In this document: positions 1 through 64,000 of the stretch, piece by piece | Layout: each line of letters opens with the position of its first letter | Numbering within the stretch: the stretch's first letter is position 1 | DNA from: Chloroflexota bacterium | GTDB taxonomy: Bacteria > Chloroflexota > Anaerolineae > UBA4142 > SHND01 | Length of the DNA stretch: 64,000 bases | Direction: 5' to 3' | Assembly: GCA_016209205.1 (NCBI GenBank) | Contig: JACQWQ010000071.1 | Location: forward strand, 1 to 64,000 | Position numbers and translations under genes: made by a program | Notes under the pieces: generated by a model | Database searches by the model: none | Seen by the model: the letters and a program-made list of their open reading frames with translations, nothing else | Told to the model about the DNA's origin: nothing

Positions 1-595
1 CCGTCCGTTTTACTTGCCATGGGTCGCGTTTCGCGAATACGGCGATTGGTGCGACGCGTTGGGCAACGCGTTGGCGATTCTTACGGGCATCGCGGGCAAG
101 CATCGCAGTGCGCACATCCTGCGCTATATGAATGATGTGGGCATGGCGGAGCCGTATCCAACCAAAGCGATCTATCCGCCCATTTTTCCCGGCGAAAGCA
201 ATTGGCGCGATTATTATCGCAGCCGCAATTTGAATTTGCCGCATCAATATCACAACGGCGGCATCTGGCCCATGGTCGGCGGATTTCACATTGCCGCGTT
301 GGTGCGACAGGGTTGGTACGACGAAGCGGAATGTTTGCTCGATTTGCTCGCGCAAGCCAACCGGCGCGGGCACGCGCACGAATGGGAATTTAACGAATGG
401 CTGCACGGCGAAACGGGACGCCCGATGGGATACACCCTGCAAGCATGGTCCGCCGCCATGTTTTTGTACGCCGAACACGCCCTACGCACCAAGCAGCTGC
501 CTTTGTTTGACGAATTGTTTGCCATGCGCGCACACACGGAGGACGACGAAGGCGAAATTGTTTTTCTGCAACCGGGAGGTGGGCCCGGCGCGTAA
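1..595 (+). CDS. C-terminal part of glycoside hydrolase / glycogen-debranching-like (amylo-alpha-1,6-glucosidase or GH100 invertase-like) protein, truncated by window start
   Basis: Open at the left edge; (alpha/alpha)6-barrel-type motifs such as YHNGGIWPMVGGFHIAALV and HEWEFNEWLHGETGRPMGYTLQAWSAAMFLYA. Confidence 0.7.
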   Translation, partial: RPFYLPWVAFREYGDWCDALGNALAILTGIAGKHRSAHILRYMNDVGMAEPYPTKAIYPPIFPGESNWRDYYRSRNLNLPHQYHNGGIWPMVGGFHIAALVRQGWYDEAECLLDLLAQANRRGHAHEWEFNEWLHGETGRPMGYTLQAWSAAMFLYAEHALRTKQLPLFDELFAMRAHTEDDEGEIVFLQPGGGPGA

Positions 596-666
596 GGATT
601 TGTAAAGAAACTAGCGCCCAGTGTCGAAAACCAGTTGAACTCCAGTTCGCGGGTCGTAGTGCAATT

Positions 667-745
667 GATCCACGAATAATTGCGCGAACTCCGCGCGACG
701 AATAACACGAATTAAAATTAGTGCGATTGGTGTTATTCGTGGATC
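667..745. repeat. Nonamer-type (CACGAATAA) intergenic repeat forming an inverted repeat (GATCCACGAATAA ... TTATTCGTGGATC)
   Basis: Exact 13-bp arms at 667-679 and 733-745; related copy at 19874-19895. Confidence 0.7.
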
Positions 746-836
746 ACTCGGTTGGCGCACACGCCGAACGCGCGTCGCCAACCTCTGTATGTTCCCGAAC
801 GCGCGGAAAGTTTTGCTTTTGTGATACAATCCTGTT

Positions 837-1109
837 GTGCATTATGAATGGGACGTGAGCAAAGCGCAAGCAAACTTGCGAAAACACGGCGTTGACTTTG
901 CAGATGCGGCAACGGTCTTTTCGGACGATTACGCGTTGACGATTCCCGATGAAGAGATTGAACACGAGGATCGCTATGTGACCATCGGCATGGATGCACT
1001 TGGGCGAATCCTTGTCGTCGTATACACTTGGCGCGGCGAAACGATCAGGATTATTTCCGCGCGCAAAGCAGAGCGTTACGAACGCCGCCAACAGGAAGGA
1101 CAGGTATGA
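837..1109 (+). CDS. brnT: BrnT family toxin
   Basis: MHYEWDVSKAQANLRKHGVDFADAATVF...RIISARKAERYERR, typical BrnT; overlaps a BrnA-like ORF by ATGA. Confidence 0.88.
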   Translation: MHYEWDVSKAQANLRKHGVDFADAATVFSDDYALTIPDEEIEHEDRYVTIGMDALGRILVVVYTWRGETIRIISARKAERYERRQQEGQV

Positions 1110-1405
1110 AAGCAAAGTACGATTTTAGTCATGCCAAACGCGGTGCGGTGGATCCCGCGCCGAAAGGGACAACGCGCGTCACGTTTGCAGTGGATGACGA
1201 GATCCTTGATTGGTTCCGCACACAAGTCCATGTTGCAAACGGCGGGAATTATCAAGCGTTGATGAATCATGCCTTGCGCGAATACATTGCTAATCATAAT
1301 CGCGATCTGGAAGAAATTGTGCGCCGTGTAGTGCGTCAGGAATTAAGGGCGCGAGAACCGCACAGCACGCGGCGTGTGCAATCACGTAAAGCCACGCAAC
1401 CCTGA
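1106..1405 (+). CDS. brnA: BrnA family antitoxin
   Basis: VTFAVDDEILDWFRTQVHVANGGNYQALMNHALREYI, typical BrnA; start ATG 1106 overlaps the brnT stop. Confidence 0.82.
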   Translation: MKAKYDFSHAKRGAVDPAPKGTTRVTFAVDDEILDWFRTQVHVANGGNYQALMNHALREYIANHNRDLEEIVRRVVRQELRAREPHSTRRVQSRKATQP

Positions 1406-1410
1406 AATAG

Positions 1411-1438
1411 AAAAACGGCGCATCAAGCGCCGCTTTTT
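1411..1438. terminator. Bidirectional intrinsic terminator between convergent brnA and radA
   Basis: AAAACGGCGC-ATCAA-GCGCCGCTTTTT hairpin with T tract. Confidence 0.75.
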
Positions 1439-2819
1439 ATTTGATCAATGCCATCTCCAACGCCTCGCCTACACTTTTCGCGCCGACCAGTTGAATCCCG
1501 TTCGTCTTGTCCGCCAACTGCCGCGCAATCGGATACGGGACGAGCGCGCGCTTGAATCCCAACTTGCTCGCCTCTTTGACGCGCTTTTCCGCCGACGCAA
1601 TGTTGCGCAGTTCGCCGCTCAATCCCACTTCGCCCATCACCGCCAAATCATCCCACACGCGGTAATCTTTGAAACTCGACGCGATGGCAACCGCGACGGA
1701 CAAGTCCGCGGCGGGTTCACTGATTTTCAATCCCCCGACCACGTTCACAAAAATATCTTGATTGTACAATTTCAGCCCGACGCGTTTTGTCAGTACCGCC
1801 GTCAAAAGCAGCAAACGGTTCATGTCCACACCATTCGCAGTGCGGCGCGGCAGACCGAAGGCAGTTACACTTGTCAACGCTTGAATTTCCACGAGTAACG
1901 GTCGCGTGCCTTCTAACGTTACGGCAATCGCGTTGCCCGCCGCGTCCGCTGCGCGTTCCGCAAGAAACGCTTCGCTCGGATTCGCGACTTCGATCATGCC
2001 TTCTTGCGTCATTTCAAACACGCCCACTTCATCCGTCGCGCCGAAACGATTTTTCACCGAGCGCAAGAGCCGATACGTGTGATAGCGTTCGCCTTCGAGA
2101 TACAAGACCGAGTCCACGAGATGCTGCAAGACGAGCGGACCGGCAATCGAACCCGCTTTCGTCACGTGCCCGATGATAAAAATCGGAATGTTGGTGCTCT
2201 TTGCCAACTGCGTCAAGCGCGCGCCGCATTCTTTAACTTGCGCCACGCCGCCCGCCGCGCTGTCAATCAATTCCGAATAGATCGTTTGAATCGAGTCCAC
2301 GATGACGAGTTTCGGCTGCAAGCTGGTCACGTGATTGGAAATTTCTTCGAGCGACGTTTCGTTGAGCAAAAACAAATTGTCGGCATTCACGCCGAGCCGC
2401 GCCGCGCGCAGTTTGATTTGTTGAATGGATTCTTCCGCCGACACGTACAACACCGCGCCGACGGAATTGGACAACTCCGCCGCGAGTTGGAGCATCAACG
2501 ACGATTTGCCAATGCCCGGTTCGCCGCTGATCAACACGGCGGAACCCAACACAATCCCCCCCCCCAACACGCGATTCAATTCGCCGAGCGCAACCGGAAT
2601 GCGCGAAAATTCATCCGCGCGCACCTTGCTCAACGCGGTGGGCGTGGAGCGCGGCGCGAGCGACGCGAGCGGATTGGTCGTCGCGGGGGTTCGCTGTTCC
2701 ACCGTTTCGACGAGCGAGTCCCACGTATTGCAATTGGGGCAGCGCCCGTACCAACTGGACGAAACAAATTCGCAGTTCGCGCAAACATATTGGGTGCGGA
2801 GTTTTGGGGTTTTCGGCAT
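1437..2819 (-). CDS. radA: DNA repair protein RadA
   Basis: N-terminal zinc finger YVCANCEFVSSSWYGRCPNCNTW, Walker A GEPGIGKSS, KNRFG motif, Lon-like C-terminal domain; start chosen at MPKTPKLRTQ. Confidence 0.95.
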   Translation of the reverse strand: MPKTPKLRTQYVCANCEFVSSSWYGRCPNCNTWDSLVETVEQRTPATTNPLASLAPRSTPTALSKVRADEFSRIPVALGELNRVLGGGIVLGSAVLISGEPGIGKSSLMLQLAAELSNSVGAVLYVSAEESIQQIKLRAARLGVNADNLFLLNETSLEEISNHVTSLQPKLVIVDSIQTIYSELIDSAAGGVAQVKECGARLTQLAKSTNIPIFIIGHVTKAGSIAGPLVLQHLVDSVLYLEGERYHTYRLLRSVKNRFGATDEVGVFEMTQEGMIEVANPSEAFLAERAADAAGNAIAVTLEGTRPLLVEIQALTSVTAFGLPRRTANGVDMNRLLLLTAVLTKRVGLKLYNQDIFVNVVGGLKISEPAADLSVAVAIASSFKDYRVWDDLAVMGEVGLSGELRNIASAEKRVKEASKLGFKRALVPYPIARQLADKTNGIQLVGAKSVGEALEMALIK

Positions 2820-3083
2820 GAGATTCCTCGCTTGAGTGGCAGGACAAATTGACAACGCGACTGTAGCACATCTGTTCTCGTGTGTCAATCTGAAATGAAT
2901 TCGTAATTTTACGAAAAGCGTGCGAATCCAACTGCGTTTGCTCCCGTAGGACAACGCGCAGTCCAACTGTGCTATAACGTTTTGCTGAAAAAAGATCCAA
3001 TGCGTCCGTATTGGAAATCCGCGTTATAATCTCTCAAACCCTCGAGGATAAATCACTCATGTTACGCACTGTCATCCCTCAAT

Positions 3084-3220
3084 TCCCTCAATTCTTCGGG
3101 ACATGCCTTCGGGACAGGTTTTCGAGGAGCGGTTTTTGCGATGCGATGCAGTTCATCGCCGAAATCTCTATTGCCGAAGACCGAGATTTCTCGCAAAACT
3201 TGTCCCGAAGAATTGAGGGA
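3084..3220. repeat. Element bounded by perfect 20-bp inverted repeats (TCCCTCAATTCTTCGGGACA / TGTCCCGAAGAATTGAGGGA), with a related partial copy at 3278-3322
   Basis: Read directly; left arm contains the nonamer CCCTCAATT CCCTCAATT. Confidence 0.75.
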
Positions 3221-3402
3221 ACGGCTGCACAGAAACTTCCGGCGTGTTGACCGAGCCATTGGACGAAAAACGCGAATCCCTCAATTCCCTCAATACTTCG
3301 GGACAAGCCTTCGGGACAGGTCTGCGCGAATCTTGGCGAATCTTACAAATCCGAATATTTCGCGCGAAATGACATTTACTGCGTAACGTGAGTTAAATCA
3401 GT

Positions 3403-4095
3403 ATGGCTAAACAAATGACGCTTGCCGAGTTCAGAAAAGCATTTGCTAACCTCAAACAGCAAGGACGGGTTCCGACGCACCGCAACGGACCCACCGGAAT
3501 TGGACAAACACTTGAGCAGCTCTTGGGATTGAAAGAAAACAACATCGCCTTGCCAGACCTGCGCCAAATCGAATTAAAGGCGCACCGCATCGGGTCCACA
3601 TCCATGATTACATTGTTCACGTTTAATCGCAAAGCATGGCGCATGAGACCACTGGAAGCGGTCAGAAGCTACGGCACGCGTGACGCCGACGGACGTTTGG
3701 GGTCGTACTATACGATGTCCCGCACGCCGAATAGCGGAGGACTGTTCCTCTACATTGAACCCAGCACAATTTCAGTCCGTCACATTTCCGGTCAAATCAT
3801 CGCGGAATGGCCGCTCTCGGAGCTTGCTGAGCGCTTTATGCAAAAAGTGCCGGGCTTGATTTTGGCAAGTGCCTTTAGCGAAATGCGCGGCGATGTCGAA
3901 TGGTTCAAGTTTGACCGTGCGCAATTGTTGACAGATACTTGGCCGCAAATCATGCGTAACCAAATTTTGGAAGGGAACATTCTGGTAGACCTTCGCTTGC
4001 ACGACCAAATCACACGCGCGCGGAATCACGGGACTGGTTTCCGAGTACGTGAAGACAAGCTGTTATCATTATTCAAATCCGTCAAAGAGCTCTGA
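3403..4095 (+). CDS. MvaI/BcnI family type II restriction endonuclease
   Basis: Family-like motifs: GPTGIGQTLEQLLGLKENNIALPDLRQIELKAHR (PD-ExK-like ELKA) and directly followed by a methyltransferase. Confidence 0.8.
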   Translation: MAKQMTLAEFRKAFANLKQQGRVPTHRNGPTGIGQTLEQLLGLKENNIALPDLRQIELKAHRIGSTSMITLFTFNRKAWRMRPLEAVRSYGTRDADGRLGSYYTMSRTPNSGGLFLYIEPSTISVRHISGQIIAEWPLSELAERFMQKVPGLILASAFSEMRGDVEWFKFDRAQLLTDTWPQIMRNQILEGNILVDLRLHDQITRARNHGTGFRVREDKLLSLFKSVKEL

Positions 4096-4097
4096 AT

Positions 4098-5474
4098 ATG
4101 GCATATCCCACACAGTTGACTTTTCTCACAAATGCAGACGACCGCACGCAAGATTGGACTTTTAATGGCGCTTCCACGCGTGAGCTCACACACTGCTATC
4201 ACGACTATCCGGCACGGATGATTCCCCAAGTCGCGGGCAAGCTCCTGGACATGTTTGCGGCGGTGGATGCCACCTTACTCTTTGACCCTTACTGTGGCAC
4301 AGGCACCTCACTGGTCGAGGGGATGATGCGCGGACTCGATGTCATTGGCACCGACTTGAATCCATTGGCACGCTTGATTGCCCAAGCCAAAACTCTAACC
4401 CCTGATCTACAAACCATTGACAAAGAAATTTCCCGATTCCATCGCTTTGCCAACCGCGCAGACTCTCATCCTCTTCCTGCAACGCCGGAAATAATGGGAA
4501 TTAGCCGTCTCGAGTTTTGGTTCAAACCGCTAGTTATCGAAAAGCTGGCTCGACTCGTACGCTTTATTGATCAAATTGGTGATGCAGACGCAAAGATTTT
4601 CTTCCAAGTCGCGTTTAGTGAAACTGTGCGTGAAAGCTCAAACACACGTAACGAGGAATTCAAACTCTATCGTTACGATGCCGAACACTTGAAGAAATTC
4701 AACCCCGACGCATTTGAGATCATGTCGGCAAAGCTAAAACGAAATAGAATTGGGTTACAGAAATTTCTGACACGCATGCGCAATTTTTCGCACCCGCCAA
4801 CTTGTACGGTCTATGGTTTCAACACGGTTGATCAAATCCCCTCCCAGATGATTCTGCCCGCTAGCGTTGATATTGTCGTCACCTCTCCACCCTATGGAGA
4901 TTCACATACCACTGTTGCCTACGGTCAATACTCTCGCCTCTCTGCCGCATGGCTGGGCTTGGACGAGCCGGACAAAATTGACGCTAAACTCATGGGGAGC
5001 AAAATCTATAAACGTGCTCCTGATTTGCAGTGCGCCGCGCTTGAGCAAGCAATCCAGACAATTCATTCCGTTGACCCAAAACGCGCTTCAGAGGTTGCTG
5101 CTTTTTATGCAGACCTGAAATCGTCCATCACACATGTTTCGGAACTGATCAAGCCCGGTGGTTATGCCTGTTACGTCGTCGGCAATCGGAAAGTAAAAGG
5201 CCGTGTCCTCCCCACCAATGCAGCAGTCCGCTCCTTTTTTGAAATTTGCGAATTCGAATATATTGATACCTTCATTCGTTCTATACCCAACAAGCGCATG
5301 CCCTTGCGGAACAGTCCGACAAATGCCACGGGCCAAGTTGAACCGACAATGACAAACGAATACATTGTCGTTATGCGCCGACCCATGCCAAGAACCTTAC
5401 GCGAACGTCGCGCCAGCGCCAAGTCATACATGATTCCTCCAAAGGCGCCCAAACGAAATTCAAAAAAAACATAA
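4098..5474 (+). CDS. Type II DNA methyltransferase (probably N4-cytosine/amino-MTase)
   Basis: Motif I-like DPYCGTGTSLVEG and catalytic TSPPYGDSHTT; 2-nt spacing after the endonuclease. Confidence 0.88.
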   Translation: MAYPTQLTFLTNADDRTQDWTFNGASTRELTHCYHDYPARMIPQVAGKLLDMFAAVDATLLFDPYCGTGTSLVEGMMRGLDVIGTDLNPLARLIAQAKTLTPDLQTIDKEISRFHRFANRADSHPLPATPEIMGISRLEFWFKPLVIEKLARLVRFIDQIGDADAKIFFQVAFSETVRESSNTRNEEFKLYRYDAEHLKKFNPDAFEIMSAKLKRNRIGLQKFLTRMRNFSHPPTCTVYGFNTVDQIPSQMILPASVDIVVTSPPYGDSHTTVAYGQYSRLSAAWLGLDEPDKIDAKLMGSKIYKRAPDLQCAALEQAIQTIHSVDPKRASEVAAFYADLKSSITHVSELIKPGGYACYVVGNRKVKGRVLPTNAAVRSFFEICEFEYIDTFIRSIPNKRMPLRNSPTNATGQVEPTMTNEYIVVMRRPMPRTLRERRASAKSYMIPPKAPKRNSKKT

Positions 5475-5659
5475 TCGCGCTGGTCGAACGCATGTTGTTG
5501 CTGCACCAACAACGCGCCGCCGCGCAAACCGAGACCGACCAACAACTCTTTCAGCGCCAAATTGATGCGACGGATGAGCAAATTGACGCCCTCGTGTATG
5601 AACTCTATGGCTTGACCGACGGCGAAATCCAAATTGCCAAAGGGACGCCGCCGCGTTGA
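5469..5659 (+). pseudogene. C-terminal remnant of a different (type IIG/TaqI-like) restriction-modification methyltransferase
   Basis: Frame reads IIALVERMLLLHQQRAAAQTETDQQLFQRQIDATDEQIDALVYELYGLTDGEIQIAKGTPPR*, the usual C-terminal IDxLVYELYGLTxxEIxIV signature, without an N-terminal body. Confidence 0.7.
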
Positions 5660-6068
5660 TTTTTCAAAATTAGGGTCATTTGTCGCTTGACAAATCTAAA
5701 GCGGGGATTAAAATGGCATTAGCTTTGTTCACGCCAGTAACTCGACGTGACGATTTATCAACGGGGATAATTCGTACGACCCGGGAGTGATCTGGATTCA
5801 CGTTCCTCCCCCCCAAAACATTCGCAAATTACTACAATCAGATGTTCAATTTTCCGCATGTCTTCACTTGGCTACAGGTGAAGCTTTTCCGCGTACATGA
5901 CAATCCGCCGTCATGCGGCGCCGCCGCGCGTTTTCCCCGAAACGCAGGCGTCAAGTTCGCTTAGGGCTTGAGGCAACGAGAGGAGCGAGTAGCGAGCGAG
6001 AGAATCAACACCTCAACTTTATCTTTTAATCCCAGCCCAATTGGCACACGTAACATTGGAGGAGAACT

Positions 6069-9000
6069 ATGTCTGCACGCAAAGCACTCGTTCTGCTTTC
6101 GCTATTACTGTTGTTGGGCATCCTCTTTACCCTGCCGTCATCCACCCAGGCAGCGAATCGAGGACCCAACCAACCATCCGCACAGAACAATGTCGCCGTT
6201 CCCCCGGACGACGACGATACGGTGACCAAACCGAGCAAAGCGCCGCCGGTAGAGTCCGAAAGCGCACAATTTCTTGAAGCGCGGGACAACTATTACTTGT
6301 TGCCCCGGCTCGCAGGAACGAATCCGTTGAGCCTCGAAGACGCCTCCGAACTGCAGTTGGAGGCAACACAGCGCGCGATGGAAATGCGCGCAAATGCGCC
6401 TGAAGCATTGCCCAAAGCGTATGGCGGCGCATGGGACCCGCGCGGTCCGAACCCGATCATTCAAATCCAGCGCACCACGTTCCCTTTTACTGCCGTTTCC
6501 GGGCGCATCGGCGCCGTCTTGATTCTGCCGAATGGGCAGTACATCATCGGCGCGGCGCAAGGCGGTATCTGGACGTGGGCCGAGGGCAACTATGAATGGA
6601 CCCCGCGCACCGACAATATCGGCTCGATGTCCATCGGTTCGCTCGCCTATGCCCCGTCCAATCCGAGCATCGTGTATGCTGGGACGGGTGAAGGTCATCT
6701 TTCCGGCGACAACATTGCCGGTAATGGTATTTTGAAATCTACTGATGGCGGCTTTACGTGGGCGCACGTGAGCGGCAAACAGCTCGTCGGCATGTCCACC
6801 TCCGCCATCGTCGTGGACCCCGATGACGCCAATCATCTCTATGTCGCCACACTGCGCGGTCGCGGCGGCGTCCGCCGCGTCACCCATCCGGTCAAACGAC
6901 CCTATGGCATCTACGAGTCGTTCGACGGCGGCGCGACCTGGACTCTGCTCAAAGGGTACAACGACCAATTCAAGGGTGCTACAGACCTCGAAATGGACCC
7001 CCAGAACAAGATGATCATGTACTCTTCTTTCTGGGGCACAGGCATCTTTAAATCCACCGACGGCGGACAAACGTGGTCCCAGATCATGAACGGTCTGCCC
7101 ACCGACGCGGTTTGGGATGCTTCGCCGACGCGTTTTGCCCTCGGCCTTTCCCATCCGACCGGGCAAGGCGCGGTCTTGTACACCGGTTTTGATTACATTG
7201 ACACCAACGGCGAAACCGTGCTCTCGCACGTCTGGAAATCGACCGACGAAGGCGCGAACTGGTTCCAGACCGCCACTGGCACGAACCCTGACAACGTAGA
7301 AGATTACTGCGGCGGTCAATGCTGGTACGATAACGTCATCGCCGTTGACCCCACGAATCCCGACATCGTGTTCGCGCTCGGTCAGTTCAAATACTATCTA
7401 GGGTCGGGCGGTTTCTATCGCTCGGACGACGGCGGCAACAACTGGCTTGACATCGCATGTGACCAACATCCCGACTTTCAAGCGTTCGCCTTTAATCCCA
7501 GCGATCCGAACGAAGTCATCTATGGCAGTGACGCCGGAGTATGGCGCTCCATGGACCAGGGCGGTCGCCACGGTGCCAGTCCGCCTCTCTGTTCCAATAC
7601 CTGGGAAGACCTGAACGGCACAGTGGATCCCAACACCGCCGCAGTGTATGCCCAAACCGGACTGCAAATCACCCAGTTCACCGGTGTTTCCACTATCCCC
7701 ACCATCCCGAATCGTCTCTGGGGCGGCAGTCAAGACAACGGCACCGAACGCAAGTTCAATGCCTCGAATCCATGGTATGACTTTGGCAGCGGTGACGGTG
7801 GCTATACCCTCGTTGATCCGACAAATGGCAACTATGCCTACGGCACGTATTTCGGTATCACGCCGTACCGCTTTACGGTCGCTGCCTTTTTCGCCAACGA
7901 AATAATCCGCACCGGGATTGACCTGAGTGACCGCGCCGAGTTCTACATTCCGTGGGTGATGAACAAGCTCAATCCCCAGCAGTTGTTCCTTGGAACATAT
8001 CGCGTCTATCGCACCAACAACGCCAAAGCCGCGGATTCTGCCGATGTCCTCTGGGAACCCATTAGCAGTGACTTGACTTCGGGCTGCACCGGGACCGCGC
8101 CCAATGGCGGTCGTGGCTGCCTCGTCAGCGCACTGGCAGTTTCAGCGGGTGGTCACGCCGTTTGGGCTGGCACGGAAGAAGGTTGGGTGCAGTATTCCGC
8201 CAGCGCCGTAGATTCCGCCAATCCGAAATGGAACCGGGTTGACCACAACATGTTGCCCGGTCGCCCCGTCCAGTCCATCGCGGTGGATCAATCCAATGCG
8301 CGCCGCGCGTTGGTTGCGTTTGGCGGTTACAACCAAGCTACCCCCGGTTTCCCCGGTCATCTCTTTTTGACCAACGATGCGGGCAAGCATTGGCAAAATG
8401 TCTCTGGCAACCTGCCCAATATTCCGGTGAACAGCGTTATCATGGATCCCAGCTATCCGGACACATTCTATATCGGCACGGATGTGGGTCCTTTCGTGAC
8501 CAATAACGGCGGCGCCAGCTGGGACCCGCTCGGTACCGGTTTCCCGATCGTCCAGACCGTTACGTTGGACCTCGATCCGTGGAATCGCATCCTCGCCGCA
8601 GGCACGCACGGTCGCGGCGCATGGCGCTTGGTGGACAACACCACGCTCATTCCCGGGCTCGTCCTCGAAAAGACTTATCCGGATACACCGATCGGTCCTG
8701 ACACCGATGTGACATTCAATATCACTGTCACAAACATGGGTAACGCCGATGCGACGGGTGTTACCATCACCGACAAAATTAGCGGACGAAACACCTTTGT
8801 CTCTGCCGACAACGGCGGTCACAAGAAAAAAGGTTCCGTCGTCTGGGAAAACCTGACCGTTCCCGCGGGCGACAGCATCACGGTCAGCGAGGTCTGGCAC
8901 ATTTCCGCTAGCGCCAAAAAGAATATCAAGAACAAGAATTATACCGTGACGTCAGCTGAAGGCGTCGGCGCCAAAGGCACACCGCGCGTCGTCAAACTCG

Positions 9001-10043
9001 CGAAACCAAAGGCGACAATGCTCTCGCCCGAATCGCAAAGCGGCGCGGGCAAACCCGGCTCTATCGTAGATTACACGCTCACTGTTCGCAACATGGGTTA
9101 CCAGACGGATTCGTTCAAGCTCAAGGGCAGCGGCATGACCTATCCGACTGAAATCCGTGATGCCACATGCGCCACGGTCATCAACCAGACCGGCTCGTTG
9201 GCGCCGGGCGCGACAGAAGATATCTGCATCCGCGTCTATGTCGCCAATGCCGCAAAGAAACAGGGCAAAAACAACAATAACAATAACAAGCAGGGCAAAC
9301 AAGGCAAAGCCAAGAATGCTCCTGCCGCCGATGATACGGTAACAATCCAGGCGCAGTCTGCCTCCGATAATCAAGTCAAAGCCACTGCCACGATCAATAC
9401 CATTCAAGTCATCAACACGCTCTTGCTGGTGGATCAGGATGGCAACAACCCGGATGTGCGCGCGTACTATACCGCCATGCTCGACGCGTTCGGTCAACCG
9501 TACGACGTTTGGGACCTGAATACCGACCCGGTATTCCCAATCAACTATCTCAATGCCTATACCACCGTCGTCTGGTTCACAGGGAACACCTGGCCCCAGC
9601 CCATCACAGCGTACGAAGGGGAACTCACGTCGTTCCTGGATAATGGCGGCAGACTGTTCATGAGTGGGCAGGACCTTCTCGACCAAGCGGGTGGCACGAC
9701 CACCTTTGTCCACGACTATCTGCACGTCAATTGGGATGGCAGCGAAGCGCAGAACGACAAGCCGTACGCCAGCGTCACCGGTGTAGGTGGCAATCCCGTC
9801 ACCAACGGTATTGGCGCCGTGCCGCTTGACTCGACCGTTCTGGGCAACACGTTTATGGACTATGTCACGCTCGTCGCCCCAGCAACCGCTGCCTTTACGG
9901 AACCCGGCGCCAACGATGTAGCACTCACGGTTGACACGGGGACATACAAAGTCATGTTCTTTGCGTTCGGCGTCGAAGAATATGGCAACGCTACACAAAA
10001 GGCGGATTTGTTCGACCTCTTTATGGCGTGGGCAAATCCGTAA
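6069..10043 (+). CDS. Large secreted protein with BNR/VPS10-sortilin-like repeats, DUF11-type Ig-like domains and a C-terminal GATase/ThuA-like domain
   Basis: Signal peptide; repeated Y.STDGG.TW/W..., GGASWDPLG BNR signatures; VTVTNMGNADATGVTITD (DUF11); C-terminal LLLVDQDGNNPDVRAYY...LDNGGRLFMSGQDLL. Confidence 0.82.
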   Translation: MSARKALVLLSLLLLLGILFTLPSSTQAANRGPNQPSAQNNVAVPPDDDDTVTKPSKAPPVESESAQFLEARDNYYLLPRLAGTNPLSLEDASELQLEATQRAMEMRANAPEALPKAYGGAWDPRGPNPIIQIQRTTFPFTAVSGRIGAVLILPNGQYIIGAAQGGIWTWAEGNYEWTPRTDNIGSMSIGSLAYAPSNPSIVYAGTGEGHLSGDNIAGNGILKSTDGGFTWAHVSGKQLVGMSTSAIVVDPDDANHLYVATLRGRGGVRRVTHPVKRPYGIYESFDGGATWTLLKGYNDQFKGATDLEMDPQNKMIMYSSFWGTGIFKSTDGGQTWSQIMNGLPTDAVWDASPTRFALGLSHPTGQGAVLYTGFDYIDTNGETVLSHVWKSTDEGANWFQTATGTNPDNVEDYCGGQCWYDNVIAVDPTNPDIVFALGQFKYYLGSGGFYRSDDGGNNWLDIACDQHPDFQAFAFNPSDPNEVIYGSDAGVWRSMDQGGRHGASPPLCSNTWEDLNGTVDPNTAAVYAQTGLQITQFTGVSTIPTIPNRLWGGSQDNGTERKFNASNPWYDFGSGDGGYTLVDPTNGNYAYGTYFGITPYRFTVAAFFANEIIRTGIDLSDRAEFYIPWVMNKLNPQQLFLGTYRVYRTNNAKAADSADVLWEPISSDLTSGCTGTAPNGGRGCLVSALAVSAGGHAVWAGTEEGWVQYSASAVDSANPKWNRVDHNMLPGRPVQSIAVDQSNARRALVAFGGYNQATPGFPGHLFLTNDAGKHWQNVSGNLPNIPVNSVIMDPSYPDTFYIGTDVGPFVTNNGGASWDPLGTGFPIVQTVTLDLDPWNRILAAGTHGRGAWRLVDNTTLIPGLVLEKTYPDTPIGPDTDVTFNITVTNMGNADATGVTITDKISGRNTFVSADNGGHKKKGSVVWENLTVPAGDSITVSEVWHISASAKKNIKNKNYTVTSAEGVGAKGTPRVVKLAKPKATMLSPESQSGAGKPGSIVDYTLTVRNMGYQTDSFKLKGSGMTYPTEIRDATCATVINQTGSLAPGATEDICIRVYVANAAKKQGKNNNNNNKQGKQGKAKNAPAADDTVTIQAQSASDNQVKATATINTIQVINTLLLVDQDGNNPDVRAYYTAMLDAFGQPYDVWDLNTDPVFPINYLNAYTTVVWFTGNTWPQPITAYEGELTSFLDNGGRLFMSGQDLLDQAGGTTTFVHDYLHVNWDGSEAQNDKPYASVTGVGGNPVTNGIGAVPLDSTVLGNTFMDYVTLVAPATAAFTEPGANDVALTVDTGTYKVMFFAFGVEEYGNATQKADLFDLFMAWANP

Positions 10044-10060
10044 CCACATCGTACTCACAC

Positions 10061-10110
10061 ACACCTTCGAGGCGCGCGCACCCCGACAATGCTCAATGCC
10101 TCGAAGGTGT
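10061..10110. terminator. Hairpin downstream of the BNR gene
   Basis: ACACCTTCGAGG ... CCTCGAAGGTGT perfect 12-bp arms. Confidence 0.5.
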
Positions 10111-10126
10111 AATTCACCGACAAAAA

Positions 10127-10159
10127 GCAAAGCAGAGACGCGCGTTGTCTCTGCTTTGC
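10127..10159 (+). terminator. Stem-loop, likely terminator
   Basis: GCAAAGCAGAGAC-gcgcgtt-GTCTCTGCTTTGC perfect 13-bp stem. Confidence 0.55.
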
Positions 10160-10200
10160 CATTGATGGAACAATCCCGCTCCGCATAACGTATCTAAAGT

Positions 10201-11058
10201 ATGCAAGGTTCTTGTACGCCGCGTCGCTTGCGGCGTTTCCCAATCATTCTAGTCGGTTTCTCGCTGTGGATGCTCGCGCAGTGCGCGCCTGCAGCGGGCG
10301 AGCGAGTCAATACGCCTCTCGCTCCAACACCCATTTCCACCGTCGTCTTGAATAACGCAACTGCGACTACCGCACAGGCAAATCCAACCAACACCCCGGC
10401 GCCGCCCATCGTCTTGGTAGCCCCCCCCCTGACTTTTACGCCGTCAAATCCGATCCCACTCTCCGGAACCAGCATGTCAAAAGCGCCGCCGCGAAATACG
10501 ACCGAAGCCGCACAACAGCTGGTCCAAGCCCTCGAGCTCGCCTTGAATGAAATGCGCGTGGCGCAAACCAGCGACTCGCTTCAAGCGGCGCAAACGCACA
10601 GCCAAGCATCGTTGAACGTGCTCGTCGGTCAGTACGGACGCTGGTATTCGACGCGCAAGAATGATCCCTCGAACGGCTTGGGAGTCCTGCCCGGCGAAAT
10701 TCAGCCCCAAGGCGGCGCGGACCTCGATGGACCGCCCCAACCCACCTCCGGCTTGGCATTGCTGACGATGGGCACAAGCACAACGCCGTCGCCCGAACTC
10801 ACCACGCTGCTCGGCGATGTGAAACTGTGGCGGTCCAAGCCGCGCGCGGGGTACGACACCATCGCCAACGCGGTCAATTCTGCCGATACGACGCAAATAC
10901 AATTGGGCAAACTCGAAGGCAGCGTCCCGCGCGCGGTCGGCTGGCAGCGCCTCGCGCTCGCCGAATCCTCAAGCGTTAATCGAACGCGCGCCTTTGTCGC
11001 CCAAGCCATCGGCGAATTGGAAATCGCGTTAGAGTCCGCACGCGCCCTCGCACGATAG
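10201..11058 (+). CDS. Hypothetical lipoprotein
   Basis: N-terminal signal with FSLWMLAQCAPAAG lipobox and Thr/Pro-rich linker; no family recognised. Confidence 0.6.
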   Translation: MQGSCTPRRLRRFPIILVGFSLWMLAQCAPAAGERVNTPLAPTPISTVVLNNATATTAQANPTNTPAPPIVLVAPPLTFTPSNPIPLSGTSMSKAPPRNTTEAAQQLVQALELALNEMRVAQTSDSLQAAQTHSQASLNVLVGQYGRWYSTRKNDPSNGLGVLPGEIQPQGGADLDGPPQPTSGLALLTMGTSTTPSPELTTLLGDVKLWRSKPRAGYDTIANAVNSADTTQIQLGKLEGSVPRAVGWQRLALAESSSVNRTRAFVAQAIGELEIALESARALAR

Positions 11059-11077
11059 ATACTGAACACTGGCACTC

Positions 11078-11893
11078 TTGCATTTTGTCATTCAGAGTCC
11101 TGTGGCAACCAAACTTTTTTACTTGAGCATGTTGGTCGTATGGTTGTCCCTCACTGCATGTACCAGTCTCGAGCTCGCCCAAAATTCTCAAGGCGGCAAG
11201 CCAAGGGCCACGTCCGTGCACACCCCCACCACATTGGACCCTTCACGTCCGCTCTCAATTTCTGATGATTCCGTCATAAGCGACCAAGAGCTGCTCGCGT
11301 ACTTGAGCGGAACAACTCTGGATACGAATGTTGCAAAGGCGCAAGCACGCCTCTTTCGACAAGGACTGCGCTTTTATTTGATTGTCGTTTCTGCGGAATC
11401 CGTGAACTTGGAACAAGCGATTTATCGAGACCTCGTCAAACGCAATGTTCGCGCTACAACGGGTCCCGACGAAGGGTTTGACACGTCGCGTTTGAAATGC
11501 TATCCCAACTGTGTCTTTGTAGCAGCGTACGCGGTGAATACCCTCGGCATCGAATTCTGGGCGAATGTTTTACGCCACGAACAACGCCACATGGTTCAAG
11601 CTGCCAACAATCCGAATATGGCGCGTGATTTTCGTGACGCGCAGGGGAACTTTACGACGTATGCCGCTTTTGCGGAAGCGTGCGCGGACGAGGGGATTTG
11701 CGTTGCAGAAGAAATTTATCACGCGTCAGAGCGGATGCCCAAGCTACGAGCAACGCTCGGCGTGACCAACACCGCTCGCTTGGAGCGGGCGTGTCAAGGC
11801 GATACAGTCGCGTATCGCAATGTGGTAGAGACATACGAAGCCAAACTGGGCGAACGCGGCGCCTTTGCCAAGCTCTTTCCACCATACAAATAA
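11078..11893 (+). CDS. Hypothetical lipoprotein with HExxH motif (putative metallopeptidase)
   Basis: WLSLTACTS lipobox; NVLRHEQRHMVQAAN; TTG start or a later ATG is uncertain. Confidence 0.6.
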   Translation: MHFVIQSPVATKLFYLSMLVVWLSLTACTSLELAQNSQGGKPRATSVHTPTTLDPSRPLSISDDSVISDQELLAYLSGTTLDTNVAKAQARLFRQGLRFYLIVVSAESVNLEQAIYRDLVKRNVRATTGPDEGFDTSRLKCYPNCVFVAAYAVNTLGIEFWANVLRHEQRHMVQAANNPNMARDFRDAQGNFTTYAAFAEACADEGICVAEEIYHASERMPKLRATLGVTNTARLERACQGDTVAYRNVVETYEAKLGERGAFAKLFPPYK

Positions 11894-11923
11894 GCCACGC
11901 ACCGCGCCTTGCGCCAAAACAAA

Positions 11924-11953
11924 ACGCCCGTCCTGCGCAAACAGGGCGGGCGT
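11924..11953. terminator. Intrinsic terminator-like hairpin
   Basis: ACGCCCGTCCTG-cgcaaa-CAGGGCGGGCGT followed by T-rich sequence. Confidence 0.6.
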
Positions 11954-12012
11954 TTACGTTTCATCCTTCACGTTGTTCAGGACAGGCAGTTTCACGTTTC
12001 ACGCTTCCACAC

Positions 12013-12591
12013 TCAATCCAACCACGTCACCTTGGCATAAATTTGGCGCAGCGAAATTTCGCCCTCGATTGTCTTGAGCACGGCGACAGCGTCCAAATCA
12101 TTATAGATTTCTATCGTCCACTGTCCGCGTGGAATGCGCCGCAAGACCTCGACGTGCGCGCGTTCGGATTCGACCAGCACCAGTTCTTGGAGCGAAGGAA
12201 TCTTTTTGTAAAACTTGAATTTCGCGCCGCGATCATACGCGCGCGTCGAGGGCGACATCGCCTCGACGAGGACAATCGGATTGGTCAGGGTTGATTTGCT
12301 CTTTGGGTCAAACTGCATTTTGCCGCATACGACGGACACATCGGGATGGGTGTACAATTCTTCATCCTCGATCAAGATGCGCATGTCACTGTCGAACACG
12401 CGGCAAGGAGTTTGCGCCAACGCGTTATTCAAGGCGGTGATCATGTTTGCCGAAACCAAATTATGGTCGGGCGTGCCGCCCGCCATGTCATAAATCTTGC
12501 CGTCGTAAAATTCATGCTTGGTATCGGATACGTCTTCCAGCGCGAGATATTGTTCTGCCGTGAATTCGGTTGCCAATGAGCGTTTCAACAT
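12013..12591 (-). CDS. Uma2 family (DUF820) putative endonuclease
   Basis: EQYLALEDVSDTKHEFYDGKIYDMAGGTPDHNLVSANM...YTHPDVSVVCG; start at MLKRSLATEF. Confidence 0.85.
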   Translation of the reverse strand: MLKRSLATEFTAEQYLALEDVSDTKHEFYDGKIYDMAGGTPDHNLVSANMITALNNALAQTPCRVFDSDMRILIEDEELYTHPDVSVVCGKMQFDPKSKSTLTNPIVLVEAMSPSTRAYDRGAKFKFYKKIPSLQELVLVESERAHVEVLRRIPRGQWTIEIYNDLDAVAVLKTIEGEISLRQIYAKVTWLD

Positions 12592-12751
12592 ACGCGTCCC
12601 TCCGCGTGCAATTTTAGCAGTTGCATATTCACGTGTCAAAGCCAAAACAAAACGCCCGCCCCGTTGTCACAGAGCGAGCACTTGCTCTTTCCCTTTTGAA
12701 CGTTACTCCCTTTTGAACGTTACGGCGAACCGAACGAATCAATTCGTTACT

Positions 12752-12969
12752 ACGTTTCACGTTTCACGTTTCACGTTTCACGCTTCACGTTTCACGCTTC
12801 ACGCTTCACGTTTCACGTTTCACGCTTCACGTTTCACGTTTCACGTTTCACGTTTCACGTTTCACGTTTCACGCTTCACGTTTCACGCTTCACGTTTCAC
12901 GCTTCACGTTTCACGTTTCACGCTTCACGTTTCACGTTTCACGTTTCACGTTTCACGTTTCACGTTTCA
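12752..12969. repeat. Heptanucleotide tandem array (unit TTTCACG/CTTCACG; complement GTGAAAC/GTGAAGC), about 31 units
   Basis: Strict 7-bp period with T/C variants, directly readable. Confidence 0.97.
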
Positions 12970-15381
12970 CGCCTCTTTGAATTCGCCGGACAGCACTCCT
13001 TCGGATAACGGGTCTTCGATGAGTTGCTGAATTTTGCGCTTGAGCGGGCGCGCGCCAAATTGCTGATCGAACCCTTCCCGCGCCAGTTGTTCTTTGGCGG
13101 CATCGGTCATTTCCAGTTCGATGTTATGTTCTTCGAGGCGCGGCTCGAGCTGTCGCAGCTGTACGTCCACGATTTGCAGAATGTCGTCCCGGGTCAAGGC
13201 GCGGAATACGACAACGCCGTCAATACGATTGAGAAATTCGGGACGGAACAAGCGCTTGAGTTCGCCCATCAGTTTGTCGCGCATCTTGCCGTACGCATCT
13301 TCGATGGATTTCGCCTCGTCCTTTTTCACCGCGAACCCGAGATTGCTGTCGCGCTGAATCAAGTCCGCGCCGATGTTGGACGTCATGATAATAATCGTAT
13401 TGCGGAAATCTACCTTGCGCCCTTTGGCGTCTGCGAGATGACCCTCTTCCAAAATCTGCAAGAGAATGTTGAACGCTTCGGGATGCGCCTTTTCGATTTC
13501 GTCGAGCAGGATTACCGAGTAGGGGCGGCGGCGTATCGCTTCGGTCAATTGCCCGCCGTCTTCGTACCCGATATAGCCGGGCGGCGCGCCGACCAAACGC
13601 GCGACGGCGTGCCGTTCCATAAACTCGGACATGTCAATCTGAATCAGCGTATCCTCTTTGCCAAACATGAATTCGGCGAGCGTTTTCGCCAATTCCGTTT
13701 TGCCGACCCCGGTCGGTCCCAAGAAAATGAACGAGCCGATGGGGCGCTTGGGATCTTTGAACCCCGCGCGGGCGCGGCGCACGGCTTTGGAAATGATGTT
13801 AATCGCATCTTCTTGACCGACGATGCGTTCGTGCAGCGCGTGCTCCATCTTGAGCAAACGCGTCGTTTCGGCTTCCGAAATCTGCGTGAGCGGCACACCC
13901 GTCCACATCGAAACGACTTCGGCGATGTCCTCGGCGCCGACGATCGGCATCGCGCTGTCCGAGAATTCCGTAAAGTTTATTTGCGCCTGTTTCAATTTTT
14001 CTTTGACGGCGCGCTCGCGATTTTGCAATTCAATCGCTTCGTCAAACTCTTCGGAATCCATCGCTTCTTCCCGACGTTGTTGGAGCGTCTTTAAATCCTC
14101 GGTCAATTCATCCCACGCGGGCGGCTTGGGCACTTTGTACATGCGCACACGCGACGAGGCTTCGTCAATCAGATCAATGGCTTTGTCAGGCAAAAAGCGA
14201 TCGGTGACATAACGCGCCGCCAGCTGCGCTGCGCTGGTCAAGGCATCGTCGCCAATCTTGAGCGAGTGGTGTTGTTCGTAGCGTTCGCGCACCCCCTTCA
14301 AGATTTCAATCGTCTCTTCGACGCTCGGCTCTTCGACCTTGACCGGTTGAAAGCGGCGTTCGAGCGCGGCGTCGGATTCGATGTGCTTGCGATACTCTTC
14401 CAGCGTCGTCGCGCCCACACATTGCAATTCGCCGCGGCCCAAGGCGGGCTTGAGGATATTTGCCGCGTCTACCGCGCTGCCCGCCGCGCCCGCGCCGACG
14501 ACCATGTGAATTTCGTCAATGAACAAAATACTTTTGCTGCCCTTGATTTCGTCAATCACGCGCTTCATGCGCTCTTCAAACTGCCCGCGATAAATGGTCC
14601 CCGCGACCAACGACCCCACGTCGAGCTGCAGCACGCGTTTGCTCAACAATTGCTGCGGCACTTGGCCGGCGATGATGCGCTGCGCCAGCCCTTCCACAAT
14701 CGCGGTCTTGCCCACACCGGGTTCGCCAATCAACGCGGGATTGTTTTTGGTGCGGCGCGAGAGAATTTGAATCACGCGTTCGATCTCTTTTTGGCGTCCG
14801 ATGACGGGGTCCAGTTTATTTTCTTCGGCAAGGGAGGTAAGGTCTATCGCTAATTGATCCAACAGCGGCGTCTTGGATTCGCCGCGTTTTTGTTTCGAGC
14901 CGGAAGTTTTTTCTTGTTCGCCTTGGGCGGGCGCAGAATTCATGACTTCTTTGGCGAGGTTGGAACGCACCTTGTCCGGCGAGACGCCGAGCGATTTGAG
15001 GACATTGACCGCAATGCCGTCGCCTTCGCGAATGAGTCCGAGCAAGAGGTGCTCCGTGCCGATGTAATGATGTCCCATGCGCCGCGCTTCGTCCACCGCC
15101 AATTCGATCACGCGCTTGGTGCGCGGCGTAAGCGACAGGCGCGTCCCGGGCGCGGCTTGGCCGCGACCCACGATTTCTTCAATGACTTGGCGCACGCGCG
15201 TTTGGTCCAAACCCAAATCGCGCAGAACTTTGGCGGCAAGCCCTTCCTCTTCACGAATCAATCCCAGTAGAATGTGTTCTGTGCCGATGTAATTGTGATT
15301 CAAACGCTGCGCCTCTTCCTGAGCAAACGTCAATACACGGCGCGCGCGCTTGGTAAACTTGTCAAACTTATCGGACATCAC
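12967..15381 (-). CDS. clpC: ATP-dependent Clp protease ATP-binding subunit ClpC
   Basis: Double Clp N domain, two AAA modules ([31 protein letters not shown]), UVR-like linker; stop TGA lies in the heptamer array. Confidence 0.95.
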
Positions 15382-16027
15382 GTGTCACCTCGATCATTCC
15401 GTTTCATGCTGACCGGCATATCCAGCGTAACGTCTCTGCGGGTTAGCTCTGCGGGTCAGGACCAGAGCTGTGCGAGTCCGAATCGAACACCGAACAGTCT
15501 AGTAATTTGAGACTCTGTCGCAACGCGGTTTTACAAGCCGTCGAGAGTGGTCTATTTTTCTGGTCAACACTTGGATGCACGGGCGCAGGCATTCTTACGC
15601 TCGCCAGTGGCAATCCAATTCAGCTAGACCGACAAACCAAATCTGCAACCACGTCTTGCTGCTGCACCATCACGCACGATATATGGTATGGGCATTTACG
15701 TGATGTGGTCTCCGTGTGTAACGCCGTCGGGCTGCGACATGTAATTCGCACTTGTTAGACGGCGGCGCGAGTCTCTGCGTTCAATACACTGTTCCTGAAT
15801 TTCAAGACCTTTGCCAAGACCTGTTTTCTTTGCTTTGCTTGACAAGAAAACGGATTTTGGGGCGGTTTGCTCATTCTCGGCAAAGGAATTGGAATCCGGG
15901 AATGACACATAACGTATTCTAAAACGAACGCGCCGCAAGCGCAATGGCGCCAATGGCTGATGCGCTGTCGACGCGATGTTTCGCTGCGATGAAGGAATAG
16001 CGAATGAAAAAGGGCAATGAGACACAA

Positions 16028-16059
16028 AAGGCGTCCACAGTGCCTCAGCAGGACGCCTT
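16028..16059 (-). terminator. Intrinsic terminator of the S1-domain gene
   Basis: AAGGCGTCC ... GGACGCCTT stem; T-rich tract (cttttgtg) on the minus strand. Confidence 0.6.
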
Positions 16060-16067
16060 ACTCTATG

Positions 16068-17369
16068 TTACTCGGTTTTGGTTTCGGCAGCATCAAGCTC
16101 TTGTGGCGCGCCATCCGCCTGCTCATCCCACTCTTCGGCATCTTGCTGATCGTACTCGCTATAGTCTTGGTCATTGACGCGCTTGAGCGAAAGTCCCAAA
16201 CGACGCTTGGCCGAATCAATCTTGATGACGCGCAGTTGATACACTTCGCCTTCTTTCACGACTTCTTTGGGATGGTTGATCCGTTTGTCGGACAATTCCG
16301 AAACGTGAATCAACCCCTCAATGCCATCGTCCACGCGCGCGAATGCGCCAAAGGAAGCGAGTTTTGTAATCGTGCCACTCACCAACTGCCCGACGGCGTA
16401 GCGATCCTCAATCGTCGTCCACGGCTCGGGCGCCAGACGTTTCATCGAAAGCGCAATGCGATTCTTGTTGCGATCAATCCCGAGCACTTGAACTTGTACG
16501 GTATCGCCGGGTTTGACGATCTCCTTCGGGTGTCCGATTTTCGACCAGGACAATTCCGAAACGTGAATCAACCCGTCCAAGCCGCCGAGGTCTACAAAGA
16601 CGCCGAAATCGGCAACACTCGTCACAGTGCCGGTGCGTACGTCACCGTCTTGGATTTCTTCCAAGAGGCGCGCTTTGGCGTCCCGCCGCACTTCACGCAT
16701 TGCCGCGCGCTCGGAAAGGATCAGCCGATTGCGCGCGCGATCAATTTCAATAATCTTGAGTTTGAGTTTCTTGCCTGTTTGCGCCGCAAGGTCTGCTTCG
16801 GTCAGATCGCGTTCCCCACGTCCGCGCGACGCAATTTCCAATTGGGACGCGGGCACAAAGCCGCGAATTTTTCCAACGCGTACAATCAACCCACCCTTGT
16901 TGTAACCGGCAACCTGAGCTTCGATGATCGCGTCCGCTTTTTGTGAAACTTCGGCGTCGCGCCAATCCCGTTCTTCTTGAGCGCGCGCAACGGAAAGAAC
17001 GGTGAGACCTTCCTGATCTTCGGATTTCAAAACAAAGGCGAGAATTTCATCGCCGACCTGCGGGCGTTTGCCTTCGCGCGCTAATTCTTCGACTTCTTTG
17101 GACGCGATAATCGCCTCAGATTTGGTGCCGATGTCAACCAAAACTTCGTGCGGCGCGGCGCGTACGACCACGCCCGATACAATATCCCCATATTTGGGGC
17201 GCTTGTACGTGTATTCTTCCGCCGACAGCGATGCCATGAAATTGGCATTCTTGTCGTTGGCTGCCTTGGGCGCAGTCTTTTTTTGTGAGACGACAGGTTT
17301 GGTCGCTTCACTAGAGTTTTGTGAGGTTTCTCCTCCCTGGGGCGCCTGGCTCCCGTGAACCGAATCCAT
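16068..17369 (-). CDS. rpsA: S1 RNA-binding domain protein / 30S ribosomal protein S1-like
   Basis: Repeated S1 motifs (GTVTSVADFGVFVDLGGLDGLIHVSELSW; GTITKLASFGAFARVDDGIEGLIHVSEL); start at MDSVHGSQ with SD GGAG. Confidence 0.88.
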   Translation of the reverse strand: MDSVHGSQAPQGGETSQNSSEATKPVVSQKKTAPKAANDKNANFMASLSAEEYTYKRPKYGDIVSGVVVRAAPHEVLVDIGTKSEAIIASKEVEELAREGKRPQVGDEILAFVLKSEDQEGLTVLSVARAQEERDWRDAEVSQKADAIIEAQVAGYNKGGLIVRVGKIRGFVPASQLEIASRGRGERDLTEADLAAQTGKKLKLKIIEIDRARNRLILSERAAMREVRRDAKARLLEEIQDGDVRTGTVTSVADFGVFVDLGGLDGLIHVSELSWSKIGHPKEIVKPGDTVQVQVLGIDRNKNRIALSMKRLAPEPWTTIEDRYAVGQLVSGTITKLASFGAFARVDDGIEGLIHVSELSDKRINHPKEVVKEGEVYQLRVIKIDSAKRRLGLSLKRVNDQDYSEYDQQDAEEWDEQADGAPQELDAAETKTE

Positions 17370-17483
17370 TAAATTAACTCCGACGTGCCGTGGTGGTGAC
17401 GTAGCAAATGTGATCGGCAAAATTTCTGCCGACACAAATCATTATAGACGAAAAGAGTGATTTGGCAACTGACTGAATGGGTA

Positions 17484-17590
17484 AGGTGACGAGTGACGGG
17501 TGACAGGGAAACTCATGTCACAAGTCACAAGTCACAAGTCACAAGTTACAAGTCACAAGTCACAAGTCACCTGTCACTTGTCCCTTGCCA
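17484..17590. repeat. Heptamer arrays (GTGACGG/GTGACAG then CACAAGT x6 plus variants)
   Basis: GTGACGA GTGACGG GTGACAG; CACAAGT CACAAGT CACAAGT TACAAGT CACAAGT CACAAGT CACCTGT CACTTGT. Confidence 0.93.
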
Positions 17591-17591
17591 C

Positions 17592-17975
17592 TCAGTTTGC
17601 CACCGCAATCGCTTCAATTTCGACCAGGGCACCCGCAGGCAAACGTCCGGCTTGAATCGTCGAACGCGCGGGCGGCTGCTCGGCGAAAAATTCTGCATAC
17701 ACCGCGTTCATGGCTTGAAAATCATCTAGATTCGCAAGAAACACGGTCGTTTTCATTACACGGCTCAGCGAACTGCCCGCCGCTTCCAACACATTGCTCA
17801 AATTGGTCAACACGCGACGCGTTTGTACCGCAATGTCGCCTTGTACCAATTTCATGGTCGCGGGGTCAAGCGAAATTTGTCCCGCACAAAAAATCAGATC
17901 ACCTGTCCGAACGGCTTGTGAATAGGGTCCAATCGCTTTCGGCGCATTTTCGGTGTGAATGATTCGACGTTCCAT
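17592..17975 (-). CDS. ridA: RidA family protein (reactive intermediate/imine deaminase)
   Basis: APKAIGPYSQAVRTGDLIFCAGQISLDP...PARSTIQAGRLPAGALVEIEAIAV. Confidence 0.93.
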   Translation of the reverse strand: MERRIIHTENAPKAIGPYSQAVRTGDLIFCAGQISLDPATMKLVQGDIAVQTRRVLTNLSNVLEAAGSSLSRVMKTTVFLANLDDFQAMNAVYAEFFAEQPPARSTIQAGRLPAGALVEIEAIAVAN

Positions 17976-17993
17976 GTTCCCCTCTTTGTACAG

Positions 17994-18082
17994 TTATCAG
18001 TGATCAGTGATCAGTCATCAGTCACTGTTCACTGCTCACTGGTTACTGATGACTGATCACTGGTCACTGATACACTGTCACT
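17994..18082. repeat. Heptamer array (TGATCAG/TCACTGA variants)
   Basis: TTATCAG TGATCAG TGATCAG TCATCAG TCACTGT TCACTGC TCACTGG TTACTGA TGACTGA TCACTGG TCACTGA. Confidence 0.93.
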
Positions 18083-18986
18083 GCGGACAATCTGCAAACG
18101 TGTTGTCCTCGACGACGATGTTATTTGAATGTTCCGCGCGGCAGTCCATCACGCGATTGTCGTTCGTGTAATTGCCGCTGACGAGCGCCCACGAGGCATA
18201 GCCGAGCCAGAACGCGTAGTTGTTGCGCTGGAGCTCGTTGCCGATAAAACGGTTATCGTGCGAAAAGGTCGCCTCGATACCGTTGGCGACATTGTCGTTG
18301 AGCGTGTTCCAATAAAACGCGTTGTTGTGACTCGCGCGGTCGGGTGTGTTGCCCTGATAAATTCCATCCCCGGAAAAATTCGCTGTATTGCCGACGACGG
18401 TCGTGTTGTCGCTGTTGACCAGCACGATGCCGGCGGATTCGCAGCCCGCGTTGCGTCCCCATTCGGGACAGCTGCGATTGTTGTAACTGGCGACGTTGTC
18501 TTCGACGCGATTGCCGGTCGAATTGAGCAAGCGAATGCCCCACCCGCGATTGTTGCTGGCGTCACTCCCGCGCAGGGTATTATTTCCACCTTGTACAATT
18601 TGGATGCCTTGCACGTTCCCGCGCGCGGTGACGTTTTGAATGACCGAATTGGTGACATTGTGAAACATCATTCCGCCCTTGGGCGCCCAACCGCCCAAAT
18701 CGAGAATCGAATTGTCGTCTACGTGATTGCCGCTGAAATCGGAATTGCGCACGATCACATCGGACGAATCGGCGACGAGCAAGCCGAGGTCGAACCCCTT
18801 GACGGTGCAGTTTTGAATAATGACGCCGGTCTTGCCTTGAACGACAATACCCGTCTCGCTGCCATTGCCGACGATGACGGGGCGTCCTTCGGCTTGGCAG
18901 TCAATCACTTGATTGTTTTGTTGAACGACCAGCGGCTGAGACGAGGGCGGAAGAAGCAGGGAAAGTATGAGAAAGAGTTCGCGCAT
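18078..18986 (-). CDS. Right-handed parallel beta-helix (NosD-like) secreted protein
   Basis: Signal peptide and many N-rich beta-helix repeats (NNTLRGSDASNNRGWGIRLLNSTGNRVEDNVASYN). Confidence 0.8.
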   Translation of the reverse strand: MRELFLILSLLLPPSSQPLVVQQNNQVIDCQAEGRPVIVGNGSETGIVVQGKTGVIIQNCTVKGFDLGLLVADSSDVIVRNSDFSGNHVDDNSILDLGGWAPKGGMMFHNVTNSVIQNVTARGNVQGIQIVQGGNNTLRGSDASNNRGWGIRLLNSTGNRVEDNVASYNNRSCPEWGRNAGCESAGIVLVNSDNTTVVGNTANFSGDGIYQGNTPDRASHNNAFYWNTLNDNVANGIEATFSHDNRFIGNELQRNNYAFWLGYASWALVSGNYTNDNRVMDCRAEHSNNIVVEDNTFADCPQ

Positions 18987-19115
18987 GGACCAAATCGGCG
19001 GTGCAGAGAATTTCGCGCGTCATTTATAACATAGCCCGCAGTTTTTGCAAAAGAGACAAAACGATCGTTCGCGCACGGCGCAACTTGTCAAGGTAAACGG
19101 CGTTTTAGTATTGGC

Positions 19116-19148
19116 GGGCAGCAACGGAACCCGGTTCCGTTGCTGCCC
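19116..19148. promoter_or_regulatory. Perfect 16-bp palindrome (1-nt loop) just upstream of the HAD gene
   Basis: GGGCAGCAACGGAACC-C-GGTTCCGTTGCTGCCC, 17 nt before ATG 19166. Confidence 0.6.
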
Positions 19149-19165
19149 CATCACATGGAGGCGCA

Positions 19166-19831
19166 ATGAATTGTTTTGTGGCAAGCGACTTGGAAGGCAC
19201 GCTCACCGCAGGCGAAGCGTGGCGCGGCATCGGCGCGTATTTGAAAGCGCACGGGCGCGCGAATGCATATCGCCGCTTTATGGCGACGCATTTTCCCGGC
19301 GCAATCCTCGCCAAAGCAGGCATCGTTGACAAGCAAACATTCAAAAATCGCTGGCTCGCGGATCAGGCAAAATTATTGCGCGGCTATTCTCGAGTCGAGG
19401 TAGAGACGCTGGCAGAGTGGGTCGCGGAAAACGAAATGTGGGCGAAACGGCGCGTTGCGGTCGTGGACGAATTGACAAAACATCACGCGAGCGGCTGCAC
19501 AGTTTTGATTGCGTCGGGCGCGTACGAACCCATCACGAATGCGTTCGCGCGCAAGCTGAATTTGGAACGCGTGCGCGGTGTCAGCACGCCGCTCGAAATG
19601 GTGAACGGACGTGCGACGGGAAAACTCGCGGCGGCGATTGGCGTGGACGCAGTAAAAGCCCAACGCGTGCGCGAACAAATTGGCGACGGCGCGCTCGTCG
19701 CCGCGTACGGCGATACCGGAGCCGACGCGCCGCTGTTGGAATTGAGCCGACAACCCGTTGCCGTTGCGCCCGACGAAGCATTACGAAAAATCGCCAACGC
19801 GAAAGGTTGGCGCATTCTTGAAGGGGAATAA
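19166..19831 (+). CDS. HAD-superfamily (IB-like) phosphatase
   Basis: FVASDLEGTLTAGEAWRG, ASGAYEPITNAFA, YGDTGADAPLLELS. Confidence 0.8.
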   Translation: MNCFVASDLEGTLTAGEAWRGIGAYLKAHGRANAYRRFMATHFPGAILAKAGIVDKQTFKNRWLADQAKLLRGYSRVEVETLAEWVAENEMWAKRRVAVVDELTKHHASGCTVLIASGAYEPITNAFARKLNLERVRGVSTPLEMVNGRATGKLAAAIGVDAVKAQRVREQIGDGALVAAYGDTGADAPLLELSRQPVAVAPDEALRKIANAKGWRILEGE

Positions 19832-19873
19832 AAATTTGCAATCCTCATTCCATTCGGAATGACATGCTTTGTA

Positions 19874-19895
19874 AGATTCGTGTTATTCGTGGACT
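19874..19895. repeat. Nonamer (CACGAATAA) repeat abutting the purA stop codon
   Basis: Minus strand: TAG-TCCACGAATAACACGAATC. Confidence 0.65.
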
Positions 19896-21156
19896 ATTTT
19901 TTCATCACGGCCTCGCGCTCGGGACCGTTGGCGACAAAGCGGACAGGGACGCCGGACAATTTTTCAATCGCCTCCACGTAGCGCTGCGCGTTCTGGGGCA
20001 GCGCGCGGAACTTGCGAATGCCGCGAATATCTTCACTCCATCCGCGAAACGAACGGAATATAGGTTCGACGCGTCCGAGCCGCGCCGCATCCAAATCCGC
20101 GTAATGCACGGGTTTGCCATCCAATTTGTAGCCGACGCCGATTTTCAATTCGTCAATGCCGCTCAGCGTGTCGAGTTTGGTGACAAACAACGCGTCGGTG
20201 CCGTTGATTTGCGCGGAGAATTTGATGATTTCCAAATCGAGCCAACCCGCGCGGCGCGTGCGTCCCGTCGTCGCGGCGGTTTCGGAGAGCTGCGGTCTCA
20301 CCGGATGATCGTCGGCGAGTTCCGTCGGCATCGGACCCGCGCCGACGCGCGTGGTGTACGCTTTGGTCACGCCAATCACACGCGAAATTTTGCGCGGTGG
20401 AATGCCCAGCCCGGCAGTCGCGGCGGACGCGAGCGTGGTAGATGCGGTGACAAACGGATACGTGCCCCAATCGGGATCGAGCAGCGAACCCATCGCCTGT
20501 TCGAGCAAAAAGTTTTTGTTTTGTGTCAAACCTTTTTGCACGATGGGCGCGAGTTCGGTGATGTATGGCTTGAGTTGTTCGTAATAGTTCCAGTATTCCT
20601 CGCGCACCGTTTCGTAATCGAACGCGGCGCCGCCGAGTGCGGTGATGATTTTATTTTTCAAACCGAGCTGCACTTGCAGGCGTTCGTCAAACGTGCCGCC
20701 GATAAAATCCGCCCAGCGCAAACCGTTGTAAGAAATTTTGTCGGCGAACGCGGGTCCAATGCCGCGCCGCGTCGTGCCCGTCGCGCCCGCGCCTTTGGCA
20801 TCTTCATACAATCCATCGAGGATCTTGTGATACGGCATGATGAGATGCGCGCGCTGTGAGATATGCAAACGCTTTTCAAATTTCACGCCCGCTTCCCGGA
20901 TTTCCTGCATTTCCTTCACAAGCACCGCCGGATCAATCACCATACCGTTGCCCATCAAACATTGCGTGTGCGGATAAAAAATTCCCGACGGCACGAGATG
21001 GATTTTGAACGTGCCCAGTTCGTTGACGACGGTGTGCCCCGCGTTATTGCCGCCATTGTACCGCGCGACAAAATTCGCGTCGCGCGCAAAATAATCAATC
21101 GCCTTGCCTTTGCCTTCGTCGCCCCATTGCGAGCCGATGATCACTGTGACGGACAT
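19894..21156 (-). CDS. purA: Adenylosuccinate synthase
   Basis: SVTVIIGSQWGDEGKGKAIDYFA, GTTRRGIGPAFADK; ORF upstream of MSVTV is translated repeat. Confidence 0.96.
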   Translation of the reverse strand: MSVTVIIGSQWGDEGKGKAIDYFARDANFVARYNGGNNAGHTVVNELGTFKIHLVPSGIFYPHTQCLMGNGMVIDPAVLVKEMQEIREAGVKFEKRLHISQRAHLIMPYHKILDGLYEDAKGAGATGTTRRGIGPAFADKISYNGLRWADFIGGTFDERLQVQLGLKNKIITALGGAAFDYETVREEYWNYYEQLKPYITELAPIVQKGLTQNKNFLLEQAMGSLLDPDWGTYPFVTASTTLASAATAGLGIPPRKISRVIGVTKAYTTRVGAGPMPTELADDHPVRPQLSETAATTGRTRRAGWLDLEIIKFSAQINGTDALFVTKLDTLSGIDELKIGVGYKLDGKPVHYADLDAARLGRVEPIFRSFRGWSEDIRGIRKFRALPQNAQRYVEAIEKLSGVPVRFVANGPEREAVMKK

Positions 21157-21179
21157 GAGTCCTCCCAAAGACGTGATGC

Positions 21180-21375
21180 GTGAAACGTCAAACGTGAAAC
21201 GTGAAGCGTGAAACGTCAAACGTGAAACGTCAAACGTGAAACGTGAAGCGTCAAACGTGAAACGTCAAACGTGAAACGTCAAACGTGAAGGATGAAGCGT
21301 CAGGCGTCAAACGTCAAGCGCATTGCCGATTGTGCATTGTCCATTGTGCATTGCCCATTGTCCATTGTGCATTGA
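21180..21375. repeat. Two adjacent heptamer arrays: GTGAAAC/GTCAAAC (21180-21312) and ATTGTGC/ATTGTCC (21321-21374)
   Basis: Strict 7-bp period, between purB stop and purA start. Confidence 0.95.
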
Positions 21376-22743
21376 TTATTCTTCCAATGCTTTGTGGGTC
21401 AATTGTTCCGCGAGTCCGAGATAACTTGTCGGCGATAAGGCGCGCAGTTGTTCACGCACCGCGTCGGGCAGCGCGAGCGTGTCAACCCACACCAAATACG
21501 CGTTGCGCGTCAGCGTTTTGCCGCGCGTCAATGTTTTTAATTGCTCGTACGCATCCGGCACACCCGCGGCGCGCAAAATCGTCTGCGCCCCTTCGGCAAT
21601 GATTTCCCAATGCGCTTCCAAAGCCGCGCGCAAATTTTCCGGGTCCGGTTCGATTTTATCGAGACCGTGCAAGATGCTTTGCCACGCGACGAGGGAATGT
21701 CCGAACGCGACGCCGAACGTGCGCCGCGTCGTCGAATCCGACAAATCGCGCTGCAACCGCGACACGGGCAGCTTGCGCGCGAAAAATTCCCAGAGCGCGT
21801 TCGCGAGGCCGAGATTGCCTTCGGCATTTTCAAAATCAATCGGATTCACTTTTTGCGGCATGGTCGAGGAACCGACTTGGACCTGCTCCACTTTTTGACG
21901 CAGCCAATCGTCGCTGATGTAACGCCACAGATCTTGGACAAAATCGAGCAGGATTGAATTGGTCAAACGCAGCGCATCAAAATATTGAATCCAATTGTCG
22001 TACGGCATCAACTGGGTATTGTGCAGCGAAGGCGCGAGGCCCAGCGAATCGAGAAATTGCGTGTGAAAGGTCAACCAATCTACTTTAGGTGCGGCAGCGG
22101 CGAGCGCGTTGAAATTGCCGACCGCGCCGGTGAGCTTGGCGGTGAATTTATGGCTGCGCAGACGCGTATACTGGACGCGCAGGCGCGCATAATAATTTGC
22201 CAATTCCTTGCCCAGCGTCGTCGGCACGGCGGGCTGCCCGTGCGTCCGCGCGAGCATCGGCGTCGCGGCGTTCGTTTGCGCGAGCTGCTTGAGACGCGTC
22301 AGCACTTTATCCAACTCGGGCAAGATGACCACGTCGCGCGATTCGAGCAGCGCAAACGCAATCGCGGTCTGATTCACGTCTTCGGAGGTCAAGCCAAAGT
22401 GCAGCCACGACGCGAGGTCTTGCAGCGTCGTGTTCTCAAAGCGTTCACGCAAAAAATACTCGACCGCTTTGACGTCGTGTCGCGTTTCGCGTTCGAGCAT
22501 TTGAATACGCTGTGCGGCGCCCGTCGAAAAAAGTTCGAGGATCGAAAGAAGGAATTGGTCTTCTGCGGCGGTCAATTTGCGGACCAAGCCGGTGTGTTGT
22601 GACAACGCGCGCAGGTATGCGATTTCAACGCCCACGCGGTCGCGAAAGAGCGCGTATTCGGACATGTACTCGCGCAGCGAATCTACTGTGCGCGCGTAGC
22701 GCCCATCGAGCGGCGAAAGCGCAAAGAGTTCATAGTCGCTCAT
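21376..22743 (-). CDS. purB: Adenylosuccinate lyase
   Basis: SPLDGRYARTVDSLREYMSE, SSTMPQKVNPIDFENAEGNLG. Confidence 0.96.
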   Translation of the reverse strand: MSDYELFALSPLDGRYARTVDSLREYMSEYALFRDRVGVEIAYLRALSQHTGLVRKLTAAEDQFLLSILELFSTGAAQRIQMLERETRHDVKAVEYFLRERFENTTLQDLASWLHFGLTSEDVNQTAIAFALLESRDVVILPELDKVLTRLKQLAQTNAATPMLARTHGQPAVPTTLGKELANYYARLRVQYTRLRSHKFTAKLTGAVGNFNALAAAAPKVDWLTFHTQFLDSLGLAPSLHNTQLMPYDNWIQYFDALRLTNSILLDFVQDLWRYISDDWLRQKVEQVQVGSSTMPQKVNPIDFENAEGNLGLANALWEFFARKLPVSRLQRDLSDSTTRRTFGVAFGHSLVAWQSILHGLDKIEPDPENLRAALEAHWEIIAEGAQTILRAAGVPDAYEQLKTLTRGKTLTRNAYLVWVDTLALPDAVREQLRALSPTSYLGLAEQLTHKALEE

Positions 22744-22868
22744 GGCGAGGATGGATTATAAAACGGGTTGGAGGAAATGGCTAGCTGTTGGGGCGGGGCG
22801 ACTATTTTTTATCTCTCCGATTCCCCTTTATAATGCGCCGCGCGTGCATTCCACCCAAGGAGCATTGG

Positions 22869-24080
22869 ATGACAGAAGCATGGCTGGTGTTGGAAGACGG
22901 CACGCAATGGCGCGGCGTCGCATTTGGCGCGCAAGGAACGCGCGCGGCAGAAGTTGTTTTCAATACCTCGCTGACGGGCTATCAAGAAGTCCTCACCGAT
23001 CCCTCGTATTACGGACAAATCGTCGTCATGACGGCGGCGCAGATTGGCAATACGGGCATCAATCGCGCGGATATGGAATCCGCGCGTGTGTGGTTGTCCG
23101 GTTTCGCGGTACGCGACGCGAGTCGCATCCCCAGCAATTGGCGCGCGGAACAAGCGCTCGACGCGTTTTTGCGCGCGCAAAATGTCGTCGGCATTTCCGA
23201 ACTGGATACGCGCGGTCTCGTGCGCCATTTGCGTACGCGCGGCGTCATGCGCGGCGTCCTCTCGTCCGAAATTCTCGACGCGGAAAAACTACACCAACGC
23301 GCGCTCGACGCGCCCGACATGAACGGCGCGGATTTGGTGCAGTACGTGACGTGCGCGGAAGCGTATCATTGGGATGAAAAAGCGGAGGAGCGTTGGTACG
23401 AATACGCGTCAAACGTGAAACGTGAAACAGCCCGCCCTGGGCATGGCGAAGGGTCAAACGTGAAACGTGAAACGTCAAACGTGAAACGTCACCCGTCACC
23501 CGTCACCCGTCACTCTCCCCTTTACGTCGTCGCGTATGACTATGGAATCAAGCATAACATTTTGCGGTTGCTGACCTCGCGCGGCTGCCGCGTCACGGTT
23601 GTGCCTGCGCGAATGTCTGCCGACGAGGTGCTGGCGTTGAATCCCGACGGGATTTTTTTGTCGAATGGCCCGGGCGATCCTGCCGCCGTCACGTACGCGA
23701 TTGAAAACGTGCGCGCGCTGCTGGGACGCAAACCGATTTTTGGCATTTGTCTCGGACATCAAATCGTCGCGCTCGCGCTTGGCGGCGAAACCTACAAATT
23801 AAAATTCGGGCATCGCGGCGCGAACCAACCTGTAAAAAATCTGGTCACGGGGCACGTCGAAATCACCACACACAATCACGGTTTCGCCGTCCGCGCCAGC
23901 TCCCTCCCCTCGCACGTCGAAATCACACATCTTAATCTCAACGACGACTGCGTGGAAGGATTACGCGCGCCGTCGCTCAACGTCCTCGCCGCGCAGTTCC
24001 ATCCCGAAAGCGCGGGGGGCACGCACGACGCGCTGGGATTGTTTGATGAATTTATGCAAAGGATGAAGGCGGAAGGATGA
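22869..24080 (+). CDS. carA: Carbamoyl-phosphate synthase small subunit (with repeat-derived linker insertion)
   Basis: TEAWLVLEDGTQWRGVAFGA, NTSLTGYQEVLTDPSY, GATase GICLGHQIVALALGG. Confidence 0.96.
   Translation: MTEAWLVLEDGTQWRGVAFGAQGTRAAEVVFNTSLTGYQEVLTDPSYYGQIVVMTAAQIGNTGINRADMESARVWLSGFAVRDASRIPSNWRAEQALDAFLRAQNVVGISELDTRGLVRHLRTRGVMRGVLSSEILDAEKLHQRALDAPDMNGADLVQYVTCAEAYHWDEKAEERWYEYASNVKRETARPGHGEGSNVKRETSNVKRHPSPVTRHSPLYVVAYDYGIKHNILRLLTSRGCRVTVVPARMSADEVLALNPDGIFLSNGPGDPAAVTYAIENVRALLGRKPIFGICLGHQIVALALGGETYKLKFGHRGANQPVKNLVTGHVEITTHNHGFAVRASSLPSHVEITHLNLNDDCVEGLRAPSLNVLAAQFHPESAGGTHDALGLFDEFMQRMKAEG
23406..23518 (+). repeat. Heptamer arrays inside carA, translated in frame (SNVKRETARPGHGEGSNVKRETSNVKRHPSPVTRHS)
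   Basis: GTGAAAC/GTCAAAC units then CACCCGT x3. Confidence 0.95.
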
Positions 24081-24134
24081 AGGCGGAATCGAAACCCGCT
24101 TTTTTCATCCTTCATCCTTCATCCTTCATCCTTT
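24059..24134. repeat. Heptamer arrays in inverted orientation (GGATGAA/GGCGGAA ... TTCATCC x4) between carA and carB
   Basis: carA stop TGA is inside GGATGAA; forms a potential hairpin. Confidence 0.9.
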
Positions 24135-27100
24135 ATGAAACGAAACGACATTTCTTCCGTCCTCATTATCGGTTCCGGTCCCATTGTGATCGGTCAAGCG
24201 TGCGAATTTGATTACGCGGGCGCGCAGGCGTGCAAGGTGCTGCGGCGCGAAGGGTATCGCGTCATTTTGGTCAACAGCAATCCCGCGACGATCATGACCG
24301 ACCCTGAATTCGCGGACGCGACGTACATCGAACCGCTGACCGTCGAGATTTTGGAAAAAATTATTGCACAAGAAAAACCCGACGCGCTGTTGCCGACTGT
24401 CGGCGCGCAGACCGCGCTCAATCTCGCGGTGGAATTGAGCAAGCGCGGCGTGTTGGAAAAATACAATGTGCAGCTATTGGGCGCGCAGGTCCATTCCATC
24501 GAACTCGCCGAAGACCGGCAATTGTTCAAAGCCGCGATGCGCGAGGTCGCGCTTGATGTTCCCGAAAGCGATACGGTGACGAGCGTGGACGACGCGCTAA
24601 AACTCGCGGACGAAATCGGCTATCCCGTATTGATTCGACCGTCGTTCACGCTCGGCGGCGCAGGCGCGGGGATTGCGTACAACGCGAACGAGCTGCGCGA
24701 ACGCGCGGGACGCGGTTTGCGCGCGTCGCCCGTGAATCAGGTGCTCATCGAGCAATCGGTTTCGGGCTGGAAAGAGTATGAATTAGAAGTGATGCGCGAC
24801 GCGGCAGACCAATTCGTCGTGATTTGTTCGATTGAAAATCTCGACGCGATGGGCGTGCACACGGGCGACAGCATCACCGTTGCGCCCGCGATGACGCTCA
24901 CCGACCGCGAATATCAACGTTTGCGCGACGCGGCAAAAAAAGTGTTGAGCGCGGTCGGCGTGGCAACCGGCGGCAGTAATGTGCAATTCGCGGTGAACCC
25001 GCGCGACGGCAAGCTGGTGGTGATTGAGATGAACCCGCGCGTTTCGCGTTCTTCCGCGCTCGCGTCCAAAGCCACGGGCTTTCCGATTGCCAAAATCGCC
25101 GCGCTGCTCGCGGTCGGTTACACACTCGACGAAATCAAAAACGATATTACGCGTGTCACGCCCGCGAGTTTCGAGCCGAGCATTGATTATGTCGTCGTAA
25201 AAATTCCGCGCTGGGCGTTTGAAAAATTTCCAAGCGCGGACGCGACACTTGGACCACAAATGAAATCGGTGGGCGAAGTGATGGCGCTGGGCGGGACGTT
25301 TCGGGAGGCGCTGCAGAAGGCGATAAGAGGTTTGGAAATTGGCGCGTATGGGTTAAAGAGAAACGAGAAACGAGAAACGAGAAACGAGATTGGAGACTGG
25401 AGACTGGAGACTGGGGACTTGAATATCGCGCATGTGGCGCATGAATCGGGATACGACGTTTGGTTTGTGGAACAATTGCGCGCCATTGTGGAAACCGAAC
25501 GCGCGTTGTCAAAAGAGTCGCTTGGTTCGTTAAATGCGGAATTGTTGCGCCGCGCGAAACGCGATGGATTCAGCGACCGCGCGATTGGGGAGTTGGTTGG
25601 CGCGAGTGAGATGCAGGTGAGAGTGAAACGTGATGCGTCAAACGTCAAGTCGGTGTATCAACGTGTGGATACGTGCGCGGCGGAATTTGAGGCGTTCACG
25701 CCGTACTTGTATTCGACGTACGCGGGAACACGCGACGAAGCGGAACCGACAATGCGGCGCAAAGCGTTGATTCTCGGCGGCGGACCGAATCGCATCGGAC
25801 AAGGCATCGAGTTTGACTATTGCTGTGTGCACGCGTGCTACGCGTTAAAAGATTTGGATGTCGAAACGATCATGCTCAACTGCAATCCCGAAACGGTGAG
25901 CACGGATTACGACACTGCCGACCGTTTGTATTTTGAACCGGTCACATTTGAAAATGTGATGGACGTGATCGAGTTGGAAAAACCCGACGGCGTGTTGATT
26001 CAATTTGGCGGACAAACACCGCTCAATCTGGCGCGCGCATTGGAAAACGCGGGCGTGAAAATTTGGGGCACGTCGCCCGATGCCATTGATGCGGCAGAAG
26101 ATCGCGGGCGTTTTGGCGCGCTGCTGCGCGAGTTAGACATTCCCGCGCCCGAGCACGGCACCGCGCGTTCGTTGATCGAAGCGCGACGTGTGGCGACGCG
26201 CATCGGTTATCCGGTGATGGTGCGCCCGTCGTTCGTGTTGGGCGGACGCGCGATGGCGATTGTATACGACGACGCCGACCTCGCACATTTTATCGAACAA
26301 GCCGCGAGTGTTGCCACTGCGACGCATGAACATTTGGTTGCAACATCAAGTGTTCATGCGTCGGAACACTCCGTTTTGATTGATCGTTATCTGGAAGACG
26401 CGTTCGAGATAGACGTGGACTGTGTGTGCGACGGCGCAGATGTCGTGATTGGGGGCATCATGCAGCACATTGAAGAAGCGGGGATTCATTCGGGCGACAG
26501 CGCGTGTGTTTTGCCGCCGTTCAAAATTTCGCAATATCATCTCGACATTATGCGCGACTATACGACGCGCCTCGCGTTGAAACTCGGCGTGCGCGGCTTG
26601 ATGAACGCGCAGTTTGCGATCAAAGATGAAGTCGTTTACGTGTTGGAAGTGAACCCACGCGCGAGTCGCACGGTGCCGTTTGTGAGCAAAGCAACGGGCG
26701 TGCCGCTCGCGCGCATCGCCGCGCAAATCGCGACGGGCAAAACGCTGCGCGAAATTGGTTTCGTCGCGGAACCGCACGTTGACGGATTTTTTGTAAAAGA
26801 GGTTGTGCTGCCGTTCGACAAATTTGACGGTACGCCCGTGCGTCTCGGACCCGAAATGCGTTCGACGGGCGAAGTGATGGGGCACGCGTCGTCATTCGGT
26901 CACGCGTTCGCCAAAGCCGAAATGGCGGCAGGCACATTGCTGCCCACGAAAGGACGCGCGTTTTTGAGCGTCAACGATTTCGACAAGGGCGCAATCGTGA
27001 AACTCGCACGCGATTTATGTCGGTTGGGCTGGGATTTATGCGCGACGCGCGGCACGGCGGAATGGCTGCGCCGCGTTGGTTTGCAAGTCGAAACGCTCAA

Positions 27101-27353
27101 CAAAGTTTCGGAAGGTGCGCCGCACATTCTCGACGCGATTGCGCGCGGGGAAATTGATTTGATTGTCAACACGCCGCTCGGTCGTCAAGCGCACAGCGAC
27201 GGTGAAGAATTGCGCCGCGCGGCGGTGCGGTATCGCGTGCCGCTGCTGACGACATTATCGGCAACGGCGGCGGCGGTGGGGGCGATACGCGCGCTGCAAA
27301 TGAAAGAGTTGAGGGTGCGGAGTTTGCAGGAGCATCATGGGAACGGGAACTGA
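24135..27353 (+). CDS. carB: Carbamoyl-phosphate synthase large subunit (with two repeat-derived segments)
   Basis: Full CarB architecture ([45 protein letters not shown]-like C-terminus). Confidence 0.96.
25355..25421 (+). repeat. Heptamer array within carB: GAGAAAC x4 then GAGACTG x3
   Basis: AAAGAGAAACGAGAAACGAGAAACGAGAAACGAGATTGGAGACTGGAGACTGGAGACTGGGG; encodes [21 protein letters not shown]. Confidence 0.95.
25620..25650 (+). repeat. Short GTGAAAC-type heptamer run within carB
   Basis: GAGAGTGAAACGTGATGCGTCAAACGTCAAG; encodes [10 protein letters not shown]. Confidence 0.7.
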
Positions 27354-27420
27354 GGGAACTGCGGGAACGGAGGGAAAGGAGGGAACGGGAAATGAGGGAA
27401 CTGCGGGAACTGCGGAAAAA
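27336..27420. repeat. Nonamer array (GGGAACTGA/GGGAACTGC) overlapping the carB stop
   Basis: GGGAACTGA GGGAACTGC GGGAACGGA GGGAAAGGA ... GGGAACTGC GGGAACTGC. Confidence 0.88.
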
Positions 27421-27586
27421 GTAGAGCATCGCAGACGCTTGCGTTTGGCGGTGTTTTTTTGTTGTTGGAGAGCGACAAAATAGTTTTATGAAAATTAACG
27501 TTACTGTTAATAATCGTTGACAGATTTCGCGTTCCCACTTAAAATAGATTGATGAAACTATACAATTTTGTCAAGGTATAGCAATC

Positions 27587-28282
27587 ATGGATCTTACAGC
27601 TGCTAGAGCGTTGGCTGCCCAACAACAAATCAGCATTGACTTTATCGTGCGCGAAGAGTACGAGTTGCTGCTGTTGAAGGAACTCTACGAAAGTGAATTC
27701 GGCGCGCACCTTGTCTTCAAGGGCGGCACCGCGCTGCGCTTGGTGTATGGCTCGCCGCGCTTTTCAGAGGATTTGGATTTCAGCGCCATTGGGGAATTGG
27801 ACGCAGAAAAATTTGCCGCTGTGCTCCAAAGGAGCACGAACAAATACCCTGCAATTGTCGGCATCGAGAGTCGCGCGAAATTCTATACGCTCTTTGCCGG
27901 CGCGAAAATTAAGGAAAATTTTTTGACGCGCGCGTTTCAGATCAAAATCGAAATTTCCAAACGCAAGGGCAAACTCGTTCAGGGTGAAGATTTTACCGAA
28001 CGCGTTATCACAAGCCAGCACGCGCCCTTGACCGTTCTCGCGCGTGTCGCCACGTTGGAATTGATGCTGCGCGAAAAAAAAGATGCGCTCAAAAATCGGC
28101 GCGCGGCGCGGGATGTGTTTGATTATTGGTTCATTCATCAATTGCTCAAGCAAGAGGCGCAAGTGGATTTGACAGGATTCGATATAGAGCTGGCAAAAGC
28201 AGAATTACATCGCCTGTTGCCGCGTTCGTATTGGAGAGTCGTTGACGCATGGCTCGCATCCGCCCCAAAGACTCGGCGCTGA
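27587..28282 (+). CDS. AbiEii/AbiGii-family nucleotidyltransferase toxin
   Basis: HLVFKGGTALRLVYGSPRFSEDLDFSA nucleotidyltransferase signature. Confidence 0.85.
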   Translation: MDLTAARALAAQQQISIDFIVREEYELLLLKELYESEFGAHLVFKGGTALRLVYGSPRFSEDLDFSAIGELDAEKFAAVLQRSTNKYPAIVGIESRAKFYTLFAGAKIKENFLTRAFQIKIEISKRKGKLVQGEDFTERVITSQHAPLTVLARVATLELMLREKKDALKNRRAARDVFDYWFIHQLLKQEAQVDLTGFDIELAKAELHRLLPRSYWRVVDAWLASAPKTRR

Positions 28283-28908
28283 TTTCCCGATTGCTCGGTT
28301 TGCCCAAACCGTACTTTACTGCGACAGACCTTGAAAAAATTTTGGGGCTGCCGCGCGCGAGTTTGTACGTGACATTGACGCGGCTCGTGCAAGCGGGCGT
28401 TCTCGTGCGGCTCCGCAAAAATGTGTACAAGCTCGCCCTCGCGCCGACGGAAAGCGAAAAGGCAGCAAGCGAGTTGTACTTTCCCTCCTATCTTTCGTTT
28501 GAGAGCGCGTTGTCAAAATACGGCATCCTCTCGCAGATTCCCTATACGTTGACATTCGCCACGACGCGCCCGTCGAAAAAAATGATGTTGGGAAATGTGC
28601 AGATCGAATATCGCCGCTTGAAACGCGATTTATTCTTTGGCTATGCGCTCGAGAACGGAATCTATATCGCCACGCCCGAAAAGGCGCTGCTGGATGAATT
28701 GTATCTATCGAGTCGCGGCAAAGCAACGCTTGACATTGCGGAACTGGATTTGCGCGAAATCAATCTGGCGCGGTTGGAAGAGTACGCGGACAAGTTTCCG
28801 CGTTACACCAATTCATTGTTGGCGCGCGTGAAAGAATTGATTGGCACGACGCCGACAACACTGGAGACGAGAGAGAGAGTTGGGTGGGGGAAAGGGGAGA
28901 AGCGATAG
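28249..28908 (+). CDS. AbiEi-like winged-helix antitoxin/transcriptional regulator
   Basis: FTATDLEKILGLPRASLYVTLTRLVQAGVLVRLRKNVYKLA; IATPEKALLDELYLSSRG; 34-bp overlap with the toxin ORF. Confidence 0.8.
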   Translation: MARIRPKDSALISRLLGLPKPYFTATDLEKILGLPRASLYVTLTRLVQAGVLVRLRKNVYKLALAPTESEKAASELYFPSYLSFESALSKYGILSQIPYTLTFATTRPSKKMMLGNVQIEYRRLKRDLFFGYALENGIYIATPEKALLDELYLSSRGKATLDIAELDLREINLARLEEYADKFPRYTNSLLARVKELIGTTPTTLETRERVGWGKGEKR

Positions 28909-28980
28909 AGAGGGCGAATAATACAACAGGGCGCACAACGCGCGACTGCCAAATTCGTTCGTCCATTACGGATTCAATGA

Positions 28981-29409
28981 TCAATTGGCAACCCAGACCG
29001 TTTTTGGAAATGATTTGTTGACGGCGTTGACCAATCTTTCATCGGCTGTAATAAAGACACATTGTTCGCGCTCACTCAAAGCAATGTACAGCGAATCGTA
29101 CACCGTACGTTCATGCGCCATCGCAATTTGAAATGCGTGCCCCAACAATTCAGCCGAAGGGATCAACGCGATATCCATTTCTCGAAATGCGGCAATGATT
29201 TGCTCCGCGTCTGCTTTGGCTAACCCCTGGAGCCGGATTTTTTTCCAGACAATGTTTCCGATTTCAGCGACGAGCAAATCGGGCGCAAGCAATGTCAACT
29301 CGCCCGACTCGTAACCTTCCAGAACACGCCGCGCCTCTGCGGATAATGGCTCTGTCACAAACCACTTGATGACAACGCTGCTATCAATGACGATTCTGTC
29401 CATCTTCAC
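28981..29409 (-). CDS. PIN-domain (VapC-like) toxin
   Basis: RIVIDSSVVIKWFVTEPLS...APDLLVAEIGNIVWK...TVYDSLYIALSEREQCVFITADERLVNAV. Confidence 0.9.
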   Translation of the reverse strand: MKMDRIVIDSSVVIKWFVTEPLSAEARRVLEGYESGELTLLAPDLLVAEIGNIVWKKIRLQGLAKADAEQIIAAFREMDIALIPSAELLGHAFQIAMAHERTVYDSLYIALSEREQCVFITADERLVNAVNKSFPKTVWVAN

Positions 29410-29654
29410 CGCTCGCGATCCGCGCGAATCAACTCTGTGCTGTCTTGCATTTCGCCGTAAGTTTTCAACAGACGCGCGCGCATTTCATCAATACGACGCA
29501 CCTGTTCTTGGCGACGGTGCAGCTCTTCTGTTTGCGCTTGCCAAACCTCGATGAGTTTTTGGATAAACTCTTCCAGATTCTCAAACCCGCCATTGTGGGC
29601 AGTGGTCTGTAATTTCTGATACAGCATGTCGGAAACGGTTAAGGTTTGATACAT
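29406..29654 (-). CDS. Putative VapB-like antitoxin
   Basis: Small ORF overlapping the PIN gene start; MYQTLTVSDMLYQKLQTTAHNGGFENLEEFIQKLIEVW. Confidence 0.75.
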   Translation of the reverse strand: MYQTLTVSDMLYQKLQTTAHNGGFENLEEFIQKLIEVWQAQTEELHRRQEQVRRIDEMRARLLKTYGEMQDSTELIRADRER

Positions 29655-29715
29655 GGAGAATCTCCTTCTCTTTGTCTATTTCTAATTGATGAGCAAGTTG
29701 TGATCGCTCACGCGG

Positions 29716-30888
29716 CTAAAACATATTCAACGCAGCATCATCGCTTATTCTGAATTTTTTGATAGAACCCCAAAATTCGCGCCAATCCTTCCCTTCGTTC
29801 GTTTGCGACGGATCGGCAGCGCTTTCAATCTCATCCAAGACCGTCGTTTCTGCCAAGTCCCTCTGATTCGTCCACCACTCAATTATCTGCCGCATCGCGT
29901 TCAACGCGGCTGTCCATTTTTCAGCTTGCGGTTGAATATAATCGCGAATGGGAAATTCATTTGGAAGGGTGTCGTACTCTTCCTCGATCTGAACCATGAC
30001 GATTGGCTCATTATTCTCAACCCGCGTTAGGAACTCTTTAGCAGATTGGATTTGATCGCGCGAATGATAACCATGAAAGACTCCGATCTCATTCAGTATG
30101 TTGAGATAGAAATCTTCCGGAGTGGATAATTCCCCGATATGGCGCCTAAATCTTTTTGGAATGACTGTATACGTTTTCTCTAGTTTTTTTTGCAGATCGA
30201 GTGGTAGTGAATCCGAATCCAGGTCGCTATGCTCTTTCGCGTATTCTAAGACTTCGTTATAGGATTGTTGAAAACTAGGTAGAGCAAGGGGCGGATAGAC
30301 TCTCTCAATCGCAAGTGTCGCGGCGCGATAAATTTTCTCCAGCGCGTCTCGTAGAGTCTGAATTCGATTCTGATACGCGCGTTCCTCCTCCATGCTTTTG
30401 GCTTCAATCTCAGCCACGCGCTTCGCCTCAATCTCTGGCGCTCGTAATTCCTCTGACAAATCCACATCCAAGAGGCGCTTGAGTAGTTCAACTGCAAGCG
30501 AGGCGTATTCTTTCACATTTGAAGGTCTAATCGTGATACCGTCTTCCTCATGGTAAAGCTTGTTGCGGTGACTATGAAAATATCGAACGTCCTGGAGGTC
30601 TATTCCATGTATTTGGTCACTCGCGACTCTGGCGATAGCATCGCACAAAATCGGAAAATCCCATTTATCAACTGCTTTCTTGCCACCTTCCCAATCAATT
30701 TTAGGTCCTCCAATTTTTTCGCCCAACGTAAGAAAGGTCTTGAATACCGTTTCCACGCCTACATCAAGTAACAGAAATGCAATACGCTGATCAAACTCGG
30801 AGTTTTTGTGCAAATGGAGGAGAGCATGGCTGATAAGCTCGGTAGCTCCTTTTTGCCATGGGCGTTGGTTTGTTTTCATGAGTTTCAC
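29716..30888 (-). CDS. Uncharacterised protein with HEPN-like RNxxxH motif
   Basis: ISHALLHLHKNSEFDQRIAFLLLDVGVETVFKTFL...YFHSHRNKLYHEEDGITI (RNKLYH). Confidence 0.6.
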   Translation of the reverse strand: MKLMKTNQRPWQKGATELISHALLHLHKNSEFDQRIAFLLLDVGVETVFKTFLTLGEKIGGPKIDWEGGKKAVDKWDFPILCDAIARVASDQIHGIDLQDVRYFHSHRNKLYHEEDGITIRPSNVKEYASLAVELLKRLLDVDLSEELRAPEIEAKRVAEIEAKSMEEERAYQNRIQTLRDALEKIYRAATLAIERVYPPLALPSFQQSYNEVLEYAKEHSDLDSDSLPLDLQKKLEKTYTVIPKRFRRHIGELSTPEDFYLNILNEIGVFHGYHSRDQIQSAKEFLTRVENNEPIVMVQIEEEYDTLPNEFPIRDYIQPQAEKWTAALNAMRQIIEWWTNQRDLAETTVLDEIESAADPSQTNEGKDWREFWGSIKKFRISDDAALNMF

Positions 30889-30958
30889 CTCTTGCTCATT
30901 TCGCTCTTATGTCGCGCCTTCGCAATCGTGCAACGCTTCCACAACAAAGAGCATTTTG

Positions 30959-31225
30959 TCAATCATACACCTCGCGGCGGTGCTGAATATTGAACACGGT
31001 GATTGTTTGCAGCGTGTGGTCAAATTGATAGATCGCGCGATAATCGCCGATACGAATTTTATAGTACGCCGCAAACTCGCCTTTGAGAGCTTCAGGGCGG
31101 ATTTCCTCAAAATGCTCCCCAACCCATTTCAATCGCTCGCGGATGCGCTTTTGCATCGGTCTGTCGAGACGCGCGAGGTCCCGCTCTGCTTCTGGCAAAA
31201 TAATGACGTCATACATCGTCGTCAA
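30959..31225 (-). CDS. RelE/ParE-family toxin
   Basis: YDVIILPEAERDLARLDRPMQKRIRERL...YYKIRIGDYRAIYQFDHTLQTITVFNIQHRREVY. Confidence 0.92.
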   Translation of the reverse strand: MTTMYDVIILPEAERDLARLDRPMQKRIRERLKWVGEHFEEIRPEALKGEFAAYYKIRIGDYRAIYQFDHTLQTITVFNIQHRREVYD

Positions 31226-31493
31226 GCCCTAGCTCGCTTGCCACTTGTTCCAGCGGTTTTCCTTTCAACTCGCCTGCCTTATACGCCGCTTCTTGTTGCA
31301 ACAGTTTAGCGCGAAAATCCGCGCGCAGCGTCAATCCTTCATCAGGATCCTTCGTTGGGTCATAATTGCGCATCTCATCACGTTCGCGCAGTTCTTCCAA
31401 TTCCTCGAGCAGGCGTTCGTACTCTGCCGTATCCAACACTACTGCAATACGGTGTCCCAGCGCATCCACAATATAACGCTCTTGAATTGCCAT
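31209..31493 (-). CDS. RelB/Phd-like antitoxin
   Basis: ERYIVDALGHRIAVVLDTAEYERLLEELEEL; overlaps toxin start by 17 bp. Confidence 0.75.
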   Translation of the reverse strand: MAIQERYIVDALGHRIAVVLDTAEYERLLEELEELRERDEMRNYDPTKDPDEGLTLRADFRAKLLQQEAAYKAGELKGKPLEQVASELGLDDDV

Positions 31494-31598
31494 AGTTTTT
31501 TCCCTCCGCATGAATTATAAACGTTCCATGCAAGTCTCGCAATCCCAAATCGCGTTTGCCCCTCCCCACACTCCTATGCGATAATTCACTCACCAAAC

Positions 31599-31640
31599 TG
31601 ACCACTGATAACTGATTACTGATAACTGATTACTGATTCC
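31599..31640. repeat. Heptamer array (TGATAAC/TGATTAC) upstream of xpt
   Basis: TGACCAC TGATAAC TGATTAC TGATAAC TGATTAC TGATTCC. Confidence 0.9.
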
Positions 31641-31649
31641 GGAGGCCCC

Positions 31650-32246
31650 ATGAACGACCGCGAAGTCACCTACATGCACTGGCTGCGCGAGCGCATCCAA
31701 AACGAAGGACGTTATCTCGGCAACGGCATCCTCAAAGTGGATGTCTTTATGAATCATCAAGTGGACCCGCTGCTGATGCAAGGCATCGGGTATGAGTTTG
31801 CGCGGCGCTTTCGGCATCAACACGCGACCAAAATCTTGACGGCGGAAATTTCCGGCATCGCGCCCGCGTTGGCGACGGGCATGATGCTGCAGGTGCCGGT
31901 CGTATTTGCGCGCAAGAACAAACCGATTACACTTTCGCAGGAACCGTATCAGGCGACCGCGCCGTCACACACCAAAGGCGGTGAGGTAACGCTGATGGTG
32001 TCGCACGAATTTTTGTCGCCCGAAGACCGCATTCTCATCATTGACGATTTTCTTGCCTCGTCCTTGACCATTCGCGCGCTCGTTGACATTATCCGGCAAG
32101 GCGGCGCGGCGTTGGTCGGCATCGGCGCGGTGATTGAAAAATCATTCGAAGGCGGACGCGGCGCGCTCGCGGACTTGGGGGTCCAAGTCGAATCGCTGGC
32201 AGTGATTGATAGATTCGAGGGCAATAAAATTATTTTTGCCGAGTAA
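31650..32246 (+). CDS. xpt: Xanthine phosphoribosyltransferase
   Basis: LKVDVFMNHQVDPLLMQGIGYEFA...ARKNKPITL...ILIIDDFLASSLTIRALVDII; SD GGAGG. Confidence 0.92.
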   Translation: MNDREVTYMHWLRERIQNEGRYLGNGILKVDVFMNHQVDPLLMQGIGYEFARRFRHQHATKILTAEISGIAPALATGMMLQVPVVFARKNKPITLSQEPYQATAPSHTKGGEVTLMVSHEFLSPEDRILIIDDFLASSLTIRALVDIIRQGGAALVGIGAVIEKSFEGGRGALADLGVQVESLAVIDRFEGNKIIFAE

Positions 32247-32269
32247 CGTTTTTTCCCAACGAGATTTTT

Positions 32270-32321
32270 GGACACAGATGCCACAGATTTCACAGATAAA
32301 AAATCTGTGGCATCTGTGTCC
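32270..32321. promoter_or_regulatory. Perfect 21-bp stem hairpin in the xpt-guaB spacer, built from CACAGATnn nonamers
   Basis: GGACACAGATGCCACAGATTT-cacagataaa-AAATCTGTGGCATCTGTGTCC, 19 nt before guaB ATG. Confidence 0.7.
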
Positions 32322-32340
32322 GATGTTTGGGGGCTTTCCT

Positions 32341-33690
32341 ATGACAATCCTACCCGACATTGCCCTAACCTACGACGACGTACTGTTGGCGCCGCAATTT
32401 TCCGACGTCGCATCGCGCAAAACCTTGAGCGTCGAAACGCGACTCACGCGCAAAATCAAAATGCAGATTCCGATTGTGTCGTCGAACATGGACACGGTGA
32501 CGGAAGCAGAAATGGCGATTACGATGGCGCGCGAAGGCGGCATCGGCATCATTCACCGTTTCTTGAGCGTCGAGGAACAGACCGCGCAAATCACGCGCGT
32601 GAAAAAGACCGAATCGTTCGTCGTGGATCATCCGTTCGCGTTGAATATGACGCACACCGTCGGCGATGCGAAACGCGTAGTGGACGAAACCGGCACCGGC
32701 GGCATTTTGATTTTGCAAAAAAATGTTGTCACCGCGCCCGCCAATACGACCTTGGCGAACGCGGAAAAAATTCTGCACGAACATCGCATCGAAAAACTGC
32801 CGCTGGTGGATGAAGAGGGACGCCTCGCAGGTTTGATTACGCTCAAGGACATTATGAAGCAAATGCAGTATCCGCACGCGACGAAAGATGCGCGCGGGCG
32901 GTTGGCGGTCGGCGCGGCGGTGGGCGTGAAACCGCGCGATATGGAACGCGTCGAATGCGTGTTGGAGGCAGGCGCGGATTGCATCGTCGTGGATATTGCA
33001 CACGGCGATTCGAAACAAGAAATCGAAATGCTGTGCAACATCCGCAGGCGTTTTCCCGGCGCACAGATTATCGCGGGCAATGTCGCAACGGCGGACGGTA
33101 CCAAACGTCTGCTCGACGCGGGCGCGGACGCGGTCAAAGTCGGCGTCGGGCCCGGTTCGATTTGTGTGACGCGTCTCGTCGCGGGTTCGGGCGTGCCGCA
33201 GTTGACTGCCGTCATCCATTGTGTTCAAGTCGCGCGTGACTATGATGTGCCGGTGATTGCCGACGGCGGTATTCGTCATCCCGGCGATGCAGCAAAAGCG
33301 TTGGCGGCCGGCGCGGAAACGGTAATGATTGGCTCGCTGCTCGCGGGCACCGACGAAAGCCCGGGGCTGTTGATGACGCGCAAGGGACACAAATACAAAG
33401 CGTCGCGCGGCATGGCATCCACCGCCGCGAATCGCGACCGCAAAGAGCGCGACGGCGAACGCGTGGCGCAAGAAGATTTGGACGAATACGTCGCGGAAGG
33501 CGTCGAAGCGGCGGTGCCGTATCGCGGCAAAGCGCGCGAAGTCTTGACCCAGTTGGTCGGCGGGATTCAATCGGGCATGAGTTACAGCGGCGCACACAAT
33601 CTTAAAGAATTTCACGAAAAGGCGATTTTTGTGCGCATGACTAGTGCGGGGTTAAAAGAATCCATGCCGCATGATGTCGAAGTTTTGTAA
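32341..33690 (+). CDS. guaB: IMP dehydrogenase
   Basis: [19 protein letters not shown] pair, [25 protein letters not shown]. Confidence 0.97.
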
Positions 33691-33699
33691 GCAAAATCA

Positions 33700-36003
33700 A
33701 TGTTCAAGTCATCAAACTCAGGGGTGCGCGCAATTTGTGCGCGCCTCCTTTCCTTTTCGTGCAAATTCAATACACGACAATCGCTTGCAACCGGCGCGAT
33801 GTTCGCAGGAGGAATCATTCTGCTCGCGCTCGCGGCGCTGCTGCTCGTGCGCCACATTCAACCGGCGGCAGTGGTGCTGGAGGCGCGCGCGGCGCCTGCG
33901 CTCAAGCTGCACCTCGAAATTCAACCTGCTGGCTCATTTATCCCGTACTACAAATACAATTCGGCGCGCGCAACCGTCCGTCAAGGTGAAGATTTTACGC
34001 TGGCGCGTTTTGGGCTTGACAACGAATCCACTCCCTCGCTTGCTTTTTTGATAGAGAGTGGCGAGAGGGAAATCGAGATCCGCAGTTTGCGTGTCCAAAC
34101 GCTCTTTGCCGCGCGTGAATGGTCGCCCTCTGAAATTGCCGCACTCCTGAAACCGCACGGTAGAATCACAAAGTATCAAATCGAAAATGGTTTGCTGGTG
34201 GTGCGCTCGCGCGGCAAGGGCGGTTCGCTGCGCACGGGGCAGGATTTTTCGCCGCACCTCGCAGAATTGGAACAAATAGATAATGCGATTTTGCTTTTGA
34301 TCGGAATTGGCGCGCTCGCGTTGTTTGGCTTGTCGAGAATTCTCTTCGCGCCAAGCAAAAATGATTCACTCTGGTCTCGCGTAAAAGCGGAACTTGCAAG
34401 GGTACACCAGCGGCGCAAAGAATTCAATGGCAGACCTGCAATCAATTCTGTGCCCTTTGAGCCATCCGTGTCTCAAAGAAAGATGTTCTGCGTCCGCAAA
34501 AAGCGCGCGGGAATCATCGCGCTGATTCTGCTCTTGTTTGCGTGGGGATGTTTTCGCGTTTTTGCCGTAACCGCGCAAACTCCACTAGTCGGTTATGCCA
34601 ACACGGGCGATTTTTTTCGCATCCTGGCATGTTATGGTTTGCGAGCGGATACACCGCTCGAGACGACTGACCCGCGAGTGCATGGCGAACCGTTTTCGCA
34701 TTATGTCTTTGCGGGCAGCCCCATCAAAGACGCGTGTTACTTGACCTCGCAGACGATTTTGATTGACGCCGCGCGGGTGGTCAATCATTTGTTTGCCGCG
34801 CGGGATGCGCCCCGCAGTTTTGACCTGCACGCGTTAGGAATGGTTTCGGCAATCGCGCTGTGTGGAATCGTCGCCGCGCTGTTGCTGCTCTATGCGCGCG
34901 TTTCACTGTCCGCCGCGCTTGGACTTGCAGTCGTTTTCGCGCTCGTATTGAGCGACCCATTTATCACGCTCTATGCCAACACATTCTTGACCGAATTCGC
35001 GGCTGTGCTGTTTCTCATTGCAAGCGTCGTGCTTGCCGCGTATATTTTGATAACGCGCGATTGGTCGTCCCAGATTTTGTTCGCATTGGCGTTGAGTCTC
35101 TTTTTGTTGGGCGCCGCGCGTCTGCAAAATCTCGCGCTGCCGTTCGTGCTTGTGCTTTGGTTAATCTTGGTGGGCATTGTGCAGTGGCATTTGACAGCGC
35201 GCTGGAAAATTGTTTCGGGCATCGTCGTCGTTCTGGTCGCGAGTGTGCTTGCGCTGGAAATCCAAACGGCGCAAAACGCGCGCCCCGGTTACATGCGCGC
35301 CGTGCAAATGGTCACCAGCGCGGATGCATACTTTGGCGCGCTCCTGCCTGCCATGAACGACCCACTCGACGGCTTGCACCTTTTGGGTTTGCCGGAAAAA
35401 TGCGCGCCGTACATTGGCAAGACATGGTACCAAATGCAGCCCGCGCTCGACGACTGCGCGGTGGCTGCGCGTGAGCTTCCGTTTACAGCGTTTCTGCAAT
35501 TGGGTGTACGCGATCCGTGGATATTTGCGCGTCTCGCCCTGCCAGTGCTCGACGATACACGCGTGTGGATTATTCCCAAGTTAGGACAAGTTGCAGGCGG
35601 CGATTTTGCGACGGTTGAGATTGCTTTCCCCTCGCTGACGTGGAGTATCAGCTCATTCATTCACGCATTATCACTGCCAATGTATCGCGCGCTCGCCGCG
35701 TGGCTGGTGTTGAGCGCGGGCGTTAGCGCCATCGTGTTGGCATACGCAATTTTCAAAGCGACGCCGCGCCCTTTCATCGAACTTGCGCTGGCGCAATGGC
35801 TATTCACTGCGGTGTACCTGTATGTTGTCGTCACTGCCGTTTTGGGAGACGGTTATTTCGACTTGCACAAACACACGTTTTTGGCAAAACCCGTGCTCTT
35901 GATTGGCGGCGCGGTGGGTTTGGTTTTGATAGGATTACTTGTTAGGGTTCGCGACATCGTGAACATTTCGATGAGACGCCAAGGGGCGTCAAAGGGCAAG
36001 TAA
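33700..36003 (+). CDS. Large integral membrane protein, unknown function (polytopic, glycosyltransferase/PMT-like appearance)
   Basis: Multiple TM segments; PLVGYANTGDFFRI...; no confident family; start uncertain. Confidence 0.6.
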   Translation: MFKSSNSGVRAICARLLSFSCKFNTRQSLATGAMFAGGIILLALAALLLVRHIQPAAVVLEARAAPALKLHLEIQPAGSFIPYYKYNSARATVRQGEDFTLARFGLDNESTPSLAFLIESGEREIEIRSLRVQTLFAAREWSPSEIAALLKPHGRITKYQIENGLLVVRSRGKGGSLRTGQDFSPHLAELEQIDNAILLLIGIGALALFGLSRILFAPSKNDSLWSRVKAELARVHQRRKEFNGRPAINSVPFEPSVSQRKMFCVRKKRAGIIALILLLFAWGCFRVFAVTAQTPLVGYANTGDFFRILACYGLRADTPLETTDPRVHGEPFSHYVFAGSPIKDACYLTSQTILIDAARVVNHLFAARDAPRSFDLHALGMVSAIALCGIVAALLLLYARVSLSAALGLAVVFALVLSDPFITLYANTFLTEFAAVLFLIASVVLAAYILITRDWSSQILFALALSLFLLGAARLQNLALPFVLVLWLILVGIVQWHLTARWKIVSGIVVVLVASVLALEIQTAQNARPGYMRAVQMVTSADAYFGALLPAMNDPLDGLHLLGLPEKCAPYIGKTWYQMQPALDDCAVAARELPFTAFLQLGVRDPWIFARLALPVLDDTRVWIIPKLGQVAGGDFATVEIAFPSLTWSISSFIHALSLPMYRALAAWLVLSAGVSAIVLAYAIFKATPRPFIELALAQWLFTAVYLYVVVTAVLGDGYFDLHKHTFLAKPVLLIGGAVGLVLIGLLVRVRDIVNISMRRQGASKGK

Positions 36004-36070
36004 GGTCGTTAAAGGTCAAATTAGTGTTCACGATGTGTTGACCCCTGACAATTACTTGTTTGGCGGGCGG

Positions 36071-36150
36071 CATCCAAGACCCCAAGTGTTTTTGAAGGGT
36101 TCCGCGACTCGATGGGTGATAGCGTTGAAAAACCACTTGGGGTCTGGATG
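36071..36150. repeat. 80-bp imperfect inverted repeat (CATCCAAGACCCCAAGTG...CACTTGGGGTCTGGATG)
   Basis: Exact GACCCCAAGTG/CACTTGGGGTC arms with extended complementarity. Confidence 0.6.
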
Positions 36151-36200
36151 ACTTTGACAGCTATTCGCATCTGTCCTATCATGGCGGCGAGGTCGAAAAT

Positions 36201-36965
36201 ATGGTTGCGCCAGTGATTCCGCGTCAAACCACAATCGAATATCCCGAATCGGACGGCAAACCGATGGCAGAGAGCGAACTCCACATGCTGCAATTGTTGG
36301 CGCTCGTGTTTGTCTTGCGTACCTATTTTGAACACGCACAAGATGTATATGTGGGCGGCAACATGATGATGTACTATGTCGAAGGCGACCCGACCGAAGT
36401 GGTTGCGCCCGATGTCTTTGTCGTAAAAGGCGTTCCCAAACATGTTCGCCGTATCTACAGAATTTGGGAAGAAGGCAAGGGACCGGATGCCGTAATCGAG
36501 TTGAGCTCACGCAGCACGCGCCGCCAGGACTTGGGCGACAAGCGCGTGTTATACGAAGAGCTCGGCGTCCAAGAGTTTTACATCTTTGACCCATTGGGTG
36601 AATATCTCACCCCCCCCTTGCGCGCGCACCGTCTGGTCAACGGTGTATATGAAGTTACGAACGGGACGAAATTGTACAGCGAGGTGTTGGGCTTGGAGCT
36701 GCGCGTGGAAGGCAATACGCTGCGCCTCTTTGACCCCAAGCGCGGAGAATACTTGTTGACGCCGCCGGAGTTGAGTGAACGTGTGGAAGAGCTGGATGAG
36801 CGCGTAGAAGAATTGGATGAACAGGTAGAAAAATTGGATGAACAGGTAGAAAAATTGGACCAGCAACTCGCGCAAGAGATGCGTGCGCGTCACGCGGCAG
36901 AAGAGGAGAGTGCGCGCTTGCGCGCGGAACTGGAACGCTTGCGCGGACGGGAGGAAACGAAATGA
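36201..36965 (+). CDS. Uma2-family putative endonuclease with C-terminal heptad coiled coil
   Basis: PDVFVVKGVP...AVIELSSRSTRRQDLGDKRVLYEELGVQEFYIFDPLGEYL; (ERVEELD/EQVEKLD)n. Confidence 0.85.
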   Translation: MVAPVIPRQTTIEYPESDGKPMAESELHMLQLLALVFVLRTYFEHAQDVYVGGNMMMYYVEGDPTEVVAPDVFVVKGVPKHVRRIYRIWEEGKGPDAVIELSSRSTRRQDLGDKRVLYEELGVQEFYIFDPLGEYLTPPLRAHRLVNGVYEVTNGTKLYSEVLGLELRVEGNTLRLFDPKRGEYLLTPPELSERVEELDERVEELDEQVEKLDEQVEKLDQQLAQEMRARHAAEEESARLRAELERLRGREETK

Positions 36966-36969
36966 TGCG

Positions 36970-37000
36970 ATGCGGGGCGGCGTTCGCCCCGCATTTTTTA
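36970..37000. terminator. Intrinsic terminator between convergent genes
   Basis: ATGCGGGGCG-gcgtt-CGCCCCGCATTTTTTA. Confidence 0.75.
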
Positions 37001-37001
37001 T

Positions 37002-37964
37002 TTACGGCAGGCGATTCGACCACAGCAGCGAAAACGCCAAGGCAACCACGCCCAAGAAAAAACCAAGCGCGATAAACATGAACGAAATGTCGTGGGGTTG
37101 AATCCGCGTGACGAGCTGTGTCGTCAGATTTTGATACACCGCGCGCAAATCTTTTTCGGTCGCGGCGTTATAGTATTTTGCATCAGTCATTTGCGCGATT
37201 TGTTTCAGCGTGTCTTCGTCGAGGCGCGCTTGAATGGCGGCATTGCCGCGCTTGATCGTCACCGATTCCGGCGAACCGACGCCGATAGTATAGACGCGGA
37301 TACCATGCGTGATGGCCTGATCTACCACTTCGAGCGGCGGTGGACCATCGGTGTTTTCACCATCCGTCAAAAGGACGATCACGGCGGGCGCATAGATGCC
37401 CTTGTCCACTTGCGGCAGTTCCGAACCCATTGCGCCGTACACGGCATCGAAGGAGGTAATCAAGCCATTGCCAATCGCCGTCCCACTGCGCGGTTCCAAT
37501 TTTTTGATCGCTTTGGCAACCTGACTGCGGTTCGTGGTGGGCACTTGATTGAGATACGAGGTTTCGCTAAACGAGACGACGCCGATGCGCATCTTTTCAG
37601 GCAGTTCGTTGACAAAGACTTGCGCCGCTTGCTTTGCCGCTTCCATACGGCTGGGATACATATCCGTCGCCCACATGCTTGCCGACACGTCCAAGGTCAC
37701 AATGACAATGCCTTCGTCCGAAGGTTCGCGCACGAGGATTGCGGGTTTCATTAACCCGAAAATGAGCGCGGCGAACATTGCCAAAAACAAAAACGGAGGA
37801 ATGTGGCGTCGCCAACCGCGCCCGCGTTTGGAAGCGCGCACCAGTTCGACGCTGGCGTAGCGCAGCGCGAATTTACGCCGCCGCCGCTGGGCGACAATAT
37901 AGCCGAGCAAGAGGGGCAGCAAGAGGACGAACAAAACTGCCAGGCGGGGCAATTGAAAGAACAT
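37002..37964 (-). CDS. VWA-domain (BatA-like) membrane protein
   Basis: GIVIVTLDVSASMWATDMYPSRMEAAKQAAQVFV (MIDAS DxSxS). Confidence 0.88.
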   Translation of the reverse strand: MFFQLPRLAVLFVLLLPLLLGYIVAQRRRRKFALRYASVELVRASKRGRGWRRHIPPFLFLAMFAALIFGLMKPAILVREPSDEGIVIVTLDVSASMWATDMYPSRMEAAKQAAQVFVNELPEKMRIGVVSFSETSYLNQVPTTNRSQVAKAIKKLEPRSGTAIGNGLITSFDAVYGAMGSELPQVDKGIYAPAVIVLLTDGENTDGPPPLEVVDQAITHGIRVYTIGVGSPESVTIKRGNAAIQARLDEDTLKQIAQMTDAKYYNAATEKDLRAVYQNLTTQLVTRIQPHDISFMFIALGFFLGVVALAFSLLWSNRLP

Positions 37965-37972
37965 GGGCGGGT

Positions 37973-39601
37973 TTATGTCCGGCGCAGCGCAACGACCGTA
38001 ATGTCGTCGCTTTGCGGATACGCACCGGTGAAGGTGCGGACGCGGGCATCAATTTCTTGAATAACTTGCTGAGCGGTTCCATCGGCAGCGGCATACAGCG
38101 CGGCGTGGAGGCGTTCGAGGTCAAACAGCGCGTCCTCTGCATTCGTCGCTTCGGTAACGCCGTCGGTATAAAGTACAAGTAAATCGCCGGGTTCGAGGCA
38201 CAGGTCGTGTGCCTGATATGCCATGCCCGTCACAATCGCGAGCGCCAGATTGCCGGTTTTGAGGACCTCGAGTGTTTGGCTTTGGGCGCGATAAAGCAAG
38301 GGCGGATTATGCCCCGCATTGACATACGAAAATACACCCGTGTTTGGATCCAAAATACCGAAAAATGCCGTGACAAAAATTCCGGTCGAATCGTGCGCCA
38401 GCGTGTTGTTGGCGCGCGCAACGATTTCGGCAGGGCACCCGCCCGCGCCCGCACTCGCCCGCAGGGTCGCGCGCGCATTGGCCATAAACAGCGCCGCGTC
38501 CAATCCTTTCCCCGAAACATCCGCAATGACCAAGCCGATGCGTGCCTCCGACAATGAGATGAAATCGTAATAATCGCCGCTGACTTGCTTGGCGGGGTGC
38601 CATAATGCCGCGATTTGATAGCCGCGCAAATGCGGCGGCTCGGCGGGAATCAGTTGCTGCTGCACGCGACGCGCATCTTGCAATTCCTTGTCCAGTTGCC
38701 CTTGTGCGACACGCATGCTCACCAGGTCCGCATTCTCGATCACGATTGCCGCTTGGCTGGCAAACAATTCGAGCAGCGTGCAGTCCGACTTTTGGTACGC
38801 GTCCCCGTCACCGGCGCGATAGACGCGCAGCGCGCCCAATTGGCGTTCCTTGCCATGCGGGTCTGACAATTGAATCGGCGCGGCGAGTTCGTGCCGCTGG
38901 GTGCGCCGCGTCGGTCTTTCAATGCGCGGTTTGCCCGAGGCGTACGCGCGTCCCGCGCACCCTACGCCAACGCGATATTTGGGCGCATCGGGCGCGCTGG
39001 CTTGCGGCACGAGCATATCGCTTTGTGAATCGTACAAATAAATGTCGCCGCCCGCCGCTTGCAGCAATTCGATGGCGCGTTCGCGAATGGCTTTCAGCGC
39101 CTTGTCACGGTCCAAATGGCGCGTAATGTCGAGCGCGGTATAGTAGACTTGCTCCAGTTGCCGGGCGCGTGTTTCAACTTCGGCAAGATATTCCCGGTCA
39201 CGTTCACGTAACTGCTGCTGAATCCCGGTTGCCAGAATGTGCAGCGCCACCGGAAAAGTGGTCACCAGCCAGAGGAACTGCGCTTTGGGAAGGGAGATGA
39301 GGACCGTGCGCGTCCGGGTGCGAACCGACGCGGAACGCGGTTGATCGTCCAACAACGCATAATCGCCGAACCATTGCCCCGCGCCCAAAAGATTGAGCCG
39401 TCTTTCTTCCGACGCGTCCACGATTTCGACCGCGCCGGAAACAATCATGTAAAAGGCGTCGCCCGGATCGCCCTGCCGGATGACCAGGCAATTGGCTGGC
39501 AAGGTGTGGCGTGTGGCGCTCTGCGCCAACCGCTTCATTTCCCCATCGGGAACGCGTTCAAAAAATGGAAAGCGGCGTAACAGTCTGGTCGTGACAGCCA
39601 T
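37973..39601 (-). CDS. SpoIIE-type PP2C phosphatase with cyclic-nucleotide-binding and GAF domains
   Basis: cNMP-type FFERVPDGEMKRLA...IRQGDPGDAFYMIVSGAVEI; PP2C QVSGDYYDFISLSEARIGLVIADVSGKGLDAALFMA. Confidence 0.9.
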   Translation of the reverse strand: MAVTTRLLRRFPFFERVPDGEMKRLAQSATRHTLPANCLVIRQGDPGDAFYMIVSGAVEIVDASEERRLNLLGAGQWFGDYALLDDQPRSASVRTRTRTVLISLPKAQFLWLVTTFPVALHILATGIQQQLRERDREYLAEVETRARQLEQVYYTALDITRHLDRDKALKAIRERAIELLQAAGGDIYLYDSQSDMLVPQASAPDAPKYRVGVGCAGRAYASGKPRIERPTRRTQRHELAAPIQLSDPHGKERQLGALRVYRAGDGDAYQKSDCTLLELFASQAAIVIENADLVSMRVAQGQLDKELQDARRVQQQLIPAEPPHLRGYQIAALWHPAKQVSGDYYDFISLSEARIGLVIADVSGKGLDAALFMANARATLRASAGAGGCPAEIVARANNTLAHDSTGIFVTAFFGILDPNTGVFSYVNAGHNPPLLYRAQSQTLEVLKTGNLALAIVTGMAYQAHDLCLEPGDLLVLYTDGVTEATNAEDALFDLERLHAALYAAADGTAQQVIQEIDARVRTFTGAYPQSDDITVVALRRT

Positions 39602-39733
39602 AGGGCAAGCGCCTCGCGCAGGTACAATATGCCTTGTATTTTGGAGCTTGTCAAGCATTCGTGTATCTCTTTGTACAATTGACGCGCTGTGCGCAAAGCG
39701 TTAAAATCTTGCGCCGTTATCACGGGGAAAAAT

Positions 39734-40996
39734 ATGACTGCCACACTGACCCGCCAAGCTCCCAGCGTGCTTCGTCGTTTGACTGCAATTTTGTTCGCCG
39801 GACAGAGCACTGCCTCGTTAGCCATGACGGCGACAATCACCATCGGTTCCATTGCGGCATCCCAATTGACGGGCACGAGCGCCTTTGCCGGTGTGCCGAC
39901 GACCCTGTACGTTTTGGGCGCCGCGCTCGGCGCTTATCCAGCAGGCAAGCTCATGGATCGCTGCGGGCGGCGCACTGGATTGACATTGGGTTTTTTGCTC
40001 GGCGCGCTTGGCGCATCCGCTGGCGGCTTGGCGATGCTCGGCGTCATGCCCCTTTTGTTATTTATGGCGTACGGCGTCATGGGCGCGTCGCGCGGGGCGC
40101 TCGATCAGGGACGTTTTGCAGCGGCAGACATGGTAACGCCGGAACATCGCGCGCGTGCAGTGGGCTGGGTTGTTCTCGGCGGCGCCGTCGGCGGTTTGGG
40201 TGGTCCATTGGTCGTCAGTCCCGCGAGCCGCCTGGCGACGCAATTCGGTTTCGATGCGCTCGTCGGACCGTTTCTTGCCGGGGCACTGATGTTGCTCTTG
40301 GGCTGCGCAGTGACCTGGCTTTTCCTGCGCCCCGACCCGCGCGACATTGGCAGGGCATTGGCAACGATGACGACAGAAGCCAAAGGCGACGAACCTCCGG
40401 CGCGTACGTTTCTACAGGCGCTGCAGTCGCCCCATGTACGAACCGCCGTGGCGGCGATGATGCTCGGACAGGTGGTGATGGTGGCAGTGATGGTGATGAC
40501 GCCGCTGCAAATGACCGAGCATTTGAATCATACGCTCGACGATGTTTCACTGGTCATCGCCGCGCACGTGACGGGCATGTATGCGACTTCGGTCGTCACC
40601 GGACGCATCGCCGACCGCTTGGGACATGCCAGAACGATTTTGATTGGCGCAGTGTTATTGATTTTGGCGTGCGTGCTCGCCCCCTTTTCAACTGAAATGC
40701 CGCGCCTCGCGCTCGCGTTGTTTGTGTTGGGCGCAGGTTGGAATTTTTGTTTCGTCGCCGGTTCTTCGCTTTTGACCGATTCAATTCGCATCAACGAGCG
40801 TGGGCGTATGCAAGGGGCGAATGATTTGTTGGTGGGACTGGTTGCGGCGGCGGGCAGTTTGAGCAGTGGACTGGTTTTCGAGACCATCGGATACGCGGGC
40901 ATTGCTTTGGCAGGCATCACGCTCGCCGTTGGATTGTTTGTCTACATCTTGTGGCGCGTGCGTCTCGCGCCTTCGCCCTCGCCGAGTAATTTATGA
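39734..40996 (+). CDS. MFS transporter
   Basis: 12-TM pattern; YPAGKLMDRCGRRTGLTLGFLLGALG. Confidence 0.88.
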   Translation: MTATLTRQAPSVLRRLTAILFAGQSTASLAMTATITIGSIAASQLTGTSAFAGVPTTLYVLGAALGAYPAGKLMDRCGRRTGLTLGFLLGALGASAGGLAMLGVMPLLLFMAYGVMGASRGALDQGRFAAADMVTPEHRARAVGWVVLGGAVGGLGGPLVVSPASRLATQFGFDALVGPFLAGALMLLLGCAVTWLFLRPDPRDIGRALATMTTEAKGDEPPARTFLQALQSPHVRTAVAAMMLGQVVMVAVMVMTPLQMTEHLNHTLDDVSLVIAAHVTGMYATSVVTGRIADRLGHARTILIGAVLLILACVLAPFSTEMPRLALALFVLGAGWNFCFVAGSSLLTDSIRINERGRMQGANDLLVGLVAAAGSLSSGLVFETIGYAGIALAGITLAVGLFVYILWRVRLAPSPSPSNL

Positions 40997-41020
40997 ACGC
41001 GCAGGATCACGGAGGAAAAC

Positions 41021-41350
41021 ATGCAAGCCGATTACAGCAAACTTGCCGTCCAGTTCGGACAATTGGTCGGACTCGCGCAAGGGATGAATCTCAAGGTCGC
41101 GCACCTGACGAAACAGGGCATGGAGTTTGTTTTTGAAAACGCGACGACGCAAACGCAGCTGCGTATTTTGCCGCACGTATATAGCGAGGGCAAAGTGATC
41201 ATTGACGCGATCAACGACATGACGTTGGTCGTGCAGGTAAAACAGTTCGCGCGGCGTGACGGGCAAGCGTTTGACGAATCGAAACCCGTCGGCGGCGGCG
41301 CGGTGGAGCTTGCTTTTGCGACATGGTTTTTCGAAGGCGATTACGTTTAG
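41021..41350 (+). CDS. Hypothetical protein
   Basis: SD GGAGG upstream; no family recognised. Confidence 0.65.
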   Translation: MQADYSKLAVQFGQLVGLAQGMNLKVAHLTKQGMEFVFENATTQTQLRILPHVYSEGKVIIDAINDMTLVVQVKQFARRDGQAFDESKPVGGGAVELAFATWFFEGDYV

Positions 41351-41415
41351 TTCTTTGAAACATCGCCCCACGCAGTGCGTAGGTATCACCGAATTCCCAA
41401 ACAAGGAGCATAAAA

Positions 41416-41715
41416 ATGGCAGATCCAACTCGCACCGAAGAGTTTCGCGTAGACGGCGACACGGTCGTTTCCAAAGTCAAAGAATTGGTGAACGAAGGGA
41501 ATGTGCGCCGCATTATTTTGAAAACCGAAGACGGCAAGACCTTGATCGAAGTGCCGCTGACGATTGGCGTGGGCGTTGTCGGCGTCGGCGTTATCGTCGC
41601 GCCGGTGCTCGCCGCCATTGGCGCGATTGCCGCCATCGTCGCCAAACTGAGCATCGTCGTCGAACGTGTGGACGACAAACCATCTGCGCCCCCGCCGACG
41701 AAAACGGACAATTGA
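41416..41715 (+). CDS. DUF4342 domain-containing protein
   Basis: VSKVKELVNEGNVRRIILKTEDGKTLIEVPLTIGVGVVGVGVIVAPVLAAIGAIAAIVAKL. Confidence 0.8.
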   Translation: MADPTRTEEFRVDGDTVVSKVKELVNEGNVRRIILKTEDGKTLIEVPLTIGVGVVGVGVIVAPVLAAIGAIAAIVAKLSIVVERVDDKPSAPPPTKTDN

Positions 41716-41757
41716 TGCGCGTTTGAAAAATCAGCCGTCACGTCTAGTTCTGGATAC

Positions 41758-41796
41758 ACAAGATGCCGCACCCCTGCAAGGGGCGCGGCATCTTGT
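41758..41796. terminator. Strong hairpin after DUF4342
   Basis: ACAAGATGCCGC-acccctgcaaggggc-GCGGCATCTTGT. Confidence 0.6.
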
Positions 41797-42219
41797 GGTA
41801 ATGGGCGAAAAAAATTGTGCTCAACGGCGGACGTGAGTTTGCGTTCACGGTTTAGGGATGTCTGAAATCTCAGAGCGAACCCCGTCACAAGATGGGGCAT
41901 CCCATAGATGTGCCGTCAAGCACAATGAGAGGTGAGAGAATCGGTGCAGCCCTAACCGAAACGTCTTGTGCAACGGTCATCTGCCGATGGACCTGGCTTG
42001 CACTGACCGGATGGTGAACGGTAAAATGGGTGGAGCCCATGCCCCGCCTCGACCATTTTGCCGGTCACCCGGCTGCGCCGCTTGGAATTGTACGCAGGAC
42101 GCTCGCGTGCGGCAGCCCGCCCACAATCCGAAATGGCGCCACTTGCTCTCACTAACCAATCTAGAGATGCCAAGTCAAAATTTGGTTCATGTCGCGTGCA
42201 AAATTCATTGGAATACGGT

Positions 42220-42353
42220 ACTGGACTCTGGCGAATTTTGAAAACGGGCGAATTCTAGTTATTTCCGAAGGGTCGTATTAGAGCGTGAGAACAAGCGTTC
42301 GTCGGAAAATAACTATAGTTTCAGTAGTGGTTAGAAATTCGCCAGAGTCCAGT
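42220..42353. mobile_element. MITE-like element, 134 bp, 19-bp perfect TIRs, flanked by 5-bp direct repeat ACGGT
   Basis: ACTGGACTCTGGCGAATTT (42220-42238) / AAATTCGCCAGAGTCCAGT (42335-42353); ACGGT at 42215-42219 and 42354-42358; nested IR TAGTTATTTCCGA/TCGGAAAATAACTA. Confidence 0.75.
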
Positions 42354-42519
42354 ACGGTAGGTTGTCCCTCTGCGGAAATGACAGCTGACTCTATTCCTTA
42401 CAGCGCCGCCACGCTATACTTCAGAGTGGATTCCTCTTTGTCAAAAGGGTTCTTGACTGGGTAGGTAAGATTGTTAAAACAGCGAAATGACCCGCAGAGG
42501 AATCATCAGGAGGCATTGC

Positions 42520-43215
42520 ATGTCAACGCAAGGAACGATCCTCGTCATTGACGACGATAAAACATTACTACGATTGCTCCAGGAAGCACTCACCAAAGCG
42601 GGTTTTCAGGTTATTCTCGCATCCAATGGGATTGACGGCTTACAGGAAATGTATGCCCGCCAACCCGATTTGGTCTTGTTGGATGTGATGATGCCGCGAA
42701 TGGACGGTTGGGAAACCTTGACCCGTGTCCGTCAAATTTCACGTGTCCCCGTAATCATGCTCACCGCCAAAGACGCAGAGCAAGAAAAAGTGCGTGGCTT
42801 TAACCTGGGCGTGGATGATTACGTCACCAAACCGTTTAGTTTTGCAGAATTGATCGCGCGCGCCACTGCGGTCTTGCGCCGCTCGCGTACGACCGCACCG
42901 GTGACAAAAAACAAACGGTACAGCAGCGGCGATCTCGTCCTGGATGTAGATTCCCATCGCGTGACCAAAGCGGGGAAATTGGTCGAACTCACGCCCACCG
43001 AATTCCGCTTGCTCGAAACGCTGGCGGAACATGCCGGGCGCGTGTTGACGCACGAGCAGCTGCTTGAAAAAGTCTGGGGTTATGATGCCGGCGAGGACAC
43101 CGGGTATATCAAGCGGTACATCTGGTACTTGCGCCAAAAGTTAGAGGAAGACCCCACAAACCCGCAGCACATTCTCACCGAACGCGGCTTTGGCTATTCG
43201 TTCGCCGCAGATTGA
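42520..43215 (+). CDS. OmpR/PhoB-family response regulator
   Basis: ILVIDDDKTLLRLLQEAL...LVLLDVMMPRMDGWETL...winged helix LTPTEFRLLETLAEHAGRVLTHEQLLEKVWGYD. Confidence 0.94.
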   Translation: MSTQGTILVIDDDKTLLRLLQEALTKAGFQVILASNGIDGLQEMYARQPDLVLLDVMMPRMDGWETLTRVRQISRVPVIMLTAKDAEQEKVRGFNLGVDDYVTKPFSFAELIARATAVLRRSRTTAPVTKNKRYSSGDLVLDVDSHRVTKAGKLVELTPTEFRLLETLAEHAGRVLTHEQLLEKVWGYDAGEDTGYIKRYIWYLRQKLEEDPTNPQHILTERGFGYSFAAD

Positions 43216-43222
43216 CCCGCAG

Positions 43223-43257
43223 AAAAACTTGGCAATGCAAATTGCCAAGTTTTTTTC
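43223..43257 (+). terminator. Intrinsic terminator after response regulator
   Basis: AAAAACTTGGCAAT-gcaa-ATTGCCAAGTTTTTTTC. Confidence 0.85.
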
Positions 43258-43345
43258 TTACACCAAAGCAAAATGCAATCGTAACCGAATTATGACAACG
43301 CGGCGTGATAGTAAGGGTACACCATCAGCAGTTTTGGAGGAACGC

Positions 43346-43798
43346 ATGAACCCTCGACTCGTCCGTGACTGGATGACGCCGCATCCGATTACGATTGATT
43401 CCAAGACCGTCCTGCCCGACGCGCACCGCTTGATGCGGGACAGTCACATTCGGCGCTTGCCTGTCGTCGAACGCGGCAAACTTGTCGGCATCGTCACGCT
43501 GGGCGACATTCGCGAAGCGGAACCTTCGCAAGCCACGACCTTGAGCATTTATGAGTTGCATTATCTCCTCAGCAAACTCACCGTCGAACAAATCATGTCG
43601 CGCAATCCGATCACGATCGCGCCGGAGCAAACCGTGCGTGAAGCCGCGCGTTTGATGCTGGAACATAAAATCGGCGGACTCCCCGTCCTTGAGCCGCAAA
43701 CCGGCAAGTTGGTGGGCATCATCACTGAATCTGACATTTTCCGCATCTTTGCCCAAGAACCCGAAGTGGAACAAGAACCGATTACGGTTATGGCTTGA
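43346..43798 (+). CDS. Tandem CBS-domain protein
   Basis: VRDWMTPHPITIDSKTVLPDAHRLMRDSHIRRLPVVERGKLVGIVTLGDIR ... second CBS. Confidence 0.9.
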   Translation: MNPRLVRDWMTPHPITIDSKTVLPDAHRLMRDSHIRRLPVVERGKLVGIVTLGDIREAEPSQATTLSIYELHYLLSKLTVEQIMSRNPITIAPEQTVREAARLMLEHKIGGLPVLEPQTGKLVGIITESDIFRIFAQEPEVEQEPITVMA

Positions 43799-43915
43799 GC
43801 CGCACCGACCAAGCTGTGGGGGCTGTTCGCATCGCCGCGCATCCGGCTCAAGTTACCCCGCAATTGTCCGGCTGCGCCTGCCTCTCGCGCGTAGAGAGCC
43901 ACGCGCAGACACAAT

Positions 43916-44305
43916 ATGAACAATCTATCTTTAACGCTCCTCATCGTCGGCGGGTTTTTCAACCTGGGCTTTGGTCTGTTTCACCTGACGTTCTGGCGAG
44001 TCTTTCGGTGGAAAGAAGAGTTGGCATCGCTCTCGTTTATCAATCGAGGAATTGTCCAAGTCCTCAACCTGTGCCTGACTTTTGTCTTTTTCGTTCTGGC
44101 GTACATCTCGTTCTTTCACGCTTCCGAGCTGCTGAGCACGAAATTGGGCGCGGCGTTGCTGACCGCCATCGCGCTGTTCTGGTTCCTGCGCGCGGTTGAG
44201 CAGGTAATCTTCTTTCGCCTGAGACGGCCCGTGTCGCTCATCCTAACCCTCGTGTTCTTGCTGGGCAGCGCGCTTTACCTCGCGCCGTTGATATTGGAGT
44301 TTTGA
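43916..44305 (+). CDS. Small hydrophobic membrane protein, 4 TM
   Basis: Four hydrophobic segments; stop overlaps next ORF start. Confidence 0.65.
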   Translation: MNNLSLTLLIVGGFFNLGFGLFHLTFWRVFRWKEELASLSFINRGIVQVLNLCLTFVFFVLAYISFFHASELLSTKLGAALLTAIALFWFLRAVEQVIFFRLRRPVSLILTLVFLLGSALYLAPLILEF

Positions 44306-44683
44306 GCTACAGGCCTGGTGTAAACAACTCCCTTATGCACGAGAACCAAGACGCCGTCTCCATTCCCGCGCTGGTCGAGAACTACGGGCGAATGGTTTCG
44401 TCGCTTTGCCGTCGCATGATAGACGACGAAGAAACTGCCCGAGACGCTGCACAGGAAGCTTGGCTAGAGATTATCAAGAGTCTGCCTTCCTTTCGGGGAG
44501 ACTCGAAGGTTTCGACCTGGATTTATGCCATCACCTGTCGCGTCGTGATGCACCGGGCGCAGGCAGAAAAAATATACTCGACCAGGTTTCTGAAAGGTTA
44601 CTTCCACGAAAAAGAAAGAGATTTGCCATCGTTCTCTCACGACTGGGAAAAGAAACTCTGGGTAAAGGAAATGTGCGACAAAT
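44302..44683 (+). pseudogene. Truncated RNA polymerase sigma-70 family (ECF) factor, region 2 only
   Basis: LVENYGRMVSSLCRRMIDDEETARDAAQEAWLEIIKSLPSFRGDSKVSTWIYAITCRVVMHRAQAEK; similarity ends near WVKEMCDK. Confidence 0.75.
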
Positions 44684-44689
44684 CGACTC

Positions 44690-44812
44690 CTATCACTCCG
44701 GTATCGTGCAGGGTCATCAAGAAAAAATTACTGATCCAGTCGGGCTGACCGGCGTGTGCGATGTATTTTTGCGCAAACACATTCGCGCCGTTGCCCAAAA
44801 GTGGGTTGTGCA
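44690..44812 (-). pseudogene. Internal fragment of an O-antigen ligase/polymerase-like protein
   Basis: MHNPLLGNGANVFAQKYIAHAGQPDWISNFFLMTLHDTGVIGVD. Confidence 0.5.
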
Positions 44813-45008
44813 TCCAACGCGGGTCAAGCAGAAAACGTTCAGTCGCCAGCGTAATAAAAATACCGAGGATGCGTGTGCCCGTGAGATTGACAACGAGCGC
44901 GCCAAACGGGAAGGATGCGCCGAGCCGCTGCGCGACCCAATCGCCCACCCCGTATCGCAAATTCGCACCCGCAATCGCGCCAATCGAAATCAATAAAAAG
45001 CGATCCAT
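44813..45008 (-). pseudogene. crcB: N-terminal fragment of FluC/CrcB fluoride channel
   Basis: MDRFLLISIGAIAGANLRYGVGDWVAQRLGASFPFGALVVNLTGTRILGIFITLATERFLLDPRW; rest of the channel missing. Confidence 0.75.
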
Positions 45009-45276
45009 TTGCTCCGAGCATACCCGAACGGGCGCGGTTTGAAAGTAAGCGGGATTACGGAAGGGGCAGGCAAGCGGTTATTGCCGGGCGAGCAGGTTTA
45101 TCACCAGCACCGCCGACCGCGAAAATTCGGTTGAGCCACAGCCCAAACCGTCGCACGGGTCATGGTTCGCGAAAACCGGCGCGGGAGCAAAGAGTGCAGG
45201 GGCTTCATGGTTCGGCTGCCAAGACGACCCCTGCCTTTCTTCCCTCGCGTATTGGGAGAGGTAAAAGCGGTGTAAG

Positions 45277-46536
45277 TTAGGTGAAAGGGGCGCGGTACAG
45301 CACTTCTCCCGCGTGTTCTACAACTAGAATTCCTTCTCCTTCCCGATTCTTCCACTCATCCACATTTATCGCGCGATAATCGGCGTACCCCAAATTGATT
45401 CGCCGACAACGCGCCTCGGGAATAGTCGTCGCGAGCGTAACCCGAATGCGCGGCGATTCGATGCCGCGCCCCGCGTCGTACTCGCCCGCGCCTTTGACAT
45501 GCGTGCTGTGCGCTTTGACGGCGCCGGGCACATCCCGAAATCTTTCGGCTTGTTTGACGAAATAATCGCGCACGTGATAGCCCACGCGGTCAATCAGCGC
45601 GCCGTGGGTGTATGAAACTTCGGAAATATGCGGCGCGTAGATAATGACTTGGCCGCCAGCGGCAATCGCGGGCTCGGTCTTGTACATCGCTTTCGCCGCC
45701 GTCCATAAATCGTCATACCGAGTTGAGGGCATCGAGAGCACACGGGTGAACAGACGCGGGACGCGGATGATGTTCAATTGTGCGGACAAATCGGCGGCGG
45801 CGGCGAACGCTTCGCGATAAGCGCCAATGAATATACCGCGCAATTCGCTGCCCTGCATGACGAGTGAAATGCAAACAATCGGGACGGGAACGAATTCTGC
45901 CGCCCGATGCACGACGCGGCGCACGAGCGTATCTTTCACGCCAATCGTTCGCATACTCGTCTGAAGCGCGCCGAGCCAATGCGTGGCGTTGATGATCTCT
46001 GCGCCGGCGACGCCGGGGATCAGGTATTTCGCGCCGCCGGAAAAGCCGGCCACTTCGTGGGGAAAGACGGGGCCGCACAGAATGAGTAATGCGTATTGCG
46101 CAATGAGTTTGTTGAGACGGACGGTCACAGGTTCATCGAGCATGCCGTCCGTTAGTTGGAGCAGCTCCTCGCGCGGGATCGTGCCAAAGGTTTCAAGCGC
46201 GTCGGGCAAATCCCAGCGATGATTCAAAATGGTAACGTTAGGGTATTTCGCTTGGCGCTCGTCGCGTGCGACGCCGACGAGTTTATCAATCGCGCGATCG
46301 TTCATTGGCGGATGCGTGCCCAGCGCGATCAGATAATCGAGCCGCGCGGCGCGGCGCCCAATCGTTTCGTACAGCACGCGAAACAGCATGGGAATCGGCG
46401 CGGTGCGTGTGCCATCGGGGATGATAACGAGGACGCGTTGGTTCGCGAGCGGCAAAGCATCAAATGCCCGCGCGACGAGCTGGAGAATTTCGTCCGAACT
46501 AGATGGAGGGGTAAGTGAATGGAGCAAAGCAAACAT
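45277..46536 (-). CDS. LarA-like (DUF2088) nickel-pincer lactate-racemase family protein
   Basis: RVLVIIPDGTRTAPIPMLFRVLYE...LIALGTHPPMNDRAIDKLVG...CGPVFPHEVAGFSGGAKYLIPGVAG. Confidence 0.88.
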   Translation of the reverse strand: MFALLHSLTPPSSSDEILQLVARAFDALPLANQRVLVIIPDGTRTAPIPMLFRVLYETIGRRAARLDYLIALGTHPPMNDRAIDKLVGVARDERQAKYPNVTILNHRWDLPDALETFGTIPREELLQLTDGMLDEPVTVRLNKLIAQYALLILCGPVFPHEVAGFSGGAKYLIPGVAGAEIINATHWLGALQTSMRTIGVKDTLVRRVVHRAAEFVPVPIVCISLVMQGSELRGIFIGAYREAFAAAADLSAQLNIIRVPRLFTRVLSMPSTRYDDLWTAAKAMYKTEPAIAAGGQVIIYAPHISEVSYTHGALIDRVGYHVRDYFVKQAERFRDVPGAVKAHSTHVKGAGEYDAGRGIESPRIRVTLATTIPEARCRRINLGYADYRAINVDEWKNREGEGILVVEHAGEVLYRAPFT

Positions 46537-46582
46537 CGTCGTGTTTCACAATCTATCCGCTTTTCGTCACAGCGTACTGGAT

Positions 46583-46618
46583 CGCATCCCTAATCCGCAA
46601 CCCGCAATCCGAAATCTT
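46583..46618. repeat. Heptamer array (GGATTGC-type) immediately after the SDR stop
   Basis: Minus strand: TAA AGATTTC GGATTGC GGGTTGC GGATTAG GGATGCG. Confidence 0.8.
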
Positions 46619-47439
46619 TACACGCCGCTGAACGCGCTAAATCCTCCATCAATGGGCACCACAACCCCTGTCACGAACTCGGATGCGGGTGAGAGCAACC
46701 ACAACACCGCGCCGCCGAGATCGCGCAGTTCGCCAAAACGCGCCATTGGCGTGTGCGCGAGAATCGCCTTGCCGCGCGGCGTCAGTTCGCCGCTCTTTTC
46801 ATCCATCAGCAAAAAGCGATTTTGCTCGGTGAGGAAAAAGCCGGGCGCGATGGCGTTGACGCGGATTTTGGGCGAGTACTCTTGCGCCATATGCACGGCG
46901 AGCCATTGGGTAAAATTGCTGACACTCGCTTTGGCGGCAGAGTATGCCGGAACGCGTGTGAGTGGACGGAACGCGTTCATAGACGAGATGTTCAAGATCA
47001 CGCCTTCGCCGCGCTCCGCCATTATTTTTCCAAACACCTGCGATGGCAGAATCGTACCGAGCAGATTCAAATCAAACACCGCGCGCAGGGCATCGGCAGG
47101 CAGGTCGAAAAAGGAGAGAGCCGGTCCCGTCGTTGCGCGTGGGTTGTTGCCGCCGGTCGCATTCACGAGGCCGTACACACCGGCATATCTGCTGAGGATT
47201 TCCTCCGCCGCGCGTTCCAGTGACCCTTTGTCCAGCACGTCCGCCTGTACGGCGATGACGTGTTCGTTCAGCAGATTCAATTCGCGCGCCTTGGCGGGGT
47301 TGCGCGCCAGGATGGCGCTGTTCGCGCCCACGGCCGAAAGCGCGCGCACGATCTCACGTCCCAGCACACCCGTGCCGCCGGTGACGACGATGGTCTTGCT
47401 CGTCAGGTCGAACTTGCCAGTGATTTCGTGGCTGCTCAT
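46618..47439 (-). CDS. SDR oxidoreductase, probable D-mannonate/fructuronate reductase type
   Basis: IVVTGGTGVLGREIVRALS, NATGGNNPRAT, YSAAKASVSNFTQWLAVHMA. Confidence 0.85.
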   Translation of the reverse strand: MSSHEITGKFDLTSKTIVVTGGTGVLGREIVRALSAVGANSAILARNPAKARELNLLNEHVIAVQADVLDKGSLERAAEEILSRYAGVYGLVNATGGNNPRATTGPALSFFDLPADALRAVFDLNLLGTILPSQVFGKIMAERGEGVILNISSMNAFRPLTRVPAYSAAKASVSNFTQWLAVHMAQEYSPKIRVNAIAPGFFLTEQNRFLLMDEKSGELTPRGKAILAHTPMARFGELRDLGGAVLWLLSPASEFVTGVVVPIDGGFSAFSGV

Positions 47440-48932
47440 AGTGGATTATTCGCTGCAAAGGGTTTCAGGTGTCTCACAAAATGCTTTTCCAGATTCGCGG
47501 CGTACGCGTCTTCATTCGCGCGCAGGAATGCCATCATCTCCTCTTTGAACCGCGCTTTTCCGGTCGCGTCTCGCGCGTTCAATACTGACCCGTACGTGAC
47601 GTGCAAAATCTGCCGCGCGTCGAACTGGTTCAAGAGCGCGGGGAGATCGGCGTCGCTCAGCGCGTCGCCAAGCGGCGCGCGTGCGAGTTGGGCGGAGACG
47701 TGGTACGTCGCGCGGTCGGCTGCATAGTGCTCGCGCGCAAACGCGTAAATCGCGCGCAAGAGTTCCGGCTCGATTTGTGCGACGGTCCGCAAGGCTTCGA
47801 GGTAACTCGTGCCTGCCGTCTTGAGATGCACCAGCCCGCGCGCCTGGCGCATCGCGATCTCATAGACGCTGAACTTGTCCGATCCCGAGTGGAGCGACAA
47901 CTTGTATGGGCCGAGACACCGCGCGATTTCCGCGTGAACGGCAAGATCGCGCTCGAACGCGTCCAGGTCCCCGATATAGTCAACGCCTTTCTCAAAACGT
48001 CCGCTATAGCGCGGCGCGAGCGAGATGAATGGCACGCCGAGCCGTTTGAGTTCGCTGGCGAAATAATAGTGCTCGACGTGCGTGGTCGGCGTTTCTGTCT
48101 CGTCCACCGAAACCTCTAACTCGAACTCGACACTCGTACTCGTCAGATGGCGGTACATTTTCGCGACGTGCGCGAGCGCGCGTCCGTATTTAGCGGCGGC
48201 GCGCAGCAGGTCGTCAGTTTCGGGTTTCAAGTTCCGAGTTTCCAGTCGCACCGTTTTGCCTGCGTAGCGCGTCGCCAGATCACGCGGCGTGCCTTCCAAT
48301 TCCTGCCACGGGAGCAGGTCCACGAAATGCCGGAGCTCGGTCGCACTCGCGCGGTCTGCCGCGCTGTTCACGTATTCGCCGGGATCAATCGTATAGAACG
48401 AATACTCTGCCGCGACACACGCGTCAAGGTCGTCCGTCGTTTTCAAATGGTCAGCATCCGCGCCCACCGCGCTTTTCCAACCGGCTTGAAACGCGCCCCA
48501 CGTTGCATCGTCCAGAACCCCTGGCGGGGTACGTCCCGTGCGCGCGTTTTCGCGAATGGATTGCTGCGCGAAAATTGGCGCGAGGTTTTCCGCGCGCGCC
48601 GCGCGCAGCGCGCGAATGTGACCGACGGTGGCGAGTCCGAGCCGATCCCCAAAGCCCGCCGACGTTTGCAAGCCGAGCCGCACGGGTTTGAGCCAAGGCA
48701 CTGCCGCGCGCAGTGCGCGCGCGTTGTGCGCCGTGAGGGGGCAGAGGGTGAGGACACGGTTGTCGTTCAGCGCGCGGGGTTCGCCATCGAAGGGGATGGG
48801 AAAATGGTGAGTAGTCGGAGCGCGGACGGCGAGCAACTTGCGATGGGCGTCTTGCGTCATCCAAAACGTCGCGTCGTTGTGCTGGACGTGCGAACTGTGC
48901 AGACCAGCGCCTCCCGACGGCAGCTCTATCAT
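47436..48932 (-). CDS. uxaE: Tagaturonate epimerase family (UxaE-like) protein
   Basis: LKPVRLGLQTSAGFGDRLGLATVGHIRALR...SLAPRYSGRFEKGVDYIGD...LSLHSGSDKFSVYEIAM; start MIELPSGG. Confidence 0.82.
   Translation of the reverse strand: MIELPSGGAGLHSSHVQHNDATFWMTQDAHRKLLAVRAPTTHHFPIPFDGEPRALNDNRVLTLCPLTAHNARALRAAVPWLKPVRLGLQTSAGFGDRLGLATVGHIRALRAARAENLAPIFAQQSIRENARTGRTPPGVLDDATWGAFQAGWKSAVGADADHLKTTDDLDACVAAEYSFYTIDPGEYVNSAADRASATELRHFVDLLPWQELEGTPRDLATRYAGKTVRLETRNLKPETDDLLRAAAKYGRALAHVAKMYRHLTSTSVEFELEVSVDETETPTTHVEHYYFASELKRLGVPFISLAPRYSGRFEKGVDYIGDLDAFERDLAVHAEIARCLGPYKLSLHSGSDKFSVYEIAMRQARGLVHLKTAGTSYLEALRTVAQIEPELLRAIYAFAREHYAADRATYHVSAQLARAPLGDALSDADLPALLNQFDARQILHVTYGSVLNARDATGKARFKEEMMAFLRANEDAYAANLEKHFVRHLKPFAANNPL
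48210..48253. repeat. Heptamer run within uxaE (TGGAAAC TCGGAAC TTGAAAC CCGAAAC), encodes RLETRNLKPETDD
   Basis: Plus strand GTTTCGG GTTTCAA GTTCCGA GTTTCCA. Confidence 0.8.
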
Positions 48933-48939
48933 TTGTTCC

Positions 48940-50349
48940 TCACGCGTTGTCCAATTTGTATGCGCTCTTTGCCAGTCCGTACGCCATCGCGTACATCGTC
49001 TCGACGGCGTCATCCAGGTCTATGATTTCGCGCGTGACCAAGCCCGCCAGCCAATTCGCGCTGGCGCGCCGCCATAGGTCATGCCGCGCGGGAATGGAGC
49101 AAAAGGCGCGGGTGTCGTCGTTAAAGCCCACCGTGTTGTACAACCCCGCGGTTTCGATCACCTGATCCAGGTAGCGTGCCATGCCGTTCAAACTGTCAAA
49201 GAACCACCACGGCGGACCGAGCTTGAGCGCGGGATAGTGACCTGCCAGTGGCGCGAGTTCGCGCCCGTGCGTCGTCTCGTCGAGCGTAAAGAGAATCAGC
49301 GTCAGCCGCGTATCGTTGCCGTACTTGGTGAGGAGTGGACGCAGGTTGCGCGTAAATTCGCCCTGCAGCGGAATGTCCGCGCCTTTGTCCGCCCCGAAAT
49401 GTTGAAAGAGGGTGTCATTGTGGTTGCGAAAAGAGCCGGGATGCAGTTGCATCACCAAACCGTCTTCTATGCTCATCCGCGCCATTTCCATTAACAGATG
49501 TCCTGTAAAGCGCGCGGCTTCATCCGGCGTGATTTCGCCGCGGAACGCGCGCTGGAAAATCGGTTCTGCCTCTGGCTCGGATAGTTCGCTTGTGTAGGCC
49601 GTGACCGCCGCGTGGTCGGTCGCCATCGCGCCCAGCTGCTTGAAAAACGCGCGGCGATTCTCTAGCGCGCGAATGAACGAGCGATAATCGTGCACCTCGA
49701 TGCCGCTCACTTGACTCAGCGCGTCAATGTGCTCGCGCCAGTTCGGCGTGTCCAGATTCACGACCGCATCGGGGCGGAAGGTGGGGCGGATTTTGCCATG
49801 CCATCCCGAGGCGCGGATATTGATGTGGTGCGTCAGCGGATCCGTCGCCGCGTCGGTCGTGCAGAGTGTTTCGATGCGAAAGCGGTCGTAGAACGCGCGC
49901 GGGCGAAATGCCGGCGTGCCCAAGCGTTCGACGATTTGATCGTAAATGCGCTGAGCCGAAGCCCAAGTCAGTTTTTCGGTGATGCCAAAGATGTCGCGCA
50001 GTTCATCGCCAATCCAGATGCCGGTGGGCGTGCCGCGAAAGAGGTGAAAGTGATCCGCGAACGTTTGCCAGATTTTGCGATGGTCGCTCTCGACCGGTTC
50101 GCCGTCACGGCGGGGGATTCCCAGCCGTTCGAGCGGAATGCCTTGCGAATAGAGCATTCGGAAAACATAGTGGTCGGGAATGATGAACAGATCAACCGGT
50201 GTGCCGAACGTATAGTCCGGATCGGCAAACGCACGCGGGTCCACGTGACCGTGCGGACAGAGGAGCGGCAAGGTCGCCGCCTGCGCGTACAGGCGCGCGG
50301 CAAGCTCGCGCTGGTGCGGATCGGATGAGAAATAACGGTTAGCCGTCAT
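48940..50349 (-). CDS. uxaC: Glucuronate isomerase
   Basis: PLLCPHGHVDPRAFADPDYTFGTPVDLFIIPDHYVFRMLYSQGIPLERLG; VGFNDDTRAFCSIPARHD. Confidence 0.95.
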   Translation of the reverse strand: MTANRYFSSDPHQRELAARLYAQAATLPLLCPHGHVDPRAFADPDYTFGTPVDLFIIPDHYVFRMLYSQGIPLERLGIPRRDGEPVESDHRKIWQTFADHFHLFRGTPTGIWIGDELRDIFGITEKLTWASAQRIYDQIVERLGTPAFRPRAFYDRFRIETLCTTDAATDPLTHHINIRASGWHGKIRPTFRPDAVVNLDTPNWREHIDALSQVSGIEVHDYRSFIRALENRRAFFKQLGAMATDHAAVTAYTSELSEPEAEPIFQRAFRGEITPDEAARFTGHLLMEMARMSIEDGLVMQLHPGSFRNHNDTLFQHFGADKGADIPLQGEFTRNLRPLLTKYGNDTRLTLILFTLDETTHGRELAPLAGHYPALKLGPPWWFFDSLNGMARYLDQVIETAGLYNTVGFNDDTRAFCSIPARHDLWRRASANWLAGLVTREIIDLDDAVETMYAMAYGLAKSAYKLDNA

Positions 50350-51122
50350 AGGATTTTCGCAGCGGACTCCTGGTCTAGAAATAGATGGGCGTGCGGGGCG
50401 CGGCGCAGAATTGAACCCGGACAATCCTCGCTAATCGGCATTCTCAGGGCGCGATAAACCGCGCCCGCTTTGCGCGCTTCGGGCACCATCGCGAGGACCC
50501 GTTTCGCCGCGCGGAGGGCGGGAATCGTTAGGGTGATCGCGTGCGTGGGCACATCGTCAATGGAAGCGAAATGCCCCTCGCCGACTTGTTGACGGCGCGA
50601 CGCTTCCGCCAGTTTAATCGCTTTGACCCAGACCGGATCATCGAAATCGGCGAACGGTGGGTCATTGAACGCCAGATGCCCGTTCTCGCCGTAACCGAGC
50701 GCGCACAAATCGGCAGGATGCGCGCGCAACAGCCCCGCATACTCCGCGCAGGTGGTCTCTATATTCTCCGCGCGGCTCGGGATCGGATAGAACGCTTTTG
50801 GCTTGACGTAGGCGAGCAGGCGTCGGCGCAGGAAATTCGGGAAACTGGCAGGATGATTCGGATCAATGCCGATGTACTCGTCCATATGAAAGAGATTCAA
50901 CGCTGCCCAATCAATATCCGGCATCTGCCGCAACGCGGCAAGAAACGTCAACTGTGAATTGCCGGTGGCAAGAATGATGTTCGCTTGGCCTTTTTCGCGA
51001 ACCGCGTGGTGGATGATGCGCGAGGCTTCTTCTGCCGCTGCCGCGCCGAGTGCCTGGTTGGTCTGATAAACCGTGATGGGTAGTTGGTCAACTGTTGTTT
51101 CGTGAACCGGTATGATCGTCAT
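50346..51122 (-). CDS. nagB: Glucosamine-6-phosphate deaminase / 6-phosphogluconolactonase family
   Basis: ILATGNSQLTFLAALRQ, FHMDEYIGIDPNHPASF, LGYGENGHLAFNDPP. Confidence 0.92.
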   Translation of the reverse strand: MTIIPVHETTVDQLPITVYQTNQALGAAAAEEASRIIHHAVREKGQANIILATGNSQLTFLAALRQMPDIDWAALNLFHMDEYIGIDPNHPASFPNFLRRRLLAYVKPKAFYPIPSRAENIETTCAEYAGLLRAHPADLCALGYGENGHLAFNDPPFADFDDPVWVKAIKLAEASRRQQVGEGHFASIDDVPTHAITLTIPALRAAKRVLAMVPEARKAGAVYRALRMPISEDCPGSILRRAPHAHLFLDQESAAKIL

Positions 51123-52339
51123 TGCAAAATCCGCCTGTTATTTGTCATTGGGATCATTGGCTTTCCCTCTCGATGAATCCAGCGCCCCTCGCACGAAACG
51201 CCCCACGCGCTCCAATCAGGATTGAAAATCGAAATGTCCGCATCTTTGCCTATTTCAAGACTGCCCTTGCGATCCTGGAGACCGAGCACCCGCGCCGGCG
51301 TCAGCGTCAACATTCGGATCGCCGCGACGAGCGGAATGCCGACAAGGTTTGTCAGAATTGGGATCATCTGGTTCAAAAGCGTCGCGCTGCCCGCGAAAGA
51401 ACTGCCATCCAACATCATTCCGACCCCATCGCGCACCTCGTACTCCATCCCGCCCATTTTGAAACGCGCGCTTTCGGGCAAGCCCGCGCCGCTCGTCGCG
51501 TCGGAAATCACGCACAGCCGATCCGGGCCAATGCATTTGTACGCGAGCTGCATCAACGTCGGCGGCAGATGCTTGCTGTCTGCAATCATTTCGACGGTGA
51601 GACCATCAAAGACGAGCGCGGCTTCGAGCAAACCGGGCTTGCGCCATGGACCTTCGCGCACGACCGACGACATCGCGCTCCAAATGTGCGTGATGTGTCG
51701 CAAGCCGACGCGCATCGCCGCGCGCACATCTTGGTCTTTTGCGGAACTGTGTCCCGCCGCCGGCACAATGCCCAGCCGCGTCAGTTTTTCGACCAGCGGC
51801 AGCGCGCCCGCTAATTCCGGCGCAAGGACGAAAATCCGGATGATGTCGTGATATTGTAGCAGAGCGTCTGATGTACCATCATTTGGAACGCGAAGGCTCG
51901 ACAGATCCAGCGCGCCTTTTTGCGCGGGATTGATGTACGGCCCTTCCAGATGGGCCCCGAGCACGCGCGCGCCCGCGGGCGCCGCGCGTATCCACGCGCG
52001 GCAGAACTCCAGAGACGCGACCAAATCCACAATCGGTGCGGCGGCAATCGTGGCGAGGAGCGCGGTCACGCCCCGCCGCGCGTTCTCGCGCGTGATCGCG
52101 CCAAACGCTTCAGCTGTCGGTTCGTTGAAGGTGTGTCCCAGCGCGCCGTGCGTGTGAATGTCAATCAGACCTGGCGTGACGAGCCGCCCGCCAACATCCA
52201 TTGTTTCGATGTCCGCGCTCAGCGCGCCTGCGCTCGCAAGCCCCGCGATTTTGCCATTTTCAACAATGAGGGCTTTGTCTGGCGTCACCATAGTTGGCAA
52301 GACGAGGCGGGCATTCGTTAAGGCGAAGCGAGAAACCAT
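51119..52339 (-). CDS. nagA: N-acetylglucosamine-6-phosphate deacetylase
   Basis: VTPGLIDIHTHGALGHTFNE, GAHLEGPYINPAQKGA, GHSSA. Confidence 0.93.
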   Translation of the reverse strand: MVSRFALTNARLVLPTMVTPDKALIVENGKIAGLASAGALSADIETMDVGGRLVTPGLIDIHTHGALGHTFNEPTAEAFGAITRENARRGVTALLATIAAAPIVDLVASLEFCRAWIRAAPAGARVLGAHLEGPYINPAQKGALDLSSLRVPNDGTSDALLQYHDIIRIFVLAPELAGALPLVEKLTRLGIVPAAGHSSAKDQDVRAAMRVGLRHITHIWSAMSSVVREGPWRKPGLLEAALVFDGLTVEMIADSKHLPPTLMQLAYKCIGPDRLCVISDATSGAGLPESARFKMGGMEYEVRDGVGMMLDGSSFAGSATLLNQMIPILTNLVGIPLVAAIRMLTLTPARVLGLQDRKGSLEIGKDADISIFNPDWSAWGVSCEGRWIHREGKPMIPMTNNRRILQ

Positions 52340-52352
52340 AGTATGAGCGAAT

Positions 52353-53465
52353 TTAATTCCGCGAGCCAAACCATCGGCGCGCGGTCTCCACGGCTTCCGA
52401 CCAACTCTTGGCAACATGACGATGAATGATGCCGGTGTGAATATGTTGGGCCTCAGGGAGAATGTCCCCATCCCACATCAAGCAGATTTTTTTCGGGGCC
52501 GCGAGAGCATAACGTTTGAGGAGACTCTGCATTTCCGGATTTCCAAAGTTGATGCTCGTGATGCCGGGTGCGTCAATCATTTCTTCGTAAAACTGCGTCC
52601 CTTTGCCGCAGAAATGTCCGAGCGCGCCATTGAGCGCGGTGGCGACGCGCGCGTTGTACGGCTTGCAAAACTCGCGATACATCTTGTGCGAGAGCATCAC
52701 GCCCGAATCGTCGGGGATGCAGCCGCCGCCGCGATGGCGACAGCCAAACTTGTAGCCCTCGTCCGATTTTTCGCCGGTGATCGCGCGGTGTTTTTGAATG
52801 ACCGCAATGCAAAGCGGCACGTAAAAATCGAGCAGGTCGTGGACCAGTTGGGGATCTTCAATCGTCGCCTCGAAGATGGCAGTGCCCCCCAGGTTCACCG
52901 CGAAATTGAACGGCCCTTGTGGGTCGGGATGTCCAATGCGAACGGTCTGCGCGAGTTTCGGATACTGCGCGAGCGTGTCGCGAAAATATGCTTCGGTCTC
53001 CCACACCTGCTTCCCGATGCCGTTGTTCAGATCGGGCATTCCGCGCGCGAGGACCTCCCGCACGGCGTCGAGACTCTCGACCGGCATCGGCCACGGCAGA
53101 TTGTCTTCGTCTTGCCAGTACCCTGCGCCCAAAATTGAAGTCGTCAGGATCAAGCCATAGTTCGCGCGAATTGTGAACACGCGGTCGTCTTGCAACCGCG
53201 CGCCCTCGTACACTTGCATCAATTCGCTCACGAGCATCTTGGCGGGGTCGCGGAAGACTTCGCGGTAGGGAATGCGGAGCCACTCGGGCGGATAATCATA
53301 CTGCAAATGACTCCACGCCGCGCGGCACGTGACCAGCGTTGGACGAAAATCGAGTGGCTCAAAGTTGAGCGCAGCCCATTGACGCGCGTGGGCGCGTTTC
53401 TGGTGCTCGACGTCCACGAGCGCCTCTAGTTGGTCGAGGTAAGGGCGCGGATCAAAATCGCTCAT
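52353..53465 (-). CDS. Uroporphyrinogen-decarboxylase-family (URO-D-like) protein, non-heme context
   Basis: TNNGIGKQVWETEAYF..GTAIFEATIEDPQLVHDLLDFYVPLCIAVIQ; ...HFCGKGTQFYEEMIDAPGITSINFGNPE. Confidence 0.75.
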   Translation of the reverse strand: MSDFDPRPYLDQLEALVDVEHQKRAHARQWAALNFEPLDFRPTLVTCRAAWSHLQYDYPPEWLRIPYREVFRDPAKMLVSELMQVYEGARLQDDRVFTIRANYGLILTTSILGAGYWQDEDNLPWPMPVESLDAVREVLARGMPDLNNGIGKQVWETEAYFRDTLAQYPKLAQTVRIGHPDPQGPFNFAVNLGGTAIFEATIEDPQLVHDLLDFYVPLCIAVIQKHRAITGEKSDEGYKFGCRHRGGGCIPDDSGVMLSHKMYREFCKPYNARVATALNGALGHFCGKGTQFYEEMIDAPGITSINFGNPEMQSLLKRYALAAPKKICLMWDGDILPEAQHIHTGIIHRHVAKSWSEAVETARRWFGSRN

Positions 53466-53492
53466 CGAATCTCCCTCCGGGAGTGTTTGAAA

Positions 53493-53663
53493 GTCATTGC
53501 GCGGCGTGTATTTTGCGCCGAAGCAATCTCCGCCGTAGGGGATTGCTTCGCACAAAACGCTGCACAGGACTTGGCATATCGAGCGGAGCGAGATATCTCA
53601 CTCCGTTCGATATGACAGTCCTGAGCCCATACAGCCCCTGCGGGCTGACCATCTCGCAATGAC
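53493..53663. repeat. REP/palindromic intergenic element (GTCATTGCG...GAAGCAATCTCC...GGGATTGCTTCG...CGCAATGAC)
   Basis: Outer arms GTCATTGCG/CGCAATGAC, inner GAAGCAATC/GATTGCTTC. Confidence 0.75.
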
Positions 53664-53664
53664 A

Positions 53665-54717
53665 TTATGCGATGCCCGGCAACTTGAGCTCATCGGCGCG
53701 ATGGCACGCGACGAAATGACCGGGCGAGCGCTCGCGATACGCGGGCGCCTCTCGGCGGCACACGTCCACCGCGAATTCGCAGCGCGGATGAAAGTAACAG
53801 CCTGACGGCGGATTCGCCGGACTGGGCACTTCGCCTTTCAACTCGACGCTGCCCGTTTTGACGCGCGGGTCGGGAACCGGCACCGCCGCCAGCAGCGCCG
53901 CCGTGTACGGGTGTTTGGGCAGCGCGAACAACTCGGTCGTCTCGGCGGTCTCGACGATCTTGCCGACGTACATGACTGCCACACGGGCGCTGATGTGCTT
54001 GACCACGCTCAAGTTGTGGGCGACAAAAAGATACGTCAGGTTCATCCGCTTTTGCAGGTCGAGCATCAAATTCAGAATTTGCGCCTGCACCGAAACATCG
54101 AGCGCGGAGATCGGCTCATCGGCGACGACGAGCCGCGGGTGCAGCGCGAGCGCGCGCGCAATCCCGATGCGCTGCCGCTGCCCCCCACTGAACGCGTGCG
54201 GATAGCGCTGCATGAACTCGGGGCGCAGCCCCACCAGCCGCAGTAACTCCGCCACGCGCTCGACGCGTTCTCGGCGGTTGGTCATGCCGTTGACCAGCAG
54301 CGGCTCACCGACAATGTCGAACAAGGTCATGCGCGGGTTAAGCGAGCTGTACGGGTCCTGGAAGATCAGCTGCATTTGCGGACGCAAGGGGCGCAATTCC
54401 TGACGCGTCAGTTTTGCCAGATCAACCCTTGTCGCGTCGGGCGTCCCAAAGAGCATTTGTCCACTGGTCGGCGTGAGTGCGCGCAAGATGCAGCGGGACG
54501 TCGTCGTCTTACCGCAGCCGCTCTCGCCGACCAAAGCGAGCGTTTCGCCCTCGTGGATAAAGAAACTGACGTCGTCCACCGCGCGCACATTGCCGAGGAC
54601 ATGACGAAAGAACCCTTTTTGAATCGGAAAATATTTTTTGAGATTTTTCACCTGGAGCAAGGGCTGGGCGGACGGGTGGGTGGATGCCTGGCTCGGTAGA
54701 TGGTTCGTGCCTGTCAT
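53665..54717 (-). CDS. Oligopeptide/oligosaccharide ABC transporter ATP-binding protein (OppF-like)
   Basis: [35 protein letters not shown]-terminal HPRCEFA motif. Confidence 0.95.
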
Positions 54718-55730
54718 CGCGGTACCTCAACGTCGTGGTAGAGAACACATGCCGCCGCTTGCACCCCACCAACTGACCGCAAGGGCGGAATATGCTTATC
54801 ACATTTGCCGGCGATGAACTGCGGACAGCGCGGGTGAAAGGGGCAACCGCTGGGGCGATTGAAGGGATGCGGAATCGATCCGCTGATCGTCGGCAGATTC
54901 ACGCGCGGCGTCGAGTGGACGCTCGGAATCGAACGGAGTAAGGCTTGGGTGTACGGATGTTTGGGCGCGTGAAAAATCGCGTCCACCGGCCCCTCCTCCA
55001 TCACGAGACCGAGATACATTACCTGGACATAATCCGCCATCTGGGCGATGACGCCGAGGTCGTGCGTGATAAAGATGATCGCGGTATGGTGTTCCTCTTG
55101 CAGCTTGCGTAGCAGACGCAGAATCTGCGCTTGCGTCGTCACGTCAATCGCGGTGGTCGGCTCATCGGCAATCAAGAGCCGTGGATGACACGAGAGCGCC
55201 ATCGCGATCATCGCGCGTTGGCGCAAGCCGCCGCTTAATTGCCACGCATATTCGTCGAGGCGCTGTTCCGGCATCGGGATACCGACATCGCGAAACATTT
55301 CTAGCGCGATCTGGCGCGCCGCGCGGGCGTGGACGGGCTGGTGCAAGCGAATCGCTTCAATGATTTGGTCGCCGACGGTATGCACCGGGCTGAACGACGA
55401 CATTGGCTCTTGCGGGATCAGCGCGATCTGCGCGCCGCGAATGTCGCGCATCTCTTTGCCGTTCGGATTCAATTTGGCGAGATCAATCGTACTGCCGTTT
55501 CGATTCAACAAAATCTCACCCTTGACGATGCGCCCTGGCGGCTCGAGGATTTGCAGGATCGCCTTCATCGTTACGCTTTTGCCGCAGCCGCTTTCGCCCA
55601 CAATGCCAAAGACTTGACGTGGGAACACGTCGAAACTCACGCCGTCCACGGCTTGTACAATGCCCTCGTCCATGAAAAATTGGACTTGCAGGTTGTGGAC
55701 GGAGAGCAGCGGCGTTGCGTGATTCATCAC
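54714..55730 (-). CDS. ABC transporter ATP-binding protein (OppD-like)
   Basis: [43 protein letters not shown]. Confidence 0.95.
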
Positions 55731-55739
55731 AGATAGCCT

Positions 55740-56897
55740 CTAATGCCCATACGGGTCCGCTGCATCGCGCAAGCCGTCGCCGACGATATTAAACGCCAGC
55801 ACCGCCAGAATCACGAACAAACCGGGGATCAAGAGCCACGGCGCGAGCGCAATCGTCTGAAGATTTTGCGCTTCCTGCAACAACACGCCCCAACTGATCG
55901 CAGGGGGACGAATGCCCAAGCCCAAGAAACTCAACGACGTTTCATTGATAATCATCACCGGGATCGCGAGCGTGCTCGTGGCGATGATGTGACTCATGAA
56001 CGCGGGCACCATATGGCGCGTGATGATGCGCCAGCGGCTGCAACCGGCGAGTTCAGCCGCGAGAACGAAATCCTCTTCCCGCAGCGACAAAAATCGCCCG
56101 CGCACTTCGCGCCCCAGCGTCGTCCAGCCGACCAACGCGAGAATGATGGTAATTGCCAAAAAGACCTGGTCGGGACGCCAGTCCTGCGGCAGCGCGGCGG
56201 TCATCGCGAGCCAGATCGGAATCGTCGGCAGCGATTGCAATAGTTCGATCAGGCGTTGAATGATCAGATCGAGCCAGCCCCCAAAATAACCAGAGACGCC
56301 GCCCAGAACGACGCCGAGCACCACGCTGAGTGCGACCGCGACCAAACCGACCGTCATCGAGGTGCGCGTGCCGTACATCAGCCGCGACCATTGATCGCGC
56401 CCCAGGCGATCGGTGCCGAGCAAGAAAACCTTGGCGTCGGCGTCTTGACTTCCAGAGCCAAAGAGGTGAATGTCCGTCTCGAAAATTCCGAGAACCTTGT
56501 ACGGATAGCCTCTTACGAACAAGTGGAGGGGCACTTGTTTCGTCGCGTCCACTTGCCATTCCATTTTCAAGGTGACTGCATTGCGCTTACCGACAATCGC
56601 GGGAGCCCACGGACTGATCCGCGCGCCGTCGAGGAGATGGATGCCTTGAATGGGGATGAACGAGAGTTTTGCGTCGGTCGCTTCGGGATCGTACGTCGCA
56701 AAGAAATCAGGAACCAGCACGACGAGGTAAAACAGTATCAACACGCCTGCGCTGAACAACGCGAGGTGATGTTTGCGAAAGCGCCACCAAACCAGTTTCC
56801 AGTTCGACGCCACCGAGACGCGCTCTTCGGCGACGGATTTCACGACCTGGTCCAGGGGTAGAACGACGGGATTGGCGTTTGCCATGGGTTCACGCAT
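55740..56897 (-). CDS. ABC transporter permease (OppC-like)
   Basis: GTDRLGRDQWSRLMYGTRTSMTVGLVAV, EAA-like loop AAELAGCSRWRIITRHMVPAF. Confidence 0.93.
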   Translation of the reverse strand: MREPMANANPVVLPLDQVVKSVAEERVSVASNWKLVWWRFRKHHLALFSAGVLILFYLVVLVPDFFATYDPEATDAKLSFIPIQGIHLLDGARISPWAPAIVGKRNAVTLKMEWQVDATKQVPLHLFVRGYPYKVLGIFETDIHLFGSGSQDADAKVFLLGTDRLGRDQWSRLMYGTRTSMTVGLVAVALSVVLGVVLGGVSGYFGGWLDLIIQRLIELLQSLPTIPIWLAMTAALPQDWRPDQVFLAITIILALVGWTTLGREVRGRFLSLREEDFVLAAELAGCSRWRIITRHMVPAFMSHIIATSTLAIPVMIINETSLSFLGLGIRPPAISWGVLLQEAQNLQTIALAPWLLIPGLFVILAVLAFNIVGDGLRDAADPYGH

Positions 56898-57903
56898 TTT
56901 CCATGCGGATTCGGGGATCGAGCCAGGCGAGCAGGATGTCCGAGATGAGCGTGCCGATGATCGTGAGAAAACAATAGATCAGCAGGATGCTGCCGGCGAG
57001 ATACATATCTTGCTGAACCAGCGCGCGCAGCAGCATGGGACCGATGTTGGGCAGATTCATCACCGTGGCGACGATGAGACTGCCCGAGAATAATTGCGGC
57101 AGGTACCACCCAATCGTGCTGACCAGCGGATTGATCGCGAGGCGCACCGGGTATTTTAGCACCAACCGCCACTCGGACAAGCCCCGAGCGCGTGCGGCGA
57201 CCACGTAGGGCTTGTTCAGTTCGTCGAGCAAATTCGCGCGCATGACCCGCATCAAGCGCGCGGTCCCCGCGATGCCGAGAATAATCATCGGCAGCCAGAT
57301 GTGCTGAAGCAAATCAATGAACCGCGCCAGGCTCCACGGGGCTTGCTCGTATTCGCGCGAGAACAGCCCGGTCACACTGACGCCGAAACTGGAAAACGCC
57401 ACCCACATCAAAATCAGCGCGAGCATAAAGTTGGGCGTCGCCACGCCGATATAGTTGAGCAAAGTAAAGACGTAATCGAGAATCGAGTTCTGATGCGTCG
57501 CGGAATAAATCCCCGCCGGAATCGCGATCACCCACGTAAACACAAACGCGAACAGCGCGAGCAAAACGGTCAGCAGCAACCGTTCGCCGATCAACTCCAT
57601 GTTCGGACGCTGGTATTCGAGCGACAAGCCGAGATCGCCTCTGCCTAGACCCTCCATCCAACGGATGTACTGAACGTGGAACGGTTGATCAAGCCCGAAC
57701 TGCTTGGTCAACGCGTCCACTTGCGCCTGATCCACCGATGAGCCGGAGGAAGCGAGCGTCGCGAGATAACTCGTGAGAAAATCGCCGGGCGGCGCTTGCA
57801 CGAGCAAAAAGACGACGACGGAAAAGACAAAGAGCAAAAGCGGCAAGAGAAGCAGACGTTGCAAGATGAAGCGAAGCACGTACTGGACTCCCCAGGGAAA
57901 CAC
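56890..57903 (-). CDS. ABC transporter permease (OppB-like)
   Basis: FGLDQPFHVQYIRWMEGLGRGDLGLSL; RARGLSEWRLVLKYPVRLAINPLV. Confidence 0.93.
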   Translation of the reverse strand: MFPWGVQYVLRFILQRLLLLPLLLFVFSVVVFLLVQAPPGDFLTSYLATLASSGSSVDQAQVDALTKQFGLDQPFHVQYIRWMEGLGRGDLGLSLEYQRPNMELIGERLLLTVLLALFAFVFTWVIAIPAGIYSATHQNSILDYVFTLLNYIGVATPNFMLALILMWVAFSSFGVSVTGLFSREYEQAPWSLARFIDLLQHIWLPMIILGIAGTARLMRVMRANLLDELNKPYVVAARARGLSEWRLVLKYPVRLAINPLVSTIGWYLPQLFSGSLIVATVMNLPNIGPMLLRALVQQDMYLAGSILLIYCFLTIIGTLISDILLAWLDPRIRMENA

Positions 57904-57999
57904 ATAGACACATAGACAGGTAAACAGGTAGGCAAGCGCTTGTCTACTTGTTTCCGCCCGAACACCGTTCGGGAGTCTACCTGTCTACGTGTTGTGAAC

Positions 58000-60027
58000 T
58001 TACTTTTTGTAGAACCACTGCTCCGGGCGCGAGTTGCCGGGCGTGCGCAGCGGCCAGTCCTTGCCCAACTTGGTTGGGATGTTGCGCATGTTCGCGTTCA
58101 CCACGCACACACCCTGATCCAGCGGGGTCAAACCGATGGTGCCGATCTCGAACATATTGTCCACCCAGATCTTGAAGATCTCCTGGGCGATCTTGGCTTG
58201 TTCGTCGGGCCCGACCGTTTTGCCCTTGTCAATCAACTCGACAATCTTTTTGATTTCGGGCAAGGGTTCCATTCCTTCTTTTCCACCGGTGTCGTACCAC
58301 TGCTTGTTGAGCGGACCCAAGGTGATGTTGCCCGCGAGAATCGTGCGAACATCATACTTGGGATTGCCGGTAAAGGGAAAGCCGGCGGTGTCCTGATTCC
58401 AGATTTCCGCTTGCAGGTCGTTGGACGCGCGCAATTGGAAGTGGAGCGAGCGTTCGCGCACCTGGACGTTCGTCTTGATGCCGACCTTCTCCCAATCCTT
58501 CGCGATCAACTGCGCGACGTCGGGCCAAGGTCCGAACACGGGGACAACGGACAGTTCAACCACGATGCGCTTGGTGGCGCCGGGATAGAGCCGGAATCCT
58601 TCCGCGTCTTTCTTGTCCAAGCCGAGTTTATCCAGCATGGCGTTGGCTTCGTCGGGCTTGTACTCGGTATACTTTTTGGCGTACTCATCGCCGGGATAAT
58701 ACGGGTGCCCCGGCGCGGCAACACCTTGCCGCGGCTCACCGAGTCCCAGGAACGCCGATTCCTGAATCTCCTGGCGGTTGATCGCGTACGATAGCGCGAT
58801 GCGGAAATCCTTTTCGCGCAGCAACTTGCCCAGGTCCTCGTCTTTGGCGTACGTCAGGTTGAAAAAGACTTCCGCGTCGCCGCCCCCGAAAGCGGGCCAC
58901 GTGATGACGCGAATTTTGCCGGTCTTGAGTTCGTTTTCCTTGAACAGCGGGTAACTCAACAAGTTGATATGCCGTTCTTGTTGGTCGAGCTCACCCGCGA
59001 GCGCGGCGGCGGTCAACGCCTGCGCGTCGGCAAAGAACTTGAACTGCACTTCGTCAATGTACGGCAGTTGATTGCCTTCCTGGTCCACACCCACAAAGTA
59101 CGGATTGCGGCGCAAGGTGAACACTTCTTCGCTGATGCGATTGACCGGCATCCACGCCGCCATCACCGGGCGTTCGGGATTTTCCGGCGGGCTTTGCTTG
59201 TTGGCAAAGAGTTCCGTCCACGTCTTGAATTTCGCTTCGGTCGCCATCTTGGCGAGGTCTTCTTGCTTGGCGTAGGCGGCGTGGAACTGTTTCAAGTACT
59301 TGGACGGCAAGAATACCGCATACTGGCGGTCGCCATTGTCCTTGTTCGCGAGCTCCAGCGGGAAGGTCGTGTTCGCGTTGTTGTACGTCCACGTCACGGT
59401 GTAATCGTCAACCTTCTGGACCTGGACCGTCGAGCCATCCTTGTTCTTCATCCACGTCGGGATGGACGGCGTAATGTCCTTGTTCAGGAGCACATCGTTG
59501 TACCAGAACAAGATGTCGTCCGCCGTGAACGGGTCGCCGTTCGACCATTTCGCGCCCTTGCGTAGTTTGACCGTCCACGTCTTGAAATCGGACGAGGGCG
59601 TCAAGCTCTCGGCGTAGTGGGGCACCACTTTGCTTCCATCGGGCGAAAAGCGGACGAGCGCATCATACACCACGCGCACATAGTTGTTGAAATCGGATGG
59701 ACCGAGAAAGCCGCGCCGCCACACCCCGCCATAAGTACCGATGCTCTCGACCGTTTCGATGACGAGGGGATTTTCGGGCAAGCGCTGATCGACCGGCGGC
59801 AACGTGCCGGCTTTGACCTGTTCCGCCAACTGCGGCGCTTCTTTGTACTTGGATGCGGGCGCGGCGGTTGGCGCGGGGGGCTGCGTTGGCGCGGGGGGCT
59901 GCGTTGCGGCGGGCGCCGTCGGCGGCACGGGCTGGCTCGGCGCCGGCGTGGGCGCGGCGCACGCGGTCGCAATTATTGCCAGGAGCGCAACGCCCGCGCA
60001 TAATCGAAAGAACCACTTGGCATTCAT
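58000..60027 (-). CDS. Extracellular solute-binding protein family 5 (lipoprotein)
   Basis: LLAIIATACAAPTPAPSQP lipobox; FKTWTVKLRKGAKWSNGDPFTADDILFWYNDVL. Confidence 0.94.
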   Translation of the reverse strand: MNAKWFFRLCAGVALLAIIATACAAPTPAPSQPVPPTAPAATQPPAPTQPPAPTAAPASKYKEAPQLAEQVKAGTLPPVDQRLPENPLVIETVESIGTYGGVWRRGFLGPSDFNNYVRVVYDALVRFSPDGSKVVPHYAESLTPSSDFKTWTVKLRKGAKWSNGDPFTADDILFWYNDVLLNKDITPSIPTWMKNKDGSTVQVQKVDDYTVTWTYNNANTTFPLELANKDNGDRQYAVFLPSKYLKQFHAAYAKQEDLAKMATEAKFKTWTELFANKQSPPENPERPVMAAWMPVNRISEEVFTLRRNPYFVGVDQEGNQLPYIDEVQFKFFADAQALTAAALAGELDQQERHINLLSYPLFKENELKTGKIRVITWPAFGGGDAEVFFNLTYAKDEDLGKLLREKDFRIALSYAINRQEIQESAFLGLGEPRQGVAAPGHPYYPGDEYAKKYTEYKPDEANAMLDKLGLDKKDAEGFRLYPGATKRIVVELSVVPVFGPWPDVAQLIAKDWEKVGIKTNVQVRERSLHFQLRASNDLQAEIWNQDTAGFPFTGNPKYDVRTILAGNITLGPLNKQWYDTGGKEGMEPLPEIKKIVELIDKGKTVGPDEQAKIAQEIFKIWVDNMFEIGTIGLTPLDQGVCVVNANMRNIPTKLGKDWPLRTPGNSRPEQWFYKK

Positions 60028-60063
60028 GGATTCTCCTCCTTGTCTTGAAGACGAATTGATCTG

Positions 60064-60411
60064 TTAGGGGTTGTCGTGCTGCTCAATCGAACTGGGGCGA
60101 CTCACCTCCTTTCCTTCCGTCGCGACACGAAACGTGACTGTCCCGCCGTCGGTATAACGCTGTGGATCGAGACACTGCACGTATGCCGCGCCATCTTGTC
60201 CAGCGATGCCCAACTCGCGCGGCGCGAGGCCGCGACTGAGCGGGACATAGTACGGATTGAGCGATTGCAGCGCATGCATGCACACCGCGCATTCGCTCAC
60301 GAGTTTGTAGCCGTCGGCGATGGTGAAGGTATCACCCACGCGATAGACCGGGCAGTGACCTTGAATCTCGACGACCCGAACCGTCAGTTTTCTATGCGAC
60401 GGGTTACTCAT
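60064..60411 (-). CDS. TIGR04076 family protein
   Basis: LTVRVVEIQGHCPVYRVGDTFTIADGYKLVSE...CMHALQSLNPYYVPLSRG. Confidence 0.75.
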   Translation of the reverse strand: MSNPSHRKLTVRVVEIQGHCPVYRVGDTFTIADGYKLVSECAVCMHALQSLNPYYVPLSRGLAPRELGIAGQDGAAYVQCLDPQRYTDGGTVTFRVATEGKEVSRPSSIEQHDNP

Positions 60412-61583
60412 CCTCCCCTCTCCAATTCTTCCAGGATACCGATACTGTAAATGAGCGCCCGCGCCAGGTGAAAGGGGTCTTTGACCGGCAGCGCAATCGT
60501 CGCATTCAGTTTGTTGCCGTGGCGATCCAGGTTCTGAGTCCACTCGCCGTACTGTGCGACCGGAAAGTGGCTGAACGCGTAATCGTTCACGTGCTGGAAC
60601 CATTCGAGACACCACGCTTGTTTCGAGATCGAGTACGCCAGCAGCAGCGCATAGAGCGCTTCCGTGTGAGGCCACCAGATTTTCGTGTCGGCATTCTTTT
60701 CCCAGAACGAACCTTCCGCCGCGCGCGCGAGAACGATGCCGCCGTACTCTTGATCCCATCCCAACTCGAGATGCCACCGGATCACGTCAAGGGCTTGGCG
60801 AATGCGCGCGGCGTTGTTCTGGCGCTGGAAAAGGTGAATCATAAACCACATGGATTCGATGGCGTGCCCGGGATTCACGACGCGACCGGGGGGCGCGTCC
60901 ATCAGCGCGTCGTCGAGCCGCACGAATTCGAACAGCCGCTGGCGTTCGGGGCGCAGAAACACATCCATCACCTGATTCGCGTGAGCCAGACCGGCGCGGA
61001 TGATTTCAGGGTCGTTCAAATGGCGTCCCAATTCGTCGAACACGAGCGCAAAAATCATTGAAATGCCGTGCGCTTTCAGCCCCGGTGGAATTGGCAGTGG
61101 ATGCGTTTGGTACGAACCGGGACGCGCGAGTCTCTGGCGCGCCGTCGCGTACGTTTCGCGCGCGCGTGCGATTGCTTCCGAATTCCCCGTCGCCCGCGCA
61201 AACTCGGTGAAACCATAGATGGCAAAGGCATCGCAGTAAATGCTCGTCGCGCCGTCCAGGCGCGGCGTGCCGTCTGGGGCGAGGCAAAACAGCCACTCGC
61301 CCTTTTCGTTTCGCCCCCAGCGTTTGATGAAATTGAAAATGTGGGCTGCCACGTCCAGCCATTCCTGGCGCGGCTCGATTTTGTTATAGAGCGCGGAGAA
61401 CGTCCACACCGCGCGCAGCTGCGACCAGACGTATTTGTCTTGGCTCAGAACCTTGCCGTCGTCCGCCAGACAAGTGTTGATTCCGCCGTTCTTCCAATCA
61501 ATGCCGTATTTCATCCAGAACGGCACCACGCGGTCAAGGAGTTCGGCGCGGTATTGGGTTAGCAATGCGGGAGAATCCATCAA
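60408..61583 (-). CDS. AGE family epimerase/isomerase (N-acylglucosamine 2-epimerase-like)
   Basis: GGINTCLADDGKVLSQDKYVWSQLRAVWTFSALYN; VVNPGHAIESMWFMI; KIWWPHTEALYALLLAY. Confidence 0.92.
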   Translation of the reverse strand: MMDSPALLTQYRAELLDRVVPFWMKYGIDWKNGGINTCLADDGKVLSQDKYVWSQLRAVWTFSALYNKIEPRQEWLDVAAHIFNFIKRWGRNEKGEWLFCLAPDGTPRLDGATSIYCDAFAIYGFTEFARATGNSEAIARARETYATARQRLARPGSYQTHPLPIPPGLKAHGISMIFALVFDELGRHLNDPEIIRAGLAHANQVMDVFLRPERQRLFEFVRLDDALMDAPPGRVVNPGHAIESMWFMIHLFQRQNNAARIRQALDVIRWHLELGWDQEYGGIVLARAAEGSFWEKNADTKIWWPHTEALYALLLAYSISKQAWCLEWFQHVNDYAFSHFPVAQYGEWTQNLDRHGNKLNATIALPVKDPFHLARALIYSIGILEELERGG

Positions 61584-62062
61584 TCCCCCAAACGCACCTT
61601 GTCAAACTCCCACCCTTGCGCCGCGCACACCGCGCGTACGTGCGCGTCCCAGGTCGGCTCATCTTTCGGTCTGCCCTCGACGAAGCAATCAACGCTCAAG
61701 TAACGCAGTGCCTGCTCCCCTTCGCACTGAATTCGATGGAGCGTGTGGGGCGGGATTCGCACGACATCGCCGGGCGTGACCCGGAACGATTGATGATTCT
61801 CTCCGATGTAAAGTGTGCCCGCACCTTCCAGCACATAGAAAATCTGCTCGGTGTCGTGATGCGCGTGCAAGGGGGGCGATTCGCCCGGCTCGAGTACGAC
61901 GATGAACACCTCGGACGCTTCGGCGTCCGCGCGATCTATCACGAGGTCGTTGACGTGCGTGGGAAATCGGTAACGGATGGCATCCTGAGTACTGAAAACG
62001 TACTGAGTCAAGAGCAACTCCAAATCCAAGGCAGAAGGATGAAGAGAGATCACGGTTTTCAT
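61580..62062 (-). CDS. Cupin-domain protein
   Basis: LEPGESPPLHAHHDTEQIFYVLEGAGTLYIGE; alternative start at 62083 lies in repeat. Confidence 0.85.
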   Translation of the reverse strand: MKTVISLHPSALDLELLLTQYVFSTQDAIRYRFPTHVNDLVIDRADAEASEVFIVVLEPGESPPLHAHHDTEQIFYVLEGAGTLYIGENHQSFRVTPGDVVRIPPHTLHRIQCEGEQALRYLSVDCFVEGRPKDEPTWDAHVRAVCAAQGWEFDKVRLGD

Positions 62063-62095
62063 CCTTCTGCCTTCATCCTTCATCCTTTGCTTGTT
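62040..62095. repeat. Heptamer array (TTCATCC; minus GGATGAA) overlapping the cupin gene 5' end
   Basis: TTCATCC TTCTGCC TTCATCC TTCATCC TTTGC. Confidence 0.85.
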
Positions 62096-63099
62096 GCGCG
62101 CACCAAGGCATCAATCGCCTCCGCCGGCGTTCCTGGACTCACGCCGCCACCTGCCGAGAGAATCAAGCCCCGTCCGCCGGTTTTGCGAATACACTCGCGC
62201 GCGTATTGCTCGACTTGCGCGGACGTCCCTTCTGCCATCACGGTGTACGGCGGGACATTGCCCATCAACGCGATGCCCGGCATGGCGGCTTGCACCGTCT
62301 CGATGTCCATCACGTGGCTAAAGTTGAACACATCGAAACCGAGCGATGCGAACGGCTTGACGAGGTGCATACACGGCGTGTCGTTGTGATAGACTCGAAT
62401 AAGCCCGTCGAACTCGGCAAAGATGCGCGCAAAGAGGGGGCGCGCGAATTGCTCAAACATCGCGGGCGAAATCATTCCGACGAGGTCATCGAGCAGCAGA
62501 ATGCCTTCCGGCTGGCGCAGGGTGTCGAGCTGCGCGCGCAGGAACGCGATGACGGTCGTCGTGACCGTGTCGAGAAAACGCGTGATGGCCTCCGGCTCCA
62601 TCGCGAGCGCGAGCATCAAACCCGTTGCGCCGAGGATCCAATTCGCGACGGCAAAGGGTCCGCGCGCGGCAACCATCTTGAGGTGAATGCCCTCGGCGCG
62701 CCCGCGCGCTTCGAGATTGGCATAGCGTTGCAAGACGAGGGGCATCAAGCCATGCTCGTGCGGATCTGGCGGAGCGATGTCCGCGAGCGCCGCGAGTCCG
62801 CCGGGCGTTGGCTCAATCGAAGGCGGACGGTCGTGATGCCACATCACGCGCGCGCCGAAGGCGGACGGTTCCGCCGCCATGCCATACTCGATCCAAAAGC
62901 CGGGAATCCATGCCACCTCGGGAAAGCGTTCCAGCAAGTCCAGGTTGATCCGCAGCCATTCGTCCTCGCGCAAAAAATAATCGAGCGTGTCAATGCCGGT
63001 GTAGCCGGGCAGCCACGGACTGTCCACGATCAACGCGACCGGGACGCGATCGGTAGTTCCGCCGCGCGCGACCGTTGCGAAACGTTGCCAGGGTGTCAT
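62080..63099 (-). CDS. Uroporphyrinogen-decarboxylase-family (URO-D-like) protein, second copy
   Basis: IRVYHNDTPCMHLVKPFASLGFDVFNFSHVMDIETVQAAMPGIALMGNVPP...GRGLILSAGGGVSPGTPAEAI. Confidence 0.88.
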   Translation of the reverse strand: MTPWQRFATVARGGTTDRVPVALIVDSPWLPGYTGIDTLDYFLREDEWLRINLDLLERFPEVAWIPGFWIEYGMAAEPSAFGARVMWHHDRPPSIEPTPGGLAALADIAPPDPHEHGLMPLVLQRYANLEARGRAEGIHLKMVAARGPFAVANWILGATGLMLALAMEPEAITRFLDTVTTTVIAFLRAQLDTLRQPEGILLLDDLVGMISPAMFEQFARPLFARIFAEFDGLIRVYHNDTPCMHLVKPFASLGFDVFNFSHVMDIETVQAAMPGIALMGNVPPYTVMAEGTSAQVEQYARECIRKTGGRGLILSAGGGVSPGTPAEAIDALVRATSKG

Positions 63100-64000
63100 C
63101 GTTCATTGCCCACGTTACACGGCGCGGTGGATTCGCGCACGATCAGCGGACTTTCAAGCAGCGTATAGCCGGCGCCCAGAAGCGCTTGCCTAGTGATCAT
63201 CTGCTCGAGCATTTGCATGGCGAGTTTACCCATTCGATATTTCGGCTGCGCGATGGTCGTGAGCGGCGGGTTGGCGTGGGCGGCCATGGCGATGTCGTCA
63301 AAGCCGACAACAGAGATATCTTCTGGCACGCGCAGACGGTGCACGCGGATGGCGTGGAGCGCGCCGAGTGCCATAATGTCGTTGTACGCGAGCGCTGCCG
63401 TCGGACGCTCCGCTTCCGGCAACGCGAGCAGTGCGCTCATCGCTTGGAACGCGCCGCTCACATTCGGAAAACTCGCGGGGCACCATTCATCGCGCAGAAC
63501 CACGCCCGCCTCTTTGAGCGCGGTCTCAATGCCGCGCCGCCGGCGTTGCGATGCTTCCGACGCCGCCGGACCGGCGAGATAGGCGATGCGGGTGTGGTTG
63601 AGACTGAGCAGATGTCGCGCGGCGCGATAGGTCGCATTTTCAAAATCAACGAGGATGCAGGGAATCGCCGGGTGTGTGATGTTGCGATTGAGGACGATCA
63701 TCGGCACGCCGTGTTGCTCGCGGAATGAAATCAAATCGGCATCGGAGAGACGCGCCGCGGCGAGGATGATTCCATCAATGGGCTTGGTCAAGGACAAGCG
63801 CAAGAGTTGTTCTTCGCGCTGAACATCTTCGGCTGAATCAAGCAAGAGGATCATCATGCCGTTGGACGCGGCTTGGTCTTGAATGCCGCGCAGCATCTCG
63901 GCAAAGTACGGATTGAGGAGGTCGGGAATCAGAACGGCGACGACATTGTGGAAGGCGACGGGCTTGAATTGCTTGGTTTCGTAGCCGAGCGCGGACATGG
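63096..64000 (-). CDS. LacI-family transcriptional regulator, truncated by window end (HTH lies outside)
   Basis: VVAVLIPDLLNPYFAEMLRGIQDQAASNGMMILLLDS...ISVVGFDDIAMAAHANPPLTTIAQP. Confidence 0.9.
   Translation of the reverse strand, partial: MSALGYETKQFKPVAFHNVVAVLIPDLLNPYFAEMLRGIQDQAASNGMMILLLDSAEDVQREEQLLRLSLTKPIDGIILAAARLSDADLISFREQHGVPMIVLNRNITHPAIPCILVDFENATYRAARHLLSLNHTRIAYLAGPAASEASQRRRRGIETALKEAGVVLRDEWCPASFPNVSGAFQAMSALLALPEAERPTAALAYNDIMALGALHAIRVHRLRVPEDISVVGFDDIAMAAHANPPLTTIAQPKYRMGKLAMQMLEQMITRQALLGAGYTLLESPLIVRESTAPCNVGNER

Follow-up and report, generated by a model that had tools for sequence, protein, structure and literature searches.

Are three unrelated gene pieces lying end to end within 0.7 kb a new gene, an assembly mistake, or the remains of a rearrangement? 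This question is raised by positions 44335-45008 of the window, the 64,000-nucleotide stretch analyzed here (positions 1 to 64,000 of a Chloroflexota contig), in which parts of a sigma-70 factor, a Wzy_C (O-antigen-ligase-like) protein, and a FluC/CrcB fluoride channel follow one another. The preliminary description regarded them as three truncated genes joined together, and comparisons with intact homologues agreed with this, showing truncation at defined bases. Intact homologues of sigma, wzy, and FluC are known elsewhere, each holding a single piece at most; a full-length homologue with all three segments was looked for, and none with more than one piece was found. It is highly probable that the locus is a genuine chromosomal scar without function, produced by the insertion of ~23 kb between the genes for a CBS-domain protein and a NifU-like protein.

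Identity and limits of the three gene pieces

The sigma-70 piece (44335-44682, plus strand) consisted of the 5' part of the gene (116 codons, region 2), and was classified as a pseudogene fragment. A significant match to Sigma70_r2 (PF04542) was detected by Pfam (9e-13), with region 4 being absent from the piece and present in the intact homologues (L109 and L108). All 116 residues were aligned with the intact sigma of G203, another genome of the same class (69% identity by tblastn and 71% by HMMER), and with that of a Spirochaetes MAG (61%). Both intact proteins ran on past the same '...MCDK' into region 4, and the homology broke off at K116 (44682), exactly where the gene stops. The halt after MCDK on the plus strand, as originally described, was retained; the homologous start was the ATG at 44335, not 44302. 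A search of 19 further genomes of the order did not detect this sigma, and only two other genomes among 400 of the phylum, plus the one Spirochaetes MAG, contained it at E<=1e-12; searches of plasmids gave distant matches only (all <60% identity). This rarity in the order and phylum, together with the presence in a Spirochaetes MAG, suggested horizontal transfer, and the sigma gene was probably acquired in this manner.

The second piece (44683-44813, minus strand) was an internal segment of a Wzy_C gene of ~125-131 bp, in accordance with the originally proposed minus-strand peptide of ~120 bp. The match spanned 44697-44800 by DNA and about 44685-44807 by protein. Intact wzyA genes of relatives were 75-77% identical to the piece over 96-111 bp (blastn), and the identity of intact wzy at the protein level was 60-69% over ~40 residues (tblastn). 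When the open reading frame that includes this piece (see below) was used as the query, each of the five genus relatives yielded a match to its intact Wzy_C gene (E 1.6e-15 to 3.1e-14). The wzy piece also matched a paralogue in its own genome (1.5e-11). Matches in all five relatives and in the paralogue indicate that the resemblance is not due to chance. The intact gene of the relatives belongs to Wzy_C (PF04932, 8.5e-13), while the piece alone gave no Wzy_C match in Pfam, ~40 residues being left of a full polytopic membrane protein.

The third piece (44814-45008, minus strand) corresponded to codons 1-65 (TM1-TM2) of FluC/CrcB, a pseudogene fragment with an N-terminal CRCB match (1.1e-8, Pfam). 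Its homology to the intact FluC genes of three genus relatives (76-81% at the nucleotide level and 80-85% at the protein level) ended at the identical base, 44814, supporting the earlier proposal that the ligase-like piece replaces the FluC C-terminus. The pore part containing F82/F85/S83/E88/Y104 (TM3 Phe/Ser and TM4 Tyr) was missing, since the piece ended before the TM3 motif (TTFSSY in the relatives). Among the pore residues of TM2, GALVVN was found in place of GTL(I/V)(V/I)N: Asn43 was kept, and the position corresponding to Thr39, matched by spacing to the conserved Asn43 and not by structure, was Ala. The T39A substitution abolishes fluoride permeation in Fluc-Bpe (PMC8315801). Radical changes (W20G, T37A, and L46R) affected positions that do not vary among the three genus relatives; in TM2, an arginine stood where these relatives carry leucine. 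Three genus relatives have a close FluC, and in each of them a fluoride riboswitch was detected upstream of it (L021, L022, and L023); a search of 44980-45400 gave nothing up to E 10. In the relatives, the gene after FluC is a DUF190-CBS gene. With TM3-TM4 missing, no riboswitch, and T39A, the FluC piece cannot work as a channel. A second fluoride riboswitch was noted at a distance of ~10-12 kb from that of FluC in G005 (L021:18834-18897) and G004 (L022:547-616).

Intact versions of the three genes were sought elsewhere in this assembly, as the preliminary description had envisaged; there were none for FluC or this sigma, and for wzy only a paralogue (on contig C34). More specifically, the C-terminal half of FluC (query: intact FluC of G005) and the rest of the wzy orthologue (query: intact protein of G005) were not found in the assembly, and the only other sigma factors there were distant (at most ~35-43% identity). 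With an assembly completeness of ~94%, it is likely, not certain, that the genome lacks these halves.

Joints and the shared open frame

At the sigma/wzy joint, sigma ended at 44682 and the wzy protein match extended to ~44685, leaving at most ~3 unassigned bases; at the wzy/FluC joint, FluC ended at 44814 and wzy started at ~44807-44804, leaving at most ~9. The joints shared almost no sequence, too little to confuse an assembler, and no inverted repeats flanked them. The side-by-side arrangement of the halves, as in some invertible loci, may bring to mind a phase-variable or programmed locus that rebuilds them; however, this reading has a practically negligible probability, because no inverted repeat was present at the joints, no recombinase was identified among the nearby genes examined, and reassembly was largely refuted by the failure to find the missing halves in the assembly.

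The FluC and wzy pieces shared one open frame (44637-45008, 123 amino acids), and a functional new fusion gene, encoding a small membrane protein, for example, was considered. Although the frame is open across the FluC/wzy joint, each part is read in its own frame, and the overall dN/dS of the pieces was low (0.08-0.24 for all pieces), several observations make this proposal very improbable. Among 20 genomes of the order, no homologue spanned both parts: with the fused query, FluC matches ended at 65-69 and wzy matches began at 57-65. The substitutions in FluC at genus-invariant positions and the lack of a riboswitch also stood against it. The low dN/dS values suggested instead that the breakage was recent relative to the divergence of these species, and recent breakage accounts for them. 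The FluC and wzy pieces happen to fall in one frame. It is extremely unlikely that the truncated sigma, reduced to region 2, serves as a dominant regulator or that the 123-amino acid FluC-Wzy product is expressed as a small membrane protein.

The interval between the CBS-domain and NifU-like genes

The left flank of the locus was conserved: the response regulator and CBS-domain genes (42487-43798, plus strand) were collinear with G002:C111:4246-5546 and G003:C15:45650-44397. In G002:C111, the order response regulator - CBS - NifU-like - p67384 was uninterrupted and represents the uninserted arrangement; CBS directly beside NifU was seen in this genome only, the order in G003 being response regulator - CBS - p67384. 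In the present genome, CBS ended at 43798 and the NifU-like gene started at contig position 66956 (NifU/p67384, 66956-67722), with ~23 kb between them. The adjacency in G002 and the order of genes in the inserted island (described below) place the three fragments near the left edge of the insert.

Within the insert, the scar was preceded by an open reading frame for a hypothetical membrane protein of 129 amino acids (43916-44305, plus strand), which gave no Pfam match above the cut-off and no match in the loci fetched from relatives. It was followed by an apparent uronate/amino-sugar catabolic island (45277-64000, minus strand, continuing to contig position 64133), recognized from its open reading frames and Pfam matches: UxaE (7.5e-150), UxaC (3e-79), Lar_N (2.6e-20), and SBP_bac_5 (1e-58). 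Genes for SDR (Pfam) and cupin proteins also belonged to it, and NagB-like, NagA-like, peptide-type ABC transporter, AGE-like, and LacI-like genes were named from their translations. The first genes of this cluster (45.5-50.3 kb) were collinear with G004:C148, where FluC was not located alongside. Near the right end of the insert, a DUF6399 protein and a neighboring open reading frame (L028:324-1966, contig positions 64324-65966) were probably a broken putative transposase. No tRNA was present in the window or L028, and tRNA-borne integration was accordingly rejected; the longest match between the insert edges in a search for a target-site duplication or flanking direct repeat was 11 bp, which was at chance level.

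The preliminary description left two readings of the locus, a rearrangement hotspot or a chimera; the former was retained and the latter appeared unlikely. Misjoining at 44682/44813 of pieces from other genomes or other places, by assembly or binning, might be suspected from the fragmentation of the assembly into 279 contigs (completeness 93.9%, contamination 2.5%), the artificial appearance of three unrelated truncated genes within 700 bp, and the nearest relatives of sigma, which fall outside the order. Nevertheless, this explanation is improbable. The flanks at 43.76 kb and 67.13 kb neighbor each other in G002, so that a chimera would need several errors returning to one locus. Genome-wide repeats found on both sides of the scar (42218-42356 and 53548-53666) indicated that both sides belong to this genome, and tetranucleotide profiles to the left and right were correlated at 0.92-0.96. 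In addition, the joints offered no shared sequence for misassembly, and the missing halves were located on no other contig.

These repeats were of two kinds. The element at 42218-42356 was a 139-bp MITE-like hairpin (hairpin z-score -8.6) with ~22-bp terminal inverted repeats (GTACTGGACTCTGGCGAATTTT), and copies with 99-100% identity were present on C258 and C84 of this assembly. The element at 53548-53666, flanked by a UroD-like gene on one side and an ABC transporter gene on the other, was a palindromic repeat of ~115 bp with dozens of copies across the assembly (most with 90-99% identity) and related copies (80-87%) in G002. Elsewhere in the window, an array of short tandem TTTCACG/CTTCACG-type units was observed (12760-12990), with ~40-bp matches on many other contigs.

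A local origin of the wzy stub is plausible because, in both G001 and G005, the wzy cluster (wzyA) is found close to the block of chromosome that makes up the left portion of the present contig. In G005, wzyA is located beyond SpoIIE, on the side where the present genome keeps MFS. The possibility that the wzy piece simply occupies its ancestral place (the G005 order) was weakened by G001-G004, in which SpoIIE and MFS are adjacent as here, and by the wzyA of G001, which lies at the opposite side of the block. For the glycosyltransferase/sugar-transferase genes upstream of wzy in the relatives, no orthologue was found here, only short DNA patches of 66-84%, while the UroD-like gene beyond the relatives' wzy had a 68% match on C23 of this assembly, which may be a paralogue. 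As a separate observation, two polysaccharide-gene open reading frames of G001 (C44; L085:13702-16190) had N-terminal tandem repeats read as 'DANREIGGPR', corresponding to short DNA repeats.

Origin of the scar and comparison with known systems

The three pieces are most likely pseudogene debris left at an insertion hotspot by insertions and deletions that followed one another; the scar is probably neither a sequencing mistake nor a new gene. In the simplest account, the CBS-NifU interval would be this hotspot, into which the catabolic cluster and a probably foreign sigma gene would have come. Deletions joined with little or no homology would then have left the ~130-bp wzy stub between the halved sigma and the halved FluC, possibly by illegitimate end joining or transposase activity. 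We infer the number, order, and mechanism of these events, as well as the loss of function in the pieces.

For annotation, none of the fragments should be entered as a sigma factor, ligase, or fluoride channel, and there is no need to discard the contig as chimeric. The scar looks like a record of the recent loss of FluC alongside the gain of a sugar-acid utilization island; the wzy gene, probably with its exopolysaccharide cluster, was apparently also lost recently next to this gain.

Compared with a small sigma-70 factor (region 2 plus region 4), the first piece is alike in its 116 N-terminal residues including region 2 (69-71% to G203), whereas it has lost region 4 together with the C-terminal part. 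The second shares with the Wzy_C/O-antigen ligase family (PF04932) 40 residues with 60-69% identity to the intact gene of each genus relative, but under 10% of the gene is kept. The third shares its 65 N-terminal residues with intact FluC/CrcB members of the genus, and differs in having T39A and in lacking TM3-TM4 and the riboswitch. As for pseudogene debris at island boundaries, the present locus is distinguished by three pieces within 0.7 kb, one of ~130 bp, without a tRNA site or direct repeats; on the other hand, it has in common with such debris sharp-jointed truncated genes at the edge of a catabolic insert and a decayed putative transposase near the far end, and the scar is of an ordinary kind, namely, rearrangement debris.
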